Below are positions 1 to 43,870 of a stretch of DNA of 43,870 bases, piece after piece. How positions within the stretch are numbered: position 1 is the stretch's first letter; each line of letters starts with the position of its first letter. This stretch comes from Chloroflexota bacterium (GTDB lineage: Bacteria; Chloroflexota; Anaerolineae; UBA4142; SHND01), in assembly GCA_029778615.1 (NCBI GenBank), contig JAKOPZ010000097.1, positions 1 to 43,870 on the forward strand, read 5' to 3'. The position numbers and the translations under genes were made by a program. The notes under the pieces were generated by a model. That model searched no databases. It worked only from the letters and a program-made list of their open reading frames with translations, and was not told where the DNA came from.

Positions 1-49
1 CGCAATATGCCAATGCGCGCGAATTCTCCGTCAACTTGAGCTGCGCGAG

Positions 50-619
50 ATGGCTGATTTTTTTCAACATCCCACCGCGCTCGTCGAAACTGAAAGCATC
101 GGGGATAGCACGCGCATTTGGGCATTTGCACATGTTTTGAATGGCGCGGTCATTGGCGCGGGCTGCAACATCGGGGACCACTGTTTTCTCGAAAGCGGCG
201 TTGTCATTGGCGACGACGTTGTGATAAAAAACGGTGTCGCGTTGTGGCAAGGCATTACGGTGCAAGACAACGTTTTTATCGGACCCAATGTCGCATTCAC
301 GAATGACATTTTTCCGCGCGCGAAAATTTATCACGACGAATATGAACATACGTTGATTGGGAAAGGCGCGAGCATCGGGGCGAACGCGACGTTATTGTGC
401 GGAATTACGCTAGGGCAGTACGCGCTGATTGGCGCGGGTTCTGTTGTGACGCACAATGTGCCCGACTTTGCGCTCGTGTATGGAAATCCTGCGCGGCAGC
501 ACGGTTGGGTTTGCGTGTGCGGAAATCCCTTGCCCGCCGTTCAAGATGGTATTGCGCGTTGTACGCATTGTCAACGCGTGTACAGATTACGGGACACGCG
601 TTTGGAACTCGAAGTGTAA
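50..619 (+). CDS. Left-handed beta-helix N-acetyltransferase, WlbB/WbpD-like
   Basis: 189 residues with hexapeptide repeats (IGAGCNIG, VVIGDDVVIK, VFIGPNVAF, ASIGANATLL) from about 30 to 135. This is the left-handed parallel beta-helix of acetyl-CoA-dependent acyltransferases. The TNDIFPRA segment (84-91) is typical of the WlbB/WbpD group, which acetylates the 3-amino group of UDP-2-acetamido-3-amino sugars; that substrate is inferred. The C-terminal tail carries C155, C157, C171 and C174, a likely small zinc ribbon. A WlbA-like dehydrogenase two genes downstream supports a 2,3-diamino-sugar pathway; the expected aminotransferase is not in the window and may lie upstream. The frame stays open to the left edge, so a slightly earlier start cannot be excluded. 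No clear ribosome-binding site. Confidence 0.8.
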   Translation: MADFFQHPTALVETESIGDSTRIWAFAHVLNGAVIGAGCNIGDHCFLESGVVIGDDVVIKNGVALWQGITVQDNVFIGPNVAFTNDIFPRAKIYHDEYEHTLIGKGASIGANATLLCGITLGQYALIGAGSVVTHNVPDFALVYGNPARQHGWVCVCGNPLPAVQDGIARCTHCQRVYRLRDTRLELEV

Positions 620-622
620 AAC

Positions 623-1450
623 ATGTTGGACTCGATGGTTGCCGCGCACGGACGCGCGGCAGAGATTTTTGTTGACGCAGACGGGCTTGACCCCGAGGCG
701 GTGTGGACGCGCGTGGAAACGGAGCTCGCGGCGGGACATCGCGTTTGGTTGACGGGCGCGCTGTTTGCCCATTTGAGCGCGCGGGTTGGCATTGAACGCG
801 ATGGACAAAAGTGGATTCTACTCGCGCCGCGCGCCGAACCACATGAATGGGTGGGGCGTGTTCGCGATTTGGTTTTGTCCGGCGCGGCGTTGATTGCGTT
901 GGCGCCGCTTTTTGCGCTGCTCGCGCTCTTGGTGAAACGTTCGTCGCCGGGTCCCGTTTTTTATGCGACGACGGTGGTCGGCAAAGGACGACGAAATTTT
1001 GTTTGGCGCAAATTTCGCTCGATGCGCGTCATATCGCAAACGGACGACGAAAGCGCGCGTCGCGAACAATTTCGCGCGTTCGCCCGGGGGCAGTATCAAG
1101 GCAAAGTGATTGATGCGACGCGCGTAACGCCCATCGGCGCGTTCCTTCGCAAGTATTCGCTCGACGAATTGCCGCAGCTGTGGAATGTGTTCAAGGGTGA
1201 TATGGCATTGGTGGGTCCGCGCCCGTGTTTGCCGTACGAAGCCGAAATGTTTCCCGCGTGGGCGGCGCGTCGCTTTCGCGTGCGTCCGGGTTTGACCGGC
1301 GTGTGGCAAGTGGCAGGACGCGCGCGTGTGCCGTTGGCGGAAGGGTTGGCGATGGATGTTTATTATTGTTTTGCGCGTTCGTTCGGCGGCGATTTGAAAC
1401 TGATGTTGGAAACTGTACGGGTGATGCTGCGCGGTGAGGGCGGCAAATAA
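623..1450 (+). CDS. Short phosphoglycosyl transferase (bacterial sugar transferase)
   Basis: 275 residues. An N-terminal part of about 80 residues of unknown role precedes one hydrophobic segment (about 80-110, re-entrant or single membrane helix). The PF02397-type catalytic core follows: KFRSM, the SLDELPQ motif with the D181-E182 pair, MALVGPRP, and RPGLTGVWQ. It transfers a sugar 1-phosphate from a nucleotide sugar to undecaprenyl phosphate on the cytoplasmic face, the first step of repeat-unit assembly. It lacks the four-helix N-terminal domain of WbaP/WcaJ-size enzymes and so resembles the small PglC/monotopic type. It starts 3 bases after the acetyltransferase stop. One of four such enzymes in the window; the sugar specificity cannot be read from sequence. 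Confidence 0.88.
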   Translation: MLDSMVAAHGRAAEIFVDADGLDPEAVWTRVETELAAGHRVWLTGALFAHLSARVGIERDGQKWILLAPRAEPHEWVGRVRDLVLSGAALIALAPLFALLALLVKRSSPGPVFYATTVVGKGRRNFVWRKFRSMRVISQTDDESARREQFRAFARGQYQGKVIDATRVTPIGAFLRKYSLDELPQLWNVFKGDMALVGPRPCLPYEAEMFPAWAARRFRVRPGLTGVWQVAGRARVPLAEGLAMDVYYCFARSFGGDLKLMLETVRVMLRGEGGK

Positions 1451-1456
1451 TTTGTT

Positions 1457-2485
1457 ATGATACATCAAAATTCTCTCGGTCTGGCTCTGGTTGGGGCAGG
1501 GTATTGGGGTCCCAATCTCATTCGCAATTTCAATTCGCTGGAGGATTGTTCCGTTCATTGGGTTTGTGATAAAAAGCCCGGGCGTCTCCAATTTATCCGT
1601 GAGCGTTTTCCGGAAATTCCGCTCACCGACGACTTTGAGGTCGTCTTGTCCGACCCGCGCGTGGACGCGGTGGTTCTGGCGACTCCCGTTTCGACGCATC
1701 GCAATCTTGCGTTGCGCGCCATCGAAGCGGGCAAGCATGTTTTTGTAGAGAAACCACTGGCGGATACAACCGTTCACGCACAAGAAATTGCTGACGCGGG
1801 ACGTGCCGCGCGACGCGTGGTCGCCGTTGGACATATTTTTGTGTACAATCCGGCGATTGTGCGAATGCGCGAACTCGCGCAAGCGGGCACGCTTGGAAAA
1901 TTGTGTTATGCCGAATCGTCACGCGTGAATTTGGGACCGCCCGCGTCCGAAGTGAACGTGATTTGGGATTTGGCTGTCCACGATATTGCCATTCTGCTCG
2001 ATGTATGGAATCAAAAACCGGTTGCGGTGACGGCGTTTGGCAATCGCTATTTGCATCCGCAGTTGCTCGACGCGGCATTCTTGCATCTTCATTTCGCCGA
2101 TGGCAGTATGTCACAACATCACGTGAGTTGGCTCTCGCCGGACAAGGTGCGCCGCTTTTTTGTTGCGGGCAGTGAAGGTTCACTGCATTTTGACGATATG
2201 CGCGCGCAAGATAAACTGCGCCACATTGACCAGGGGCAAGACACCCGCATCGGCTTGAGTGATAACGAGAGCAAAGAATTGTTTTACAAACCGGGCGAAA
2301 TCAAGAACGTGCCGCTGCCTGCGGAAGAACCCCTACGCGCCGAGTGCGCGCATTTCTTGGAATGCATTCGTACCGGCAAGACGCCGCGCGCGGGCGCAGA
2401 GGAAGGAGTCGCTGTCGTGCAAATTTTAGAAGCCGCGTGCGCCTCTGTTGAAAACAATTCGGCGCGTATCGCCTTGAGCGGATAA
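1457..2485 (+). CDS. Gfo/Idh/MocA-family NAD-dependent sugar dehydrogenase, WlbA-like
   Basis: 342 residues. The N-terminal Rossmann fold is marked by LVGAGYWGPN (11-20). The conserved VEKPLADT follows near 97-104, then the C-terminal substrate domain with WDLAVHDI (170-177), where the Asp and His of the family's active site lie. Best fit is the WlbA-type UDP-N-acetyl-hexosaminuronate 3-dehydrogenase, which makes the 3-keto sugar later aminated and acetylated. This is inferred from the WlbB-like acetyltransferase two genes upstream. ATG start 6 bases after the sugar transferase stop. Length is normal for the family. Other 3-keto sugar routes (for example dTDP sugars) remain possible. Confidence 0.82.
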   Translation: MIHQNSLGLALVGAGYWGPNLIRNFNSLEDCSVHWVCDKKPGRLQFIRERFPEIPLTDDFEVVLSDPRVDAVVLATPVSTHRNLALRAIEAGKHVFVEKPLADTTVHAQEIADAGRAARRVVAVGHIFVYNPAIVRMRELAQAGTLGKLCYAESSRVNLGPPASEVNVIWDLAVHDIAILLDVWNQKPVAVTAFGNRYLHPQLLDAAFLHLHFADGSMSQHHVSWLSPDKVRRFFVAGSEGSLHFDDMRAQDKLRHIDQGQDTRIGLSDNESKELFYKPGEIKNVPLPAEEPLRAECAHFLECIRTGKTPRAGAEEGVAVVQILEAACASVENNSARIALSG

Positions 2486-2531
2486 CTTTTCGCACATGCA
2501 CTCCTGCTTGGTTGCGCTTTGAGATGATGCT

Positions 2532-3683
2532 ATGAAAATCCTTGTTACGGGTGGTGCTGGTTTTATTGGCTCGCATACGGTAGATTTGCTTTTACAGCAG
2601 GGCTACACGGTGCGCGTGTTGGATTCCCTCACCGCGCCGGTGCATGACGAAGGGGTGCTCCCCGACTATGTGCCGCGCCAGGTCGAATTTTTGCGCGGCG
2701 ATGTGCGCGACGCGGACGCGTGGAAACGCGCGCTGCAAGATACGGATGCGGTTGTCCATCTCGCGGCATATCAGGATTATCTCACGGACTTTTCAAAATT
2801 TTTTCACGTCAATACGGTGGGCACCGCGCTGCTGTATGAAACGATTGTGGAATGCCGCCTGCCGATTCAAAAGATTGTCGTAGCAAGCTCGCAAGCAACC
2901 TATGGGGAAGGAAAATATTTTTGCGCCGCGTCTCACGCAACGACAGAGCAGAACGGTCGTGACGGTCAGGGCAAAATTGTGTATCCCCAACTGCGTCGCG
3001 AAGCGCAGTTGAAAAATGGGGATTGGAATGTGCATTGTCCGGACTGCGGTGCGCTGATGCAATGGATAACAACCGATGAAGCGCAAGTGAATCCGCACAA
3101 TCAGTATGCCATGAGCAAGTACACCCAAGAAATGGTCGCGCTCAATTTCGGCGAGCGTTACGCGATTCCGACGACGTGTCTGCGTTATTCGATTGTGCAG
3201 GGCAAGCGTCAGTCCTTTCGCAACGCGTACTCGGGCATCCTTCGCAATTTCACCCAGCGCTTGCTTGCGGGCAATCCGCCGGTTTGTTATGAAGATGGAC
3301 TGCAAGTGCGCGACTATGTGTACGTCGGCGATGTGGCGCGCGCGAATCTTTTGGCGTTACAAGATGCGCGCACCAATTTTCAGGTATACAACGTCGGCGG
3401 CGAACGTCCGGTGACCGTCTTGGAATATGCGGAACTCTTGGCGCGCAAAATCAATTCCAACATTGCGCCGCAGGTGCCGGGGCTGTATCGTTTTGGCGAT
3501 ACGCGTCACGTCGTTTCGGATGTTTCAAAATTAAAAGCGTTGGGATGGACGCCGACGAAACCGGTGAACGAGATTGCGGATGAATATATTGCGTGGGCGG
3601 TGGAACAGCCCGACTTGCGCGATTATTATGCGGCGGCGGAAGCGGGAATGTTGGCGCGCGGGACGCTGCGCGCCGCAAATTGA
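2532..3683 (+). CDS. NAD-dependent epimerase/dehydratase (extended SDR), dTDP-L-rhamnose 4-epimerase-like
   Basis: 383 residues. The NAD-binding GGAGFIGS is at 7-14, D59 follows the GDV motif, and the catalytic pair is Y192/K196 in YAMSKY. An insert at about 130-180 carries C131 and the CPDCG motif (C169, C172), unlike UDP-glucose 4-epimerases. From family knowledge this insert is seen in WbiB-like dTDP-L-rhamnose 4-epimerases, so the product may be a 6-deoxy-L-talose donor. This specificity is an inference. The gene starts with ATG after a GAGATGATGCT leader and ends inside an intrinsic terminator, so it appears to close the first transcription unit. Confidence 0.8.
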   Translation: MKILVTGGAGFIGSHTVDLLLQQGYTVRVLDSLTAPVHDEGVLPDYVPRQVEFLRGDVRDADAWKRALQDTDAVVHLAAYQDYLTDFSKFFHVNTVGTALLYETIVECRLPIQKIVVASSQATYGEGKYFCAASHATTEQNGRDGQGKIVYPQLRREAQLKNGDWNVHCPDCGALMQWITTDEAQVNPHNQYAMSKYTQEMVALNFGERYAIPTTCLRYSIVQGKRQSFRNAYSGILRNFTQRLLAGNPPVCYEDGLQVRDYVYVGDVARANLLALQDARTNFQVYNVGGERPVTVLEYAELLARKINSNIAPQVPGLYRFGDTRHVVSDVSKLKALGWTPTKPVNEIADEYIAWAVEQPDLRDYYAAAEAGMLARGTLRAAN

Positions 3684-3727
3684 TGAGGGCGCGACTTGCG
3701 AGAACGTCCCGCGCGGTTTTTGTTTTT
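3656..3727 (+). terminator. Intrinsic terminator overlapping the end of the epimerase gene
   Basis: The outer stem is GCGCGGGACG (3656-3665) with CGTCCCGCGC (3705-3714), 10 perfect pairs. The inner stem is CGCGCC (3669-3674) with GGCGCG (3688-3693). A T-rich run (GGTTTTTGTTTTTTT) follows directly. The 5' arm lies inside the epimerase coding sequence and the stop codon sits in the inner loop. Confidence 0.8.
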
Positions 3728-3838
3728 TTCCTGACGTGACACCGGCAAGCCAAGTTTGAAATTTGTTCTATATTTGCAGACTGATTTTTTGGCATTGTGC
3801 GCAACATGCGTTATCCAAAAATTTTGACGCGTATTTTA

Positions 3839-3867
3839 TTGCTCTTTTTTGAAAAAAGACGTATTCT
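3839..3867 (+). promoter_or_regulatory. Probable promoter of the sugar kinase gene
   Basis: A TATTCT -10-like hexamer (3862-3867) lies 8 bases before the ATG of the kinase at 3876. A weak -35-like TTGCTC (3839-3844) lies 17 bases upstream of it. The region is AT-rich compared with the surroundings and follows a terminator. Transcription would begin at or almost at the start codon. The -35 match is poor. Confidence 0.45.
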
Positions 3868-3875
3868 AACAAACG

Positions 3876-4919
3876 ATGTTGATAGCCCGCGCTCCGGTTC
3901 GGATTTCCTTTGCGGGTGGCGGCACCGACCTCCCCGCGTATTATGAACAATTTGGTGGCTGCGTCATCAGCACTTCGATTGACAAATATTTTTACGTCAT
4001 TTTGCAGCCCAGTCCTGATCCGACCCTTCAAATCACCTCTTCGGATTACCAAACTTTTTTTCGGCAGAACGCGGACCCCGCGTCCGAATTTTTTTGGGAA
4101 GGGACGCTCTCGCTGCCGCGCGCGGTGCTGCATCATTTCGGCGTGACGCGCGGGGTTTCCATGTTCCTCGCCTCCGAGATTCCACCGGGCACAGGACTTG
4201 GCTCCTCCTCCACCGTTACCGTCGCCATCGTCAAAGCCATCTCGACTGCCAAGGGGCTCAAACCGTCACCGTACGAAGTCGCGGAGCTCGCGTCCTATAT
4301 TGAAATTCAAAAAATGGGCATGCCGATTGGGAAACAAGACCAATACGCCGCCGCGTTCGGCGGATTGAACCGCATCGAATTTACGCGCGAAGGAACGCGC
4401 GTGCTGCCGCTAAAGCTGCCCGTGAAAACGCGCAGCGCGCTGCAACAAAATATCATGCTCTTTTTCACGGGCAGCACGCGAACGGCATCGGATATTTTGA
4501 GCCAACAAAAAAAAGCGTCAGAAAACCAAGACCCCAAAGTGATAGACGCCCTGCATGCGGTCAAAGAATTGGTGCCCGTTGTGCAGCAAGCGCTGGAACG
4601 CGGGGATGTGAATGCGCTCGGCGATATTTTGCACGAGTCGTGGGAACGCAAGAAAAAATTCGCGACGAATGTTTCCAATGCGCGCATTGACGAACTGTAC
4701 ACGCTGGCGCGCCGTCACGGCGCGCGCGGTGGAAAAATTGCCGGTGCCGGCGGCGGCGGTTTCTTGATGTTGTTTTGCGCGCCCGATTATCAAGATGCGG
4801 TGACGCGCGAACTGGAGGATGCCGGACTCAAGCGCATGGCATTTCATTTTGAGGATGGCGGCGCCAAAGTCTTGATGAACGCGGGACTGCGCTTGAACAG
4901 CAAGAGCACGGACCATTGA
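3876..4919 (+). CDS. GHMP-family sugar kinase, HddA-like
   Basis: 347 residues. RAPVRISFAGGGTDLP (5-20) is the family N-terminal signature. The phosphate-binding PGTGLGSSS loop is at 104-112, and a C-terminal AGAGGGGFLML motif is near 290-300. This combination matches the D-glycero-D-manno-heptose 7-phosphate kinase (HddA) and fucose/galacto-kinase-like branch of GHMP kinases, which phosphorylate a sugar before nucleotide activation. No partner isomerase, phosphatase or nucleotidyltransferase is seen in the window, so the exact substrate is open. ATG start just downstream of a -10-like hexamer with no Shine-Dalgarno site. First gene after the terminator at 3656, so likely the head of the main transcription unit. 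Confidence 0.82.
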   Translation: MLIARAPVRISFAGGGTDLPAYYEQFGGCVISTSIDKYFYVILQPSPDPTLQITSSDYQTFFRQNADPASEFFWEGTLSLPRAVLHHFGVTRGVSMFLASEIPPGTGLGSSSTVTVAIVKAISTAKGLKPSPYEVAELASYIEIQKMGMPIGKQDQYAAAFGGLNRIEFTREGTRVLPLKLPVKTRSALQQNIMLFFTGSTRTASDILSQQKKASENQDPKVIDALHAVKELVPVVQQALERGDVNALGDILHESWERKKKFATNVSNARIDELYTLARRHGARGGKIAGAGGGGFLMLFCAPDYQDAVTRELEDAGLKRMAFHFEDGGAKVLMNAGLRLNSKSTDH

Positions 4920-4963
4920 TGGAAAAAAAGTACGAGGGTACCAAGCAGCGGGAGGGGGTATCC

Positions 4964-6397
4964 ATGCGTAATCAAAAAATTATTTTGATTGGCACACTTG
5001 TTTTGCTGGATGCGGCAATGATTGTCATCGGGTGGTCCTTGGCGTACCAGCTGCGCATTACCGGGGAAATTCTGCCCTATTATTACACGGCGAATCCGGA
5101 ACAATATCGCAACGTGGTCTTGTACGCGCTGCCGCTTTGGATTATCATTTTTGGTTTGTGCCGCTTGTACGACCGCGATGAATTGTTGGGCGGTCCACAA
5201 GAGTATGGCAATGTCGTCAAAGGATGTTTGATTGGCTTTGCCGCCATGGTTGGCGTTTCGATTTTGATTCGGACGCCCGACCTCGCGCGCGGTTGGTTGC
5301 TCATCGGTTTGGTCCTGACGACATTTTTGGTCGGCTTGGCGCGTTTTCTCGCGCGCCGCGTCTTTTATTCACTGCGTTCAAGGGGCTGGTTCGTCCAGCG
5401 CGCCTTGATTGTCGGCACCAACGACGATGCGCGCGCGATTGCGCGCCAGCTCAGTCCGGCGAGTCGAACGGGCGTGAACGTGCTCGGTTTCGTGGACGAG
5501 TATTTGCCGGTGCAAACGCCGGTGGAACATTTGCGCGTCCTCGCGCCCACCTCCAATTTGCAGAACATTACACGCGAACTGAATATTGACCAGGTTATTC
5601 TGGTTTCCGGCGCAATGGCGTGGGAGAGTTTTGACCACTTGCTGCGCGGCATCGCGCTGTCGGGCAAAGATACGTACGCCATCAAAGTTTCGCCGGGCTT
5701 GTATGAAACGTTGACGACGGGAGTCCGCGTCAGCTACAAGAACCGCGTGCCGTTGTTGGAAATTGAACGCGCGCCGATTATGGGCATTGACGCGCTGCTC
5801 AAAGGTGTGCTCGATTTCAGCGTCGGCTGGCTGGCGTTCCTTTTGACTCTGCCGCTGATGGCGTTCATCGCGGCGTGGCTTTATCTGTTGGGGCGGCGCC
5901 CCATCATCCAGTCGTTTCCCGTTTTGGGAAAAAACGGCGATACATATAATACATTTCGCTTTCAGGCACAACGTCCCCGTTCGGAACCGTGGCAGCGCGG
6001 GCGCGCGCTCGGCAAATTTCTGTACGATTCCGGTCTGGAAAAGCTGCCGCAATTGTGGAATGTTATTCGCGGCAAGACATCTCTGGTCGGTCCGCGTCCG
6101 CTCGACCCGCGTGATGCAGTAACCTATCAGGAATGGCTGCCGAATTTGCTTTCACTGAAACCGGGCATCACGGGCGCACGCGCGTCGAGCGCAGAAAATG
6201 TGATTACACTCGAGCAAGAGATGCGATTGGAATTGTATTACGCGCGCAACTATTCCATTTGGTTCGACTTGCAGATTCTGTTTCAAACTTTCATTCGAGT
6301 TGTGAAACGCCAACGTGTCATTCGCGCCAGTGATATGGAGCCCAAGAAACTAAAGTCGCCCGAATGGTACGTCTCGGTTTTTCCATCGCAGCATTGA
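4964..6397 (+). CDS. Polytopic phosphoglycosyl-transferase-like protein with a degenerate active site
   Basis: 477 residues. About four membrane helices (1-125) are followed by a nucleotide-binding-like CoA-binding-type domain (ALIVGTNDDARAIARQL, about 146-250), a fifth hydrophobic segment near 280-310, and a C-terminal sugar-transferase domain. The layout is that of WbaP/WcaJ-type initiating enzymes. However, the usual SLDELPQ is GLEKLPQ (E359-K360 in place of the catalytic Asp-Glu) and KFRSM is TFRFQ; SLVGPRP and LKPGITG are kept. It may be an inactive paralogue with a scaffold role, or a divergent enzyme. The start at 4964 is chosen for the GGGAGGGGG site just upstream; ATG 4919, overlapping the kinase stop, is the alternative. 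Confidence 0.82.
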   Translation: MRNQKIILIGTLVLLDAAMIVIGWSLAYQLRITGEILPYYYTANPEQYRNVVLYALPLWIIIFGLCRLYDRDELLGGPQEYGNVVKGCLIGFAAMVGVSILIRTPDLARGWLLIGLVLTTFLVGLARFLARRVFYSLRSRGWFVQRALIVGTNDDARAIARQLSPASRTGVNVLGFVDEYLPVQTPVEHLRVLAPTSNLQNITRELNIDQVILVSGAMAWESFDHLLRGIALSGKDTYAIKVSPGLYETLTTGVRVSYKNRVPLLEIERAPIMGIDALLKGVLDFSVGWLAFLLTLPLMAFIAAWLYLLGRRPIIQSFPVLGKNGDTYNTFRFQAQRPRSEPWQRGRALGKFLYDSGLEKLPQLWNVIRGKTSLVGPRPLDPRDAVTYQEWLPNLLSLKPGITGARASSAENVITLEQEMRLELYYARNYSIWFDLQILFQTFIRVVKRQRVIRASDMEPKKLKSPEWYVSVFPSQH

Positions 6398-6460
6398 TTT
6401 TTTCGCGGGGTCAATCCCTGTTACCAACTTTTGGTTGTATCCCCTCTTCAGGAATGTGGA

Positions 6461-8854
6461 ATGAACGATACGGAAACTTTACAAGCATCGTTGACCGATG
6501 AAATTGATATTGGTCGTTATCTCACAGTATTTGCTCGCTGGTGGCGTCTCATCCTCGCGTGCGCCATTTTGGGAGCGCTGGCTGCGTTTGGTTTCGGCTT
6601 GGTAAGCGCCAAGTCATACGAGGCAAACGCGTATGTGGTTTTGGTGCGAACCTCGACGATTGTAAACCTCGATTCCAAAATCCGTACGGTATCGAATACG
6701 GACCCCACTTCCGGGCAAATATTGGACCAAGCCTCACTGCGCAAGGCATTGGCTTCCATTGCCAACAGCGAAGATATCGCGCAGGTAGTTTACAACTCGC
6801 TGCAGACCCAATTGGCGCCCGGCATTGAGGATGCTGGTCAACTGCACCGCGTGGTCGACGTAACCAATGACGGCGATACGATTCAAGTTACGGTGCGCTC
6901 CAAAGACCCCGCACAGGCGGCGCTGATTGCCAACACGTGGTCCAAAGAGTTTGTCACGCGCGCCAATTCCATTTACAGCGATAGCCCGATTTCCGTTGCA
7001 AACTTGGTGGACCAAGTGCAGACCGCGCGCAACGATTATGATGCCAAAGAGGCAGCTCTCGTCGCGTTCGTGCGCGATGGTCATGTTCAAACTGTACAGC
7101 GCAAACGCGATGAAAAGAGTCGTATCCTGCAAACGTTGGTGTTTGGAAAAACAACGGCTGTGCAGGCAGTGCTTACCGAAACGCAACAGGTCCAAATTCG
7201 CCTTTTGCGTGATTACTTGAGTGCGATTGGGAATACGCGTTCCACCGTCTTTACGCAACAAGTAACGGCGCGTACGCAGAAACTGGTAGACTCGTATAGT
7301 CTCTTGCTCAAGCTCGAACGCCTATTGGGTAATGCCCAAGCCCTGCGCGCGCGCATGGCGCAGTCATCTTCCCAGGTACAGCCGGGCACTGACCTGGCGC
7401 TTGTTCTGCTCGAATCCAGCGCGTTTACGACGTGGGCAGAGCTGCCGGTCAGTCTCCAAATCCCCATCACTGAACTCAATAGTGGCAAGAGTACGGCGGA
7501 ACAACTCCAAGCTCTGGACAGTTTGATTGCCGAGATTCAGACGCAGCATACCTCCATTCAAAAACAAATTGACGATGCTTCGCGTGTGTTGCTCAGCGAT
7601 ACGGGCTATGCCTATTTGGATGCAAACACCTCTGACCCTTCCTCCCCGCTTAGTGCGGCGATTCAATCGCGCGTGCAAGCGCTCTTGAATCTCGACGGTT
7701 TGGAAGATATTGCTTCCTACGAGAGTTCTGATGCAGCAGTTGTGGCAGCCATTGACACATTGCAAAAAGACATAAATGGTCTCAATGCAGAGATTGAAGT
7801 GGAAAATGCCAAACAGCGTGATTTGACGCGCGCGCGTGACCTGGCGTGGGACACGTACACAGCGCTTGCAAACAAAGTTGCCGAGTCCCAAGTCACAGCA
7901 GATTCAAGCGGAAGCATTGTGCGGGTGGCTGCCTCTGCCGTTCCACCGACCCAACCGGTTGCCAGCGGACTGAGCCGGACTGCTTTGGGTTTGCTCTTGG
8001 GACTGTTTGTGGGGACGGCTCTGGCATTTATTCTAGAGTTTTTCGTGACGGCGTTCCCCGATGCGTCGCATGTCAAGCGCGCCCTCAACCTGCCGACGCT
8101 TGCGACAATTCCCGCATTCAAGTCCGCGCCCGGGCAGGCGAATTTGCCGCGCCCCGTCCTGGAAGCATTGCGTGGATTACGCTTTCAATTGTTCGACGCA
8201 AACAAAGCGCGCGCGGTAATGGTCACGAGCGCTTTGGCAGGCGAAGGCGTCACCACCACCGCGTCGAATTTGGCAACCGTTGCCGCACAGGGCGGCATGA
8301 ATGTTTTGTTGATTGATGCAAATTTGCGCGAACCGACAGTGCATTCCAAGTTCAATCTTGAAATGGCGCCCGGGCTCTCCAATCTTTTGACCAAGGGTTC
8401 AGGGACGGACCTGCAATCCGGTGCATACACGCACGCGGTCAACGCAAATCTTTCTGTTCTCACAGCGGGTTCGCCCGAGTCCGACCCGGCGGCAGTTTTG
8501 CAGCACAAGACATTCGAATTCTTGATACAGCACGCCAAAGAAAAATTCGATTTGGTCATTATGGACGCCCCGCCGGTCAACGGAACGATTGATGCCATGG
8601 AAATCACCCGCGTGGCGGACGGTGTGCTCTTGGTGATTGACAGCGCGGACACGCCGCGCGCCGCCGTGCTTGACGCGAAAGCAGAATTGGCTGCCTCCGC
8701 TACACCCATTTTGGGCGCGGTGCTGAATCGCACCGGACGCGTGACGGCAGACGAAACGCGGGGGGCGAAATCGGACGCAGTGCCCTCCCGAACAATGTTG
8801 TCGGGTTTACGAACGTGGTTCTTGGATTTGGTTGGACCGCGTTCAGGAACATAG
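6461..8854 (+). CDS. Wzz chain-length protein fused to a BY-kinase-like domain lacking the Walker A lysine
   Basis: 797 residues. A Wzz-type N-terminus with a first membrane helix at about 30-55 is followed by a long periplasmic, coiled-coil-rich part (about 60-490), a second helix near 505-535 and a cytoplasmic BY-kinase-like domain. The Walker A position reads GEGVTTT with V597 where the family has lysine (codon gtc 8249-8251). The A' motif LLIDANLREP and Walker B-like LVIMDAPP are present. The C-terminus has no tyrosine cluster. Wzz/BY-kinases set chain length of exported polysaccharide and couple export to ATP-dependent phosphorylation; here the ATPase is probably impaired. Start at 6461 fits an AGGA site 8-11 bases upstream. 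Less GCG-biased than its neighbours. Confidence 0.87.
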   Translation: MNDTETLQASLTDEIDIGRYLTVFARWWRLILACAILGALAAFGFGLVSAKSYEANAYVVLVRTSTIVNLDSKIRTVSNTDPTSGQILDQASLRKALASIANSEDIAQVVYNSLQTQLAPGIEDAGQLHRVVDVTNDGDTIQVTVRSKDPAQAALIANTWSKEFVTRANSIYSDSPISVANLVDQVQTARNDYDAKEAALVAFVRDGHVQTVQRKRDEKSRILQTLVFGKTTAVQAVLTETQQVQIRLLRDYLSAIGNTRSTVFTQQVTARTQKLVDSYSLLLKLERLLGNAQALRARMAQSSSQVQPGTDLALVLLESSAFTTWAELPVSLQIPITELNSGKSTAEQLQALDSLIAEIQTQHTSIQKQIDDASRVLLSDTGYAYLDANTSDPSSPLSAAIQSRVQALLNLDGLEDIASYESSDAAVVAAIDTLQKDINGLNAEIEVENAKQRDLTRARDLAWDTYTALANKVAESQVTADSSGSIVRVAASAVPPTQPVASGLSRTALGLLLGLFVGTALAFILEFFVTAFPDASHVKRALNLPTLATIPAFKSAPGQANLPRPVLEALRGLRFQLFDANKARAVMVTSALAGEGVTTTASNLATVAAQGGMNVLLIDANLREPTVHSKFNLEMAPGLSNLLTKGSGTDLQSGAYTHAVNANLSVLTAGSPESDPAAVLQHKTFEFLIQHAKEKFDLVIMDAPPVNGTIDAMEITRVADGVLLVIDSADTPRAAVLDAKAELAASATPILGAVLNRTGRVTADETRGAKSDAVPSRTMLSGLRTWFLDLVGPRSGT

Positions 8855-8855
8855 A

Positions 8856-10145
8856 GTGACGCGCACTTTGTCTTGGCGGCGCGCTGCAACCCTGATTGCC
8901 GATAATGAATCTTGGCTGGTCTGGGTTTACGGCGTGCCGCTTTTAATTTCAAGCAGCATTCCGCTTTGGCTTTTGGCGGGGGCTTTGGGCACGGTTCCGC
9001 TTTTTTGGTTCGCGCGTCGAATCGCTCGCGGGCAGTGGTCGGTCAACACTCCGCTCGGGCTGCCGATTGGTTTGTTTCTGGTTCTCGGTTTGATGGCTGT
9101 TGCGGTTTCAATAGACCTGCTGCTCAGTGTGAGATTGTATGCAGAATTTGTTGGCGGCGCGGCGCTGTATTTTGGAATTGTAAATGGGTTGAGTGGGAGC
9201 AAGGTTGAAAATGCAAACGCCTCGCGCGCGGAGGGCAAACGCTTTGCGCGCGTATTGTGGGTCCTCCTGGCGATTGTCCTCGCGATGGGTTTCGCCGGCG
9301 CGTTGGGTCTGCGTTTTTCAGACAAATTCTTGCCCGTGCAGTTGTATCCGTATCTTCCCAAATTCGATTTTTCGATTTTTAATCCGCGCGGCTTTACGCC
9401 CAACATTGTCGCGGGCGCGATTGCTCCGGCGGTTCCGCTATGCTGGCTGTGGGGCTGGCGCCAACCGCGTGCATGGCGCGTGGTGTTGTACGGCATTTCG
9501 TTTTTCTTGTTGGGGGTGATTGTGTTGACCCAATCGCGCGGCGCGGTGATTGGCATTGCGGTGAGCGCTGCCTTGATTGCCTTCTGGCTCAAGCCGCGCA
9601 TCGGATGGGTCATTGCTGTTTTGCTTGTCGGCGCGACGGCGTTGTTTCTTGGCATGGAAGCAAATCGCGCGGTAGATTCATCACCGGACGACTCGACGGT
9701 CACGGCAGCAGGACGCTTTGAATTGTGGTCGCGCGCGCTGTATATCGCGCAGGATTTCCCATTTACGGGAATCGGCTTGGGTACTTTTTCGCAAGTGGTC
9801 CCCGTGATGTATCCGCTGTTTATCAATAGTCCCGACGCGCCGATACCGCACGCGCACAATATGTATTTGCAGATGGCAGTAGATTACGGTGTCGGCGGTT
9901 TTGTGGCATTTGGCGGAATGGTGCTGACCGTTCTTTTGCTCGGCGCGGTCACCTTGAAACGCACGCGCGCCGCGCCAAGCGAGCTGCTGGTAACGGGACT
10001 CGTCGGCGGCTATATCGTTTTTTTGGCGCATGGCATGCTCGATGCAGTGGTGGTGAGCACCAAAGTAAGTGTGGTGATGTGGATAATGGTCGCGCTCTTG
10101 ACGGTGCTGTATCGGAATACCTTACCCGGCGCGCGATATGAATGA
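8856..10145 (+). CDS. O-antigen ligase/polymerase-like membrane protein (Wzy/WaaL superfamily)
   Basis: 429 residues with about 10-12 hydrophobic segments. The second half carries the PF04932-type features: SRGAVIGI after a transmembrane helix, a GIGLGTFSQV loop, and PHAHNMYLQ with the conserved histidine pair in a long outer loop. Enzymes of this type polymerise undecaprenyl-linked repeat units or ligate them to an acceptor in the outer leaflet. Position directly after the Wzz/BY-kinase gene argues for polymerase. Start taken as GTG 8856, one base after the upstream stop and 7 bases after AGGA. A second protein of this superfamily is at 36792. Confidence 0.82.
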   Translation: MTRTLSWRRAATLIADNESWLVWVYGVPLLISSSIPLWLLAGALGTVPLFWFARRIARGQWSVNTPLGLPIGLFLVLGLMAVAVSIDLLLSVRLYAEFVGGAALYFGIVNGLSGSKVENANASRAEGKRFARVLWVLLAIVLAMGFAGALGLRFSDKFLPVQLYPYLPKFDFSIFNPRGFTPNIVAGAIAPAVPLCWLWGWRQPRAWRVVLYGISFFLLGVIVLTQSRGAVIGIAVSAALIAFWLKPRIGWVIAVLLVGATALFLGMEANRAVDSSPDDSTVTAAGRFELWSRALYIAQDFPFTGIGLGTFSQVVPVMYPLFINSPDAPIPHAHNMYLQMAVDYGVGGFVAFGGMVLTVLLLGAVTLKRTRAAPSELLVTGLVGGYIVFLAHGMLDAVVVSTKVSVVMWIMVALLTVLYRNTLPGARYE

Positions 10146-11154
10146 CGCGCGCCATGAGAATTCTTGGCGCGGCACGTGGCTTTCGCTCGCGATGGGCGCG
10201 GTGGGCAGTGGGATTGCCATTTGGCTCATCGCGCGCGGTGTAGATTTCTCACAAACGCGTGACGCGCTCGCGTCGAGTCAACTCGGATGGGTTGCGCTCG
10301 CGTTTTTATTTCAAATGCTTGCGACCGCGTTCACTGTCCGCCGCTGGCAAATTTTATTGCGTCCCGCGTCCGCGCGTTTCTTGCCACTCTTGCAAATTTA
10401 TTTCAGCGCGCATTTGCTCAATACACTGCTGCCCGCGAAACTTGGCACCGTCGCGCGCGTCCTCCTCACCGCCGAAAGCGAACACCTGAACGCGGGCGTG
10501 TCGCTCGGCTCGGTCGCGATTGAAAAAGTCGTGGATACGTTGGTGATGTTGGTGCTGCTGCTCGCGCTCGCATTTTTTATTCCAATGCCCGAATGGCTGC
10601 GCGATTCGTTGAGTGCGAGTGTGGCGTTGGTCATCGCCGCCTTGATTGTTTTGGCGAGCGCGCGGCGCGTGCGCGAGCCATTGCTGAACGCGCTGGCGCG
10701 TATCGAGACGCGCGTACTCGGACGACATTCGACGCGTGCGGCGAATTTGGCGCGCGGGATTTTGGACAGTTTGGTGAATCTCACGCAGCGGCGCGAAGCG
10801 CTGACTGTTTTGTTTTGGACAATGTGTGTGTGGCTCGCGGGCGCCGCAGTAAATCAATTGTTGTTCGCCGCGTTGAATCTGAATTTGTCGTGGAGCGCCA
10901 CATGGTTCGTCATCGTCGCGTTGCAGTTGGCGACGCGCGTTCCCGCGCTGCCCGCGAATCTCGGCGTCTTTCATTATGTGGTCATTCTCGCGCTCGCGGT
11001 GTACGGCGTTGGCGAAAGTCCCGCGCTCGCGTTTGCCATTTTGCTGCATCTTGTGATTTTTATTCTGCCCGCGTTCGTGGGCGTGGGGTGCGCGCTGCCA
11101 TTGAGCGCGCGTTTGGTTGCGTTGGTCGCGCGGCGTCGTTATGCTCAAGAATGA
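10138..11154 (+). CDS. UPF0104/lysylphosphatidylglycerol synthetase-type transmembrane protein
   Basis: 338 residues and about 8 membrane helices, with the family pattern LLNTLLPAKLGTVARV near 95-110 and RVPALPANLGVFHY near 262-275. It corresponds to the flippase-like membrane half of MprF (PF03706) without the aminoacyl-transferase half. Such proteins occur often in polysaccharide and lipid-glycosylation loci, where a lipid or lipid-linked sugar translocation role is suspected but not established. The ATG overlaps the end of the upstream polymerase gene by 8 bases, so it is translationally coupled. Confidence 0.78.
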   Translation: MNDARHENSWRGTWLSLAMGAVGSGIAIWLIARGVDFSQTRDALASSQLGWVALAFLFQMLATAFTVRRWQILLRPASARFLPLLQIYFSAHLLNTLLPAKLGTVARVLLTAESEHLNAGVSLGSVAIEKVVDTLVMLVLLLALAFFIPMPEWLRDSLSASVALVIAALIVLASARRVREPLLNALARIETRVLGRHSTRAANLARGILDSLVNLTQRREALTVLFWTMCVWLAGAAVNQLLFAALNLNLSWSATWFVIVALQLATRVPALPANLGVFHYVVILALAVYGVGESPALAFAILLHLVIFILPAFVGVGCALPLSARLVALVARRRYAQE

Positions 11155-12337
11155 ATTGGTTGTTTGTTTTGCGAACCTGAGCTGGGATTTCATGTGGCTG
11201 CGGCATCAAGAATTGATGGCGCAGTTCGCGCAGGCGGGACATCGCGTGTTGTTCATCGAACCGATTGGACTGCGAATGCCCGGCTGGCAAGACCGTCAAC
11301 GCATTCTCGCGCGCATCCGCAATCGTCAGCGCGCCGGCGCGCGCGGCATTCGGCAAGTGATGCAAAATGTGTGGGTCGTTGACCCGTTCGTCAATCCGTT
11401 TCAAGAAATCGGGATTGTGCATCGCCGCAATGTGCGCGCCTTGACCGCGCAAGTACAAAACGCGATCGCAGAACTGGGCGGCGGCGCGCCGATTGTGTGG
11501 ACGTACATTCCGACACCGCTGGCGCGCGAAACGATTGCGAATTTAGAACGCAAACTGTTGATATATGATTGTGTGGATGCGCTGACAGAAAATCCCAAAG
11601 GCGTTTTTCAGTCATACGCGGAATCGGAAAAAATTTTGTCGCGTGAGGCGGACATTGTGTTGGTTACATCGCACACGTTGTACGAACGCCAGCGCGCCTT
11701 GAATCCGCGCACGTACTATGTGCCGCACGGGGTCTTGTATGAAAAATTCGCGGACGTTCACCCCCCCCCGCCGCGCGAATTGAAAAACATTCCCGCGCCG
11801 CGCCTCTTGTTCTTTGGCGGAATTGACGAGCGCCTCGATTTGCAATTGTTGGAACGCCTCGCCGCGCGGCATCCCGCGTGGCACATAATTCTGATGGGCG
11901 TCGTCCGCACCGACATTGCCGCACTGCAAAAATTTTCGAATGTGCATGTTTTGCCGCCACAGCCGCATGACGCGCTGCCCGTGTATTTGCATCACGCCGA
12001 TATTTTTTTGCTGCCGTACGCGCGCATTCCGTTCTCGCATTACATGAATCCCGTCAAACTGCATGAATGCTTTGCCGTCGGCAAACCGACGGTCGCCACC
12101 GCGCTGCCGGCTTTTCAAGAATATCGCGATGTGCTGTATGTGGCGCAGGACGCGGACGAGTACGAACAATTCGTCCTTACCGCGCTTGCAGAAAAGGACG
12201 ACGCGGCGAAAATCGAATTGCGCCGCGCCCGCGCCCGCGCAAACACGTGGGCAAAGCGCTTTGCCGAAATTCAAGAAATTATCGCTAATCGCGAAGCTCG
12301 CGTGTCCAATCTCCAAGCTCCAATCTCCAAGCTCTAG
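11141..12337 (+). CDS. GT4-like glycosyltransferase, TuaH-like
   Basis: 398 residues. The N-terminal half begins VVCFANLSWDF and includes LLIYDCVDALTE, a pattern seen in teichuronic-acid TuaH-type enzymes. The C-terminal half has LLFFGGIDERLD and the acceptor/donor motif MNPVKLHECFAVGKP. It probably adds a sugar to the lipid-linked repeat unit in the cytoplasm. Start at ATG 11141 overlaps the previous gene by 14 bases. A run of nine C (11761-11769) encodes prolines in the interdomain linker and is prone to slippage. The last residues are translated from a heptamer tandem repeat (12305-12346) in which the stop codon itself lies, so the C-terminus is likely a recent read-in extension. Confidence 0.83.
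   Translation: MLKNELVVCFANLSWDFMWLRHQELMAQFAQAGHRVLFIEPIGLRMPGWQDRQRILARIRNRQRAGARGIRQVMQNVWVVDPFVNPFQEIGIVHRRNVRALTAQVQNAIAELGGGAPIVWTYIPTPLARETIANLERKLLIYDCVDALTENPKGVFQSYAESEKILSREADIVLVTSHTLYERQRALNPRTYYVPHGVLYEKFADVHPPPPRELKNIPAPRLLFFGGIDERLDLQLLERLAARHPAWHIILMGVVRTDIAALQKFSNVHVLPPQPHDALPVYLHHADIFLLPYARIPFSHYMNPVKLHECFAVGKPTVATALPAFQEYRDVLYVAQDADEYEQFVLTALAEKDDAAKIELRRARARANTWAKRFAEIQEIIANREARVSNLQAPISKL
11761..11769 (+). repeat. C9 homopolymer inside glycosyltransferase gene
   Basis: Nine consecutive C bases at about codon 207 of the GT4-like gene, between the two Rossmann domains. A change of one base would shift the frame and remove the C-terminal domain. Confidence 0.9.
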
Positions 12338-12346
12338 TCTCCAATT
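12305..12346. repeat. Heptanucleotide tandem repeat (six units)
   Basis: Six contiguous heptamers: TCCAATC, TCCAAGC, TCCAATC, TCCAAGC, TCTAGTC, TCCAATT. The TAG stop of the upstream glycosyltransferase lies in the fifth unit. The tract fills the junction to the next gene at 12353. Resembles the heptameric short tandem repeats known from cyanobacteria. Confidence 0.88.
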
Positions 12347-12352
12347 TTTCTT

Positions 12353-13438
12353 ATGCGTCTCGCCCTCGTTCACGAATATTTTTGCAATCTCGGCGGCGCG
12401 GACACGGTGGCACGCGTCTTGCACGAAATGTTTCCCGACGCGCCGGTGTACACGCTCCAGGTGTATGACCGCCATCGCACGCACGAATGGCTGCGCGGCA
12501 TGGAACTGCGCACGTCGTTCATTCAACGTTTGCCGTTCGCGGGACGCACGCATCAAATGTTTTTGCCGTTGATGCCCTACGCGATTGAACAATTCGATTT
12601 TTCGGGGTACGATATAATTGTTTCGTCGTCGAGTTTTATCGCCAAAGGTGTGATTCCGCCGCCTCACGCGCGACACATTTCGTACACCCACACGCGTCAG
12701 CGCGTCGCGTGGGATTTGGAATCCGAGTACGTGAATGCGATTCCGCGCCCGCTCCGAATTTTCGCGCAAGCGTACATGCACCAATTGCGGCAGTGGGATG
12801 TGACGGCGGCGCAGCGGGTGGACCAATTTGTCGCCAATTCCAATTTCGTCGCGCAGCGTCTAGAGCAATTGTATCGGCGTGATGCAGTGGTCCTTTATCC
12901 GCCGGTGGACACACAAACGTTTGCGCCGTTGAATGTGCCGCGCGAGAATTATTATGTGGCAGTGGGGCGGTTGGTGAAATACAAACGCTTTGATTTGGCG
13001 ATTGCGGCGTGCAAGGAATTGAAACGCGAGCTGCGTATCATCGGCGATGGACCCGAACGCGGCGCGTTGGAAAAAATGGCGGACGCGCACATTCGCTTTT
13101 TGGGCACGCAAACGCACGCGGCAATTCGGGAACAATTGGCGGGGGCGCGAGCGTTATTGTTTGCAGGGCTTGAAGATTTTGGCATTGTGCCTGTCGAAGC
13201 GCAGGCGATGGGCTGCCCGGTGATTGCGTTTGGCGCCGGCGGGGTGTTGGACACGGTGCGCGCGGACGAAACGGGCGTTTTGTTTGCGGAACAATCAGTC
13301 CCGGCATTGGTGCACGCGATGCGGCGCGCGGACGCATTGCGTTGGGATGAAAAACTCTTGCGCGCGCAGGCGGAACAATTTTCGACGCAAAATTTTAAAA
13401 CGCGTTTTTTGAATTTGCTTGCTCCATACAATGTATGA
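12353..13438 (+). CDS. GT4 family glycosyltransferase (WbaZ/mannosyltransferase-like)
   Basis: 361 residues. The N-terminus MRLALVHEYFCNLGGAD is typical of the WbaZ-like group of retaining GT4 enzymes, with HTRQRVAWDLESEY near 117-130. The C-terminal GT-B domain has YVAVGRLVKYKRFD and the EX7E motif EDFGIVPVE. Members add mannose, rhamnose or similar residues from GDP or dTDP donors. ATG start right after the heptamer repeat; the stop overlaps the next ATG by 4 bases. Confidence 0.86.
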   Translation: MRLALVHEYFCNLGGADTVARVLHEMFPDAPVYTLQVYDRHRTHEWLRGMELRTSFIQRLPFAGRTHQMFLPLMPYAIEQFDFSGYDIIVSSSSFIAKGVIPPPHARHISYTHTRQRVAWDLESEYVNAIPRPLRIFAQAYMHQLRQWDVTAAQRVDQFVANSNFVAQRLEQLYRRDAVVLYPPVDTQTFAPLNVPRENYYVAVGRLVKYKRFDLAIAACKELKRELRIIGDGPERGALEKMADAHIRFLGTQTHAAIREQLAGARALLFAGLEDFGIVPVEAQAMGCPVIAFGAGGVLDTVRADETGVLFAEQSVPALVHAMRRADALRWDEKLLRAQAEQFSTQNFKTRFLNLLAPYNV

Positions 13439-14847
13439 ACCTGATTCCGAATGATGTCCCGCGCGCGCGTTGGGGCGGCGCGGTTTTGTGGCTCGGCGAT
13501 GTACTGTGCGCGCTTGCCGCGATGGCGTTGGCGGATGGACTGCGCCGCGTGCTGCCGTTTGGCGCGCCCGCCGACCGTTTTTACGTGACCCCCGACGTAC
13601 TGCTGTTGGTCGCGTTGATTTGGTCGGCAGTCTTTTATTTTTTGGGAACGTACGAACGACGTCAGCGCGATGAATTGCGCGTCGAAATGCGCGCCGTGTT
13701 TCTTGCGTCCACATTTGCTTTGTTCACGCTGGCGGCGGCGCTGTATTTTTTCAAGATTGAAAATTTTTCGCGCGTCCTGTTTCTCTATTTTTACGCGCTC
13801 GATGTTGTGTTCACGGTGGCGTGGCGTTTTGGTGTACGCACACTGCGCGCGCGGGGACATGTGGCGGCGGAACCGCGCCGCGCAATTATCGTCGGCACGG
13901 ACGCGACGGCGCAAGAGCTCGCCGCGCAAATTCAGATGTGGCAGGGCTATACGTTAGTCGGATTCATTGCCGAGAATGAAAGTGTGGACGCGACGTTTCC
14001 CGCGCCGCTGTTGGGCACGCTGGCGGATGCGCTGCGAATTGTGGACCATGAAAATATCGGCGATGTATTTTTATCGCAGACGACGCGCGGGCGCGCGGAA
14101 TTGGCAGAATTGATTCTTGCTTTGCGCGAGCGGCGCGTGCGCGTGCGGCTCATGCCCGATTTGTTGGAATTGATTACGGTGCGCACCGGCATCGAATCCT
14201 TGCGCGGACTGCCTTTGATTACCCTGCGCGAACCGGCGATTACGGGTGTCAACAGTGTCTTGAAGCGCGCGCTCGACCTTGTGGGCGCGTCGCTGTGTCT
14301 GCTGCTCGCCGGACCCTTGATGCTCGTCGTCGCGATTCTCATTCGAATGGATTCCAAAGGTCCGGTTTTGTTTTCGCAGGAACGCGCGGGGCAGTACGGC
14401 AAACCGTTTCGTATGTACAAATTTCGTTCGATGGTGCAAAACGCGGAACAATTGTTGGATGGGTTGGTGAAATTGGACGAACTGCAAGAGCCGCATTTCA
14501 AGCTGCGAAATGACCCGCGTGTGACTCGTGTGGGCGCGTGGCTGCGGAGAACGTCGCTCGATGAACTCCCGCAGTTGTTTAATGTGTTGAGTGGTTCGAT
14601 GTCGCTCGTCGGTCCGCGCCCCGAAGTGATGCGCCTCGCCACGCGCTATTCCCCGGTACAGCGGCAGCGCTTGTTGGTGAAACCGGGCATGACGGGCGCA
14701 ATGCAAATCAGCGGACGCGGCGACCTTTCGTTTGACGAACGGATGAAGTTGGAAATGGACTATATCGAAAATTATTCTATCTGGCGCGATGTGGTAATTT
14801 TGGTAAAGACCGTGCCCGCTGTGTTGAGCGGACGCGGGGCGTACTGA
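13435..14847 (+). CDS. Polytopic polyprenyl-phosphate hexose-1-phosphate transferase
   Basis: 470 residues with the full WbaP/WcaJ layout. Four N-terminal helices (about 10-125) precede a nucleotide-binding-like domain (AIIVGTDATAQELAAQI, about 148-250), a fifth hydrophobic segment near 280-305, then the catalytic domain with YKFRSM, SLDELPQ (D376-E377), SLVGPRP and VKPGMTG. All catalytic motifs are intact, unlike the homologue at 4964. It loads the first sugar phosphate on undecaprenyl phosphate in the inner membrane and is the best candidate for the initiating enzyme of the first assembly set. ATGA overlap with the preceding GT4 gene and a one-base overlap with the following glycosidase gene place it in one unit with both. 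Confidence 0.9.
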   Translation: MNLIPNDVPRARWGGAVLWLGDVLCALAAMALADGLRRVLPFGAPADRFYVTPDVLLLVALIWSAVFYFLGTYERRQRDELRVEMRAVFLASTFALFTLAAALYFFKIENFSRVLFLYFYALDVVFTVAWRFGVRTLRARGHVAAEPRRAIIVGTDATAQELAAQIQMWQGYTLVGFIAENESVDATFPAPLLGTLADALRIVDHENIGDVFLSQTTRGRAELAELILALRERRVRVRLMPDLLELITVRTGIESLRGLPLITLREPAITGVNSVLKRALDLVGASLCLLLAGPLMLVVAILIRMDSKGPVLFSQERAGQYGKPFRMYKFRSMVQNAEQLLDGLVKLDELQEPHFKLRNDPRVTRVGAWLRRTSLDELPQLFNVLSGSMSLVGPRPEVMRLATRYSPVQRQRLLVKPGMTGAMQISGRGDLSFDERMKLEMDYIENYSIWRDVVILVKTVPAVLSGRGAY

Positions 14848-16403
14848 TGAAACGAAAACGTAAGCTCTTGTTCGGTCTGCTTTGCCTGACTCTGTGCACG
14901 CTCATCGGCTTGACGCGTTCTGTCCATGTTTCCGCGTCAAGTGTGTCGGCAGAAATCACGCCGCGCATTTTTTTACCCCTCGTCTCGGGACAATTAAATT
15001 TGCAGCCGCCCGCCGTATCACTCTTTGGCGCGAGTGACTCGAATAGCTTTACCATGTCGCGCTCGCCGCAAGGAATGACGCTTGCCGCCACCGCCGGAAT
15101 GTCGGGCGTTCGCACCAGCGTCGCGTGGGCGGCGATAGAGCCGGTCAAAACATCACCACCCCAATTCCATTGGCAGAGCGCGGATGCTGCACTTGTGCCG
15201 CTGTTACAGCAAGGTTTCTCTCCGCAGGTTTTGATTCTTGCCAATCCGACGTGGGCGGCGAGTACGCCGTGTGGTCCGCTCTATGACCCGAATTACATTG
15301 CCGACTTTGTCGCGGGGTTGGGCGCGCGCTATCCGCAGGTCAAGTATTGGGGCTTGTACAACGAGGTTGACCTTACCACATATAGCAATCACCACTCGCA
15401 CAATGGCGGATGTTTTGGCGAACCCGACCTGGACCAAAACGGCAAACCTGACTATGCCGACTATGCGGAATTGATGCGTGTGGCGTGGCGCGCCCTGCAT
15501 GGGGCAAATCCGGAGGCAAAGCTCGCGTTTGGTTTGTTGGCGCACGATAACTTTGACCCAAGGGATTCGCCGCCGGGTTATCCTGGCGGCTGCTGTTTCG
15601 CGTATTCGTTTGCCGACAATCTCTTTGCCTATATGCAAGCGCATCCTCTGCCCGCCGGAGAGCAGTACGGAGATATTCTGGGCTTTAACAATTACATGAT
15701 TTACGACCGCGCGTTCTGGGAACACTATTATCCCGGCGATGGCATTTCCTCCAAAGCCAACTCACTGCAAATGCGAATGTCGCAATACGGCTTGGCGTTC
15801 CCGATGCTCACGAGCGAAATTTCTGCGACTTCGACCCATCCGGATTTTCCGTTCAGTTTTGTGCAGCAAGCACGCGACTTGGCGCTTCTCTATATCCAAA
15901 GCGCGGCGAGCGGATTGGAACAAAGTATTTGGTGGACGTTCGCGGATATGCCGAGTACGTGTTCCAACGCCGAACTTGTCGCCGCGCACCCCACGCTGGC
16001 GCGCATTGCAAAAGCGCGCGTGCCGGAAAATCTTTGGCTGCTGCCGGAGAAACCGCCAAGCGCGGACAGTTGCGCCACGTGGACGTTTGGAATTGTGGAT
16101 GAACACTTGAAACCCAAGCCGTCTTTTTTCGCGTTCAAAACAGTGCAGGAACAACTCGGCGGTTGGACTTTCTCAAAGGTCGTCAACAAGAACGGCTTGT
16201 TTATGTACGTTTTTACGCGCGATGGAAAACAAAAACGCGTCTACTATGTCAAAGATGGCGCGGTGCGCACCTTACATCTCAAAGCCAAACGCGCGGTGCA
16301 TGTGAATGTGTATGGCACACAGGCAGTGCTCAAGCCAAACGCTCAAGGCAAAGTCACGTTCAGTGTTGGATTGGAACCCGTCTATTTGGAACTCGTTCGT
16401 TAG
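14847..16403 (+). CDS. Secreted PslG-like glycoside hydrolase, clan A (paralogue 1 of 4)
   Basis: 518 residues. A signal peptide (basic start, hydrophobic core, likely cut near residue 30-35) is followed by a TIM-barrel domain. Predicted acid/base is E173 in WGLYNEVD after strand 4 and nucleophile E324 in MLTSEISA after strand 7, the clan GH-A arrangement. NPTWAASTPCGP and GGCFG supply C142 and C189, a likely disulfide kept in all four paralogues. A canonical calcium loop follows (D194, D196, N198, D202, D205). WWTFADMP is near 362-369, then a small C-terminal beta domain. By analogy with GH39-like PslG it would cleave or edit the locus's own polysaccharide outside the membrane. Starts inside the stop of the sugar transferase. 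Confidence 0.8.
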   Translation: MKRKRKLLFGLLCLTLCTLIGLTRSVHVSASSVSAEITPRIFLPLVSGQLNLQPPAVSLFGASDSNSFTMSRSPQGMTLAATAGMSGVRTSVAWAAIEPVKTSPPQFHWQSADAALVPLLQQGFSPQVLILANPTWAASTPCGPLYDPNYIADFVAGLGARYPQVKYWGLYNEVDLTTYSNHHSHNGGCFGEPDLDQNGKPDYADYAELMRVAWRALHGANPEAKLAFGLLAHDNFDPRDSPPGYPGGCCFAYSFADNLFAYMQAHPLPAGEQYGDILGFNNYMIYDRAFWEHYYPGDGISSKANSLQMRMSQYGLAFPMLTSEISATSTHPDFPFSFVQQARDLALLYIQSAASGLEQSIWWTFADMPSTCSNAELVAAHPTLARIAKARVPENLWLLPEKPPSADSCATWTFGIVDEHLKPKPSFFAFKTVQEQLGGWTFSKVVNKNGLFMYVFTRDGKQKRVYYVKDGAVRTLHLKAKRAVHVNVYGTQAVLKPNAQGKVTFSVGLEPVYLELVR

Positions 16404-16426
16404 CGGCGCGCTCGAGTAAACGCGAA

Positions 16427-16455
16427 TTGGACTTGGATTGGAGCTCGGTTATACT
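16427..16455 (+). promoter_or_regulatory. Sigma-70-type promoter inside the cluster
   Basis: TTGGAC (16427-16432), a 17-base spacer, then TATACT (16450-16455). The predicted start near 16462 leaves only about 6 untranslated bases before ATG 16468, so the mRNA would be nearly leaderless. No Shine-Dalgarno site is present. Good consensus match and spacing. Confidence 0.65.
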
Positions 16456-16467
16456 CGCTTGTACGTT

Positions 16468-17946
16468 ATGGACCAAGCCACGCTTTCCCCGTCTGCCCAC
16501 GGGACATCATTCGAGCTGCAAGAACGCGCGCTCACCTCAATTCGGGCATTGCCTCTTTTACTCGCCATCATCACATTGGCGCTCGGGCTCGTTTATCTCG
16601 CGGTGATTCCGCCGTGGGGCGGACCCGACGAGCCGCGTCATTTTGAATATGTACAATTGTTGAATGAAAAAGGGCGTCTCGTCAGTTGGGCGGATGTTGA
16701 CCAGCCGGTGATGGAGCGCATCATTCGTTCGATGGATGCGGTCAATTACTGGCAGTGGGGCGTCTCGGTGTGGAAGCGCACGAAACCGGGAGAACTCCCA
16801 AAAGATTTCAACGCCATCTACGCGGAGGGCGCACATCAGCTGCATCAACCACCGCTCGCGTATCTTTTGTACCTCATCCCATACAAGTTGGCGCCGAACG
16901 GTGAGATTCTGGCGCAGCTGTACGCGATGCGCTTGCTTTCCATTGTGCTCGACATTGTGACCGTGTTGGCGGCGTACGTGGCGGGACGCGAAATTTTTCG
17001 GAATGACCCGACGATGGCGTTGGCGATTCCCGTGTTTATCATGCTGCTGCCGCAACATCTTTTTTTGCACAGCACGGTAATGAATGACCATCTTGTGGAA
17101 GCCGCGCTCGCGTGGATGATTGCGGTCATGGCGCGCACGTTTCGACTCGGCTTGTCCCTGCCGCGCATTGTGTTGATGCTGCTGCTGCTCGGCATTGGGC
17201 TCGCGGCAAAACGCAACGCGTTGTACGGCGTGCCGATTTTGGGATTCGGCTTTGTCGTGTACGCCATCACGCATTGGGGCAAGCACATGAGCGCGACGCA
17301 AAAAAGTATTCGCCTCGCGCTTACGGTGATTGTCCTCGCGCTCGGCGCGGCGGGACTGGTTTGGACGTGGGATTGGATTGCGGTCAACCAACCGAAACTC
17401 GCGGAATACATCGTCCGACTGTTTTTGTTTTTGCCGAGCGAACAATTTCCGTTTCAATTGGATGCGCGCATTATTCAACCTGCCGCGCTCCCGCTCTATG
17501 CGAGCTATATCAAGTACGTGTTTATCAGCACGTGGGGTCATTTTGGTTGGATGAATATTACGCTCGGCGTGCAGGCGTATTGGGGCTTTGCCGCGTTGAG
17601 TGTCTTTGCCATTGTCGGTTTGCTGTGGTACACCGTGCGCGATTTTCCCAAATTGGAAGCATGGCAGCGCGCGGCGCTTGCGGCGTTTGCCGCGTGTGTG
17701 TTGGTCGCGTTTCTTTTGGTCATCGCGCTTCAAGTGCGCTATTGGGATTTGGGTTGGGGCGGTGACCCGCAAGGGCGCTATCTCTTTCCGGTGTTGATTC
17801 CAATGGCGACACTCTTTTTGCTCGGCACACGTGCCTTTGTGCCGCGCGCGCGTTACATTTGGTGGTTTGGCGCATTGGTCGTACTGATGGTCGTTTACAA
17901 CATCGTCGCACTGGGCGTGTTTATCATTCCGTTCTATCGCGCTTGA
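16468..17946 (+). CDS. DUF2142/GT-C-like polytopic membrane protein
   Basis: 492 residues and about 10-12 membrane helices. After the first helix comes PPWGGPDEPRHFEY, the signature loop of DUF2142 proteins. It is analogous to the acidic first outer loop of GT-C glycosyltransferases, which use polyprenyl-phosphate sugars on the outer face. It may add a side-branch sugar to the exported glycan; this is inference. Start at ATG 16468 is chosen because it lies just downstream of a good promoter (16427-16455). It sits between the first and second secreted glycosidases, which suggests a shared substrate. Confidence 0.75.
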   Translation: MDQATLSPSAHGTSFELQERALTSIRALPLLLAIITLALGLVYLAVIPPWGGPDEPRHFEYVQLLNEKGRLVSWADVDQPVMERIIRSMDAVNYWQWGVSVWKRTKPGELPKDFNAIYAEGAHQLHQPPLAYLLYLIPYKLAPNGEILAQLYAMRLLSIVLDIVTVLAAYVAGREIFRNDPTMALAIPVFIMLLPQHLFLHSTVMNDHLVEAALAWMIAVMARTFRLGLSLPRIVLMLLLLGIGLAAKRNALYGVPILGFGFVVYAITHWGKHMSATQKSIRLALTVIVLALGAAGLVWTWDWIAVNQPKLAEYIVRLFLFLPSEQFPFQLDARIIQPAALPLYASYIKYVFISTWGHFGWMNITLGVQAYWGFAALSVFAIVGLLWYTVRDFPKLEAWQRAALAAFAACVLVAFLLVIALQVRYWDLGWGGDPQGRYLFPVLIPMATLFLLGTRAFVPRARYIWWFGALVVLMVVYNIVALGVFIIPFYRA

Positions 17947-17978
17947 CGCGGCGTCGCAATTCCAAAAGGGGGTTCTGC

Positions 17979-19520
17979 ATGAACGCTTGGAAAATTTTGG
18001 TCCGCTCGTTACAAATTGGCTTGGGCTTGAGTGCGCTCGTTGTGCTCGCGTCCGGTTCGGTGTTTCCTGCGCGGGCGCTCGCGCGCACCGCGCCGCGCCC
18101 ATCGCTCCAAAACGAAAACGCGCGTCCGGCAGCCGTACCGCTCGGCGTCGTCACTGTTTTAGGGATTGATGACGGCGGCGTCATTTCCGATAAACCGGAA
18201 GCGCAACAGCTCGCCGGCGCGGTCGGCGTGAAATGGGTGCGTACTGCCGTGAGCTGGGCAGCTATCGAGCCAACACAGGGCGTGTACGATTTCACCTCCA
18301 GCGACAAAACTTTGAACAATCTCTTGAACGCCGGACTCTCGCCGATTGTGTACGTTGCCGACAATCCGGCATGGGCGGCGAACACCGCGTGCGGACCGAT
18401 TGACACCAAAGACGCGGGCAAGCTGGACTCATTCAAAAATTTGCTCTCTGCCCTCGCCGCGCGTTATCCCACCATCGAAGCATGGTCGCTGTATAACGAA
18501 GTGGATGAAATGTTCGTTCGCGTGGACAATCGCTATGGCGGCTGCTTTGGCGACCCATCGAAAGGCGGTGTCAACAAAAACAAAGTCCGCGACTATGTGG
18601 AATATGCGATTTTGCTCAAGACTGCGTGGGAGGCGATACACACAGCGAATCCTTCGCCGAACGTCAAACTCTTGATGGGTTCAATGGCGTACGATAGTTT
18701 TGCGCCAAAAGATTGCCCGCCGCTCTATCCCGGCGGTTGTGTGGGCGGCGCGTTCTATTATAAATTTGCGCCGAACCTTTTTGCGTACATGAAAAAGCAC
18801 AAACTCACGACCGGCAAATACATGGACGGCGTGACGTTCAACTATTACGACATTTACGGACGCTACTGGGAAAAGTACGCACCCGGACACGGCATCCAAG
18901 CGAAAACAAACATCATGCGCCAATTGATAAAGAGCGCGGGGATTCCGGTCGCGCCGCTTTATGTGACCGAAACAGGCAACAATTCGTACTATTTGGGTCT
19001 GCCGGGTCAAGCGCGTTGTCTCGAAATTATGATGGTGCGCGGCATCACGGCAAAATTAAAAGGCGTGGTGTGGTGGACGTTCCGCGATTATCTCGATTCC
19101 AGTCCTCCGCCGTCCAATACCAACAAGTACGGGATTGTGGACCAGAACCTTCAACCCAAACCTTCCTACACCACACTGCAAACATTGGCGACAGAGTTGA
19201 ACGGCTTCAAGTTCAAGAAAAGTTTCAGCGGCACCCCGGGCTTTGCCGACGTGGAAGCATATCGCTTCAAAAACGGCAAGCAGCTAAAATTTGTCGTGTG
19301 GTCGTCCAAAATTCAGACCGCGAGCCCCGCGCCGGAGTGCTCGTGGGCGCGCGCGACCCGCGTGGCAACATTCAATGCCACGAAACTGCGCGTCGTGACG
19401 TTTTTGAACAAGGTCAAAAACGTCAAAGACAATGCCAAAAAAGACCTCGACAAGCGCCCCGGCATCATTGCTATCAACGTTACCGGCAGTGCCCTGATTG
19501 TCGAAATCAATCCCCAATAA
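17979..19520 (+). CDS. Secreted PslG-like glycoside hydrolase (paralogue 2 of 4)
   Basis: 513 residues. Start at 17979 follows an AAAAGGGGG site. A signal peptide spans about 1-36. The GH-A barrel carries E174 (SLYNEVDE) as predicted acid/base and E331 (YVTETGNN) as predicted nucleophile. Cys pairs are C138/C189 (conserved) and C246/C254 around the PLYPGG loop. The calcium-loop insert seen in paralogues 1 and 3 is here reduced to GGVNKNKVRDYVEY, with the first acidic ligands gone. WWTFRD is near 366-371. The basic C-terminal region (about 400-513) differs most from the paralogues. Role as for paralogue 1: extracellular processing of the locus polysaccharide, inferred from family and place. 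Confidence 0.8.
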   Translation: MNAWKILVRSLQIGLGLSALVVLASGSVFPARALARTAPRPSLQNENARPAAVPLGVVTVLGIDDGGVISDKPEAQQLAGAVGVKWVRTAVSWAAIEPTQGVYDFTSSDKTLNNLLNAGLSPIVYVADNPAWAANTACGPIDTKDAGKLDSFKNLLSALAARYPTIEAWSLYNEVDEMFVRVDNRYGGCFGDPSKGGVNKNKVRDYVEYAILLKTAWEAIHTANPSPNVKLLMGSMAYDSFAPKDCPPLYPGGCVGGAFYYKFAPNLFAYMKKHKLTTGKYMDGVTFNYYDIYGRYWEKYAPGHGIQAKTNIMRQLIKSAGIPVAPLYVTETGNNSYYLGLPGQARCLEIMMVRGITAKLKGVVWWTFRDYLDSSPPPSNTNKYGIVDQNLQPKPSYTTLQTLATELNGFKFKKSFSGTPGFADVEAYRFKNGKQLKFVVWSSKIQTASPAPECSWARATRVATFNATKLRVVTFLNKVKNVKDNAKKDLDKRPGIIAINVTGSALIVEINPQ

Positions 19521-19586
19521 AAAAGTGTTGTGTTGAACTGCTCTTGAGTAAGTTGCTTTGCGCCGTGCGGACATCCTGTTTACGAA

Positions 19587-19632
19587 ACATGCTTTTATAC
19601 AGAGCCAAGTCTGTCGCGCCGGCAAAGCATGT
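19587..19632 (+). promoter_or_regulatory. Structured 5' leader hairpin ahead of glycosidase 3
   Basis: The outer stem is ACATGCTTT (19587-19595) with AAAGCATGT (19624-19632), 9 perfect pairs. It encloses a second hairpin ACAGA (19599-19603)/TCTGT (19610-19614) with a 6-base loop. Together with the terminator-like hairpin at 19650 it could form an attenuator or riboswitch-like leader. It does not match any riboswitch consensus I could recall. Confidence 0.5.
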
Positions 19633-19649
19633 ATGTTGAAAGGGAAACC

Positions 19650-19689
19650 AGCCAGCCGCAGCTGCTCTTTGTTGGCTGGCTTTTCATTT
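19650..19689 (+). terminator. Intrinsic terminator or attenuator directly before glycosidase 3
   Basis: AGCCAGCC (19650-19657) pairs with GGCTGGCT (19674-19681), 8 pairs with a 16-base loop, followed by TTTCATTT. It lies 9 bases before the ATG at 19698 and next to its AGGTG ribosome-binding site (19691-19695). It could therefore end the upstream transcript, or attenuate expression of the gene that follows. Confidence 0.65.
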
Positions 19690-19697
19690 GAGGTGCT

Positions 19698-21281
19698 ATG
19701 CGTTTTCGCCTAATTCCAATTCTTGTGCTCGGCGCGCTCGTCGCCGCAACCAATGCGTGTGCGTCGCCGACGCCGATTCCGCTCAATCCAACCGCTGTGC
19801 CAACGGCTCCCGCCGTCGCGCTCGCGACCACGCCGCCGACGCGCGTGCCGACCGTTCCGCCGACGGAAAACAGTTTGCCCACAAACGCGCCCGCGCCCAC
19901 TGATGCGATAGAGCCCACCGAACCACCCGCGTCGACTGAACCGCCTCCGCCGACAGAGGCACCGTCGCCCACCGTGCCTCCGGCAGTGCCCGCGTCGCCC
20001 GATTTTTTTGGCGCGAGCACGTATGGTGAAATCATTCATAACGACCAGGTGCGCGCGTTGGCAATCGTCGCGGGCGTACGGATGGTGCGTACCAGTGTGG
20101 ACTGGGCAAACATTGAAAAGAACAAAGGCGAGTTCAAATGGGGCGGCGCGGATGGCGCGTTAAAGCCGCTCCTCGAAAACAATCTCGTTCCGTTAGTTTT
20201 GATTTTGAACAATCCCGAATGGGCGTCGAACACCCCGTGCGGTCCCGTGAACGATTTGCTCGCGTTCGACGAATTCATGCGCGCCCTCGTCGGACGTTAC
20301 CGCAATGTGAAATATTGGGCGTTGTATAACGAACCCGATAATTCAAAATATCCCGCGCAGGTTGGTGGGGGCTGCTTTGGCGGCGCGGATTTGAACGGCA
20401 ATGGCAAGCCGGATACGCAAGATTATGCGGAACAATTGCACGTCGCGTGGCGCGCCATACATCAGACGAACCCCGACGCGGTGCTGGTGACGGGCGCGTT
20501 GGCGTTTGATAATTTTGATGAGGCGAGCGCGCCGCCGGGCTATCCGGGCGGAGGCAATGGCGGCTCGTTCAACTATAACTTTACGCACGACCTCATCGCC
20601 TATATGCAAGCGAACCCGTTGCCCGACGGCGAAAAATATTTTGACACGCTCGCGTTCAATTTTTACAGTATCTACGGTCCGTACTGGGAAAGTCAGGTGG
20701 GTAACGTCAACGTTGGCGCCAAAGCAGCAATGCTTCGCAAAATCATGAACGACGCGGGCATGGACGCGCCGTTGTTGGTCAGCGAGACCGGTTCCGATTC
20801 CGGCGGTGCAGGCAACGAGGGACAAAGCCAAAATGTGGTCAAACTGTTTACGCGCGGACTGGCGAATCATTTGACGCATATGGTGTGGTGGACGTTTCAG
20901 GATTTTCCCGATTCCGCGCCGCCGCCTTCCAATTTGTGGAAGTACGGACTCATTGACCAAAATCAAAATCCCAAACCTTCCTACGCGGCATATCAAACCA
21001 TCACGCGCCAATTGAGCGGCGCGGCGTTTTCCCAAGCGCTCCAAGTGCAAGGCGGCGAAGGATATCTCTTTACGCGCGACAATCAAAGCAAAGTGGTGGT
21101 GTGGTCCGCTTCCGATTCGCCCATCACGATTGCGTTTGCAGGCAAGACGCTCCATGTCACCGACATGTACGGCGCGGAACGCGTTGTCAATGACGGGAGC
21201 GCCGAAGACAACGACCAAACAGATGGACGCATTACGCTCGCAGTGACCAAGTCGCCGATATATGTCGAGGCGCCACGTTAA
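19698..21281 (+). CDS. Secreted, possibly lipid-anchored PslG-like glycoside hydrolase (paralogue 3 of 4)
   Basis: 527 residues. The hydrophobic N-terminus ends in TNAC (C21), a weak lipobox. A linker of about 75 residues rich in Pro, Thr and Glu (about 24-100) follows, then the GH-A barrel. This suggests a catalytic domain held away from the membrane on a flexible tether. Predicted catalytic residues are E212 (ALYNEPDN) and E363 (LVSETGSD). C181/C226 are the conserved pair; the second Cys pair is absent. The calcium loop is complete (D231, N233, N235, D239, D242). WWTFQDFP and a C-terminal beta domain follow. The only one of the four with a tether, and the only one behind an attenuator-like hairpin. 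Confidence 0.8.
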   Translation: MRFRLIPILVLGALVAATNACASPTPIPLNPTAVPTAPAVALATTPPTRVPTVPPTENSLPTNAPAPTDAIEPTEPPASTEPPPPTEAPSPTVPPAVPASPDFFGASTYGEIIHNDQVRALAIVAGVRMVRTSVDWANIEKNKGEFKWGGADGALKPLLENNLVPLVLILNNPEWASNTPCGPVNDLLAFDEFMRALVGRYRNVKYWALYNEPDNSKYPAQVGGGCFGGADLNGNGKPDTQDYAEQLHVAWRAIHQTNPDAVLVTGALAFDNFDEASAPPGYPGGGNGGSFNYNFTHDLIAYMQANPLPDGEKYFDTLAFNFYSIYGPYWESQVGNVNVGAKAAMLRKIMNDAGMDAPLLVSETGSDSGGAGNEGQSQNVVKLFTRGLANHLTHMVWWTFQDFPDSAPPPSNLWKYGLIDQNQNPKPSYAAYQTITRQLSGAAFSQALQVQGGEGYLFTRDNQSKVVVWSASDSPITIAFAGKTLHVTDMYGAERVVNDGSAEDNDQTDGRITLAVTKSPIYVEAPR

Positions 21282-21305
21282 GCGGACAAAACAAGAAAGG
21301 CAAAA

Positions 21306-22766
21306 ATGTTTCGAATTCTCAAACGTTTGACAGCACTGGTCTTGGCTCTTGCACTTGGGCTGGTGATTTCGCGCGCCGCACCCGTGCTGGCAGATGGACC
21401 CATCACCTCAGAATACTTTGCGCTCGACGACGGCGGAGTCACATCGCAAAGCGAAACGCGCTTAAATCTCGCGCGCGACGTCGGCGCGACGAGTCTGCGT
21501 CTGGCGCTGTATTGGAGGTCTGTCGAGCCGCTTGACACCGCCGCCGAGAGTTTTAACTGGACCTATACCGACAAATATTTCCAACCCGTTCTGAACGCTG
21601 GACTGGCGCCGCTTGTGTACATCACCGAGAATCCCGCGTGGGCGGCGAATACGCCGTGTGGTCCCATTGACACCACGAACCCTGCGCTGGTCACCGCGTT
21701 CGCGGATTTTATGGGCGCGTTGGCGACGCGTTATCCCGAAATCAAAATCTGGGGACTGTACAACGAATCGGACAACAGCCGCGTTTCACAACACACCGGC
21801 GGCTGTTTTGGCGATGACGTCACAGGCGATGTCAATACTAACGGCGTGGCAGATTACGTCGAGTACGCCGAGATGTCCAAGATTGCGCGCGCGGCAGTCC
21901 ATCAAGCAAATCCCGATGCCAAAGTCGCCATGACCATCGCGTTTGACGATTTTGATAACATCACCTGTCCGCCCGGTTACCCGGGAGGATGTCCGCCGCT
22001 TTCGCACTTTAACTATAATTTCTTGCCGAACCTCTTTGCCTATATGGCGGCGAATCCGCTCCCCGAAGGTGAAGCGTATGCGGACTTGCTCGCCTTTAGC
22101 TATTACGATATTTACGGCGGCTATTGGCAAAATCAACCCAGCGGCGCGGGCAAACACGGCATTCAGGCAAAGGTCGCGGCGATTCGTCAGCGCATGACCG
22201 ACGCGGGCGTATCCATTCCGCTCTATGTCACCGAGACGGGCAGTGATTCCAAGCCCGCCGGTTTGGAGGGACAGAGTCGTTGTCTCGCGCTCGCGTATGT
22301 GCGCGGGATGGCAGTGGATTTGAAAACGATTGTGTGGTGGACACTTGTGGACAATGACACGTGGGGTTGGTACTATGGACTGTTGACCTCCGACAACAAC
22401 TTGAAACCTTCGTATCACGCGTACCAAACCGTCTTTAATGAATTGAACGGCTGGACATACCGCAGTGTGTGGAAAAAACACAACAAGGCGGAAGGATACA
22501 AATTTGTCCGCGATGGGCAAATGAAATGGGTGCTTTGGTCCAACGTCTATGCCACCGACCAAGGTGTGCCATGCGCGCGCGCGCGCGAGGTCAAGCGCGT
22601 GAATCTTGACGCGAAACGGCTCACCATCGTGGACTTGTACGGAAACGCGCGGCTGATTCGGGACAACAAACCGGGAGACCTGAATCCCAAAAAAGGACGC
22701 ATTGGTTTTCTCGTAGACGGGTCGCCTCAATACGTGAGCATCACCCGCTTTCCCAAAGCGAAATAG
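21306..22766 (+). CDS. Secreted PslG-like glycoside hydrolase (paralogue 4 of 4)
   Basis: 486 residues. A signal peptide ends near APVLA (25-29). The mature protein is almost only the GH-A barrel and a short C-terminal beta part. Predicted acid/base is E154 (GLYNESDN) and nucleophile E310 (YVTETGSD). C118/C167 are the conserved pair, and C221/C229 flank PPGYPGG as in paralogue 2. The insert loop reads D175, N177, N179, D183, E186, still compatible with calcium. The aromatic motif near 344-349 is WWTLVD. It lies 24 bases after paralogue 3 and is probably co-transcribed. The four paralogues share order of motifs and spacing, so they arose by tandem duplication. Confidence 0.8.
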
Positions 22767-22875
22767 TCAGGAGTGTTTGTCATGCTCCGCACCTTTCCCA
22801 ACGCATCGTCCGTTTTTTCTTTTAACCGCCGTCCCGGAAATTTTCTTTTCCCCCCTCCATGTGGGCAATGACCAC

Positions 22876-23745
22876 ATGATTTCCGTCTGCATTGTCAGTT
22901 ACAATACGCGCGCGCTGTTGGAAAAATGTCTGCGCGCGCTCGAACGCGCGGACGCTGCGTCCGCATTGGACCTTGTTGTCGCCGATAATGCCTCGCGCGA
23001 TGGCAGCGCCGAAATGCTCGCGCAGCAATTTCCGCGCGTGCGTTTGATTCGCAACGCGCAAAATTTGGATTACACGCGCGCGATGAATCAGTGCCTGAAA
23101 CTGGCGCGCGGCGAATGGCTCCTCTTGCTCAATCCCGACACCGAACCCCAACCCGACGCGCTGCGCGAATTACAGCGCGCCCTGGAACGTCACGCGGATT
23201 GGGGCGCAGCGGGCGCGCGTCTGGAATTTGCTGACGGTTCGCTGCAACGCACCGGCGCGCGCTTTCCGACGCTTTTGTATTTGATGTATGAAGCATTGGG
23301 CGTGAACGCGCGCGTGCCGCACAATCGCGAACGCGCAAAATATCTCTATGCAGACTGGGACCGCGCGACGGGACGCGCGGTGGACGCGTTGTCGGGCGCG
23401 TGTCTCATGGTGCGGCGTGCGGTGCTCGAACAAGTCGGTCTCTTGGACGAACGCTTTGTGATGTATGCGGAAGAAGTGGATTGGTGCAAGCGCATGGCGG
23501 CGCGCGGATGGCGCGTGGGCTATGTGCCCACCGCGCGCGTGCTGCATCATGCCGAACAAAGCGCGCGCCAAATTCCCGATGCGCGCCGCAACGCGCTGTA
23601 CGAAAACAGCACGGTCGAATACACACGCAAATATTTCGGCGCACCCGCCGCGTTTTGGATACGCGGAATTTTTCGTGCCAAAGAATTCGCGCGCCGGTTC
23701 AACCCGCGCGCGCTGCCGATTCATTCACACGAGGCGCTGTTATGA
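22876..23745 (+). CDS. GT2 family glycosyltransferase, rhamnosyltransferase-like
   Basis: 289 residues starting [19 protein letters not shown], the GT-A fold entry of inverting GT2 enzymes. The metal/nucleotide motif is in [14 protein letters not shown] (about 75-88), and [13 protein letters not shown] plus [16 protein letters not shown] form the acceptor region. This matches the WbbL-like rhamnosyltransferase group; the donor is not provable. The start at 22876 is where homology begins; the preceding 109 bases are T-rich with no clear promoter. ATGA overlap with the flippase gene. Confidence 0.87.
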
Positions 23746-25286
23746 GCGGCGCGCGCTTGTTTCGCGCGACGACGCTGCTCGCGTTGGCGAACGCGCTCGC
23801 GCTCGGCATCCAATTTCTCACCACCGTTTTGATTGCGCGCGAATTTGGCATCAGCGCGCAGATGGACGCGTACGCGCTCGCGATTTCCATTCCCGAATCG
23901 CTCCAGTATGTTTTGCTGCTGGCGAGTTTGAGCATCATTTTCACGCCGCTCTTTATCGCGGCACGTGACGCGCATGGCGAAAGCGAAGCATGGAGTGTGG
24001 CATTGTCGCTGCTGCTGTTGGTCGCGGGCGCGATGCTGGTGGTGATTCCGTTGCTGTGGGCGGCGATGCCGTGGGCGATGTATGTTTTAGCGCCGGGCTT
24101 TGCGCCCGAAACGCGCGCCCTCGCAGTGGAATTGGCGCGCTTTATTTTGCCCGCGCTCTTGTACTATGCGACGGCGGGTTTGCTGCTCGGCATTTGTTTT
24201 GCGTACCACGATTTTACGACGGCGACGCTCAACACGATTTTGTTTGCGCTCTTGAACCTTGTCGGTTTTTTTTTGTTCGTCCAGATTTTCGCGTGGGGCG
24301 TGTTTGGTTTGATGGCGGGGCGTCTCGCGGCGCTCGGCATTCTGGAAATTTTTTTGCTCGCGCGCGTCCTGCGCCTCAAACGTGAAATCCCCGCGCGGAT
24401 TCATTTGCGGCACCCGCAAGTACGAATGATGTTGAGCTATTTGCCGCCGTACACGTTCGGCGCGTTGAGCGGACAGCTCCAACTCATTGTGAGCCGCAGT
24501 CTGGTGTCAACGCTCGGCGGCGGCAGTGTCGCGGCGTGGGGCTATGGACAGCGGCTCGCGGATATTCCGATGGCGGTGGTGGGCGGCGCATTCGGCACAA
24601 CGTTCTTGCCGTCGTTTGCGGAACGCGTATCTGCCAATGACAGACCCGCCGCGCGCACACATTGGAACAATGCGATTCTGCGGATGGCTCTGTTGCTCGC
24701 GCCCGTTGCAGCGCTGCTCGTCGCGCAGGCGGTCCCGCTCATCACAGTACTGTTTCAACGCGGTTCCTTTGACGCGCGTTCAACGCAAGAGAGTGCGCTC
24801 GTATTGACGGGGCTTGCGCTGGGTTTGCCCGCGCGCGGGATTGGCGCACTGGTCGCGCGCGGCTTGCCTGCATTCAAAACGCGGCGTGTGCCGCTCCTCC
24901 TTTCCGCGCTTGCCACCGCGCTCATTATCGCGTTCGCATTTCTTTTCATCGCGCCGCTCGGACTGTTTGGGGTTGCCCTCGCGACGGCGCTCGGCGAAAC
25001 GGCGTTTGCGTTGGCGGGCATGTTCGTCTTTGCGCGTTGGCTCGGCGCCACGTATCGCGCGAACGCGCGCGGCATGTTGAAAATTTTTTTGGCGGCGGGT
25101 GCGGTGTTTTTACTGAATCTCGCGGTGGTCGCTTGGCTTGCCGTGCCGCTTATGCAAGTGCTGGTCGGCGGCGCGTTGGGCGCGCTGCTGTATATTGCGC
25201 TGGGGTACGCGTTCCGAATTGCGGAAATTCGCATGTTGCCGCAAATAGTTGTGAACACGGTGGCGCGATGGCGAGCGCGCGCATGA
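23742..25286 (+). CDS. MurJ/MviN-type lipid-linked oligosaccharide flippase
   Basis: 514 residues and about 13-14 membrane helices. The start [19 protein letters not shown], the [18 protein letters not shown] segment and the central [27 protein letters not shown] stretch (about 262-290) are typical of the MurJ branch of the MOP superfamily. In this context it most likely acts as the Wzx-type flippase for the undecaprenyl-linked repeat unit, being the only flippase candidate of that class in the window. A housekeeping lipid II flippase is the alternative. It starts in an ATGA overlap with the GT2 gene. Confidence 0.84.
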
Positions 25287-26083
25287 TGATTCAAGTGCGC
25301 GGGCGCGCATTCCGGGTACGCGAGGGCGCGTACGATTCGTTCTGGCAAGAGGTGGCAAGTCAAACGTGGGAGCCGGAAACGTTTCGCTTGCTGGAACACT
25401 TTATTGATTCGCAACATTCGTTCGTGGATGTGGGCGCGTGGATTGGTCCGACCGTTTTGTATGGCAGTCAAACTGCGCGCATCACGTACGCGCTCGAACC
25501 CGACCCCGTCGCCTATGCCGAACTCGCCGCCAACGTGGAATTGAATCAACCGCGTCTCGCCAACGTGCGCGTTTTGAATCAAGCGCTCGCGCCCGCCAGC
25601 GGCAAAATCCGTCTTGGCACGCCGACGCGCGCTGGTGATTCATCCGCGACCATGCTCGCGCGTCCTACGCGCCAAGCGTGGGACGCCGAGGCGATTCGTT
25701 GGGATGACCTTGTGCGTGTCCAAGCCATTGCCGATTGCAACTTTATCAAAATGGATATTGAAGGCGGCGAGTACCGCGTCATTCCCACCATGACGGCGTG
25801 GCTGCAAAAATTTCGCCCGACGCTTTACTTGAGTTTGCATCCGCCGCAGCTGTTTTGGTCGGGTTTGCGAATCTGGCGCGCGGTGCCCGCGCTCCGCCGC
25901 GCGTATGTGGCGAATCAAACCGCCAAATTGTTTGACGCGCTCGCGTTTTATCCGTACCGCTTTACCGCGCACGGCGAACCCATCACGCGCGCGGAATTGA
26001 TGACGCGCGCCGCGCGTCTGGAAAATCTCGCGGTCGTTTTTTCGGAACGCACCGCGAACGAATTGACGACGCCTTTGTTGTGA
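25283..26083 (+). CDS. FkbM-family SAM-dependent methyltransferase
   Basis: 266 residues. SFVDVGAWIGPTVLYGS (about 44-60) is the SAM-binding motif I and YALEPDPVAYAEL is motif II. NFIKMDIEGGE near 153-163 is the diagnostic FkbM motif, with the Asp and Glu that end it. These enzymes O-methylate sugars or polyketides; here a sugar of the repeat unit is the likely target. Start at ATG 25283 overlaps the flippase stop (ATGA). ATG 25268, five codons earlier, is equally possible. It ends in a GTGA overlap with the next gene. Confidence 0.85.
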   Translation: MMIQVRGRAFRVREGAYDSFWQEVASQTWEPETFRLLEHFIDSQHSFVDVGAWIGPTVLYGSQTARITYALEPDPVAYAELAANVELNQPRLANVRVLNQALAPASGKIRLGTPTRAGDSSATMLARPTRQAWDAEAIRWDDLVRVQAIADCNFIKMDIEGGEYRVIPTMTAWLQKFRPTLYLSLHPPQLFWSGLRIWRAVPALRRAYVANQTAKLFDALAFYPYRFTAHGEPITRAELMTRAARLENLAVVFSERTANELTTPLL

Positions 26084-27219
26084 ACACGCTTTTGTATCTC
26101 TCGTATCTCGGCGGGCTCGGCGGCGGCGAAAGCAGCTTGCTCTCGAACATTCTTGCGCTCGACCGCGCGCAATTTGAACCGCGCGTCATCTGTGGAACGC
26201 CCGGCGCGTTTGTGGACGAACTGCGCGCGCACGCGATTGCGGCGGACGTGCTGCCATTTCGTCTGCCGTACTTTCGCAGCATCGTACCCATCGCGTCGCT
26301 CGATTTTTTTCCGCGCCTCTACGCGTATCTCGACGCGCATCCGCCCAAGTTAATCCACTGCAATGACCCCGAATCCGCGTACTATGTCGCGCCGTTGGCG
26401 AAACTGCGCGGCATTCCGGTCCTGTGGACCTGTTGGGGTTGGTGGCAGGCAGAACGCGGTTGGAAAAGCGCGTTCTATGAAAAATTTTTGACGCGCATCA
26501 TCACGCCGACGCACCATTTGAAAAAATGTTTGGTACAAGTGAACGCGCAGTTGGAAAAAAAAACCAGTGTGCTCCCGTTCGGCGTGGACACGGAAATTTT
26601 TTCGCCCGGCGCGCGTGACGAATCCTTCCGGCAAGAATTTCAAATTGAACGCGACGCGCCTATCATCACCCTGCTCGCGCGTTTTCAATCGGTCAAAGGG
26701 CACATGAATTTTTTGGATGCCGCGCCGGAAATTTTGGATGCGTTTCCCGACACGCGTTTTTTGTTTGTCGGCGATACGGCGTTCGATACGAACGATGCAA
26801 GCGAAACGCGCCGCGCCGTGCGTGCACGCGTGGCGACGGACGAACGTTTGCGCGCGGCAGTCATTTTTTGCGGCTTTCGACGCGACGTTCCCCGCTTGTT
26901 GCGCGCGAGCACGCTGCTCGTCTGTCCCTCCGATTTTGAAACGTATGGCATGTCCAATCTCGAAGCGATGGCGTGCGGCATTCCCGTCGTCAGCACAAAT
27001 GTTGGCGGACCCTCCGAAACGATTGTTGACGGCGAAACCGGTTTTCTCGTGCCGCCGCGCGAACCGCATACGCTCGCGGCGCGCGTGAACCAAATTCTGG
27101 CAGAGCCGGCGCTGCGCGAACGGATGGGACGAAACGCGCGCGCACGCGTGGAACAACACTTTGCGCTGTGTAACAGTGTGGCGCGCTTGCAAGAAATCTA
27201 TCGCGCGGTGTTGGCATGA
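26080..27219 (+). CDS. GT4 family glycosyltransferase
   Basis: 379 residues, GTG start inside the stop of the methyltransferase gene (GTGA). The N-terminal glycine-rich loop is in YLSYLGGLGGGESSLL. The C-terminal half has LLARFQSVKGHMNFLDA, the FLFVGD strand, and the EX7E motif in DFETYGMSNLEAMACG. A retaining GT-B enzyme acting in the cytoplasm. An A9 tract (near 26551-26560) lies in the interdomain region. It overlaps the next gene by ATGA. Specificity unknown. Confidence 0.86.
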   Translation: MNTLLYLSYLGGLGGGESSLLSNILALDRAQFEPRVICGTPGAFVDELRAHAIAADVLPFRLPYFRSIVPIASLDFFPRLYAYLDAHPPKLIHCNDPESAYYVAPLAKLRGIPVLWTCWGWWQAERGWKSAFYEKFLTRIITPTHHLKKCLVQVNAQLEKKTSVLPFGVDTEIFSPGARDESFRQEFQIERDAPIITLLARFQSVKGHMNFLDAAPEILDAFPDTRFLFVGDTAFDTNDASETRRAVRARVATDERLRAAVIFCGFRRDVPRLLRASTLLVCPSDFETYGMSNLEAMACGIPVVSTNVGGPSETIVDGETGFLVPPREPHTLAARVNQILAEPALRERMGRNARARVEQHFALCNSVARLQEIYRAVLA

Positions 27220-28394
27220 ACATTTTATTTGTCGCCCCCGCGCCGCCGTTTCCCGCGCATGACGGCGCGCGTCTCGTCGTCGCCAATTTGGCGCGCGTGT
27301 TGGCGGCACAGCATACGCTCGCGCTCGTGAGTTTTGCGGACGACGAAATGGACTATGCCGCATTGCAAAATTATTTCGCGCATGTCGAGCTCGTGCCGCA
27401 CCGTCCCCCGCCGCGCTGGCGCAAGTGGGCAACCAGTTTTTTGGATGCGACGCCGCTGTGGGTTCGCGCGCACGCGGCGGAGGAAATGCGCGCCGCGCTG
27501 CGCGCGCGTCTTCGCTCCTCTGCGTTCGATGTCGCGCATGTGGACACGGGTTTGATGGCGCAGTACGCCGACGCGTTGGAAAAGGTGCCGCGCGTGCTGG
27601 CGCCGCATGATTCGTTGACGCGCGCGGCGGAACAGCAACTGCATCACGCGCCGCGCGCACGCGAACGTTTTGCCGCACGTTCGCAAGTTGCCAAACTAGA
27701 GCAGTACGAAGCGGCGGCGTATCAAAATTTTGCGCGTGTGATTGTGGTAACGGCAAGCGAACGCGCGTATCTGCAAACGCTTGCGCCCGCACTGAACGTG
27801 TGCGTGATTCCGAACGGCGTGGACACGGAATTTTTCGCGCCGCAGGAAACCGCAAGCATTCCCGACAGCATCGGTTTTTTGGGCGTGATGAATTACGCGC
27901 CGAATCGAGCCGCCGCGTTGTTTTTTGTGCGCGAGGTGCTGCCGCACATTTGGCGCACCATTCCCAACGCGACGTTCACCCTCATCGGAAAAAATCCGCC
28001 TGCCGAACTCTTGGCGCTGACGCGGGATGCGCGCATTCGCGTCACAGGCGAGGTTGCGGACGTGCGTCCGCACGTTGCCGCGCAAAGTATCATGGTGTGT
28101 CCGCTGCGCGACGCGGGCGGCATCAAAAACAAAATGCTCGAAGCGATGGCACTGGGGCGGGCGATTGTCGCAACGTCTGACGCGGCGGATGGGCTCGACG
28201 CGCGCGCGGGCGATGAATTTTTGCTGGCGGACGATGCGCCGTCCTTGGCAAACGCGTGCGTGCGCTTGTTGCGCGATGCGGAACTGCGCGCGCGGTTGGA
28301 GCGCGCCGCGCGCGCGTGGGCGCGGCAGCATTCGTGGCGCGCCGCGGCGGAACAGTATCTGAACGTTTACCGCGCGGCGATTTCGGAATTTTGA
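27216..28394 (+). CDS. GT4 family glycosyltransferase
   Basis: 392 residues. Start MNILFVAPAPPFPAHDGARL matches the group of GT-B enzymes often annotated as sugar transferases of the PEP-CTERM/EpsH or TuaC-like type. A central VIPNGVDTEFF precedes the donor domain with IGFLGVMNYAPN and the ending CPLRDAGGIKNKMLEAMALG, where the second Glu of the EX7E region is kept while the first is replaced by Arg/Asp. ATGA overlap with the preceding gene. Very high GCGC content. Donor and acceptor unknown. Confidence 0.84.
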   Translation: MNILFVAPAPPFPAHDGARLVVANLARVLAAQHTLALVSFADDEMDYAALQNYFAHVELVPHRPPPRWRKWATSFLDATPLWVRAHAAEEMRAALRARLRSSAFDVAHVDTGLMAQYADALEKVPRVLAPHDSLTRAAEQQLHHAPRARERFAARSQVAKLEQYEAAAYQNFARVIVVTASERAYLQTLAPALNVCVIPNGVDTEFFAPQETASIPDSIGFLGVMNYAPNRAAALFFVREVLPHIWRTIPNATFTLIGKNPPAELLALTRDARIRVTGEVADVRPHVAAQSIMVCPLRDAGGIKNKMLEAMALGRAIVATSDAADGLDARAGDEFLLADDAPSLANACVRLLRDAELRARLERAARAWARQHSWRAAAEQYLNVYRAAISEF

Positions 28395-28403
28395 AATTTT
28401 CTC

Positions 28404-29525
28404 ATGCGCGTGCTCATTGTCGAACACAAAGAAATTTTTGGCGGCGGACAGGTCGCGGTGTTGAACCTGCTGCACGAGTGGTCGAAACAACGCGCGGCGG
28501 TCCGCGCGCGCATTGTGTGTTCGCCAAATGCCGCGCTCGCACCGCGCGCACGCGCGTTGGGAATCGAAACCGAAGTGTACGCACTGGGCGCAATCGAAAA
28601 AAATAATCGCATGGTGTGGAATCTCGCGCAGCGCGTCGCACCCACTGCGCGATTGCTGCAAACCTTGCGCCGCGCGCGCAGCGAGGTCGTTTTAGCGAAT
28701 GGCGCGTTTTCATTTTTGGCGAGTGTGGCGGCGGCAAAAATCGCGCGCGTGCCCATTGTGTGGTTCGAGCACAACACCACTCTGCCAAACGACGTGCGCG
28801 TGCGCCGTATGATTGCGTGGGCGAATGAAATTGTCGTCGTGAGCCGCGCCATCCGCGAACAATTTTGTGCGCTTGCGCCGAACGCGCAAAATAAAATTAC
28901 CGTGATTTACAACGGCGTGGATGCAGAACGCTTTCGCCCGAACCCGGAATCGCGCCGCGCGTATCGCCGGCAATTGGGAATGGACGAATCCGCATGTGTT
29001 GTCGGCACGGCGAGTCGTTTGTCGCCGGAAAAGGGCGTCGAATTTTTTGTCGAAATGGCGAACAGGATATCCAAAGAAAACGCTTTCGTACAGTACCTTA
29101 TCGTCGGCGACGGACCGGAACGCGCGGCGTTGCAAACGCTTGCCTCAAATCCTGCAATTCATTTTTTGGGCGCGCGTGACGACATTCCCGCGCTGCTCAA
29201 CGCATTCGATATTTTTGTCTTGCCTTCGCTGGCGGAAGCATTCGGGATTGCGGCAGTGGAAGCGATGGCGTGCGCGCTGCCGGTGGTCGCGTCGGATGTG
29301 GGCGGGCTGCGCGAAATCGTCCTCGAAAACGTAACCGGGTTGCGCGTCCCGCCGCGTGATGCGCGAGCGCTCGCGGACGCGGTGAAACAATTGCTGCGCG
29401 AACCTGAAATGCGCCAACAATTTGGCGCGAACGGACGCGCGCGCGCGCGCGAACATTTTTCCATTGACCGCACGGCGCGCGAAATGTTCGCCGTCCTGGA
29501 ACGCGCGGCGAATGGACACCGATGA
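28404..29525 (+). CDS. GT4 family glycosyltransferase
   Basis: 373 residues. MRVLIVEHKEIFGGGQVAVLN is the N-terminal GT-B signature with the flexible glycine loop. VIYNGVDAERF starts the donor domain, GTASRLSPEKGVEFFVEM follows, and LPSLAEAFGIAAVEAMAC holds the complete EX7E motif. Retaining mechanism expected. ATG lies 10 bases after the upstream stop and the stop overlaps the next ATG, so it belongs to the same unit. Confidence 0.87.
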   Translation: MRVLIVEHKEIFGGGQVAVLNLLHEWSKQRAAVRARIVCSPNAALAPRARALGIETEVYALGAIEKNNRMVWNLAQRVAPTARLLQTLRRARSEVVLANGAFSFLASVAAAKIARVPIVWFEHNTTLPNDVRVRRMIAWANEIVVVSRAIREQFCALAPNAQNKITVIYNGVDAERFRPNPESRRAYRRQLGMDESACVVGTASRLSPEKGVEFFVEMANRISKENAFVQYLIVGDGPERAALQTLASNPAIHFLGARDDIPALLNAFDIFVLPSLAEAFGIAAVEAMACALPVVASDVGGLREIVLENVTGLRVPPRDARALADAVKQLLREPEMRQQFGANGRARAREHFSIDRTAREMFAVLERAANGHR

Positions 29526-30883
29526 AAAATTATTCGCGCTTGATTCTGCGCGTCGCACTGCTCTTGCTCACGGCGTTGGCGTTGATGTGGTCGCCGTTGT
29601 CGAACGGGTATCCGTTCATTCACTCCGATACGGGGACGTATTTATTTTCGTCCATCAATTTTGGCGTGCCGCTCGACCGCCCCATCGGTTATGGTTTGTT
29701 CATTCGCGCCGCCACGCTTGCGCCGACATTGTGGATGGTGGTCATTGCGCAAGCATTGGGCACCGCGTACTTGATGCTGCGTGTGGCAGAATGTCTACTC
29801 CCGCCATCGCGCGCGCGAATTTGGCTTGCCTTTGCAATTGCGCTCGCGACGATTTTGATTACCACTGTCTCGTTGTTTGTCGGTTTTATTCTCGCGGATA
29901 TTTTTGCCGCGTGGCTGTGGCTCGCGACGATTTTGTTTTTGCTCACGCCGTACCGTTTTGAACGCGCGCTCGCGGCGTTAGCTTGCCTCGTCGGCGTGTG
30001 GACACACAACAGTCATGTCCTGTTGGCAATCGGGCTGGTCGGCGCGCTGGCGGGTGTCGCGCTGTTGGCGCGGCGGCGCGCTTTTCTCGCACGCGCGGCG
30101 TGGTACGGCGCGGTCATTGTCGTTTCGATTCTTGGCGCGATGTTGGTCAATGTTTGGCTGTACACCACGCCCTCGCCAACGCGCGGCGGCGATACAATTC
30201 TCCTCAGTCGTTTTCACGAGATGGGCGTGTTGAATCAAACGCTCGAACAAAATTGCGCGCAGCAAAAATGGGCGCTCTGCGAATTGCAAGACTTGGTGCG
30301 CGTGCACGACCGCGAATATCGCTGGCTCTTGCACGGCGCGGATTCGCCCGTGCGCCAAATCGGTTTTGACAAACACAATGACGAACAGCGCGCAATGGTG
30401 TTTGCCGCGCTGCGCTGCTGTTGGCAAACGATAGCAGTCGAAAGTGCGGCGGAAAGTTGGCGGCAGTTTTGGCTCATTCAATCTTTTGATTATTTGATTC
30501 CGCTGCCGCAGGACAAACCTTCCGTCTCGTACGACGCGGTGCGCGAAATGTATCCGCAAGAATTGGCAACTTTTCGCGCGAGCGCGCAGCAGCGCGACGC
30601 CGCGCCGTTGGTATGGCTCTTGCCTGTGCGCGAAAATGGAATGCTGGTCGTGGAATTGATTTTCCTGTTGGCGCTCGCGCTTGCCGCGTTGTGGCAGAGA
30701 CAACGCGTCATGCTCGGGTGGTTGCTTGGCACGCTGGCGTTCGTGATGTGGAATGCGGTGGTGATGGCGACCTTTAGCGGCGCGGTGACGCGTTATCAAG
30801 CGCGCGTCGTGTGGTTGATTCCGTTCGCGGTGTTGATTGCGGCGAGCGCGCTGATTTTTCGCGTGCGGAACGCGCGGGGATGA
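29522..30883 (+). CDS. Polytopic membrane protein, GT-C-like
   Basis: 453 residues and about 10 membrane helices. After the first helix comes PFIHSDTGTYLFSS, an acidic outer loop in the place where GT-C glycosyltransferases keep their catalytic Asp. A larger outer domain (about 225-375) with W and C residues follows, then three more helices. I do not recognise a named family. A transfer of a polyprenyl-phosphate sugar to the glycan on the outer face is plausible but unproven. ATGA overlap with the preceding GT4 gene and 6 bases to the next gene. Confidence 0.65.
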   Translation: MKNYSRLILRVALLLLTALALMWSPLSNGYPFIHSDTGTYLFSSINFGVPLDRPIGYGLFIRAATLAPTLWMVVIAQALGTAYLMLRVAECLLPPSRARIWLAFAIALATILITTVSLFVGFILADIFAAWLWLATILFLLTPYRFERALAALACLVGVWTHNSHVLLAIGLVGALAGVALLARRRAFLARAAWYGAVIVVSILGAMLVNVWLYTTPSPTRGGDTILLSRFHEMGVLNQTLEQNCAQQKWALCELQDLVRVHDREYRWLLHGADSPVRQIGFDKHNDEQRAMVFAALRCCWQTIAVESAAESWRQFWLIQSFDYLIPLPQDKPSVSYDAVREMYPQELATFRASAQQRDAAPLVWLLPVRENGMLVVELIFLLALALAALWQRQRVMLGWLLGTLAFVMWNAVVMATFSGAVTRYQARVVWLIPFAVLIAASALIFRVRNARG

Positions 30884-30889
30884 AACGAC

Positions 30890-32950
30890 ATGTCGGTAAA
30901 AAGAATTCTGCACGCGCACGCGACGCTTTTCGGTTTGAGCGCCCTCGTGCTCATTGGCTTGCTCTTGCGCGTATGGCAAATCGAACGCTACGGGTTATGG
31001 ATTGACGAAATTACAACGGCGAACTGTCTGGAATATTCGCTCGCCACAATTCTAAATTGTCATTGGGTGGAAATCGGTTCGGTCGTGCATTTTGTCGCCA
31101 CTGATTTGGTGTACACCTTGTTCGGGCGTCCGCCGCTGCCCGTTCCCGAATGGCTCGTGCGTTCGCCCGAAGTCATCGCAGGAACGCTGACCATTCTGGC
31201 GGCATGGTTCGCGTCGCGCGAATTGCTCGGCACACGCGGCGCGTGGCTCAACGCGTTGCTGTGGACCATTGCGCCAACGGCAATCGCGTACAGCCAAGAA
31301 GCGCGCATGTACGCGTGGCTGCTCCTCTTTTCCAATGTGTCAACGTGGTTCTTGGTCTATGCGCTCAAACGCAATTCATGGCGCGCGGGCGTACTGTTTG
31401 GAGTGACCGCCGCGCTCAATTTTTACAGTCAGTATCTCGCGGGCGCGGTGATTGCGAGCCAATTTTTATTTGCAATTATTTTTCTCGGCTATGCGTCCAG
31501 ACGCGCACCAAATCAATTCAGGCGAATGCTTTGGATTGCGGCGCTGGGAATGCTTGGGGCAGGAATCTTGGTCGTGCCGTGGTTGTGGAACCGTTTGCCG
31601 GGCGTCGTGTATTTGTTGACCACGCCAGATTTGGTGCGCACGCCTTTGACCCTCAATTATTTCGCGAATGTGCAGGCATGGCTTGTTTTGGAGCAAGTGG
31701 AAATTCCATTGGCAGCGCTCGCCCTGTTCGGGTTGGAAATTTTTGGCGCCAAGTGGTTGTGGCAAAAAAATCGTTTTGTGCTCGCATACATTTCATGCTG
31801 GCTCGGCATTATTTTTATTTTTTTGATTGCGCGCGGCGCAGGGTTTGTTTCCTTCCGTCATTGGTTAGTGGTTCAGCCGCCCATCTTTTGGTTACTGTCG
31901 GCGGGTATGCTCGAACTTGTAGAGAGATTGCAAAACAATTTGCCGCGCGAAAATTTTTTCATGCGCCCGCGCGTCCTAACGGTTTCGGTTGCCATCCTCG
32001 TGAGTATTGCGCTCGTGCCCTCGCTCGCACAATTTTATGCGGACCCCTTTGAAAGTTCGCGTTTTGACGATTGGCGCGGCGCGGCACAATTTTTACGCGC
32101 GCACGCGCAAGCGGACGAGCCGGTCATTGCATTTGGTGACGCGTCCGTTTATCACAAGTTGGCGTTTGAATTTTATTTGCCGCGCGCGGCGAGTTCGCCG
32201 CGTGTGTTTGAGCCGAATGATTTGGATGGAAACTGGGTGGCGCAAGCCAAGACGCGCGCGGGACGCGCGTGGGGCATTGTGTACGCGCGCAACGCGGAAA
32301 CGTTGGAACGTCTGCGCGCGTTGGGCGCGGGACAAATAGATTTGTATCAATTCAAAAACTTGGCGTTGGTGTCGCCGCACCCCGTCAGCGCGTCGCAAAC
32401 GATTTTTGAAAACACCGTGCGACTGGTGAATTTGTATCGCGCGTGGGATGCCGAACGTTTTGCGCTCGCCGACGCGCTGCTGCGCGATGACGCGGCAGGC
32501 AAAAACCTGATTGCCAATCCGGAATGGGCGACGCGCAAAAGCGGTGTGCTGCGCGGCTGGGTTTTTGGCGCAATACACGGCGCGGTGATTTCGCTCGACG
32601 GTGAACCCGCGCTCGCGTTGACGCGGCATGGCGAAACGGACAATGCGACTGCACAGCAAGAAATTGAATTGCTGCCGGAGCAGCTGTACATTTTGCATTT
32701 CGAATGCCGCAATGCGTTAACGGACGGGGCACAGCGGCTTTACATTTTTTTTCGAGAAAAGGATGCAATCGTGAACACTTATCCAAGCGGCGCGGGCTAT
32801 GTTTGCCCCAACAACGCGGGCTGGCATGCGAGCGCGTTCAGTTTTCGCGCGCTCACGACCAATACGACGGCGACGGTTCTGCTGAGCAACGCGGGCGCGG
32901 GCGACACCTATTGGCGGCATCTTGTCCTGACGCAAGCGCCGCCACAGTGA
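30890..32950 (+). CDS. GT39/ArnT-like membrane glycosyltransferase with a C-terminal carbohydrate-binding-like domain
   Basis: 686 residues. About 10-12 helices occupy the first 370 residues. After helix 1 comes RYGLWIDEITTA, the acidic motif of PMT/GT39-type GT-C enzymes, and IAYSQEARMY is the usual second motif. A soluble part (about 390-520) has DDWRGAAQFLRAHA, usual in bacterial GT39-like proteins. The last 160 residues (ANPEWATRKSG onward) look like a beta-sandwich similar to carbohydrate-binding modules. Such a tail is uncommon in GT-C enzymes and could hold the polymer during side-chain transfer. Family assignment is firm, the substrate is not. Confidence 0.78.
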   Translation: MSVKRILHAHATLFGLSALVLIGLLLRVWQIERYGLWIDEITTANCLEYSLATILNCHWVEIGSVVHFVATDLVYTLFGRPPLPVPEWLVRSPEVIAGTLTILAAWFASRELLGTRGAWLNALLWTIAPTAIAYSQEARMYAWLLLFSNVSTWFLVYALKRNSWRAGVLFGVTAALNFYSQYLAGAVIASQFLFAIIFLGYASRRAPNQFRRMLWIAALGMLGAGILVVPWLWNRLPGVVYLLTTPDLVRTPLTLNYFANVQAWLVLEQVEIPLAALALFGLEIFGAKWLWQKNRFVLAYISCWLGIIFIFLIARGAGFVSFRHWLVVQPPIFWLLSAGMLELVERLQNNLPRENFFMRPRVLTVSVAILVSIALVPSLAQFYADPFESSRFDDWRGAAQFLRAHAQADEPVIAFGDASVYHKLAFEFYLPRAASSPRVFEPNDLDGNWVAQAKTRAGRAWGIVYARNAETLERLRALGAGQIDLYQFKNLALVSPHPVSASQTIFENTVRLVNLYRAWDAERFALADALLRDDAAGKNLIANPEWATRKSGVLRGWVFGAIHGAVISLDGEPALALTRHGETDNATAQQEIELLPEQLYILHFECRNALTDGAQRLYIFFREKDAIVNTYPSGAGYVCPNNAGWHASAFSFRALTTNTTATVLLSNAGAGDTYWRHLVLTQAPPQ

Positions 32951-32968
32951 TTTGCCTTTTGGATTCCC

Positions 32969-34111
32969 ATGCGTATCGCCGTGAACTTGCTGCCGTTTCG
33001 TGAACAGCTCGCGGGCGCGGGACGGTACACGAAAAATATCCTGCGCGAACTGGTTGCGCGCGACGCGGACAATGAATATATTTTTTTTGTTTCGACGCGC
33101 GCCGCGCCGCATTTCGAGTTCGACGCGCGAAATGTTTCGATGCAGCGCGTTCCGCTTCCCGCTTCGCTTTTTGCCAGAATCGCGTACGAACAATTTGTGC
33201 TGCCGCTTGAACTGGCGCGCGCAAACATGGATGTTTTGTTCACGCCTTCGGTTGCGCTTCCACTCGTTTGGCGCGGAAAAAAGGTCACAGTGGTTTATGA
33301 TATGATTGCGGAACACGCGAACGTTTCCAAATATGCGCCCGCGCGCCGCGTGTATGTGAAATGGATGTCACGTTATGCGGCGCGCAATTCGGATGCCGTC
33401 ATTACGATTTCGGAAAATTCGCGGCGCGAAATTTCCCAGTACGCGCAGGTGCCGCGCGAAAAAATTTTTCTCGCGCCGCCCGCGACGAATTTGCAGCGCG
33501 TCACGGATGTTGTCGCGTTGCGCCGCGTGCGCGACGTGTATCGCTTGCCCGAAAAATTTATTTTGTATTTGGGAACGTTAGAGCCGGGAAAAAATTTGCC
33601 GCGTCTTGTGCAGGCGTACGCGCAGCTCAAACACGCGCATCCCGAATTGGAACAACAGCTCGTCCTCGCGGGCGCGCCGGAACGGGGCGTGCGCGAAATC
33701 GAAAATGAAATTCAACGCAGTGACGCCGTGGGCTTGCACCTCATCGGCTTTGTGGAAGAGCAAGACCTTGCCGCGCTGTATTCCCTTGCAGATGTATTGG
33801 TGTATCCGTCGTTGTATGAAGGTTTTGGGATTCCGCCGCTTGAGGCGATGGCGTGTGGAACCCCGGTGATTGTTTCCAACGTCTCTTCTCTGCCGGAAGT
33901 GCTGGGAACCTTGTGGACGGGGCAAGTGGCAGGTCTGTTGGTTGACCCGTACGATACGGGCGCGTGGGCAAACGCGCTGGCGCGGGTTTTGACCGACGAC
34001 GCGCTGCGCGAAAATTTGCGCGCGGCGGGCTTGAATCGGGCGCGCGAGTTTTCGTGGGCGCAGAGTGCAGCGGTGGTAAAGGACGCGTTGGGGGGTTCGG
34101 TGGTTGGGTGA
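32969..34111 (+). CDS. GT4 family glycosyltransferase
   Basis: 380 residues. [25 protein letters not shown] is the entry of the mannosyltransferase-B-like GT4 group. [18 protein letters not shown] precedes the donor domain, [17 protein letters not shown] follows, and [21 protein letters not shown] holds the complete EX7E motif. Retaining enzyme of the cytoplasmic face. It is the last gene before the 420-base repeat-bearing gap. No terminator is visible after its stop. Confidence 0.88.
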
Positions 34112-34145
34112 TTCCCAGCATGACGCCTTGGGCGCGTCGTCAAGC

Positions 34146-34330
34146 GTGAAACGTCAACTGTCAAGGCAACTGCAAAGTCGCGCCAATTGTCATTTCGAGC
34201 GGATGCGAGAAATCTCAACCTTTCGTGACAAACGAGATTTCTCACAGAGTTTACCCCGAAGGATTGAGGGGTTCGAAATGACATATCCTTGTCAAGGGAC
34301 TTTGCAGTCGCCTTACGTCAACTGTCAACC
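34146..34330. repeat. Heptamer tract split by a palindromic element
   Basis: Left part: GTGAAAC, GTCAACT, GTCAAGG (34146-34166). Right part: GTCAACT, GTCAACC (34317-34330). The 7-base phase and the shared unit GTCAACT suggest one short tandem repeat interrupted by the palindromic sequence between them. GTGAAAC is the reverse complement of the GTTTCAC heptamer at 35367. Confidence 0.7.
34151..34328. mobile_element. MITE-like nested palindrome with 14-base flanking direct repeats
   Basis: Direct repeats ACGTCAACTGTCAA at 34151-34164 and 34315-34328 bracket nested inverted repeats. The outer arms are 34163-34179 and 34298-34314 (17 bases, one mismatch). Next come TGTCATTTCGA (34188-34198)/TCGAAATGACA (34273-34283) and GAGAAATCTC (34207-34216)/GAGATTTCTC (34234-34243). 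No coding capacity. The layout is that of a small non-autonomous element with a target duplication, or of a dispersed palindromic repeat. Confidence 0.65.
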
Positions 34331-34531
34331 GCGATACGGGTGCAATTCACATTGGGGGCAAGTTTAATCGGGCGATTCAAGATCGCGTGCGATGCACGGC
34401 ATCGCCACCCAGCGCCAAGTGAACCTCCGTTCACTAATCGGTGAAGACCGATTTCGCTATGCGTTGCTGCGAATTCTATTCGCCCGAACAAGTCACGCTC
34501 AAACTGAACTACACGATACCTGATACTTGCC
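34329..34531. other. Non-coding stretch with four consecutive perfect hairpins (34372-34453)
   Basis: Within 82 bases lie GCGAT/ATCGC (34372-34386, 5-base loop), GCGATGC/GCATCGC (34389-34405, 3-base loop), AGTGAAC/GTTCACT (34418-34435, 4-base loop) and AATCGGT/ACCGATT (34436-34453, 4-base loop). No convincing reading frame or promoter is seen. It could be a REP-like dispersed repeat or a small structured RNA. Confidence 0.55.
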
Positions 34532-35365
34532 ATGTGCGACCTTTCGATTATTTTGTTGGTGTGGCGCGATGTAGAATTTTTGCCGCGCTGTCTCGAATCC
34601 ATTGCCGCCGCAAAAAAAAATCTAGAACTTGAAATTGTGTTGGTCGCCAATGGGATTCCGCCCGAAACGTTGGGCTTGGTGTTTGACGCTTCGCGCGCTG
34701 CCGGGCAAGCCGTTTCACGCTATGCGTCAATCCCAATTCACATGATTCACAATCAAACCAATCGCGGCGTTGCGCCCGCGCGCAATCAAGGACTGCCAAG
34801 CGCGCGGGGGCGCTATCTGATGCTGTTGGATGTGGACACTCAAGTCACCCCCGACGCCTTGAACAACTTGGTGCAGTTCATGGACGAAAATCCCGCTGTG
34901 GGTTTAGCGGGCGCGCGTTTGGAAGATGCAAACGGCACTCTGCAATTGACGTGCCGCAGACTGCCAACCGTGTGGAGCAAACTTTTGCGGCGGGTTGCCG
35001 CGCGGTGGGCGTACAACGCGCTGGCGGACGAAATGCTCGTCGCGTACGACCATCGCACACCGCGCGCGGTGGACTATGTAATTGGCGCGTGCCAAATCAT
35101 CCGCCGCAAAGCGTTTGAACAAGTGGGGTTGCTCGACGAACAATTTTTTTACGGACCCGAAGATGTGGACTATTGTATCCGCATGTGGCGTAACGGCTGG
35201 CGCGTGATGTATGTGCCTTCTGCGCGCGTGGTACACGCCGAACAGCGACTCACGCGACGCCGCGCGGTTTCAAAATTGACCGTGCTGCACGCGTTGGGGC
35301 TGGCGCGTTATTTTTGGAAATATCGTTATGCGTTCAATCGCCCGCGCGTGGCGAACGGCGCGTGA
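34532..35365 (+). CDS. GT2 family glycosyltransferase, rhamnosyltransferase-like
   Basis: 277 residues. The GT-A start is MCDLSIILLVWRDVEFLPRC. LMLLDVDTQVTPDAL (about 90-104) is the DXD-type motif, VIGACQIIRR and EQFFYGPEDVDYCIR are the acceptor-side motifs of WbbL-like enzymes. It resembles the GT2 at 22876 but uses DVD instead of NPD at the metal site. It follows the repeat-rich gap, and its stop is close to a pair of GTTTCAC heptamers. An A9 tract lies near 34612-34620, early in the gene, where slippage would truncate the enzyme. No clear promoter or ribosome-binding site. Confidence 0.86.
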   Translation: MCDLSIILLVWRDVEFLPRCLESIAAAKKNLELEIVLVANGIPPETLGLVFDASRAAGQAVSRYASIPIHMIHNQTNRGVAPARNQGLPSARGRYLMLLDVDTQVTPDALNNLVQFMDENPAVGLAGARLEDANGTLQLTCRRLPTVWSKLLRRVAARWAYNALADEMLVAYDHRTPRAVDYVIGACQIIRRKAFEQVGLLDEQFFYGPEDVDYCIRMWRNGWRVMYVPSARVVHAEQRLTRRRAVSKLTVLHALGLARYFWKYRYAFNRPRVANGA

Positions 35366-35366
35366 C

Positions 35367-35380
35367 GTTTCACGTTTCAC
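35367..35380. repeat. Two GTTTCAC heptamers at gene junction
   Basis: GTTTCAC twice in tandem (35367-35373, 35374-35380), directly after the GT2 stop and before ATG 35389. CGTGAAACGT at 34145-34154 and ACGTTTCACG at 35365-35374 are exact reverse complements and bracket the GT2 gene. Confidence 0.65.
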
Positions 35381-35388
35381 CTGTACAA

Positions 35389-36795
35389 ATGCCCTCACCA
35401 AATCCTCTGACGAAATCCCTGCCTATCCCGACCTCGCGCGCGCCGCGTTTTTCTTTGCAGCGTTCGCAGGTGCGGTGGACGTTGGTGCTGGGTGATTTGG
35501 TTTTGGTGAATGTTGCCGCGTTGGGTGCGTTGTGGCTCGGCATTCAACGTTCCAGTTGGTGGCTCGCCGTCGGTTCGTGGGACAGTTTCAGCGCGTGGTT
35601 TTTGTTTTTGTCGCTCTTGTGGTTTCTCTGCGCGCAGGTGTTCGATGCGTACGATTTGCGCGTGGCGAGTTCGCCGCGCCGCGTGATTGGCGCGACGCTG
35701 GGCGTTGTGTTGGGAACGCTCGCCGTGTATCTCGTCGTGTATTTTTTCGCCGCGCCGCAATCGCTGCCGCGTCACTTGATTATTTTCTTTGCGCTCATTG
35801 CTGCCGTTTTGCTGTCGGCATGGCGCGGTATGTTTGCGTTGGCGTTGGGCTCAGGACCGCTCGCGCGCCGCGTGGCAATTGTAGGGGGGGGGGCGAGTAC
35901 GGCGCTCTTGCTCCAAGTTTTGCGCGAACACGCGTCGGCTTATTACCGCGTGGTGGCGGTGTTTGACGCGACGGCGCGACTGGCGGAAAGCGAAGGGAAC
36001 AGCGCGCGCGGGTTGGACGAAGTGATTGTCGGCGCGCAGGACGATTTGAATGATGAATGGCTCGCCGCGCTGGTGGCATGGCGCGAACAGGGCGTGCAGA
36101 TTGTGCACATGGCGGCAGTGTACGAGGAACTGACGGGGCGCGTACCGGTGGAACACGTCGGAAAAAATTGGAGCGTGCTGCTGCCATGGGAGCAGGATTC
36201 GACGCGCGGGTTGAACGGCATCCTCAAGCGCGCGCTCGATATTGTGTTGGCGGGCGGCGCGTTGATGGTGACAGGATTGTGCTTGCCCTTTATCGCACTG
36301 GCGATTCGGTTGAATGGACGCGGCGCGATTTTACTGCGACAGCCGCGCGTCGGTTTGAACGGGCGCGTGTTCACCTTGTACAAATTTCGCACGATGATTC
36401 CTGAAGCCGAGCCGCCGGGTGTGGCGTTGTGGGCAGCCGAAAATGACCCGCGCGTCACACGCGTCGGAAAATTTTTGCGGCGCTTTAAATTGGACGAAGT
36501 GCCGCAATTTTGGAATGTGCTGCGCGGCGAAATGTCGTTGGTCGGTCCGCGCCCCGAACGCCCCGAGCTCGTCGAAAACTTGCAGCGCGAAATTCCATTT
36601 TATCGGCTGCGTCATGTGGTGCGCCCCGGTGTGACGGGCTGGGCGGCGATTCGATTCGGTTATGGGCGTTCGGTGAATGATGCGTTGGTCAAATTGCAGT
36701 ACGATTTGTACTATATCAAACATCAATCGGTGTTGCTCGACGTGTTGATTTTGGTTAAAACGCTCGGCGCAGTGCTCGCGCCGCCTGCCGCATGA
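35389..36795 (+). CDS. Polytopic polyprenyl-phosphate sugar-1-phosphate transferase, second set
   Basis: 468 residues with four N-terminal helices (about 25-130), a nucleotide-binding-like domain opening VAIVGGGAS (about 162-170), a fifth hydrophobic segment near 285-310, and an intact catalytic part: YKFRTM, KLDEVPQ (D369-E370), SLVGPRPERPE and VRPGVTGWA. It is a fully equipped initiating enzyme separate from that at 13435. A run of ten G (35884-35893) encodes the glycine loop; a one-base slip would remove the whole catalytic domain. Start is taken at ATG 35389. GTG 35362, in a GTGA overlap with the GT2 gene, is the alternative and would translate the heptamer repeat. ATGA overlap with the next gene. 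Confidence 0.88.
   Translation: MPSPNPLTKSLPIPTSRAPRFSLQRSQVRWTLVLGDLVLVNVAALGALWLGIQRSSWWLAVGSWDSFSAWFLFLSLLWFLCAQVFDAYDLRVASSPRRVIGATLGVVLGTLAVYLVVYFFAAPQSLPRHLIIFFALIAAVLLSAWRGMFALALGSGPLARRVAIVGGGASTALLLQVLREHASAYYRVVAVFDATARLAESEGNSARGLDEVIVGAQDDLNDEWLAALVAWREQGVQIVHMAAVYEELTGRVPVEHVGKNWSVLLPWEQDSTRGLNGILKRALDIVLAGGALMVTGLCLPFIALAIRLNGRGAILLRQPRVGLNGRVFTLYKFRTMIPEAEPPGVALWAAENDPRVTRVGKFLRRFKLDEVPQFWNVLRGEMSLVGPRPERPELVENLQREIPFYRLRHVVRPGVTGWAAIRFGYGRSVNDALVKLQYDLYYIKHQSVLLDVLILVKTLGAVLAPPAA
35884..35893 (+). repeat. G10 homopolymer inside sugar transferase gene
   Basis: Ten consecutive G bases at codons 166-169, in the glycine-rich loop of the nucleotide-binding-like domain. The longest homopolymer noticed in the window. 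Confidence 0.92.
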
Positions 36796-38150
36796 ACAAT
36801 TTCAATTTGTGGGCGCGCTGGACCCGCCACATCATGCAGCTCGAACAAACGGTGTCTGTGCCGTGGTTTGTTCCGCTCGTTCCTCTCGGCGGCGCGCTTG
36901 CCGTTGTGTGGTTGTGGATAGAGCCTGCGCTGCCGATATTGATTCTTGCCACTGCGCTCAATCGGTATCGCTTTGAATTTTTTGGCGCGGGGCTGCGCGT
37001 GGAACATTTTGTGTTTGTCGGCGTCGTGCTCGCGTGGGCATTGCACGCGCGTCCGACCTTTCGACAATTTCATTTTTCACGCGCGGATTTTTTATTGCTT
37101 GCGTATCTTGTACTCGCGCTGGTTTCCTCGCTATTGTATTCCCCACAGCTGCGCGAGAGTTTGAAATTTTTTGGTCTGATGGTGTTTGGCGTCGTGTTGT
37201 ATTGGTGCGTGCGCGCGTTGGCGAGTACGTCCGCGCGCGCGTTTGCACGCGGAGTGTGGACGCTTGTCGCCGTTGCCGCCGCCGCATCCTTGTTTGGCAT
37301 TATCGCGTGGCTGGCGTACCCGCTGGGCATCAATCTCGGCGTGCAAATTTACGCGCTCGAAAATTTCACCACCCATTCGCCGTTTGGCACGCTCTTTGAT
37401 TCCAACACGCTCGGTATGTACGCGATGGCGGGGGCGCTGCTGCAAGTGACGCTGCTGTTGGATGCGCGTTTTGCCCGGTTCCGCGTCTGGCTGATGGGCG
37501 GTGCGCTCATTGCGCTGGTTGCCGTCGCGCTCAGTCTCACGCGCGTCGCGTGGCTCGGCTTGGGCTTTGGATTTTTCTTGATTCTTTTATCCAGTCCGCA
37601 GCGGCGTTGGGCGCTGGCGTTGGGCGGCGCGGCGCTCGCGCTGGTGATTGTGGCGCTGATTGCGAACAGCGCGCTGGCGGGGGGGGGCGGCTCGCTCGCC
37701 GAAATGTCGGTCGCGCGTGTGTTGACGAGCAAGTCCATTGTCTTTCGGCTCGACTCGTACGAACGCGCGTGGAATGACTTTTTGGCGCATCCCTTTTTGG
37801 GAAACGGTGTAAATGTGTTCGCGCAAAATTACACGTCGCCCTCGGGCACGCGCGATTGGATTAGCAATTTCGTTTTGATGACGCTTCACGATACGGGCAT
37901 CCTTGGACTGGCAATTTTGCTCGCGTGGCTCGGCTGGCTCGCGTATGAAACAGGGTGCGCGTTAAAGAATTCGCGCGGCGTGACACGCACGATGCTGCTC
38001 GCGCTGTCTATCGCGTATCTCGCGTTGATGCTCACGTATCAGGCGACGACGGTATTTTGGCTGGGCTTTAATTGGGTGTATTTGGGAATGCTGCGCGCGG
38101 CAAGCATCATACAAGATGACGGTTCAAGGTGGCGTGATGAAATTCCATAA
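36792..38150 (+). CDS. O-antigen polymerase/ligase-like membrane protein, second set
   Basis: 452 residues and about 10-12 helices. FGTLFDSNTLGMYAM (about 197-211), SLTRVAWLGLGFGF and the outer loop PFLGNGVNVFAQNY with a later LHDTGILGLA correspond to the Wzy/WaaL (PF04932-like) pattern, although the HAHN motif of the protein at 8856 is not seen. It likely polymerises a second lipid-linked glycan. Translationally coupled (ATGA) to the sugar transferase at 35389. A run of nine G (37679-37687) lies near codon 296, just before the main outer loop. Confidence 0.8.
   Translation: MNNFNLWARWTRHIMQLEQTVSVPWFVPLVPLGGALAVVWLWIEPALPILILATALNRYRFEFFGAGLRVEHFVFVGVVLAWALHARPTFRQFHFSRADFLLLAYLVLALVSSLLYSPQLRESLKFFGLMVFGVVLYWCVRALASTSARAFARGVWTLVAVAAAASLFGIIAWLAYPLGINLGVQIYALENFTTHSPFGTLFDSNTLGMYAMAGALLQVTLLLDARFARFRVWLMGGALIALVAVALSLTRVAWLGLGFGFFLILLSSPQRRWALALGGAALALVIVALIANSALAGGGGSLAEMSVARVLTSKSIVFRLDSYERAWNDFLAHPFLGNGVNVFAQNYTSPSGTRDWISNFVLMTLHDTGILGLAILLAWLGWLAYETGCALKNSRGVTRTMLLALSIAYLALMLTYQATTVFWLGFNWVYLGMLRAASIIQDDGSRWRDEIP
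37679..37687 (+). repeat. G9 homopolymer inside the Wzy-like gene
   Basis: Nine consecutive G bases encoding a short glycine stretch near codon 296. Slippage would remove the last third of the membrane protein. Confidence 0.9.
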
Positions 38151-38319
38151 ATGGCACGCATTTCTGATTTGGCTTGTCGGCACCCTCATTGCGATTGCGG
38201 TGATTGGCGAAAATGGATATCTTGGGTTAGGACTGGCGATTGCGAGCGGCATTGTTTTTGGGATTGCAAATTTTTTGGCGTTTCAATCCGATGAAGGACG
38301 AATGACAAAGGACGAATGA
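38137..38319 (+). CDS. Small two-helix membrane protein of unknown function
   Basis: 60 residues starting MKFHKWHAF, with hydrophobic segments at about 9-26 and 31-50 and a short charged tail. ATG 38137 lies in the end of the Wzy-like gene behind a good AGGTGG site (38127-38132), which supports real translation. The last eight residues are read from the heptamer repeat at 38293-38327, which also holds its stop codon. I do not recognise a family. Coupled expression with the Wzy-like gene suggests an accessory role, without direct evidence. Confidence 0.6.
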   Translation: MKFHKWHAFLIWLVGTLIAIAVIGENGYLGLGLAIASGIVFGIANFLAFQSDEGRMTKDE

Positions 38320-38327
38320 CGAATGAC
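38293..38327. repeat. Heptanucleotide tandem repeat (five units)
   Basis: GAAGGAC, GAATGAC, AAAGGAC, GAATGAC, GAATGAC in unbroken 7-base phase. The tract contains the TGA stop of the small membrane protein (38317-38319) and the ATG of the next gene (38323-38325). Confidence 0.88.
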
Positions 38328-39498
38328 GTCGTTTGAGCGCGTGCAACTCGCTTTGCAACATCAAGAACCTGACCGCGTGCCAGTGGATTTTTTGGCGACG
38401 CCCGAAGTGTGGAACAAACTCATCGCACACTTGCATCCCGACACGACGGGCATCGGCGCGACGGAATTTGTGGAACCCGCGCGCGAAGCCATCATGCGGC
38501 AGTTTGAAATTGATGTGCGGTTATTATCGTACGATATGTTTTGCGCGCCGCCCGCGTCGGTGATGAAAGAGGGCGCGCACGTAGATTGGTGGATTTCGCT
38601 CGCGCGTTCCACGCCGAATCGCATGTGGGTACAGTACGTTCCCGATGGCACATGGTACGATATATGGGGCGCACATTATCGCAAGGTGGAACACGAATTT
38701 GGATCATATCAGGAATTTGCGGAATTTCCATTATCGCAAGCGACAACGTTAGCGGAACTCGAAGCGCACCCGTTCCCTTCGCCTGACTGGTGGGATTTTT
38801 CGCCGCTTCCCGACATTATTCAAACGCTCGATCCCGCGCACCGGTACTATTGGCGTTTTCGCATCGGCTCGGTTTTTGAAATCGCGTGGGCGCTGCGCGG
38901 GATGCAGGAATTTTTGATTGACCTCGCGAGTCAACCGGAATTTCCAAAATACATCATGCAGCGCTTGAGCGACGTGTATCTCGAGAATACGAAACGCGTG
39001 CTCGAACTCGCGGGCGACCATATTGACATGGTGTATTTTTATGATGATGTCGCTACGCAAAATTCATTGATGATTTCCAAAACGATGTGGCGCGAATTTG
39101 TGCGTCCGCACCACGCCGCGTTGGTTGACCTCGCGCACGCGTACGGCAAAAAAGTAATGTATCACTGTGACGGCGCAGTGTATCCGCTCATTCCCGATTT
39201 GATTGAACTCGGCATTGATGTATTGAATCCCATTCAACCCGACGCGAAAGGAATGGATTCCGCGCGTTTGAAAAATGAATTTGGCGCCAAGCTCTGTTTT
39301 CACGGCGGCGTGGATATTATCCAGACTCTGCCGCGCGGTACAAAGGACCAAGTGATTGCCGAAGTGCGCGAACGCGTGAATGTGTTGGGTCAAGACGGCG
39401 GCTATATTTTGTGCAGCTCGCATCACATTCAACCGGACACGCCGCTGGAAAATGTGCTGACCATGTACGACCCTGCATTGCGCTATCGCCAACCGTAA
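38323..39498 (+). CDS. Uroporphyrinogen decarboxylase-fold protein (URO-D/MtaA-like)
   Basis: 391 residues. Start MTSFERVQLALQHQEPDRVPVDF is the typical N-terminus of the URO-D superfamily. The C-terminal half has MYHCDGAVYPLIPDL and FHGGVDIIQTLPRGT, placing it with the MtaA/CmuA-like and uncharacterised branch rather than HemE. Members decarboxylate uroporphyrinogen or transfer methyl groups to corrinoid/thiol carriers through zinc; no corrinoid protein gene is near, so the reaction is unknown. Its start codon lies in a heptamer repeat and there is no Shine-Dalgarno site. It faces the minus-strand oxidoreductase gene. No strong terminator on its own strand. Confidence 0.8.
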   Translation: MTSFERVQLALQHQEPDRVPVDFLATPEVWNKLIAHLHPDTTGIGATEFVEPAREAIMRQFEIDVRLLSYDMFCAPPASVMKEGAHVDWWISLARSTPNRMWVQYVPDGTWYDIWGAHYRKVEHEFGSYQEFAEFPLSQATTLAELEAHPFPSPDWWDFSPLPDIIQTLDPAHRYYWRFRIGSVFEIAWALRGMQEFLIDLASQPEFPKYIMQRLSDVYLENTKRVLELAGDHIDMVYFYDDVATQNSLMISKTMWREFVRPHHAALVDLAHAYGKKVMYHCDGAVYPLIPDLIELGIDVLNPIQPDAKGMDSARLKNEFGAKLCFHGGVDIIQTLPRGTKDQVIAEVRERVNVLGQDGGYILCSSHHIQPDTPLENVLTMYDPALRYRQP

Positions 39499-39509
39499 AA
39501 CGCGGATGG

Positions 39510-39548
39510 AAAAAAAAGACGCGGCAGTTGTGTTAAACAACTGTCGCG
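39510..39548 (-). terminator. Intrinsic terminator of the minus-strand oxidoreductase gene
   Basis: Stem 39520-39531 with 39537-39548 (12 pairs including one G-T), 5-base loop. On the minus strand it is followed after two bases by eight T (complement of A8 at 39510-39517). A small hairpin GCCTTG/CAAGGC (39548-39563) adjoins it. For the plus strand there is no T-run. Confidence 0.82.
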
Positions 39549-39566
39549 CCTTGGTTTCAAGGCAAA

Positions 39567-40616
39567 TCACGCGAGCGCAATCGGCGCGCGCGTGTTGACC
39601 GAATCACGCGCGGCGCGCGCCATGCGCGTCGCTTGCAAACCATCGCGCGCGGACGCGCCCGGCGGCAAATCGTTTTGAATCACCGCGAACAGGTGGTCCC
39701 ACTCGGCGCGATAGGTGAGCACATAGTCGCCGCCGCGCCGAAGCCGCGACAGCGCGGCAGGCAGCTGCATCAACGCGTTACGTTGTTCGCGCAGCCGCAG
39801 ACCGAACGCGCCGTCAAAACTGCCGCGCGGAATAAAACGCAAACCGTCGTAACGGTACGGCGAAACAAGCAAGCGACCGCGCTCGCCGATGAACTCGAGC
39901 GCATTGTGTTCCACCGCATCTTCGACGAGTGTGGTCGCGGCGAGCAGTCCGTTGGAAAAACGTGTGTGCGCGAGCGCGGTTACGCTGTTGTGTGGCGAAA
40001 GCGCTTCGTCCGCGTAAACTTGCAGCGGCTCGGCGTCCAAAATATAACGCAGTGCGTCAAAATGATGCACGCCCAATTCAAAAAACAAATCGCCGCCGTG
40101 CGCGGTGGATTGATACCACGCGCTTTTGACGGTGCGGCGGTACGAATTTGCCAACAGTGTGGACGCCGCGCGCAGTGTGCCCAAGTGTCCTTGTTGCACA
40201 ACTTGACGCGCGTGTTGAATTTGCGCGTGCTGCCGCTGGTTGAAACCGACGAGTAATTTCGTCGTGGCGCGTTCGGCGTGCGCCGCCAGCGCTTGCCCTT
40301 GTGCCACATCGAGCGTAAACGGTTTTTCGAGAAAAATATGTTTGCCCGCATCCAGAGCCGCGTGCGCCAATTCAGCGTGCGTGAGCGGCGGCGTCGTAAT
40401 CGCCACCACGTCCACATTTTCTGACTCGATAGCGGCGCGCGCATCGGCGAGGACGCGCGGGAGGGAAAATTGCGCGGCAACGCGCGCCGCGCGCGCGGCA
40501 TCAATGTCTGCGGCAACGACGATTTGAAAATTGGGATGCTGCGTGAGAACAGGCAGGTGACGTTGAACGGCAACCGCGCCGAGACCAATCAGCGCAACGC
40601 GTAAGGGGTTTGGCAT
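39567..40616 (-). CDS. Gfo/Idh/MocA-family oxidoreductase
   Basis: 349 residues from the ATG at 40616. The Rossmann motif LRVALIGLGAVAVQRHLP opens the protein, FLEKPFTLDVAQ is near 95-106 and GGDLFFELGVHHFDALRYI near 178-196 holds the conserved His-Asp region. NAD-dependent sugar or inositol dehydrogenase type; substrate unknown. The only minus-strand gene here. An ATG nine bases earlier (40625) overlaps a perfect TATAAT, so the ATG at 40616, 7 bases after that -10 box, is preferred and the mRNA would be leaderless. Ends before a strong terminator. Confidence 0.84.
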   Translation of the reverse strand: MPNPLRVALIGLGAVAVQRHLPVLTQHPNFQIVVAADIDAARAARVAAQFSLPRVLADARAAIESENVDVVAITTPPLTHAELAHAALDAGKHIFLEKPFTLDVAQGQALAAHAERATTKLLVGFNQRQHAQIQHARQVVQQGHLGTLRAASTLLANSYRRTVKSAWYQSTAHGGDLFFELGVHHFDALRYILDAEPLQVYADEALSPHNSVTALAHTRFSNGLLAATTLVEDAVEHNALEFIGERGRLLVSPYRYDGLRFIPRGSFDGAFGLRLREQRNALMQLPAALSRLRRGGDYVLTYRAEWDHLFAVIQNDLPPGASARDGLQATRMARAARDSVNTRAPIALA

Positions 40617-40623
40617 GGCGGAC

Positions 40624-40631
40624 ATTATAAT
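40624..40631. promoter_or_regulatory. Palindromic -10 element, possibly bidirectional promoter
   Basis: ATTATAAT is its own reverse complement and gives TATAAT on both strands: 40624-40629 for the minus-strand gene and 40626-40631 for the plus-strand gene. No good -35 at 16-18 bases is visible in either direction; TTGAAA on the minus strand lies 21 bases upstream. The minus-strand start would fall at the ATG 40616, the plus-strand start about 50 bases before ATG 40691. Confidence 0.5.
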
Positions 40632-40690
40632 CCAGATGAATCTCTGTTGATTTCAAGACCAAGTTTTCTGGCAGGTGTGGAACCAGTACG

Positions 40691-42442
40691 ATGAATCTGA
40701 GGAAGTGGGACGGAATGCTCAGCCACGACAAAGCGCGCTCATTTTTCAATGTTGCAAGACCCGCGTTGCCGGCAGATACAATCAAGAAAAACGACGCTGC
40801 AAAGCTGACGCCGCTGCAAATCATCCTGTGGGGATTTGTGATGGCGACGCTTTTGGTTTTGGCATGGCGAAATTGGTCTATTCCCGAAATTAGTTGGATT
40901 GACCAGCCGACATATATTATTCTATCCAAATCGCTGGTCGTAGGCGAACGTTATGGTTTGCTCTATTCGCCCCGTGTGACAGAAGCAACTCAATTCCCTT
41001 TTGGACTGCCGCTCTTGCTTGTTCCATTCGGTTATATTGTTCCGGATAATTTGTCCGGCTACCGTATCTTGCCACTATTGGCAACGTTTCTGAGTACCAG
41101 TATTTTGTTTTGGGGGTGGTCACGTCTTGCGCCAGGTCTATCGTACTGGTGGGGTTTGGCGGTGTGCGCGTTATTTGCCATTTCTCCTCTGACGATTCTG
41201 TATTCCTCTCAAGTATTATCCGAGGTTGTGTTTTTGCCCATCGTTCTCGGCTCGGTATGGTTTGTGGAACGCACGGTCGAAAGACCGATGCGCGCATGGG
41301 GGATTTGGTTGGGCATTCTCGCAGTGCTGCTAGGTTTTGTGAGAACGGTGGGGTGGTTATTTTTGGCGGTCCTGCTCGCGTATTTGTTTTGGCGCAAGGG
41401 CAGAACGATTTGGCGGCAATTGCTGTTGGCAGGGTTTGTTTTTTGCATCGCGCTGGGCTTGTGCGTCGAGACCACATCATTGCGTTATTCCGACTTGCTG
41501 CCGGGTGAATATGTCTCAATCGGGACAGGTATTGTTTCGCGGGGTTTTGCCGGGACAAATAACATTGCAGAAAATTCGACCGCGCCAGGTATGGACATGG
41601 AAGTTTCCCCGACGCCTTCTTGGCCCAAATCTTATTTGCAATTGGTTACGGGCGCTATTTTGTTCCATCTCGATATTTCGCACATCTTGCCCAAGCGCAT
41701 GGAGGAATGGTTACAGCGCTTTCTTGACCGTTCGGGAATTCCGTTCTTGCGCTATTTGCCAGGTGGCGTGGTGATCGCGTTTCTCGGTCTGGGGATGGCC
41801 GTATGGTACCGCCGCGTGGGCGTCCGCGCGTTTCAAGCCGTTGTGCCAATCTATGCCCTGGTTCTCTTGCTATGGATATGGATTTCGCCGCGCTTCTTGT
41901 ACCCGATTCTGCCACAATTCATCCTTGCGCTCTTGCTTGCCGGGAATGCGCTGATTCAATTCTTGGTTTGCCGCATGGCGAATCGAACGCACGTTATGCG
42001 TTGGACAAACGCGCTGACGGGTTTAGTGATTCTGGCACTTGTTCTGGCTTCGCTTTGGTTGAATCTGGTCGCCAAGCAAAATTATGTTGACATGGGTGAC
42101 CCGGCAAAGCGAACAGAGTGGATTCGCCAAAATACGCTTCCGAATGCGATTGTGGCAAGCGTCTATCCTGCCATTGATTATTTGTACAGTGGGCGCTTTT
42201 ATTCCAACTTGCCCGAAACACTGTCCTCGCCGGAGGCATTCGAAACGTACCTGAGAGAGCAGAATGTGGACTATATCTTGGCAACCGCAGGCGATGAGGC
42301 GCCTGCAGAGCGCATAAAGGTTCGAAGTAAGAGCATTGCGGAATTACCATCCATTTTGAATGCTTTGGCGAAAAGAGGGATTTTGACCCGGCGTTATACC
42401 TGGGCAGAAGGTGATGTGGGTATTTATCAGGTGAATCGCTAG
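40691..42442 (+). CDS. GT39/ArnT-like polytopic membrane protein
   Basis: 583 residues and about 11-12 helices. After the first helix is WIDQPTYIILSKSL, where an Asp sits in the place of the GT-C catalytic motif, and ISPLTILYSSQVLSE matches the second motif. A long outer loop (about 255-320) and a C-terminal soluble part with NTLPNAIVASVYPAIDYLYSG, usual in bacterial GT39-like proteins, follow. It probably moves a sugar from a polyprenyl carrier to a glycan or protein outside. Codon use is visibly less GCG-rich than in the main cluster, which suggests a separate origin. ATG 40715 is an alternative start with the AGGAAGTGGGAC stretch before it. Confidence 0.73.
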   Translation: MNLRKWDGMLSHDKARSFFNVARPALPADTIKKNDAAKLTPLQIILWGFVMATLLVLAWRNWSIPEISWIDQPTYIILSKSLVVGERYGLLYSPRVTEATQFPFGLPLLLVPFGYIVPDNLSGYRILPLLATFLSTSILFWGWSRLAPGLSYWWGLAVCALFAISPLTILYSSQVLSEVVFLPIVLGSVWFVERTVERPMRAWGIWLGILAVLLGFVRTVGWLFLAVLLAYLFWRKGRTIWRQLLLAGFVFCIALGLCVETTSLRYSDLLPGEYVSIGTGIVSRGFAGTNNIAENSTAPGMDMEVSPTPSWPKSYLQLVTGAILFHLDISHILPKRMEEWLQRFLDRSGIPFLRYLPGGVVIAFLGLGMAVWYRRVGVRAFQAVVPIYALVLLLWIWISPRFLYPILPQFILALLLAGNALIQFLVCRMANRTHVMRWTNALTGLVILALVLASLWLNLVAKQNYVDMGDPAKRTEWIRQNTLPNAIVASVYPAIDYLYSGRFYSNLPETLSSPEAFETYLREQNVDYILATAGDEAPAERIKVRSKSIAELPSILNALAKRGILTRRYTWAEGDVGIYQVNR

Positions 42443-42464
42443 CGGTCCGGCTCTACATTTTCTG

Positions 42465-42473
42465 TGATAGAAT
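42465..42473 (+). promoter_or_regulatory. Extended -10 promoter of the nitronate monooxygenase gene
   Basis: TGA directly followed by TAGAAT (42468-42473) fits an extended -10 element. Seven bases separate it from ATG 42481, so the transcript would start at or just before that codon. No -35 match at 16-18 bases. The ATG at 42472 overlaps the -10 box and is therefore less likely to be the start. Confidence 0.5.
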
Positions 42474-42480
42474 GTTTTCG

Positions 42481-43509
42481 ATGCGACGAGCTCTCCCCAA
42501 TGACCTCGTGGAGAACACTGTTCTTCCTCTCATCGTCGCGCCCATGTTCCTCGTCAGTGGCACCGAACTCGTAATCGCCGCGTGCAAAGCGGGCGTCATG
42601 GCAGCGTTCCCCGCGCCGAACGCGCGCACGCTGGAACAATTTGACCAATGGTTGGAAAAGATTACGCGCGAATTGGGCGACCACCAGGGCTCGCCCCTAC
42701 CGCACGCGCCGTGGATTCAAAATCTCGTCACGCATCGCAGTTATCAACGCTTGCGCGACGAACTCGACCTCGTTTGTAAATACAAACCGCGTATTGTGAT
42801 TACCGCGCTCGGCAGTCCCGCGCCGGTGATTGAAGCGGTGCATTCGTACGGCGGACTTGTGTTCGCGGATGTGAATTCCATCGCGCTCGCGCAAAAGGCG
42901 GCGAGTACGGGCGTGGACGGTCTCGTGTTGATTGCATCGGGCGCGGGCGGACACACGGGCTCAATTACAGGATTCGCGTTCGTGCAAGCGGTGCGCGAAT
43001 TTTTTGATGGCTATCTCGTTCTCGGCGGCGCGATTTCGTCGGGACGCGCGATTCGCGCGGCGCAAATTCTCGGCGCGGACTTGGCATACAGCGGCACGCG
43101 TTTTATTGCCACGCGCGAAAGTATGGCGCAAGACGCGTATCGTGAAATGCTCGTCGCGTCGAACGTTTCGGATTTAATGGTGACGAAAGCATTCACGGGC
43201 GCAAACGCGAACATGTTGATTCCGAGCATTCGCGCCAAAGGTCTCGACCCCGAAAATTTGAAACCGAAAACGGATTTGGATTTCAACGACCCGCAAGGCA
43301 ACATGAAAGCGTGGAAAGATATTTGGTCGGCAGGGCAGGGCGTCGGCGCGATTAAAAAAATTCAGAGCGTGGCAGAAGTGGTGGATGATTTGAAACGCGA
43401 ATACGCGCAAGTTTTTGCAGAAGAATTGCAAGGCGATATGTGGACGCAGTTGGTCAAAGGCAGAAACCGCGAATCTGCGCGAATCTATGCGAATAATAAA
43501 AAAGATTAG
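42481..43509 (+). CDS. Nitronate monooxygenase (2-nitropropane dioxygenase family)
   Basis: 342 residues of a single TIM-barrel. VLPLIVAPMFLVSG is the N-terminal FMN-site strand, and VDGLVLIASGAGGHTGS (about 147-163) carries the glycine-rich phosphate loop and the conserved His. LGGAISSGRAIRAAQILGADLAYSGTRF follows. The enzyme oxidises alkyl nitronates with FMN and oxygen; many homologues have other or unknown roles, including enoyl reductases. The last 15 residues (RNRESARIYANNKKD) come from a decamer repeat that forms an inverted repeat over the stop codon, so the C-terminus is probably an extension without function. Likely leaderless start. Confidence 0.84.
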   Translation: MRRALPNDLVENTVLPLIVAPMFLVSGTELVIAACKAGVMAAFPAPNARTLEQFDQWLEKITRELGDHQGSPLPHAPWIQNLVTHRSYQRLRDELDLVCKYKPRIVITALGSPAPVIEAVHSYGGLVFADVNSIALAQKAASTGVDGLVLIASGAGGHTGSITGFAFVQAVREFFDGYLVLGGAISSGRAIRAAQILGADLAYSGTRFIATRESMAQDAYREMLVASNVSDLMVTKAFTGANANMLIPSIRAKGLDPENLKPKTDLDFNDPQGNMKAWKDIWSAGQGVGAIKKIQSVAEVVDDLKREYAQVFAEELQGDMWTQLVKGRNRESARIYANNKKD

Positions 43510-43536
43510 CGCAGATTGGCGTAGATTCGCGGTTTC
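43463..43536. repeat. Inverted decamer repeats across the gene end
   Basis: GAAACCGCGAATCT (43463-43476) and AGATTCGCGGTTTC (43523-43536) are perfect reverse complements, as are AATCTGCGC (43472-43480) and GCGCAGATT (43509-43517). Each arm is itself a run of about three 10-base units (CGCGAATCTG-like on the left, GATTNGCGNA-like on the right). The stop codon lies between. No T-run follows, so it is not a standard terminator. Confidence 0.75.
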
Positions 43537-43548
43537 AAAAGAGTGAAT

Positions 43549-43870
43549 ATGCTCACGCAAACAAAAATTGAAAATCCGTATTTGCAAGGAAAATATGCGC
43601 CCGTGTATGAAGAAATCGCGGTGGATGATTTGCAAGTCATCGGCGAAATTCCGCGCGATTTGAATGGCGTGTATGTGCGAAATGGTCCGAATCCGCGCTA
43701 TCAGCCGAAAGGACGTTATCACTGGTTCGACGGCGATGGGATGCTGCACGCGGTGCATTTTGAAAACGGACGCGCGAGTTATCGGAATCGCTGGATTCGC
43801 ACGGAAGCGTTCAACCGCGAAACCGTCGCGGGCGATTCGTTGTGGACAGGCGTTTTGGAAAATCCCGCGC
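43549..43870 (+). CDS. Carotenoid oxygenase, N-terminal part (cut by window end)
   Basis: 107 codons from ATG 43549 to the window edge with no stop. The protein begins MLTQTKIENPYLQGKYAPVY and continues with LQVIGEIPRDLNG, YVRNGPNPRY, YHWFDGDGMLHAV and YRNRWIRTEAF. These are the hallmark N-terminal motifs of carotenoid cleavage dioxygenases (RPE65 family), which split carotenoid double bonds with a four-histidine iron centre. The first iron ligand lies further downstream and is not in the window. The gene follows the inverted repeat by 12 bases and may be co-transcribed with nitronate monooxygenase. Presence of this family hints at a carotenoid-containing or carotenoid-using bacterium. Confidence 0.87.
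   Translation, partial: MLTQTKIENPYLQGKYAPVYEEIAVDDLQVIGEIPRDLNGVYVRNGPNPRYQPKGRYHWFDGDGMLHAVHFENGRASYRNRWIRTEAFNRETVAGDSLWTGVLENPA

Follow-up and report, generated by a model that had tools for sequence, protein, structure and literature searches.

The window, which is the whole stretch of 43,870 nucleotides analysed here, carries a polysaccharide biosynthesis locus with a set of four hydrolase genes embedded in it. The biosynthetic context claimed in the original prediction is real: a Wzz plus BY-kinase chain-length/export regulator (6431-8854, plus strand), two Wzy_C genes including an O-antigen ligase/polymerase (8832-10145, plus strand), a MurJ/Wzx-type flippase (23736-25286, plus strand), four Bac_transf genes and many GT1 and GT2 glycosyltransferase genes were found, together with genes for an epimerase-type enzyme, a GHMP kinase and a methyltransferase. 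The slot holding the hydrolases has conserved borders, formed upstream by a Bac_transf initiating sugar-phosphate transferase (13435-14847, plus strand) and downstream by a GT2 glycosyltransferase (22777-23745, plus strand). The four Bac_transf genes lie at 623-1450, 4916-6397, 13435-14847 and 35314-36795, and the two Wzy_C genes at 8832-10145 and 36792-38150, possibly reflecting two polymers or alternative starts of the repeat unit.

As predicted, the slot contains four paralogous open reading frames on the plus strand, which encode full-length proteins with pairwise identities of 40-45%. Types A (14847-16403, 518 aa), B (17979-19520, 513 aa) and D (21306-22766, 486 aa) are PslG-like secreted glycosidases, and type C (19698-21281, 527 aa) is a PslG-like glycosidase with an additional tether. 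The acid/base and nucleophile glutamates are E173 (codon at 15363) and E324 (15816) in A, E174 (18498) and E331 (18969) in B, E212 (20331) and E363 (20784) in C, and E154 (21765) and E310 (22233) in D. The expected signal peptides were borne out by a single hydrophobic segment at the N-terminus of each protein, with no second TM-like segment in any of them. A frame or ORF artefact was ruled out, as the frames are matched by profile and by intact orthologues.

The span 14847-22766, assigned to glycosidases in the original prediction, is not made up of hydrolases throughout, because a multi-pass membrane protein with 9 TM-like segments is encoded within it (16438-17946, plus strand). This protein has no Pfam match, but a homologue from a different family of the class (L075:11146-12636) was recognised as DUF2142 with an E-value of 1.4e-10; the window protein is likely a GT-C-like glycosyltransferase. 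DUF2142-like proteins are the steadiest neighbours of the hydrolases across the Anaerolineae, occurring in about half of the loci examined, and a functional pair of the two is possible. The genes are closely packed: A starts on the last base of the upstream transferase gene, 32-34 bases separate the membrane protein gene from A and from B, and the gaps are 177 bases between B and C and 24 bases between C and D. The promoter scan gave no excess over shuffled sequences, and the terminator-like sites were mostly weak and intragenic. Judging from the spacing, a single transcript is likely, although the 177-base gap counts against it.

Searches of Pfam and NCBIfam with the hydrolases yielded weak matches to GH42, GH39, GH10 and GH5. 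Type B matched Pfam GH39 (PF01229) with 25 bits (E 1e-5), short of the 26 bits set as the curated cut-off, and GH42 with 25.6 bits against a cut-off of 21. Types A, C and D had no match to PF01229 at E 0.01, and no curated family claims any of these three. Because of these weak matches, the family was named by structure and profiles. PslG was the first PDB match of a profile built from A-D (E 4e-14) and of a profile of 31 relatives (E 2e-26). In the alignment with the latter profile, the glutamates of the YNE and [ST]E motifs are aligned with residues 139 and 250 of the PslG chain. By the author's count (offset 26) these are Glu165 and Glu276, the acid/base and the nucleophile of PslG, respectively (PMC11912335; PMC9075953). 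PslG itself belongs to CAZy family GH39 (PMC11912335).

Prediction of the mature part of type C from 31 sequences gave a model with a pLDDT of 93.2 and a pTM of 0.92, composed of a barrel and a C-terminal beta domain; an early model from a 4-row alignment reached a pLDDT of 60 and was discarded. Structural comparison of the model, suggested by the original prediction as a check, revealed a Bacteroides GH39 enzyme (5jvk, Z 33.4) and PslG (Z 32.1) as the closest folds over 370-376 residues, well above other GH-A folds, the next entry having a Z of 26.1 and the GH39 xylosidase 2bfg a Z of 24.6. The catalytic glutamates, whose loss would have spoken against the assignment, are retained in the model, N116-E117 following the strand 111-115 and E268 lying within the strand 264-270. 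Both are present in A-D and invariant in the 31 relatives and the 20 genus proteins. On the model, the hydrolases thus show the retaining pattern of clan GH-A, with a barrel, an Asn-Glu after strand 4 and a Glu at strand 7, and A-D are PslG-group GH39-like by predicted fold and by sequence, type C from its own well-predicted model and A, B and D from their 40-45% identity. The motifs NPxWAxxTxCGP, GGCFG and WWT occur in all four as described (the gene at 17979 reads TACGP), but they are family-wide across the class and not specific to this locus.

The conserved disulfide pair noted earlier corresponds to C142/C189 in A, C138/C189 in B, C181/C226 in C and C118/C167 in D. Both cysteines (C86 and C131 in model numbering) are invariant in the 31 relatives and present in all 20 genus proteins, marking a hydrolase family found mostly in Chloroflexota. 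However, it is one pair among several, since the types carry extra Cys pairs. Cys284 together with a C-terminal cysteine is found in exactly the 11 proteins of types B and D and of a fifth copy (C347 and the C-terminal Cys in window B), D of the window having two more pairs in total; Cys183 and Cys191 are both present in the same five proteins, and four additional cysteines occur in exactly the three A proteins. Such all-or-none sets are what disulfides would give and support a predicted extracytoplasmic location. Other positions near the active site are also fixed by type. Residue 118, just after the acid/base E117, is Pro in C, Val in A and B, and Ser in D; residue 270, two past the nucleophile E268, is Ser in A and Gly in B, C and D. 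The loop after strand 8 is short in D and longer in A.

An EF-hand/dockerin-like stretch resembling a Ca-binding loop, DLNGNGKPDTQD, lies in type C at 20388-20423 (plus strand), 3' of the acid/base Glu and the GGCFG loop. The equivalent stretches are at 15426-15461 in A and 21828-21863 in D, and at 18567-18602 in B, where the loop is degenerate; its first Asp is missing in most type B copies. The pattern D-x-[DN]-x-[DN]-G-x-x-D-x-x-[DE], which was derived from the same sequences and denotes a likeness to Ca loops in sequence, was matched by 15 of the 20 proteins of the genus clade versus none of the 24 outside it.

Type C differs in its N-terminal region. The signal with a lipobox-like Cys is followed by a Pro/Thr-rich tether (about 19770-19982; 54% P/T across residues 25-95), the catalytic barrel (19983-21017) and the C-terminal beta domain (about 21024-21278). 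In all five congeneric C proteins a regular lipobox precedes the Pro/Thr-rich stretch. The window copy keeps the Cys but reads ATNAC, in which the Asn at -2 fails the lipobox pattern. The linker proposed for one of the copies is therefore that of the gene at 19698, but the feature is better called a lipoprotein anchor, off-consensus in the window copy, and type C is by descent a predicted tethered lipoprotein. A membrane-tethered copy would also suit transglycosidases, which would mainly move cut chains to new acceptors for cross-linking or surface attachment instead of hydrolysing them; the retaining GH-A chemistry permits transfer and the conserved aromatics are compatible with it. However, no sequence signature seen here separates transferase from hydrolase, and PslG is reported as a hydrolase (PMC11912335), so we consider this explanation very improbable.

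In a tree of 44 sequences, the genus proteins form a single clade (100/100) with the four types A-D. Orthologues of B and C were found in all six genus species in a fixed order, A in three and D in four. The five congeners each have three hydrolases in tandem, with B in the first slot and C in the second, while the third holds D in G002, G003 and G004 and A in G001 and G005. The window genome alone of the six has both A and D, its A lying upstream of the membrane protein gene at 16438. From the tree, A-D are ancient paralogue types that appear older than the split of the species, a conclusion new to this work. Synonymous sites among the paralogues are near or at saturation. Recent tandem duplication was rejected on the basis of the 40-45% identity, the synonymous saturation and the age of the types relative to the species. 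Orthologue pairs with usable synonymous divergence gave dN/dS values of 0.18-0.26, indicating that the copies have been maintained under purifying selection.

These data bear on the explanation that the copies are interchangeable duplicates, retained by chance or to supply more enzyme, with no divided labour. Membership of one family, identical residues in the catalytic centre, one apparent direction of transcription and the frequency of tandem duplicates in the class would all agree with it. A recent increase in dosage, however, predicts similar copies, like the two close sisters in G262, and the types are older than the species split and differ in type-specific residues, Cys pairs and anchoring while keeping a fixed order. 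Dosage or drift is therefore improbable in our judgement. The ancient type-specific divergence deduced from the sequences, together with purifying selection, agrees with the processing of several linkages or with one polymer being trimmed in stages.

The third slot varies between the species. The ribosomal-protein tree separates G000, G003 and G005 from G001, G002 and G004, and A and D each straddle this split; therefore both were either ancestral with later losses or exchanged. The A genes of G001 and G005 are sisters, contrary to the ribosomal-protein tree, and a PMT_2-type membrane protein (50% identical between the two) lies beside A in both loci and was not found in the other four. Simple vertical loss was rejected as the sole account of this slot, since A and D each cross the split and the two A genes group against the ribosomal-protein tree. 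The sister A genes and their common PMT_2 neighbour, seen in two species, favour exchange of a two-gene cassette between lineages, which is as likely as loss. The swap between A and D and the PMT_2 gene beside A suggest that the third slot follows side-chain chemistry. In G001, the transferase and the DUF2142-like gene are separated by a transposase-like ORF (L056:12181-13116) and by an ORF of 314 aa (13175-14116), the latter of which resembles another glycosidase core and has no Pfam match.

The surrounding locus is conserved as well. Nearly all genes from the one at position 50 to the second Wzy gene keep their order in G002 and G004; G003 and G005 show the same order with more gaps, and the contig with the G001 locus is short. 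The possibility that different hydrolases serve two different polymers would agree with the presence of four initiating transferases and two Wzy_C genes, all of which have counterparts in G002 and G004. Nevertheless, the hydrolases occupy one slot and are not divided between the two halves of the locus, and species with three hydrolases retain both Wzy genes, which makes this possibility rather improbable.

Beyond the genus, a member of the hydrolase family was found at E <=1e-45 in 69 of 298 genomes of the class. The position of the hydrolases within a synthesis locus is conserved by synteny in the five congeners and by slot order in G080 and G107, the order being sugar transferase, DUF2142-like membrane protein, one or more hydrolases and GT2. 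In the family of the latter two genomes (f30), it reads transferase, DUF2142-like, GH, GH, GT2, GT1, and the GH pairs are not part of the genus clade; therefore the expansion of the slot was independent. In other families, the order Wzy, DUF2142-like, GH, LPG_synthase_TM is common. With the best 5 candidates taken per genome, pairs on the same contig occur in several genomes and families, G188 has at least three copies, and four neighbouring copies are found in the window only among the matches listed; related bacteria have one to three hydrolases at the corresponding place. The statement that EPS loci usually carry one such enzyme is true of psl, but in this class sets of several copies are found repeatedly, and the four copies of the window are the extreme of a trend, not an isolated case. 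One further hydrolase, on a contig binned as Halieaceae of the Pseudomonadota (L049:7728-9149), has the neighbour order seen in the Chloroflexota genome G033 and its closest relatives in the family of that genome; mis-binning is more likely than transfer.

The family is also found elsewhere. A fifth, more distant paralogue is encoded on another contig of the same genome (C84, L005:1492-4050; 852 aa), in which a PA14 domain is followed by a Thr/Pro/Arg repeat linker of about 200 residues and a hydrolase with both glutamates. It adjoins a hybrid histidine kinase, and no homologues of the window EPS genes were found within the 16 kb read around it. Several members of the wider family, including this copy, have no recognised EPS genes nearby, so the occurrence of the hydrolases is not restricted to EPS loci. 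In Caldilineales and relatives, some hydrolases of the family are fused to SdrD_B/SpaA-like repeats (L044:7761-10868, L054:7770-10652), which suggests surface display. Relatives with PA14 or SdrD_B domains away from recognisable EPS genes, and a gut-symbiont GH39 (5jvk) as the best fold match, could point to enzymes that break down polysaccharides from outside the cell and whose genes lie in the locus by chance or through co-regulation. Yet the window genes include neither a sugar transporter nor SusCD-like import genes, the position between initiating transferase and flippase is kept in six species, and a second family has the slot as well. Foraging is accordingly quite improbable.

We therefore favour the reading, with a probability of roughly 0.6, that A-D are exported retaining beta-endoglycosidases which process the polymer of their own locus. 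The four enzymes would work beyond the membrane, and their target would be the polysaccharide that the Wzx/Wzy-type locus around them produces. Type C, lipidated and attached through its flexible Pro/Thr tether, would trim or release nascent chains at the membrane, as is proposed for membrane-bound PslG, and the freely exported A, B and D might cleave this polymer at different linkages or decorations, or at a later stage in the matrix. The enzymes would then divide their roles, by analogy with PslG and with the two glycanases of Sinorhizobium meliloti; that the four have distinct specificities is somewhat short of an even chance. We also propose, as an unlikely extension, a modular tailoring in which a matched set of lipid-anchored and free endoglycosidases are each fitted to a linkage or decoration and exchanged with the matching glycosyltransferase (A with PMT_2, or D). 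If true, the hydrolase set would record the structure of the polymer.

Why synthesis loci encode a hydrolase for their own product has been studied mostly through single enzymes such as PslG, PelA and BcsZ, and our literature searches on multi-copy PslG-like sets or on Anaerolineae EPS hydrolases returned nothing direct. The present results suggest that such polymers are tailored by an enzyme set, not by a single enzyme. Four long-maintained paralogues offer a natural comparison, with the same fold and locus and with different anchoring and active-site surroundings. Should A-D prove to differ in specificity, hydrolase sets could become an aid in predicting the structure of polymers from uncultured bacteria, and A-D would be candidate tools for specific cutting of polysaccharides.

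The closest known system is PslG from Pseudomonas aeruginosa, a GH39 enzyme of the psl operon, reported to be a hydrolase with endo-beta-glucanase activity (PMC11912335). PslG and A-D have in common a GH-A fold with a C-terminal beta domain, both glutamates and a gene within a polysaccharide operon, and PslG is membrane-associated like type C. However, psl has one copy versus four in the window, PslG has a Phe at the position of the invariant C86, and its aligned stretch contains no EF-hand-like insert. The anchoring also differs, PslG being reportedly held via PslA/D/E (PMC9075953) and type C by a predicted lipid and a Pro/Thr tether. BcGH39 from Bacteroides cellulosilyticus (5jvk), the best structural match to the C model with a Z of 33.4, is a gut symbiont enzyme according to its entry title. 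In S. meliloti, two glycanases, ExoK and ExsH, act on succinoglycan with overlapping but unequal roles (PMC4916376). This system resembles the window in having more than one glycanase per EPS, but it consists of two enzymes and not of an ordered set of four paralogue types. ExoK and ExsH belong to GH16, a family other than that of the window hydrolases. PelA, PgaB and BcsZ/CcsZ are likewise hydrolases encoded with the synthesis genes of their own polymers, and they are single-copy members of other families.
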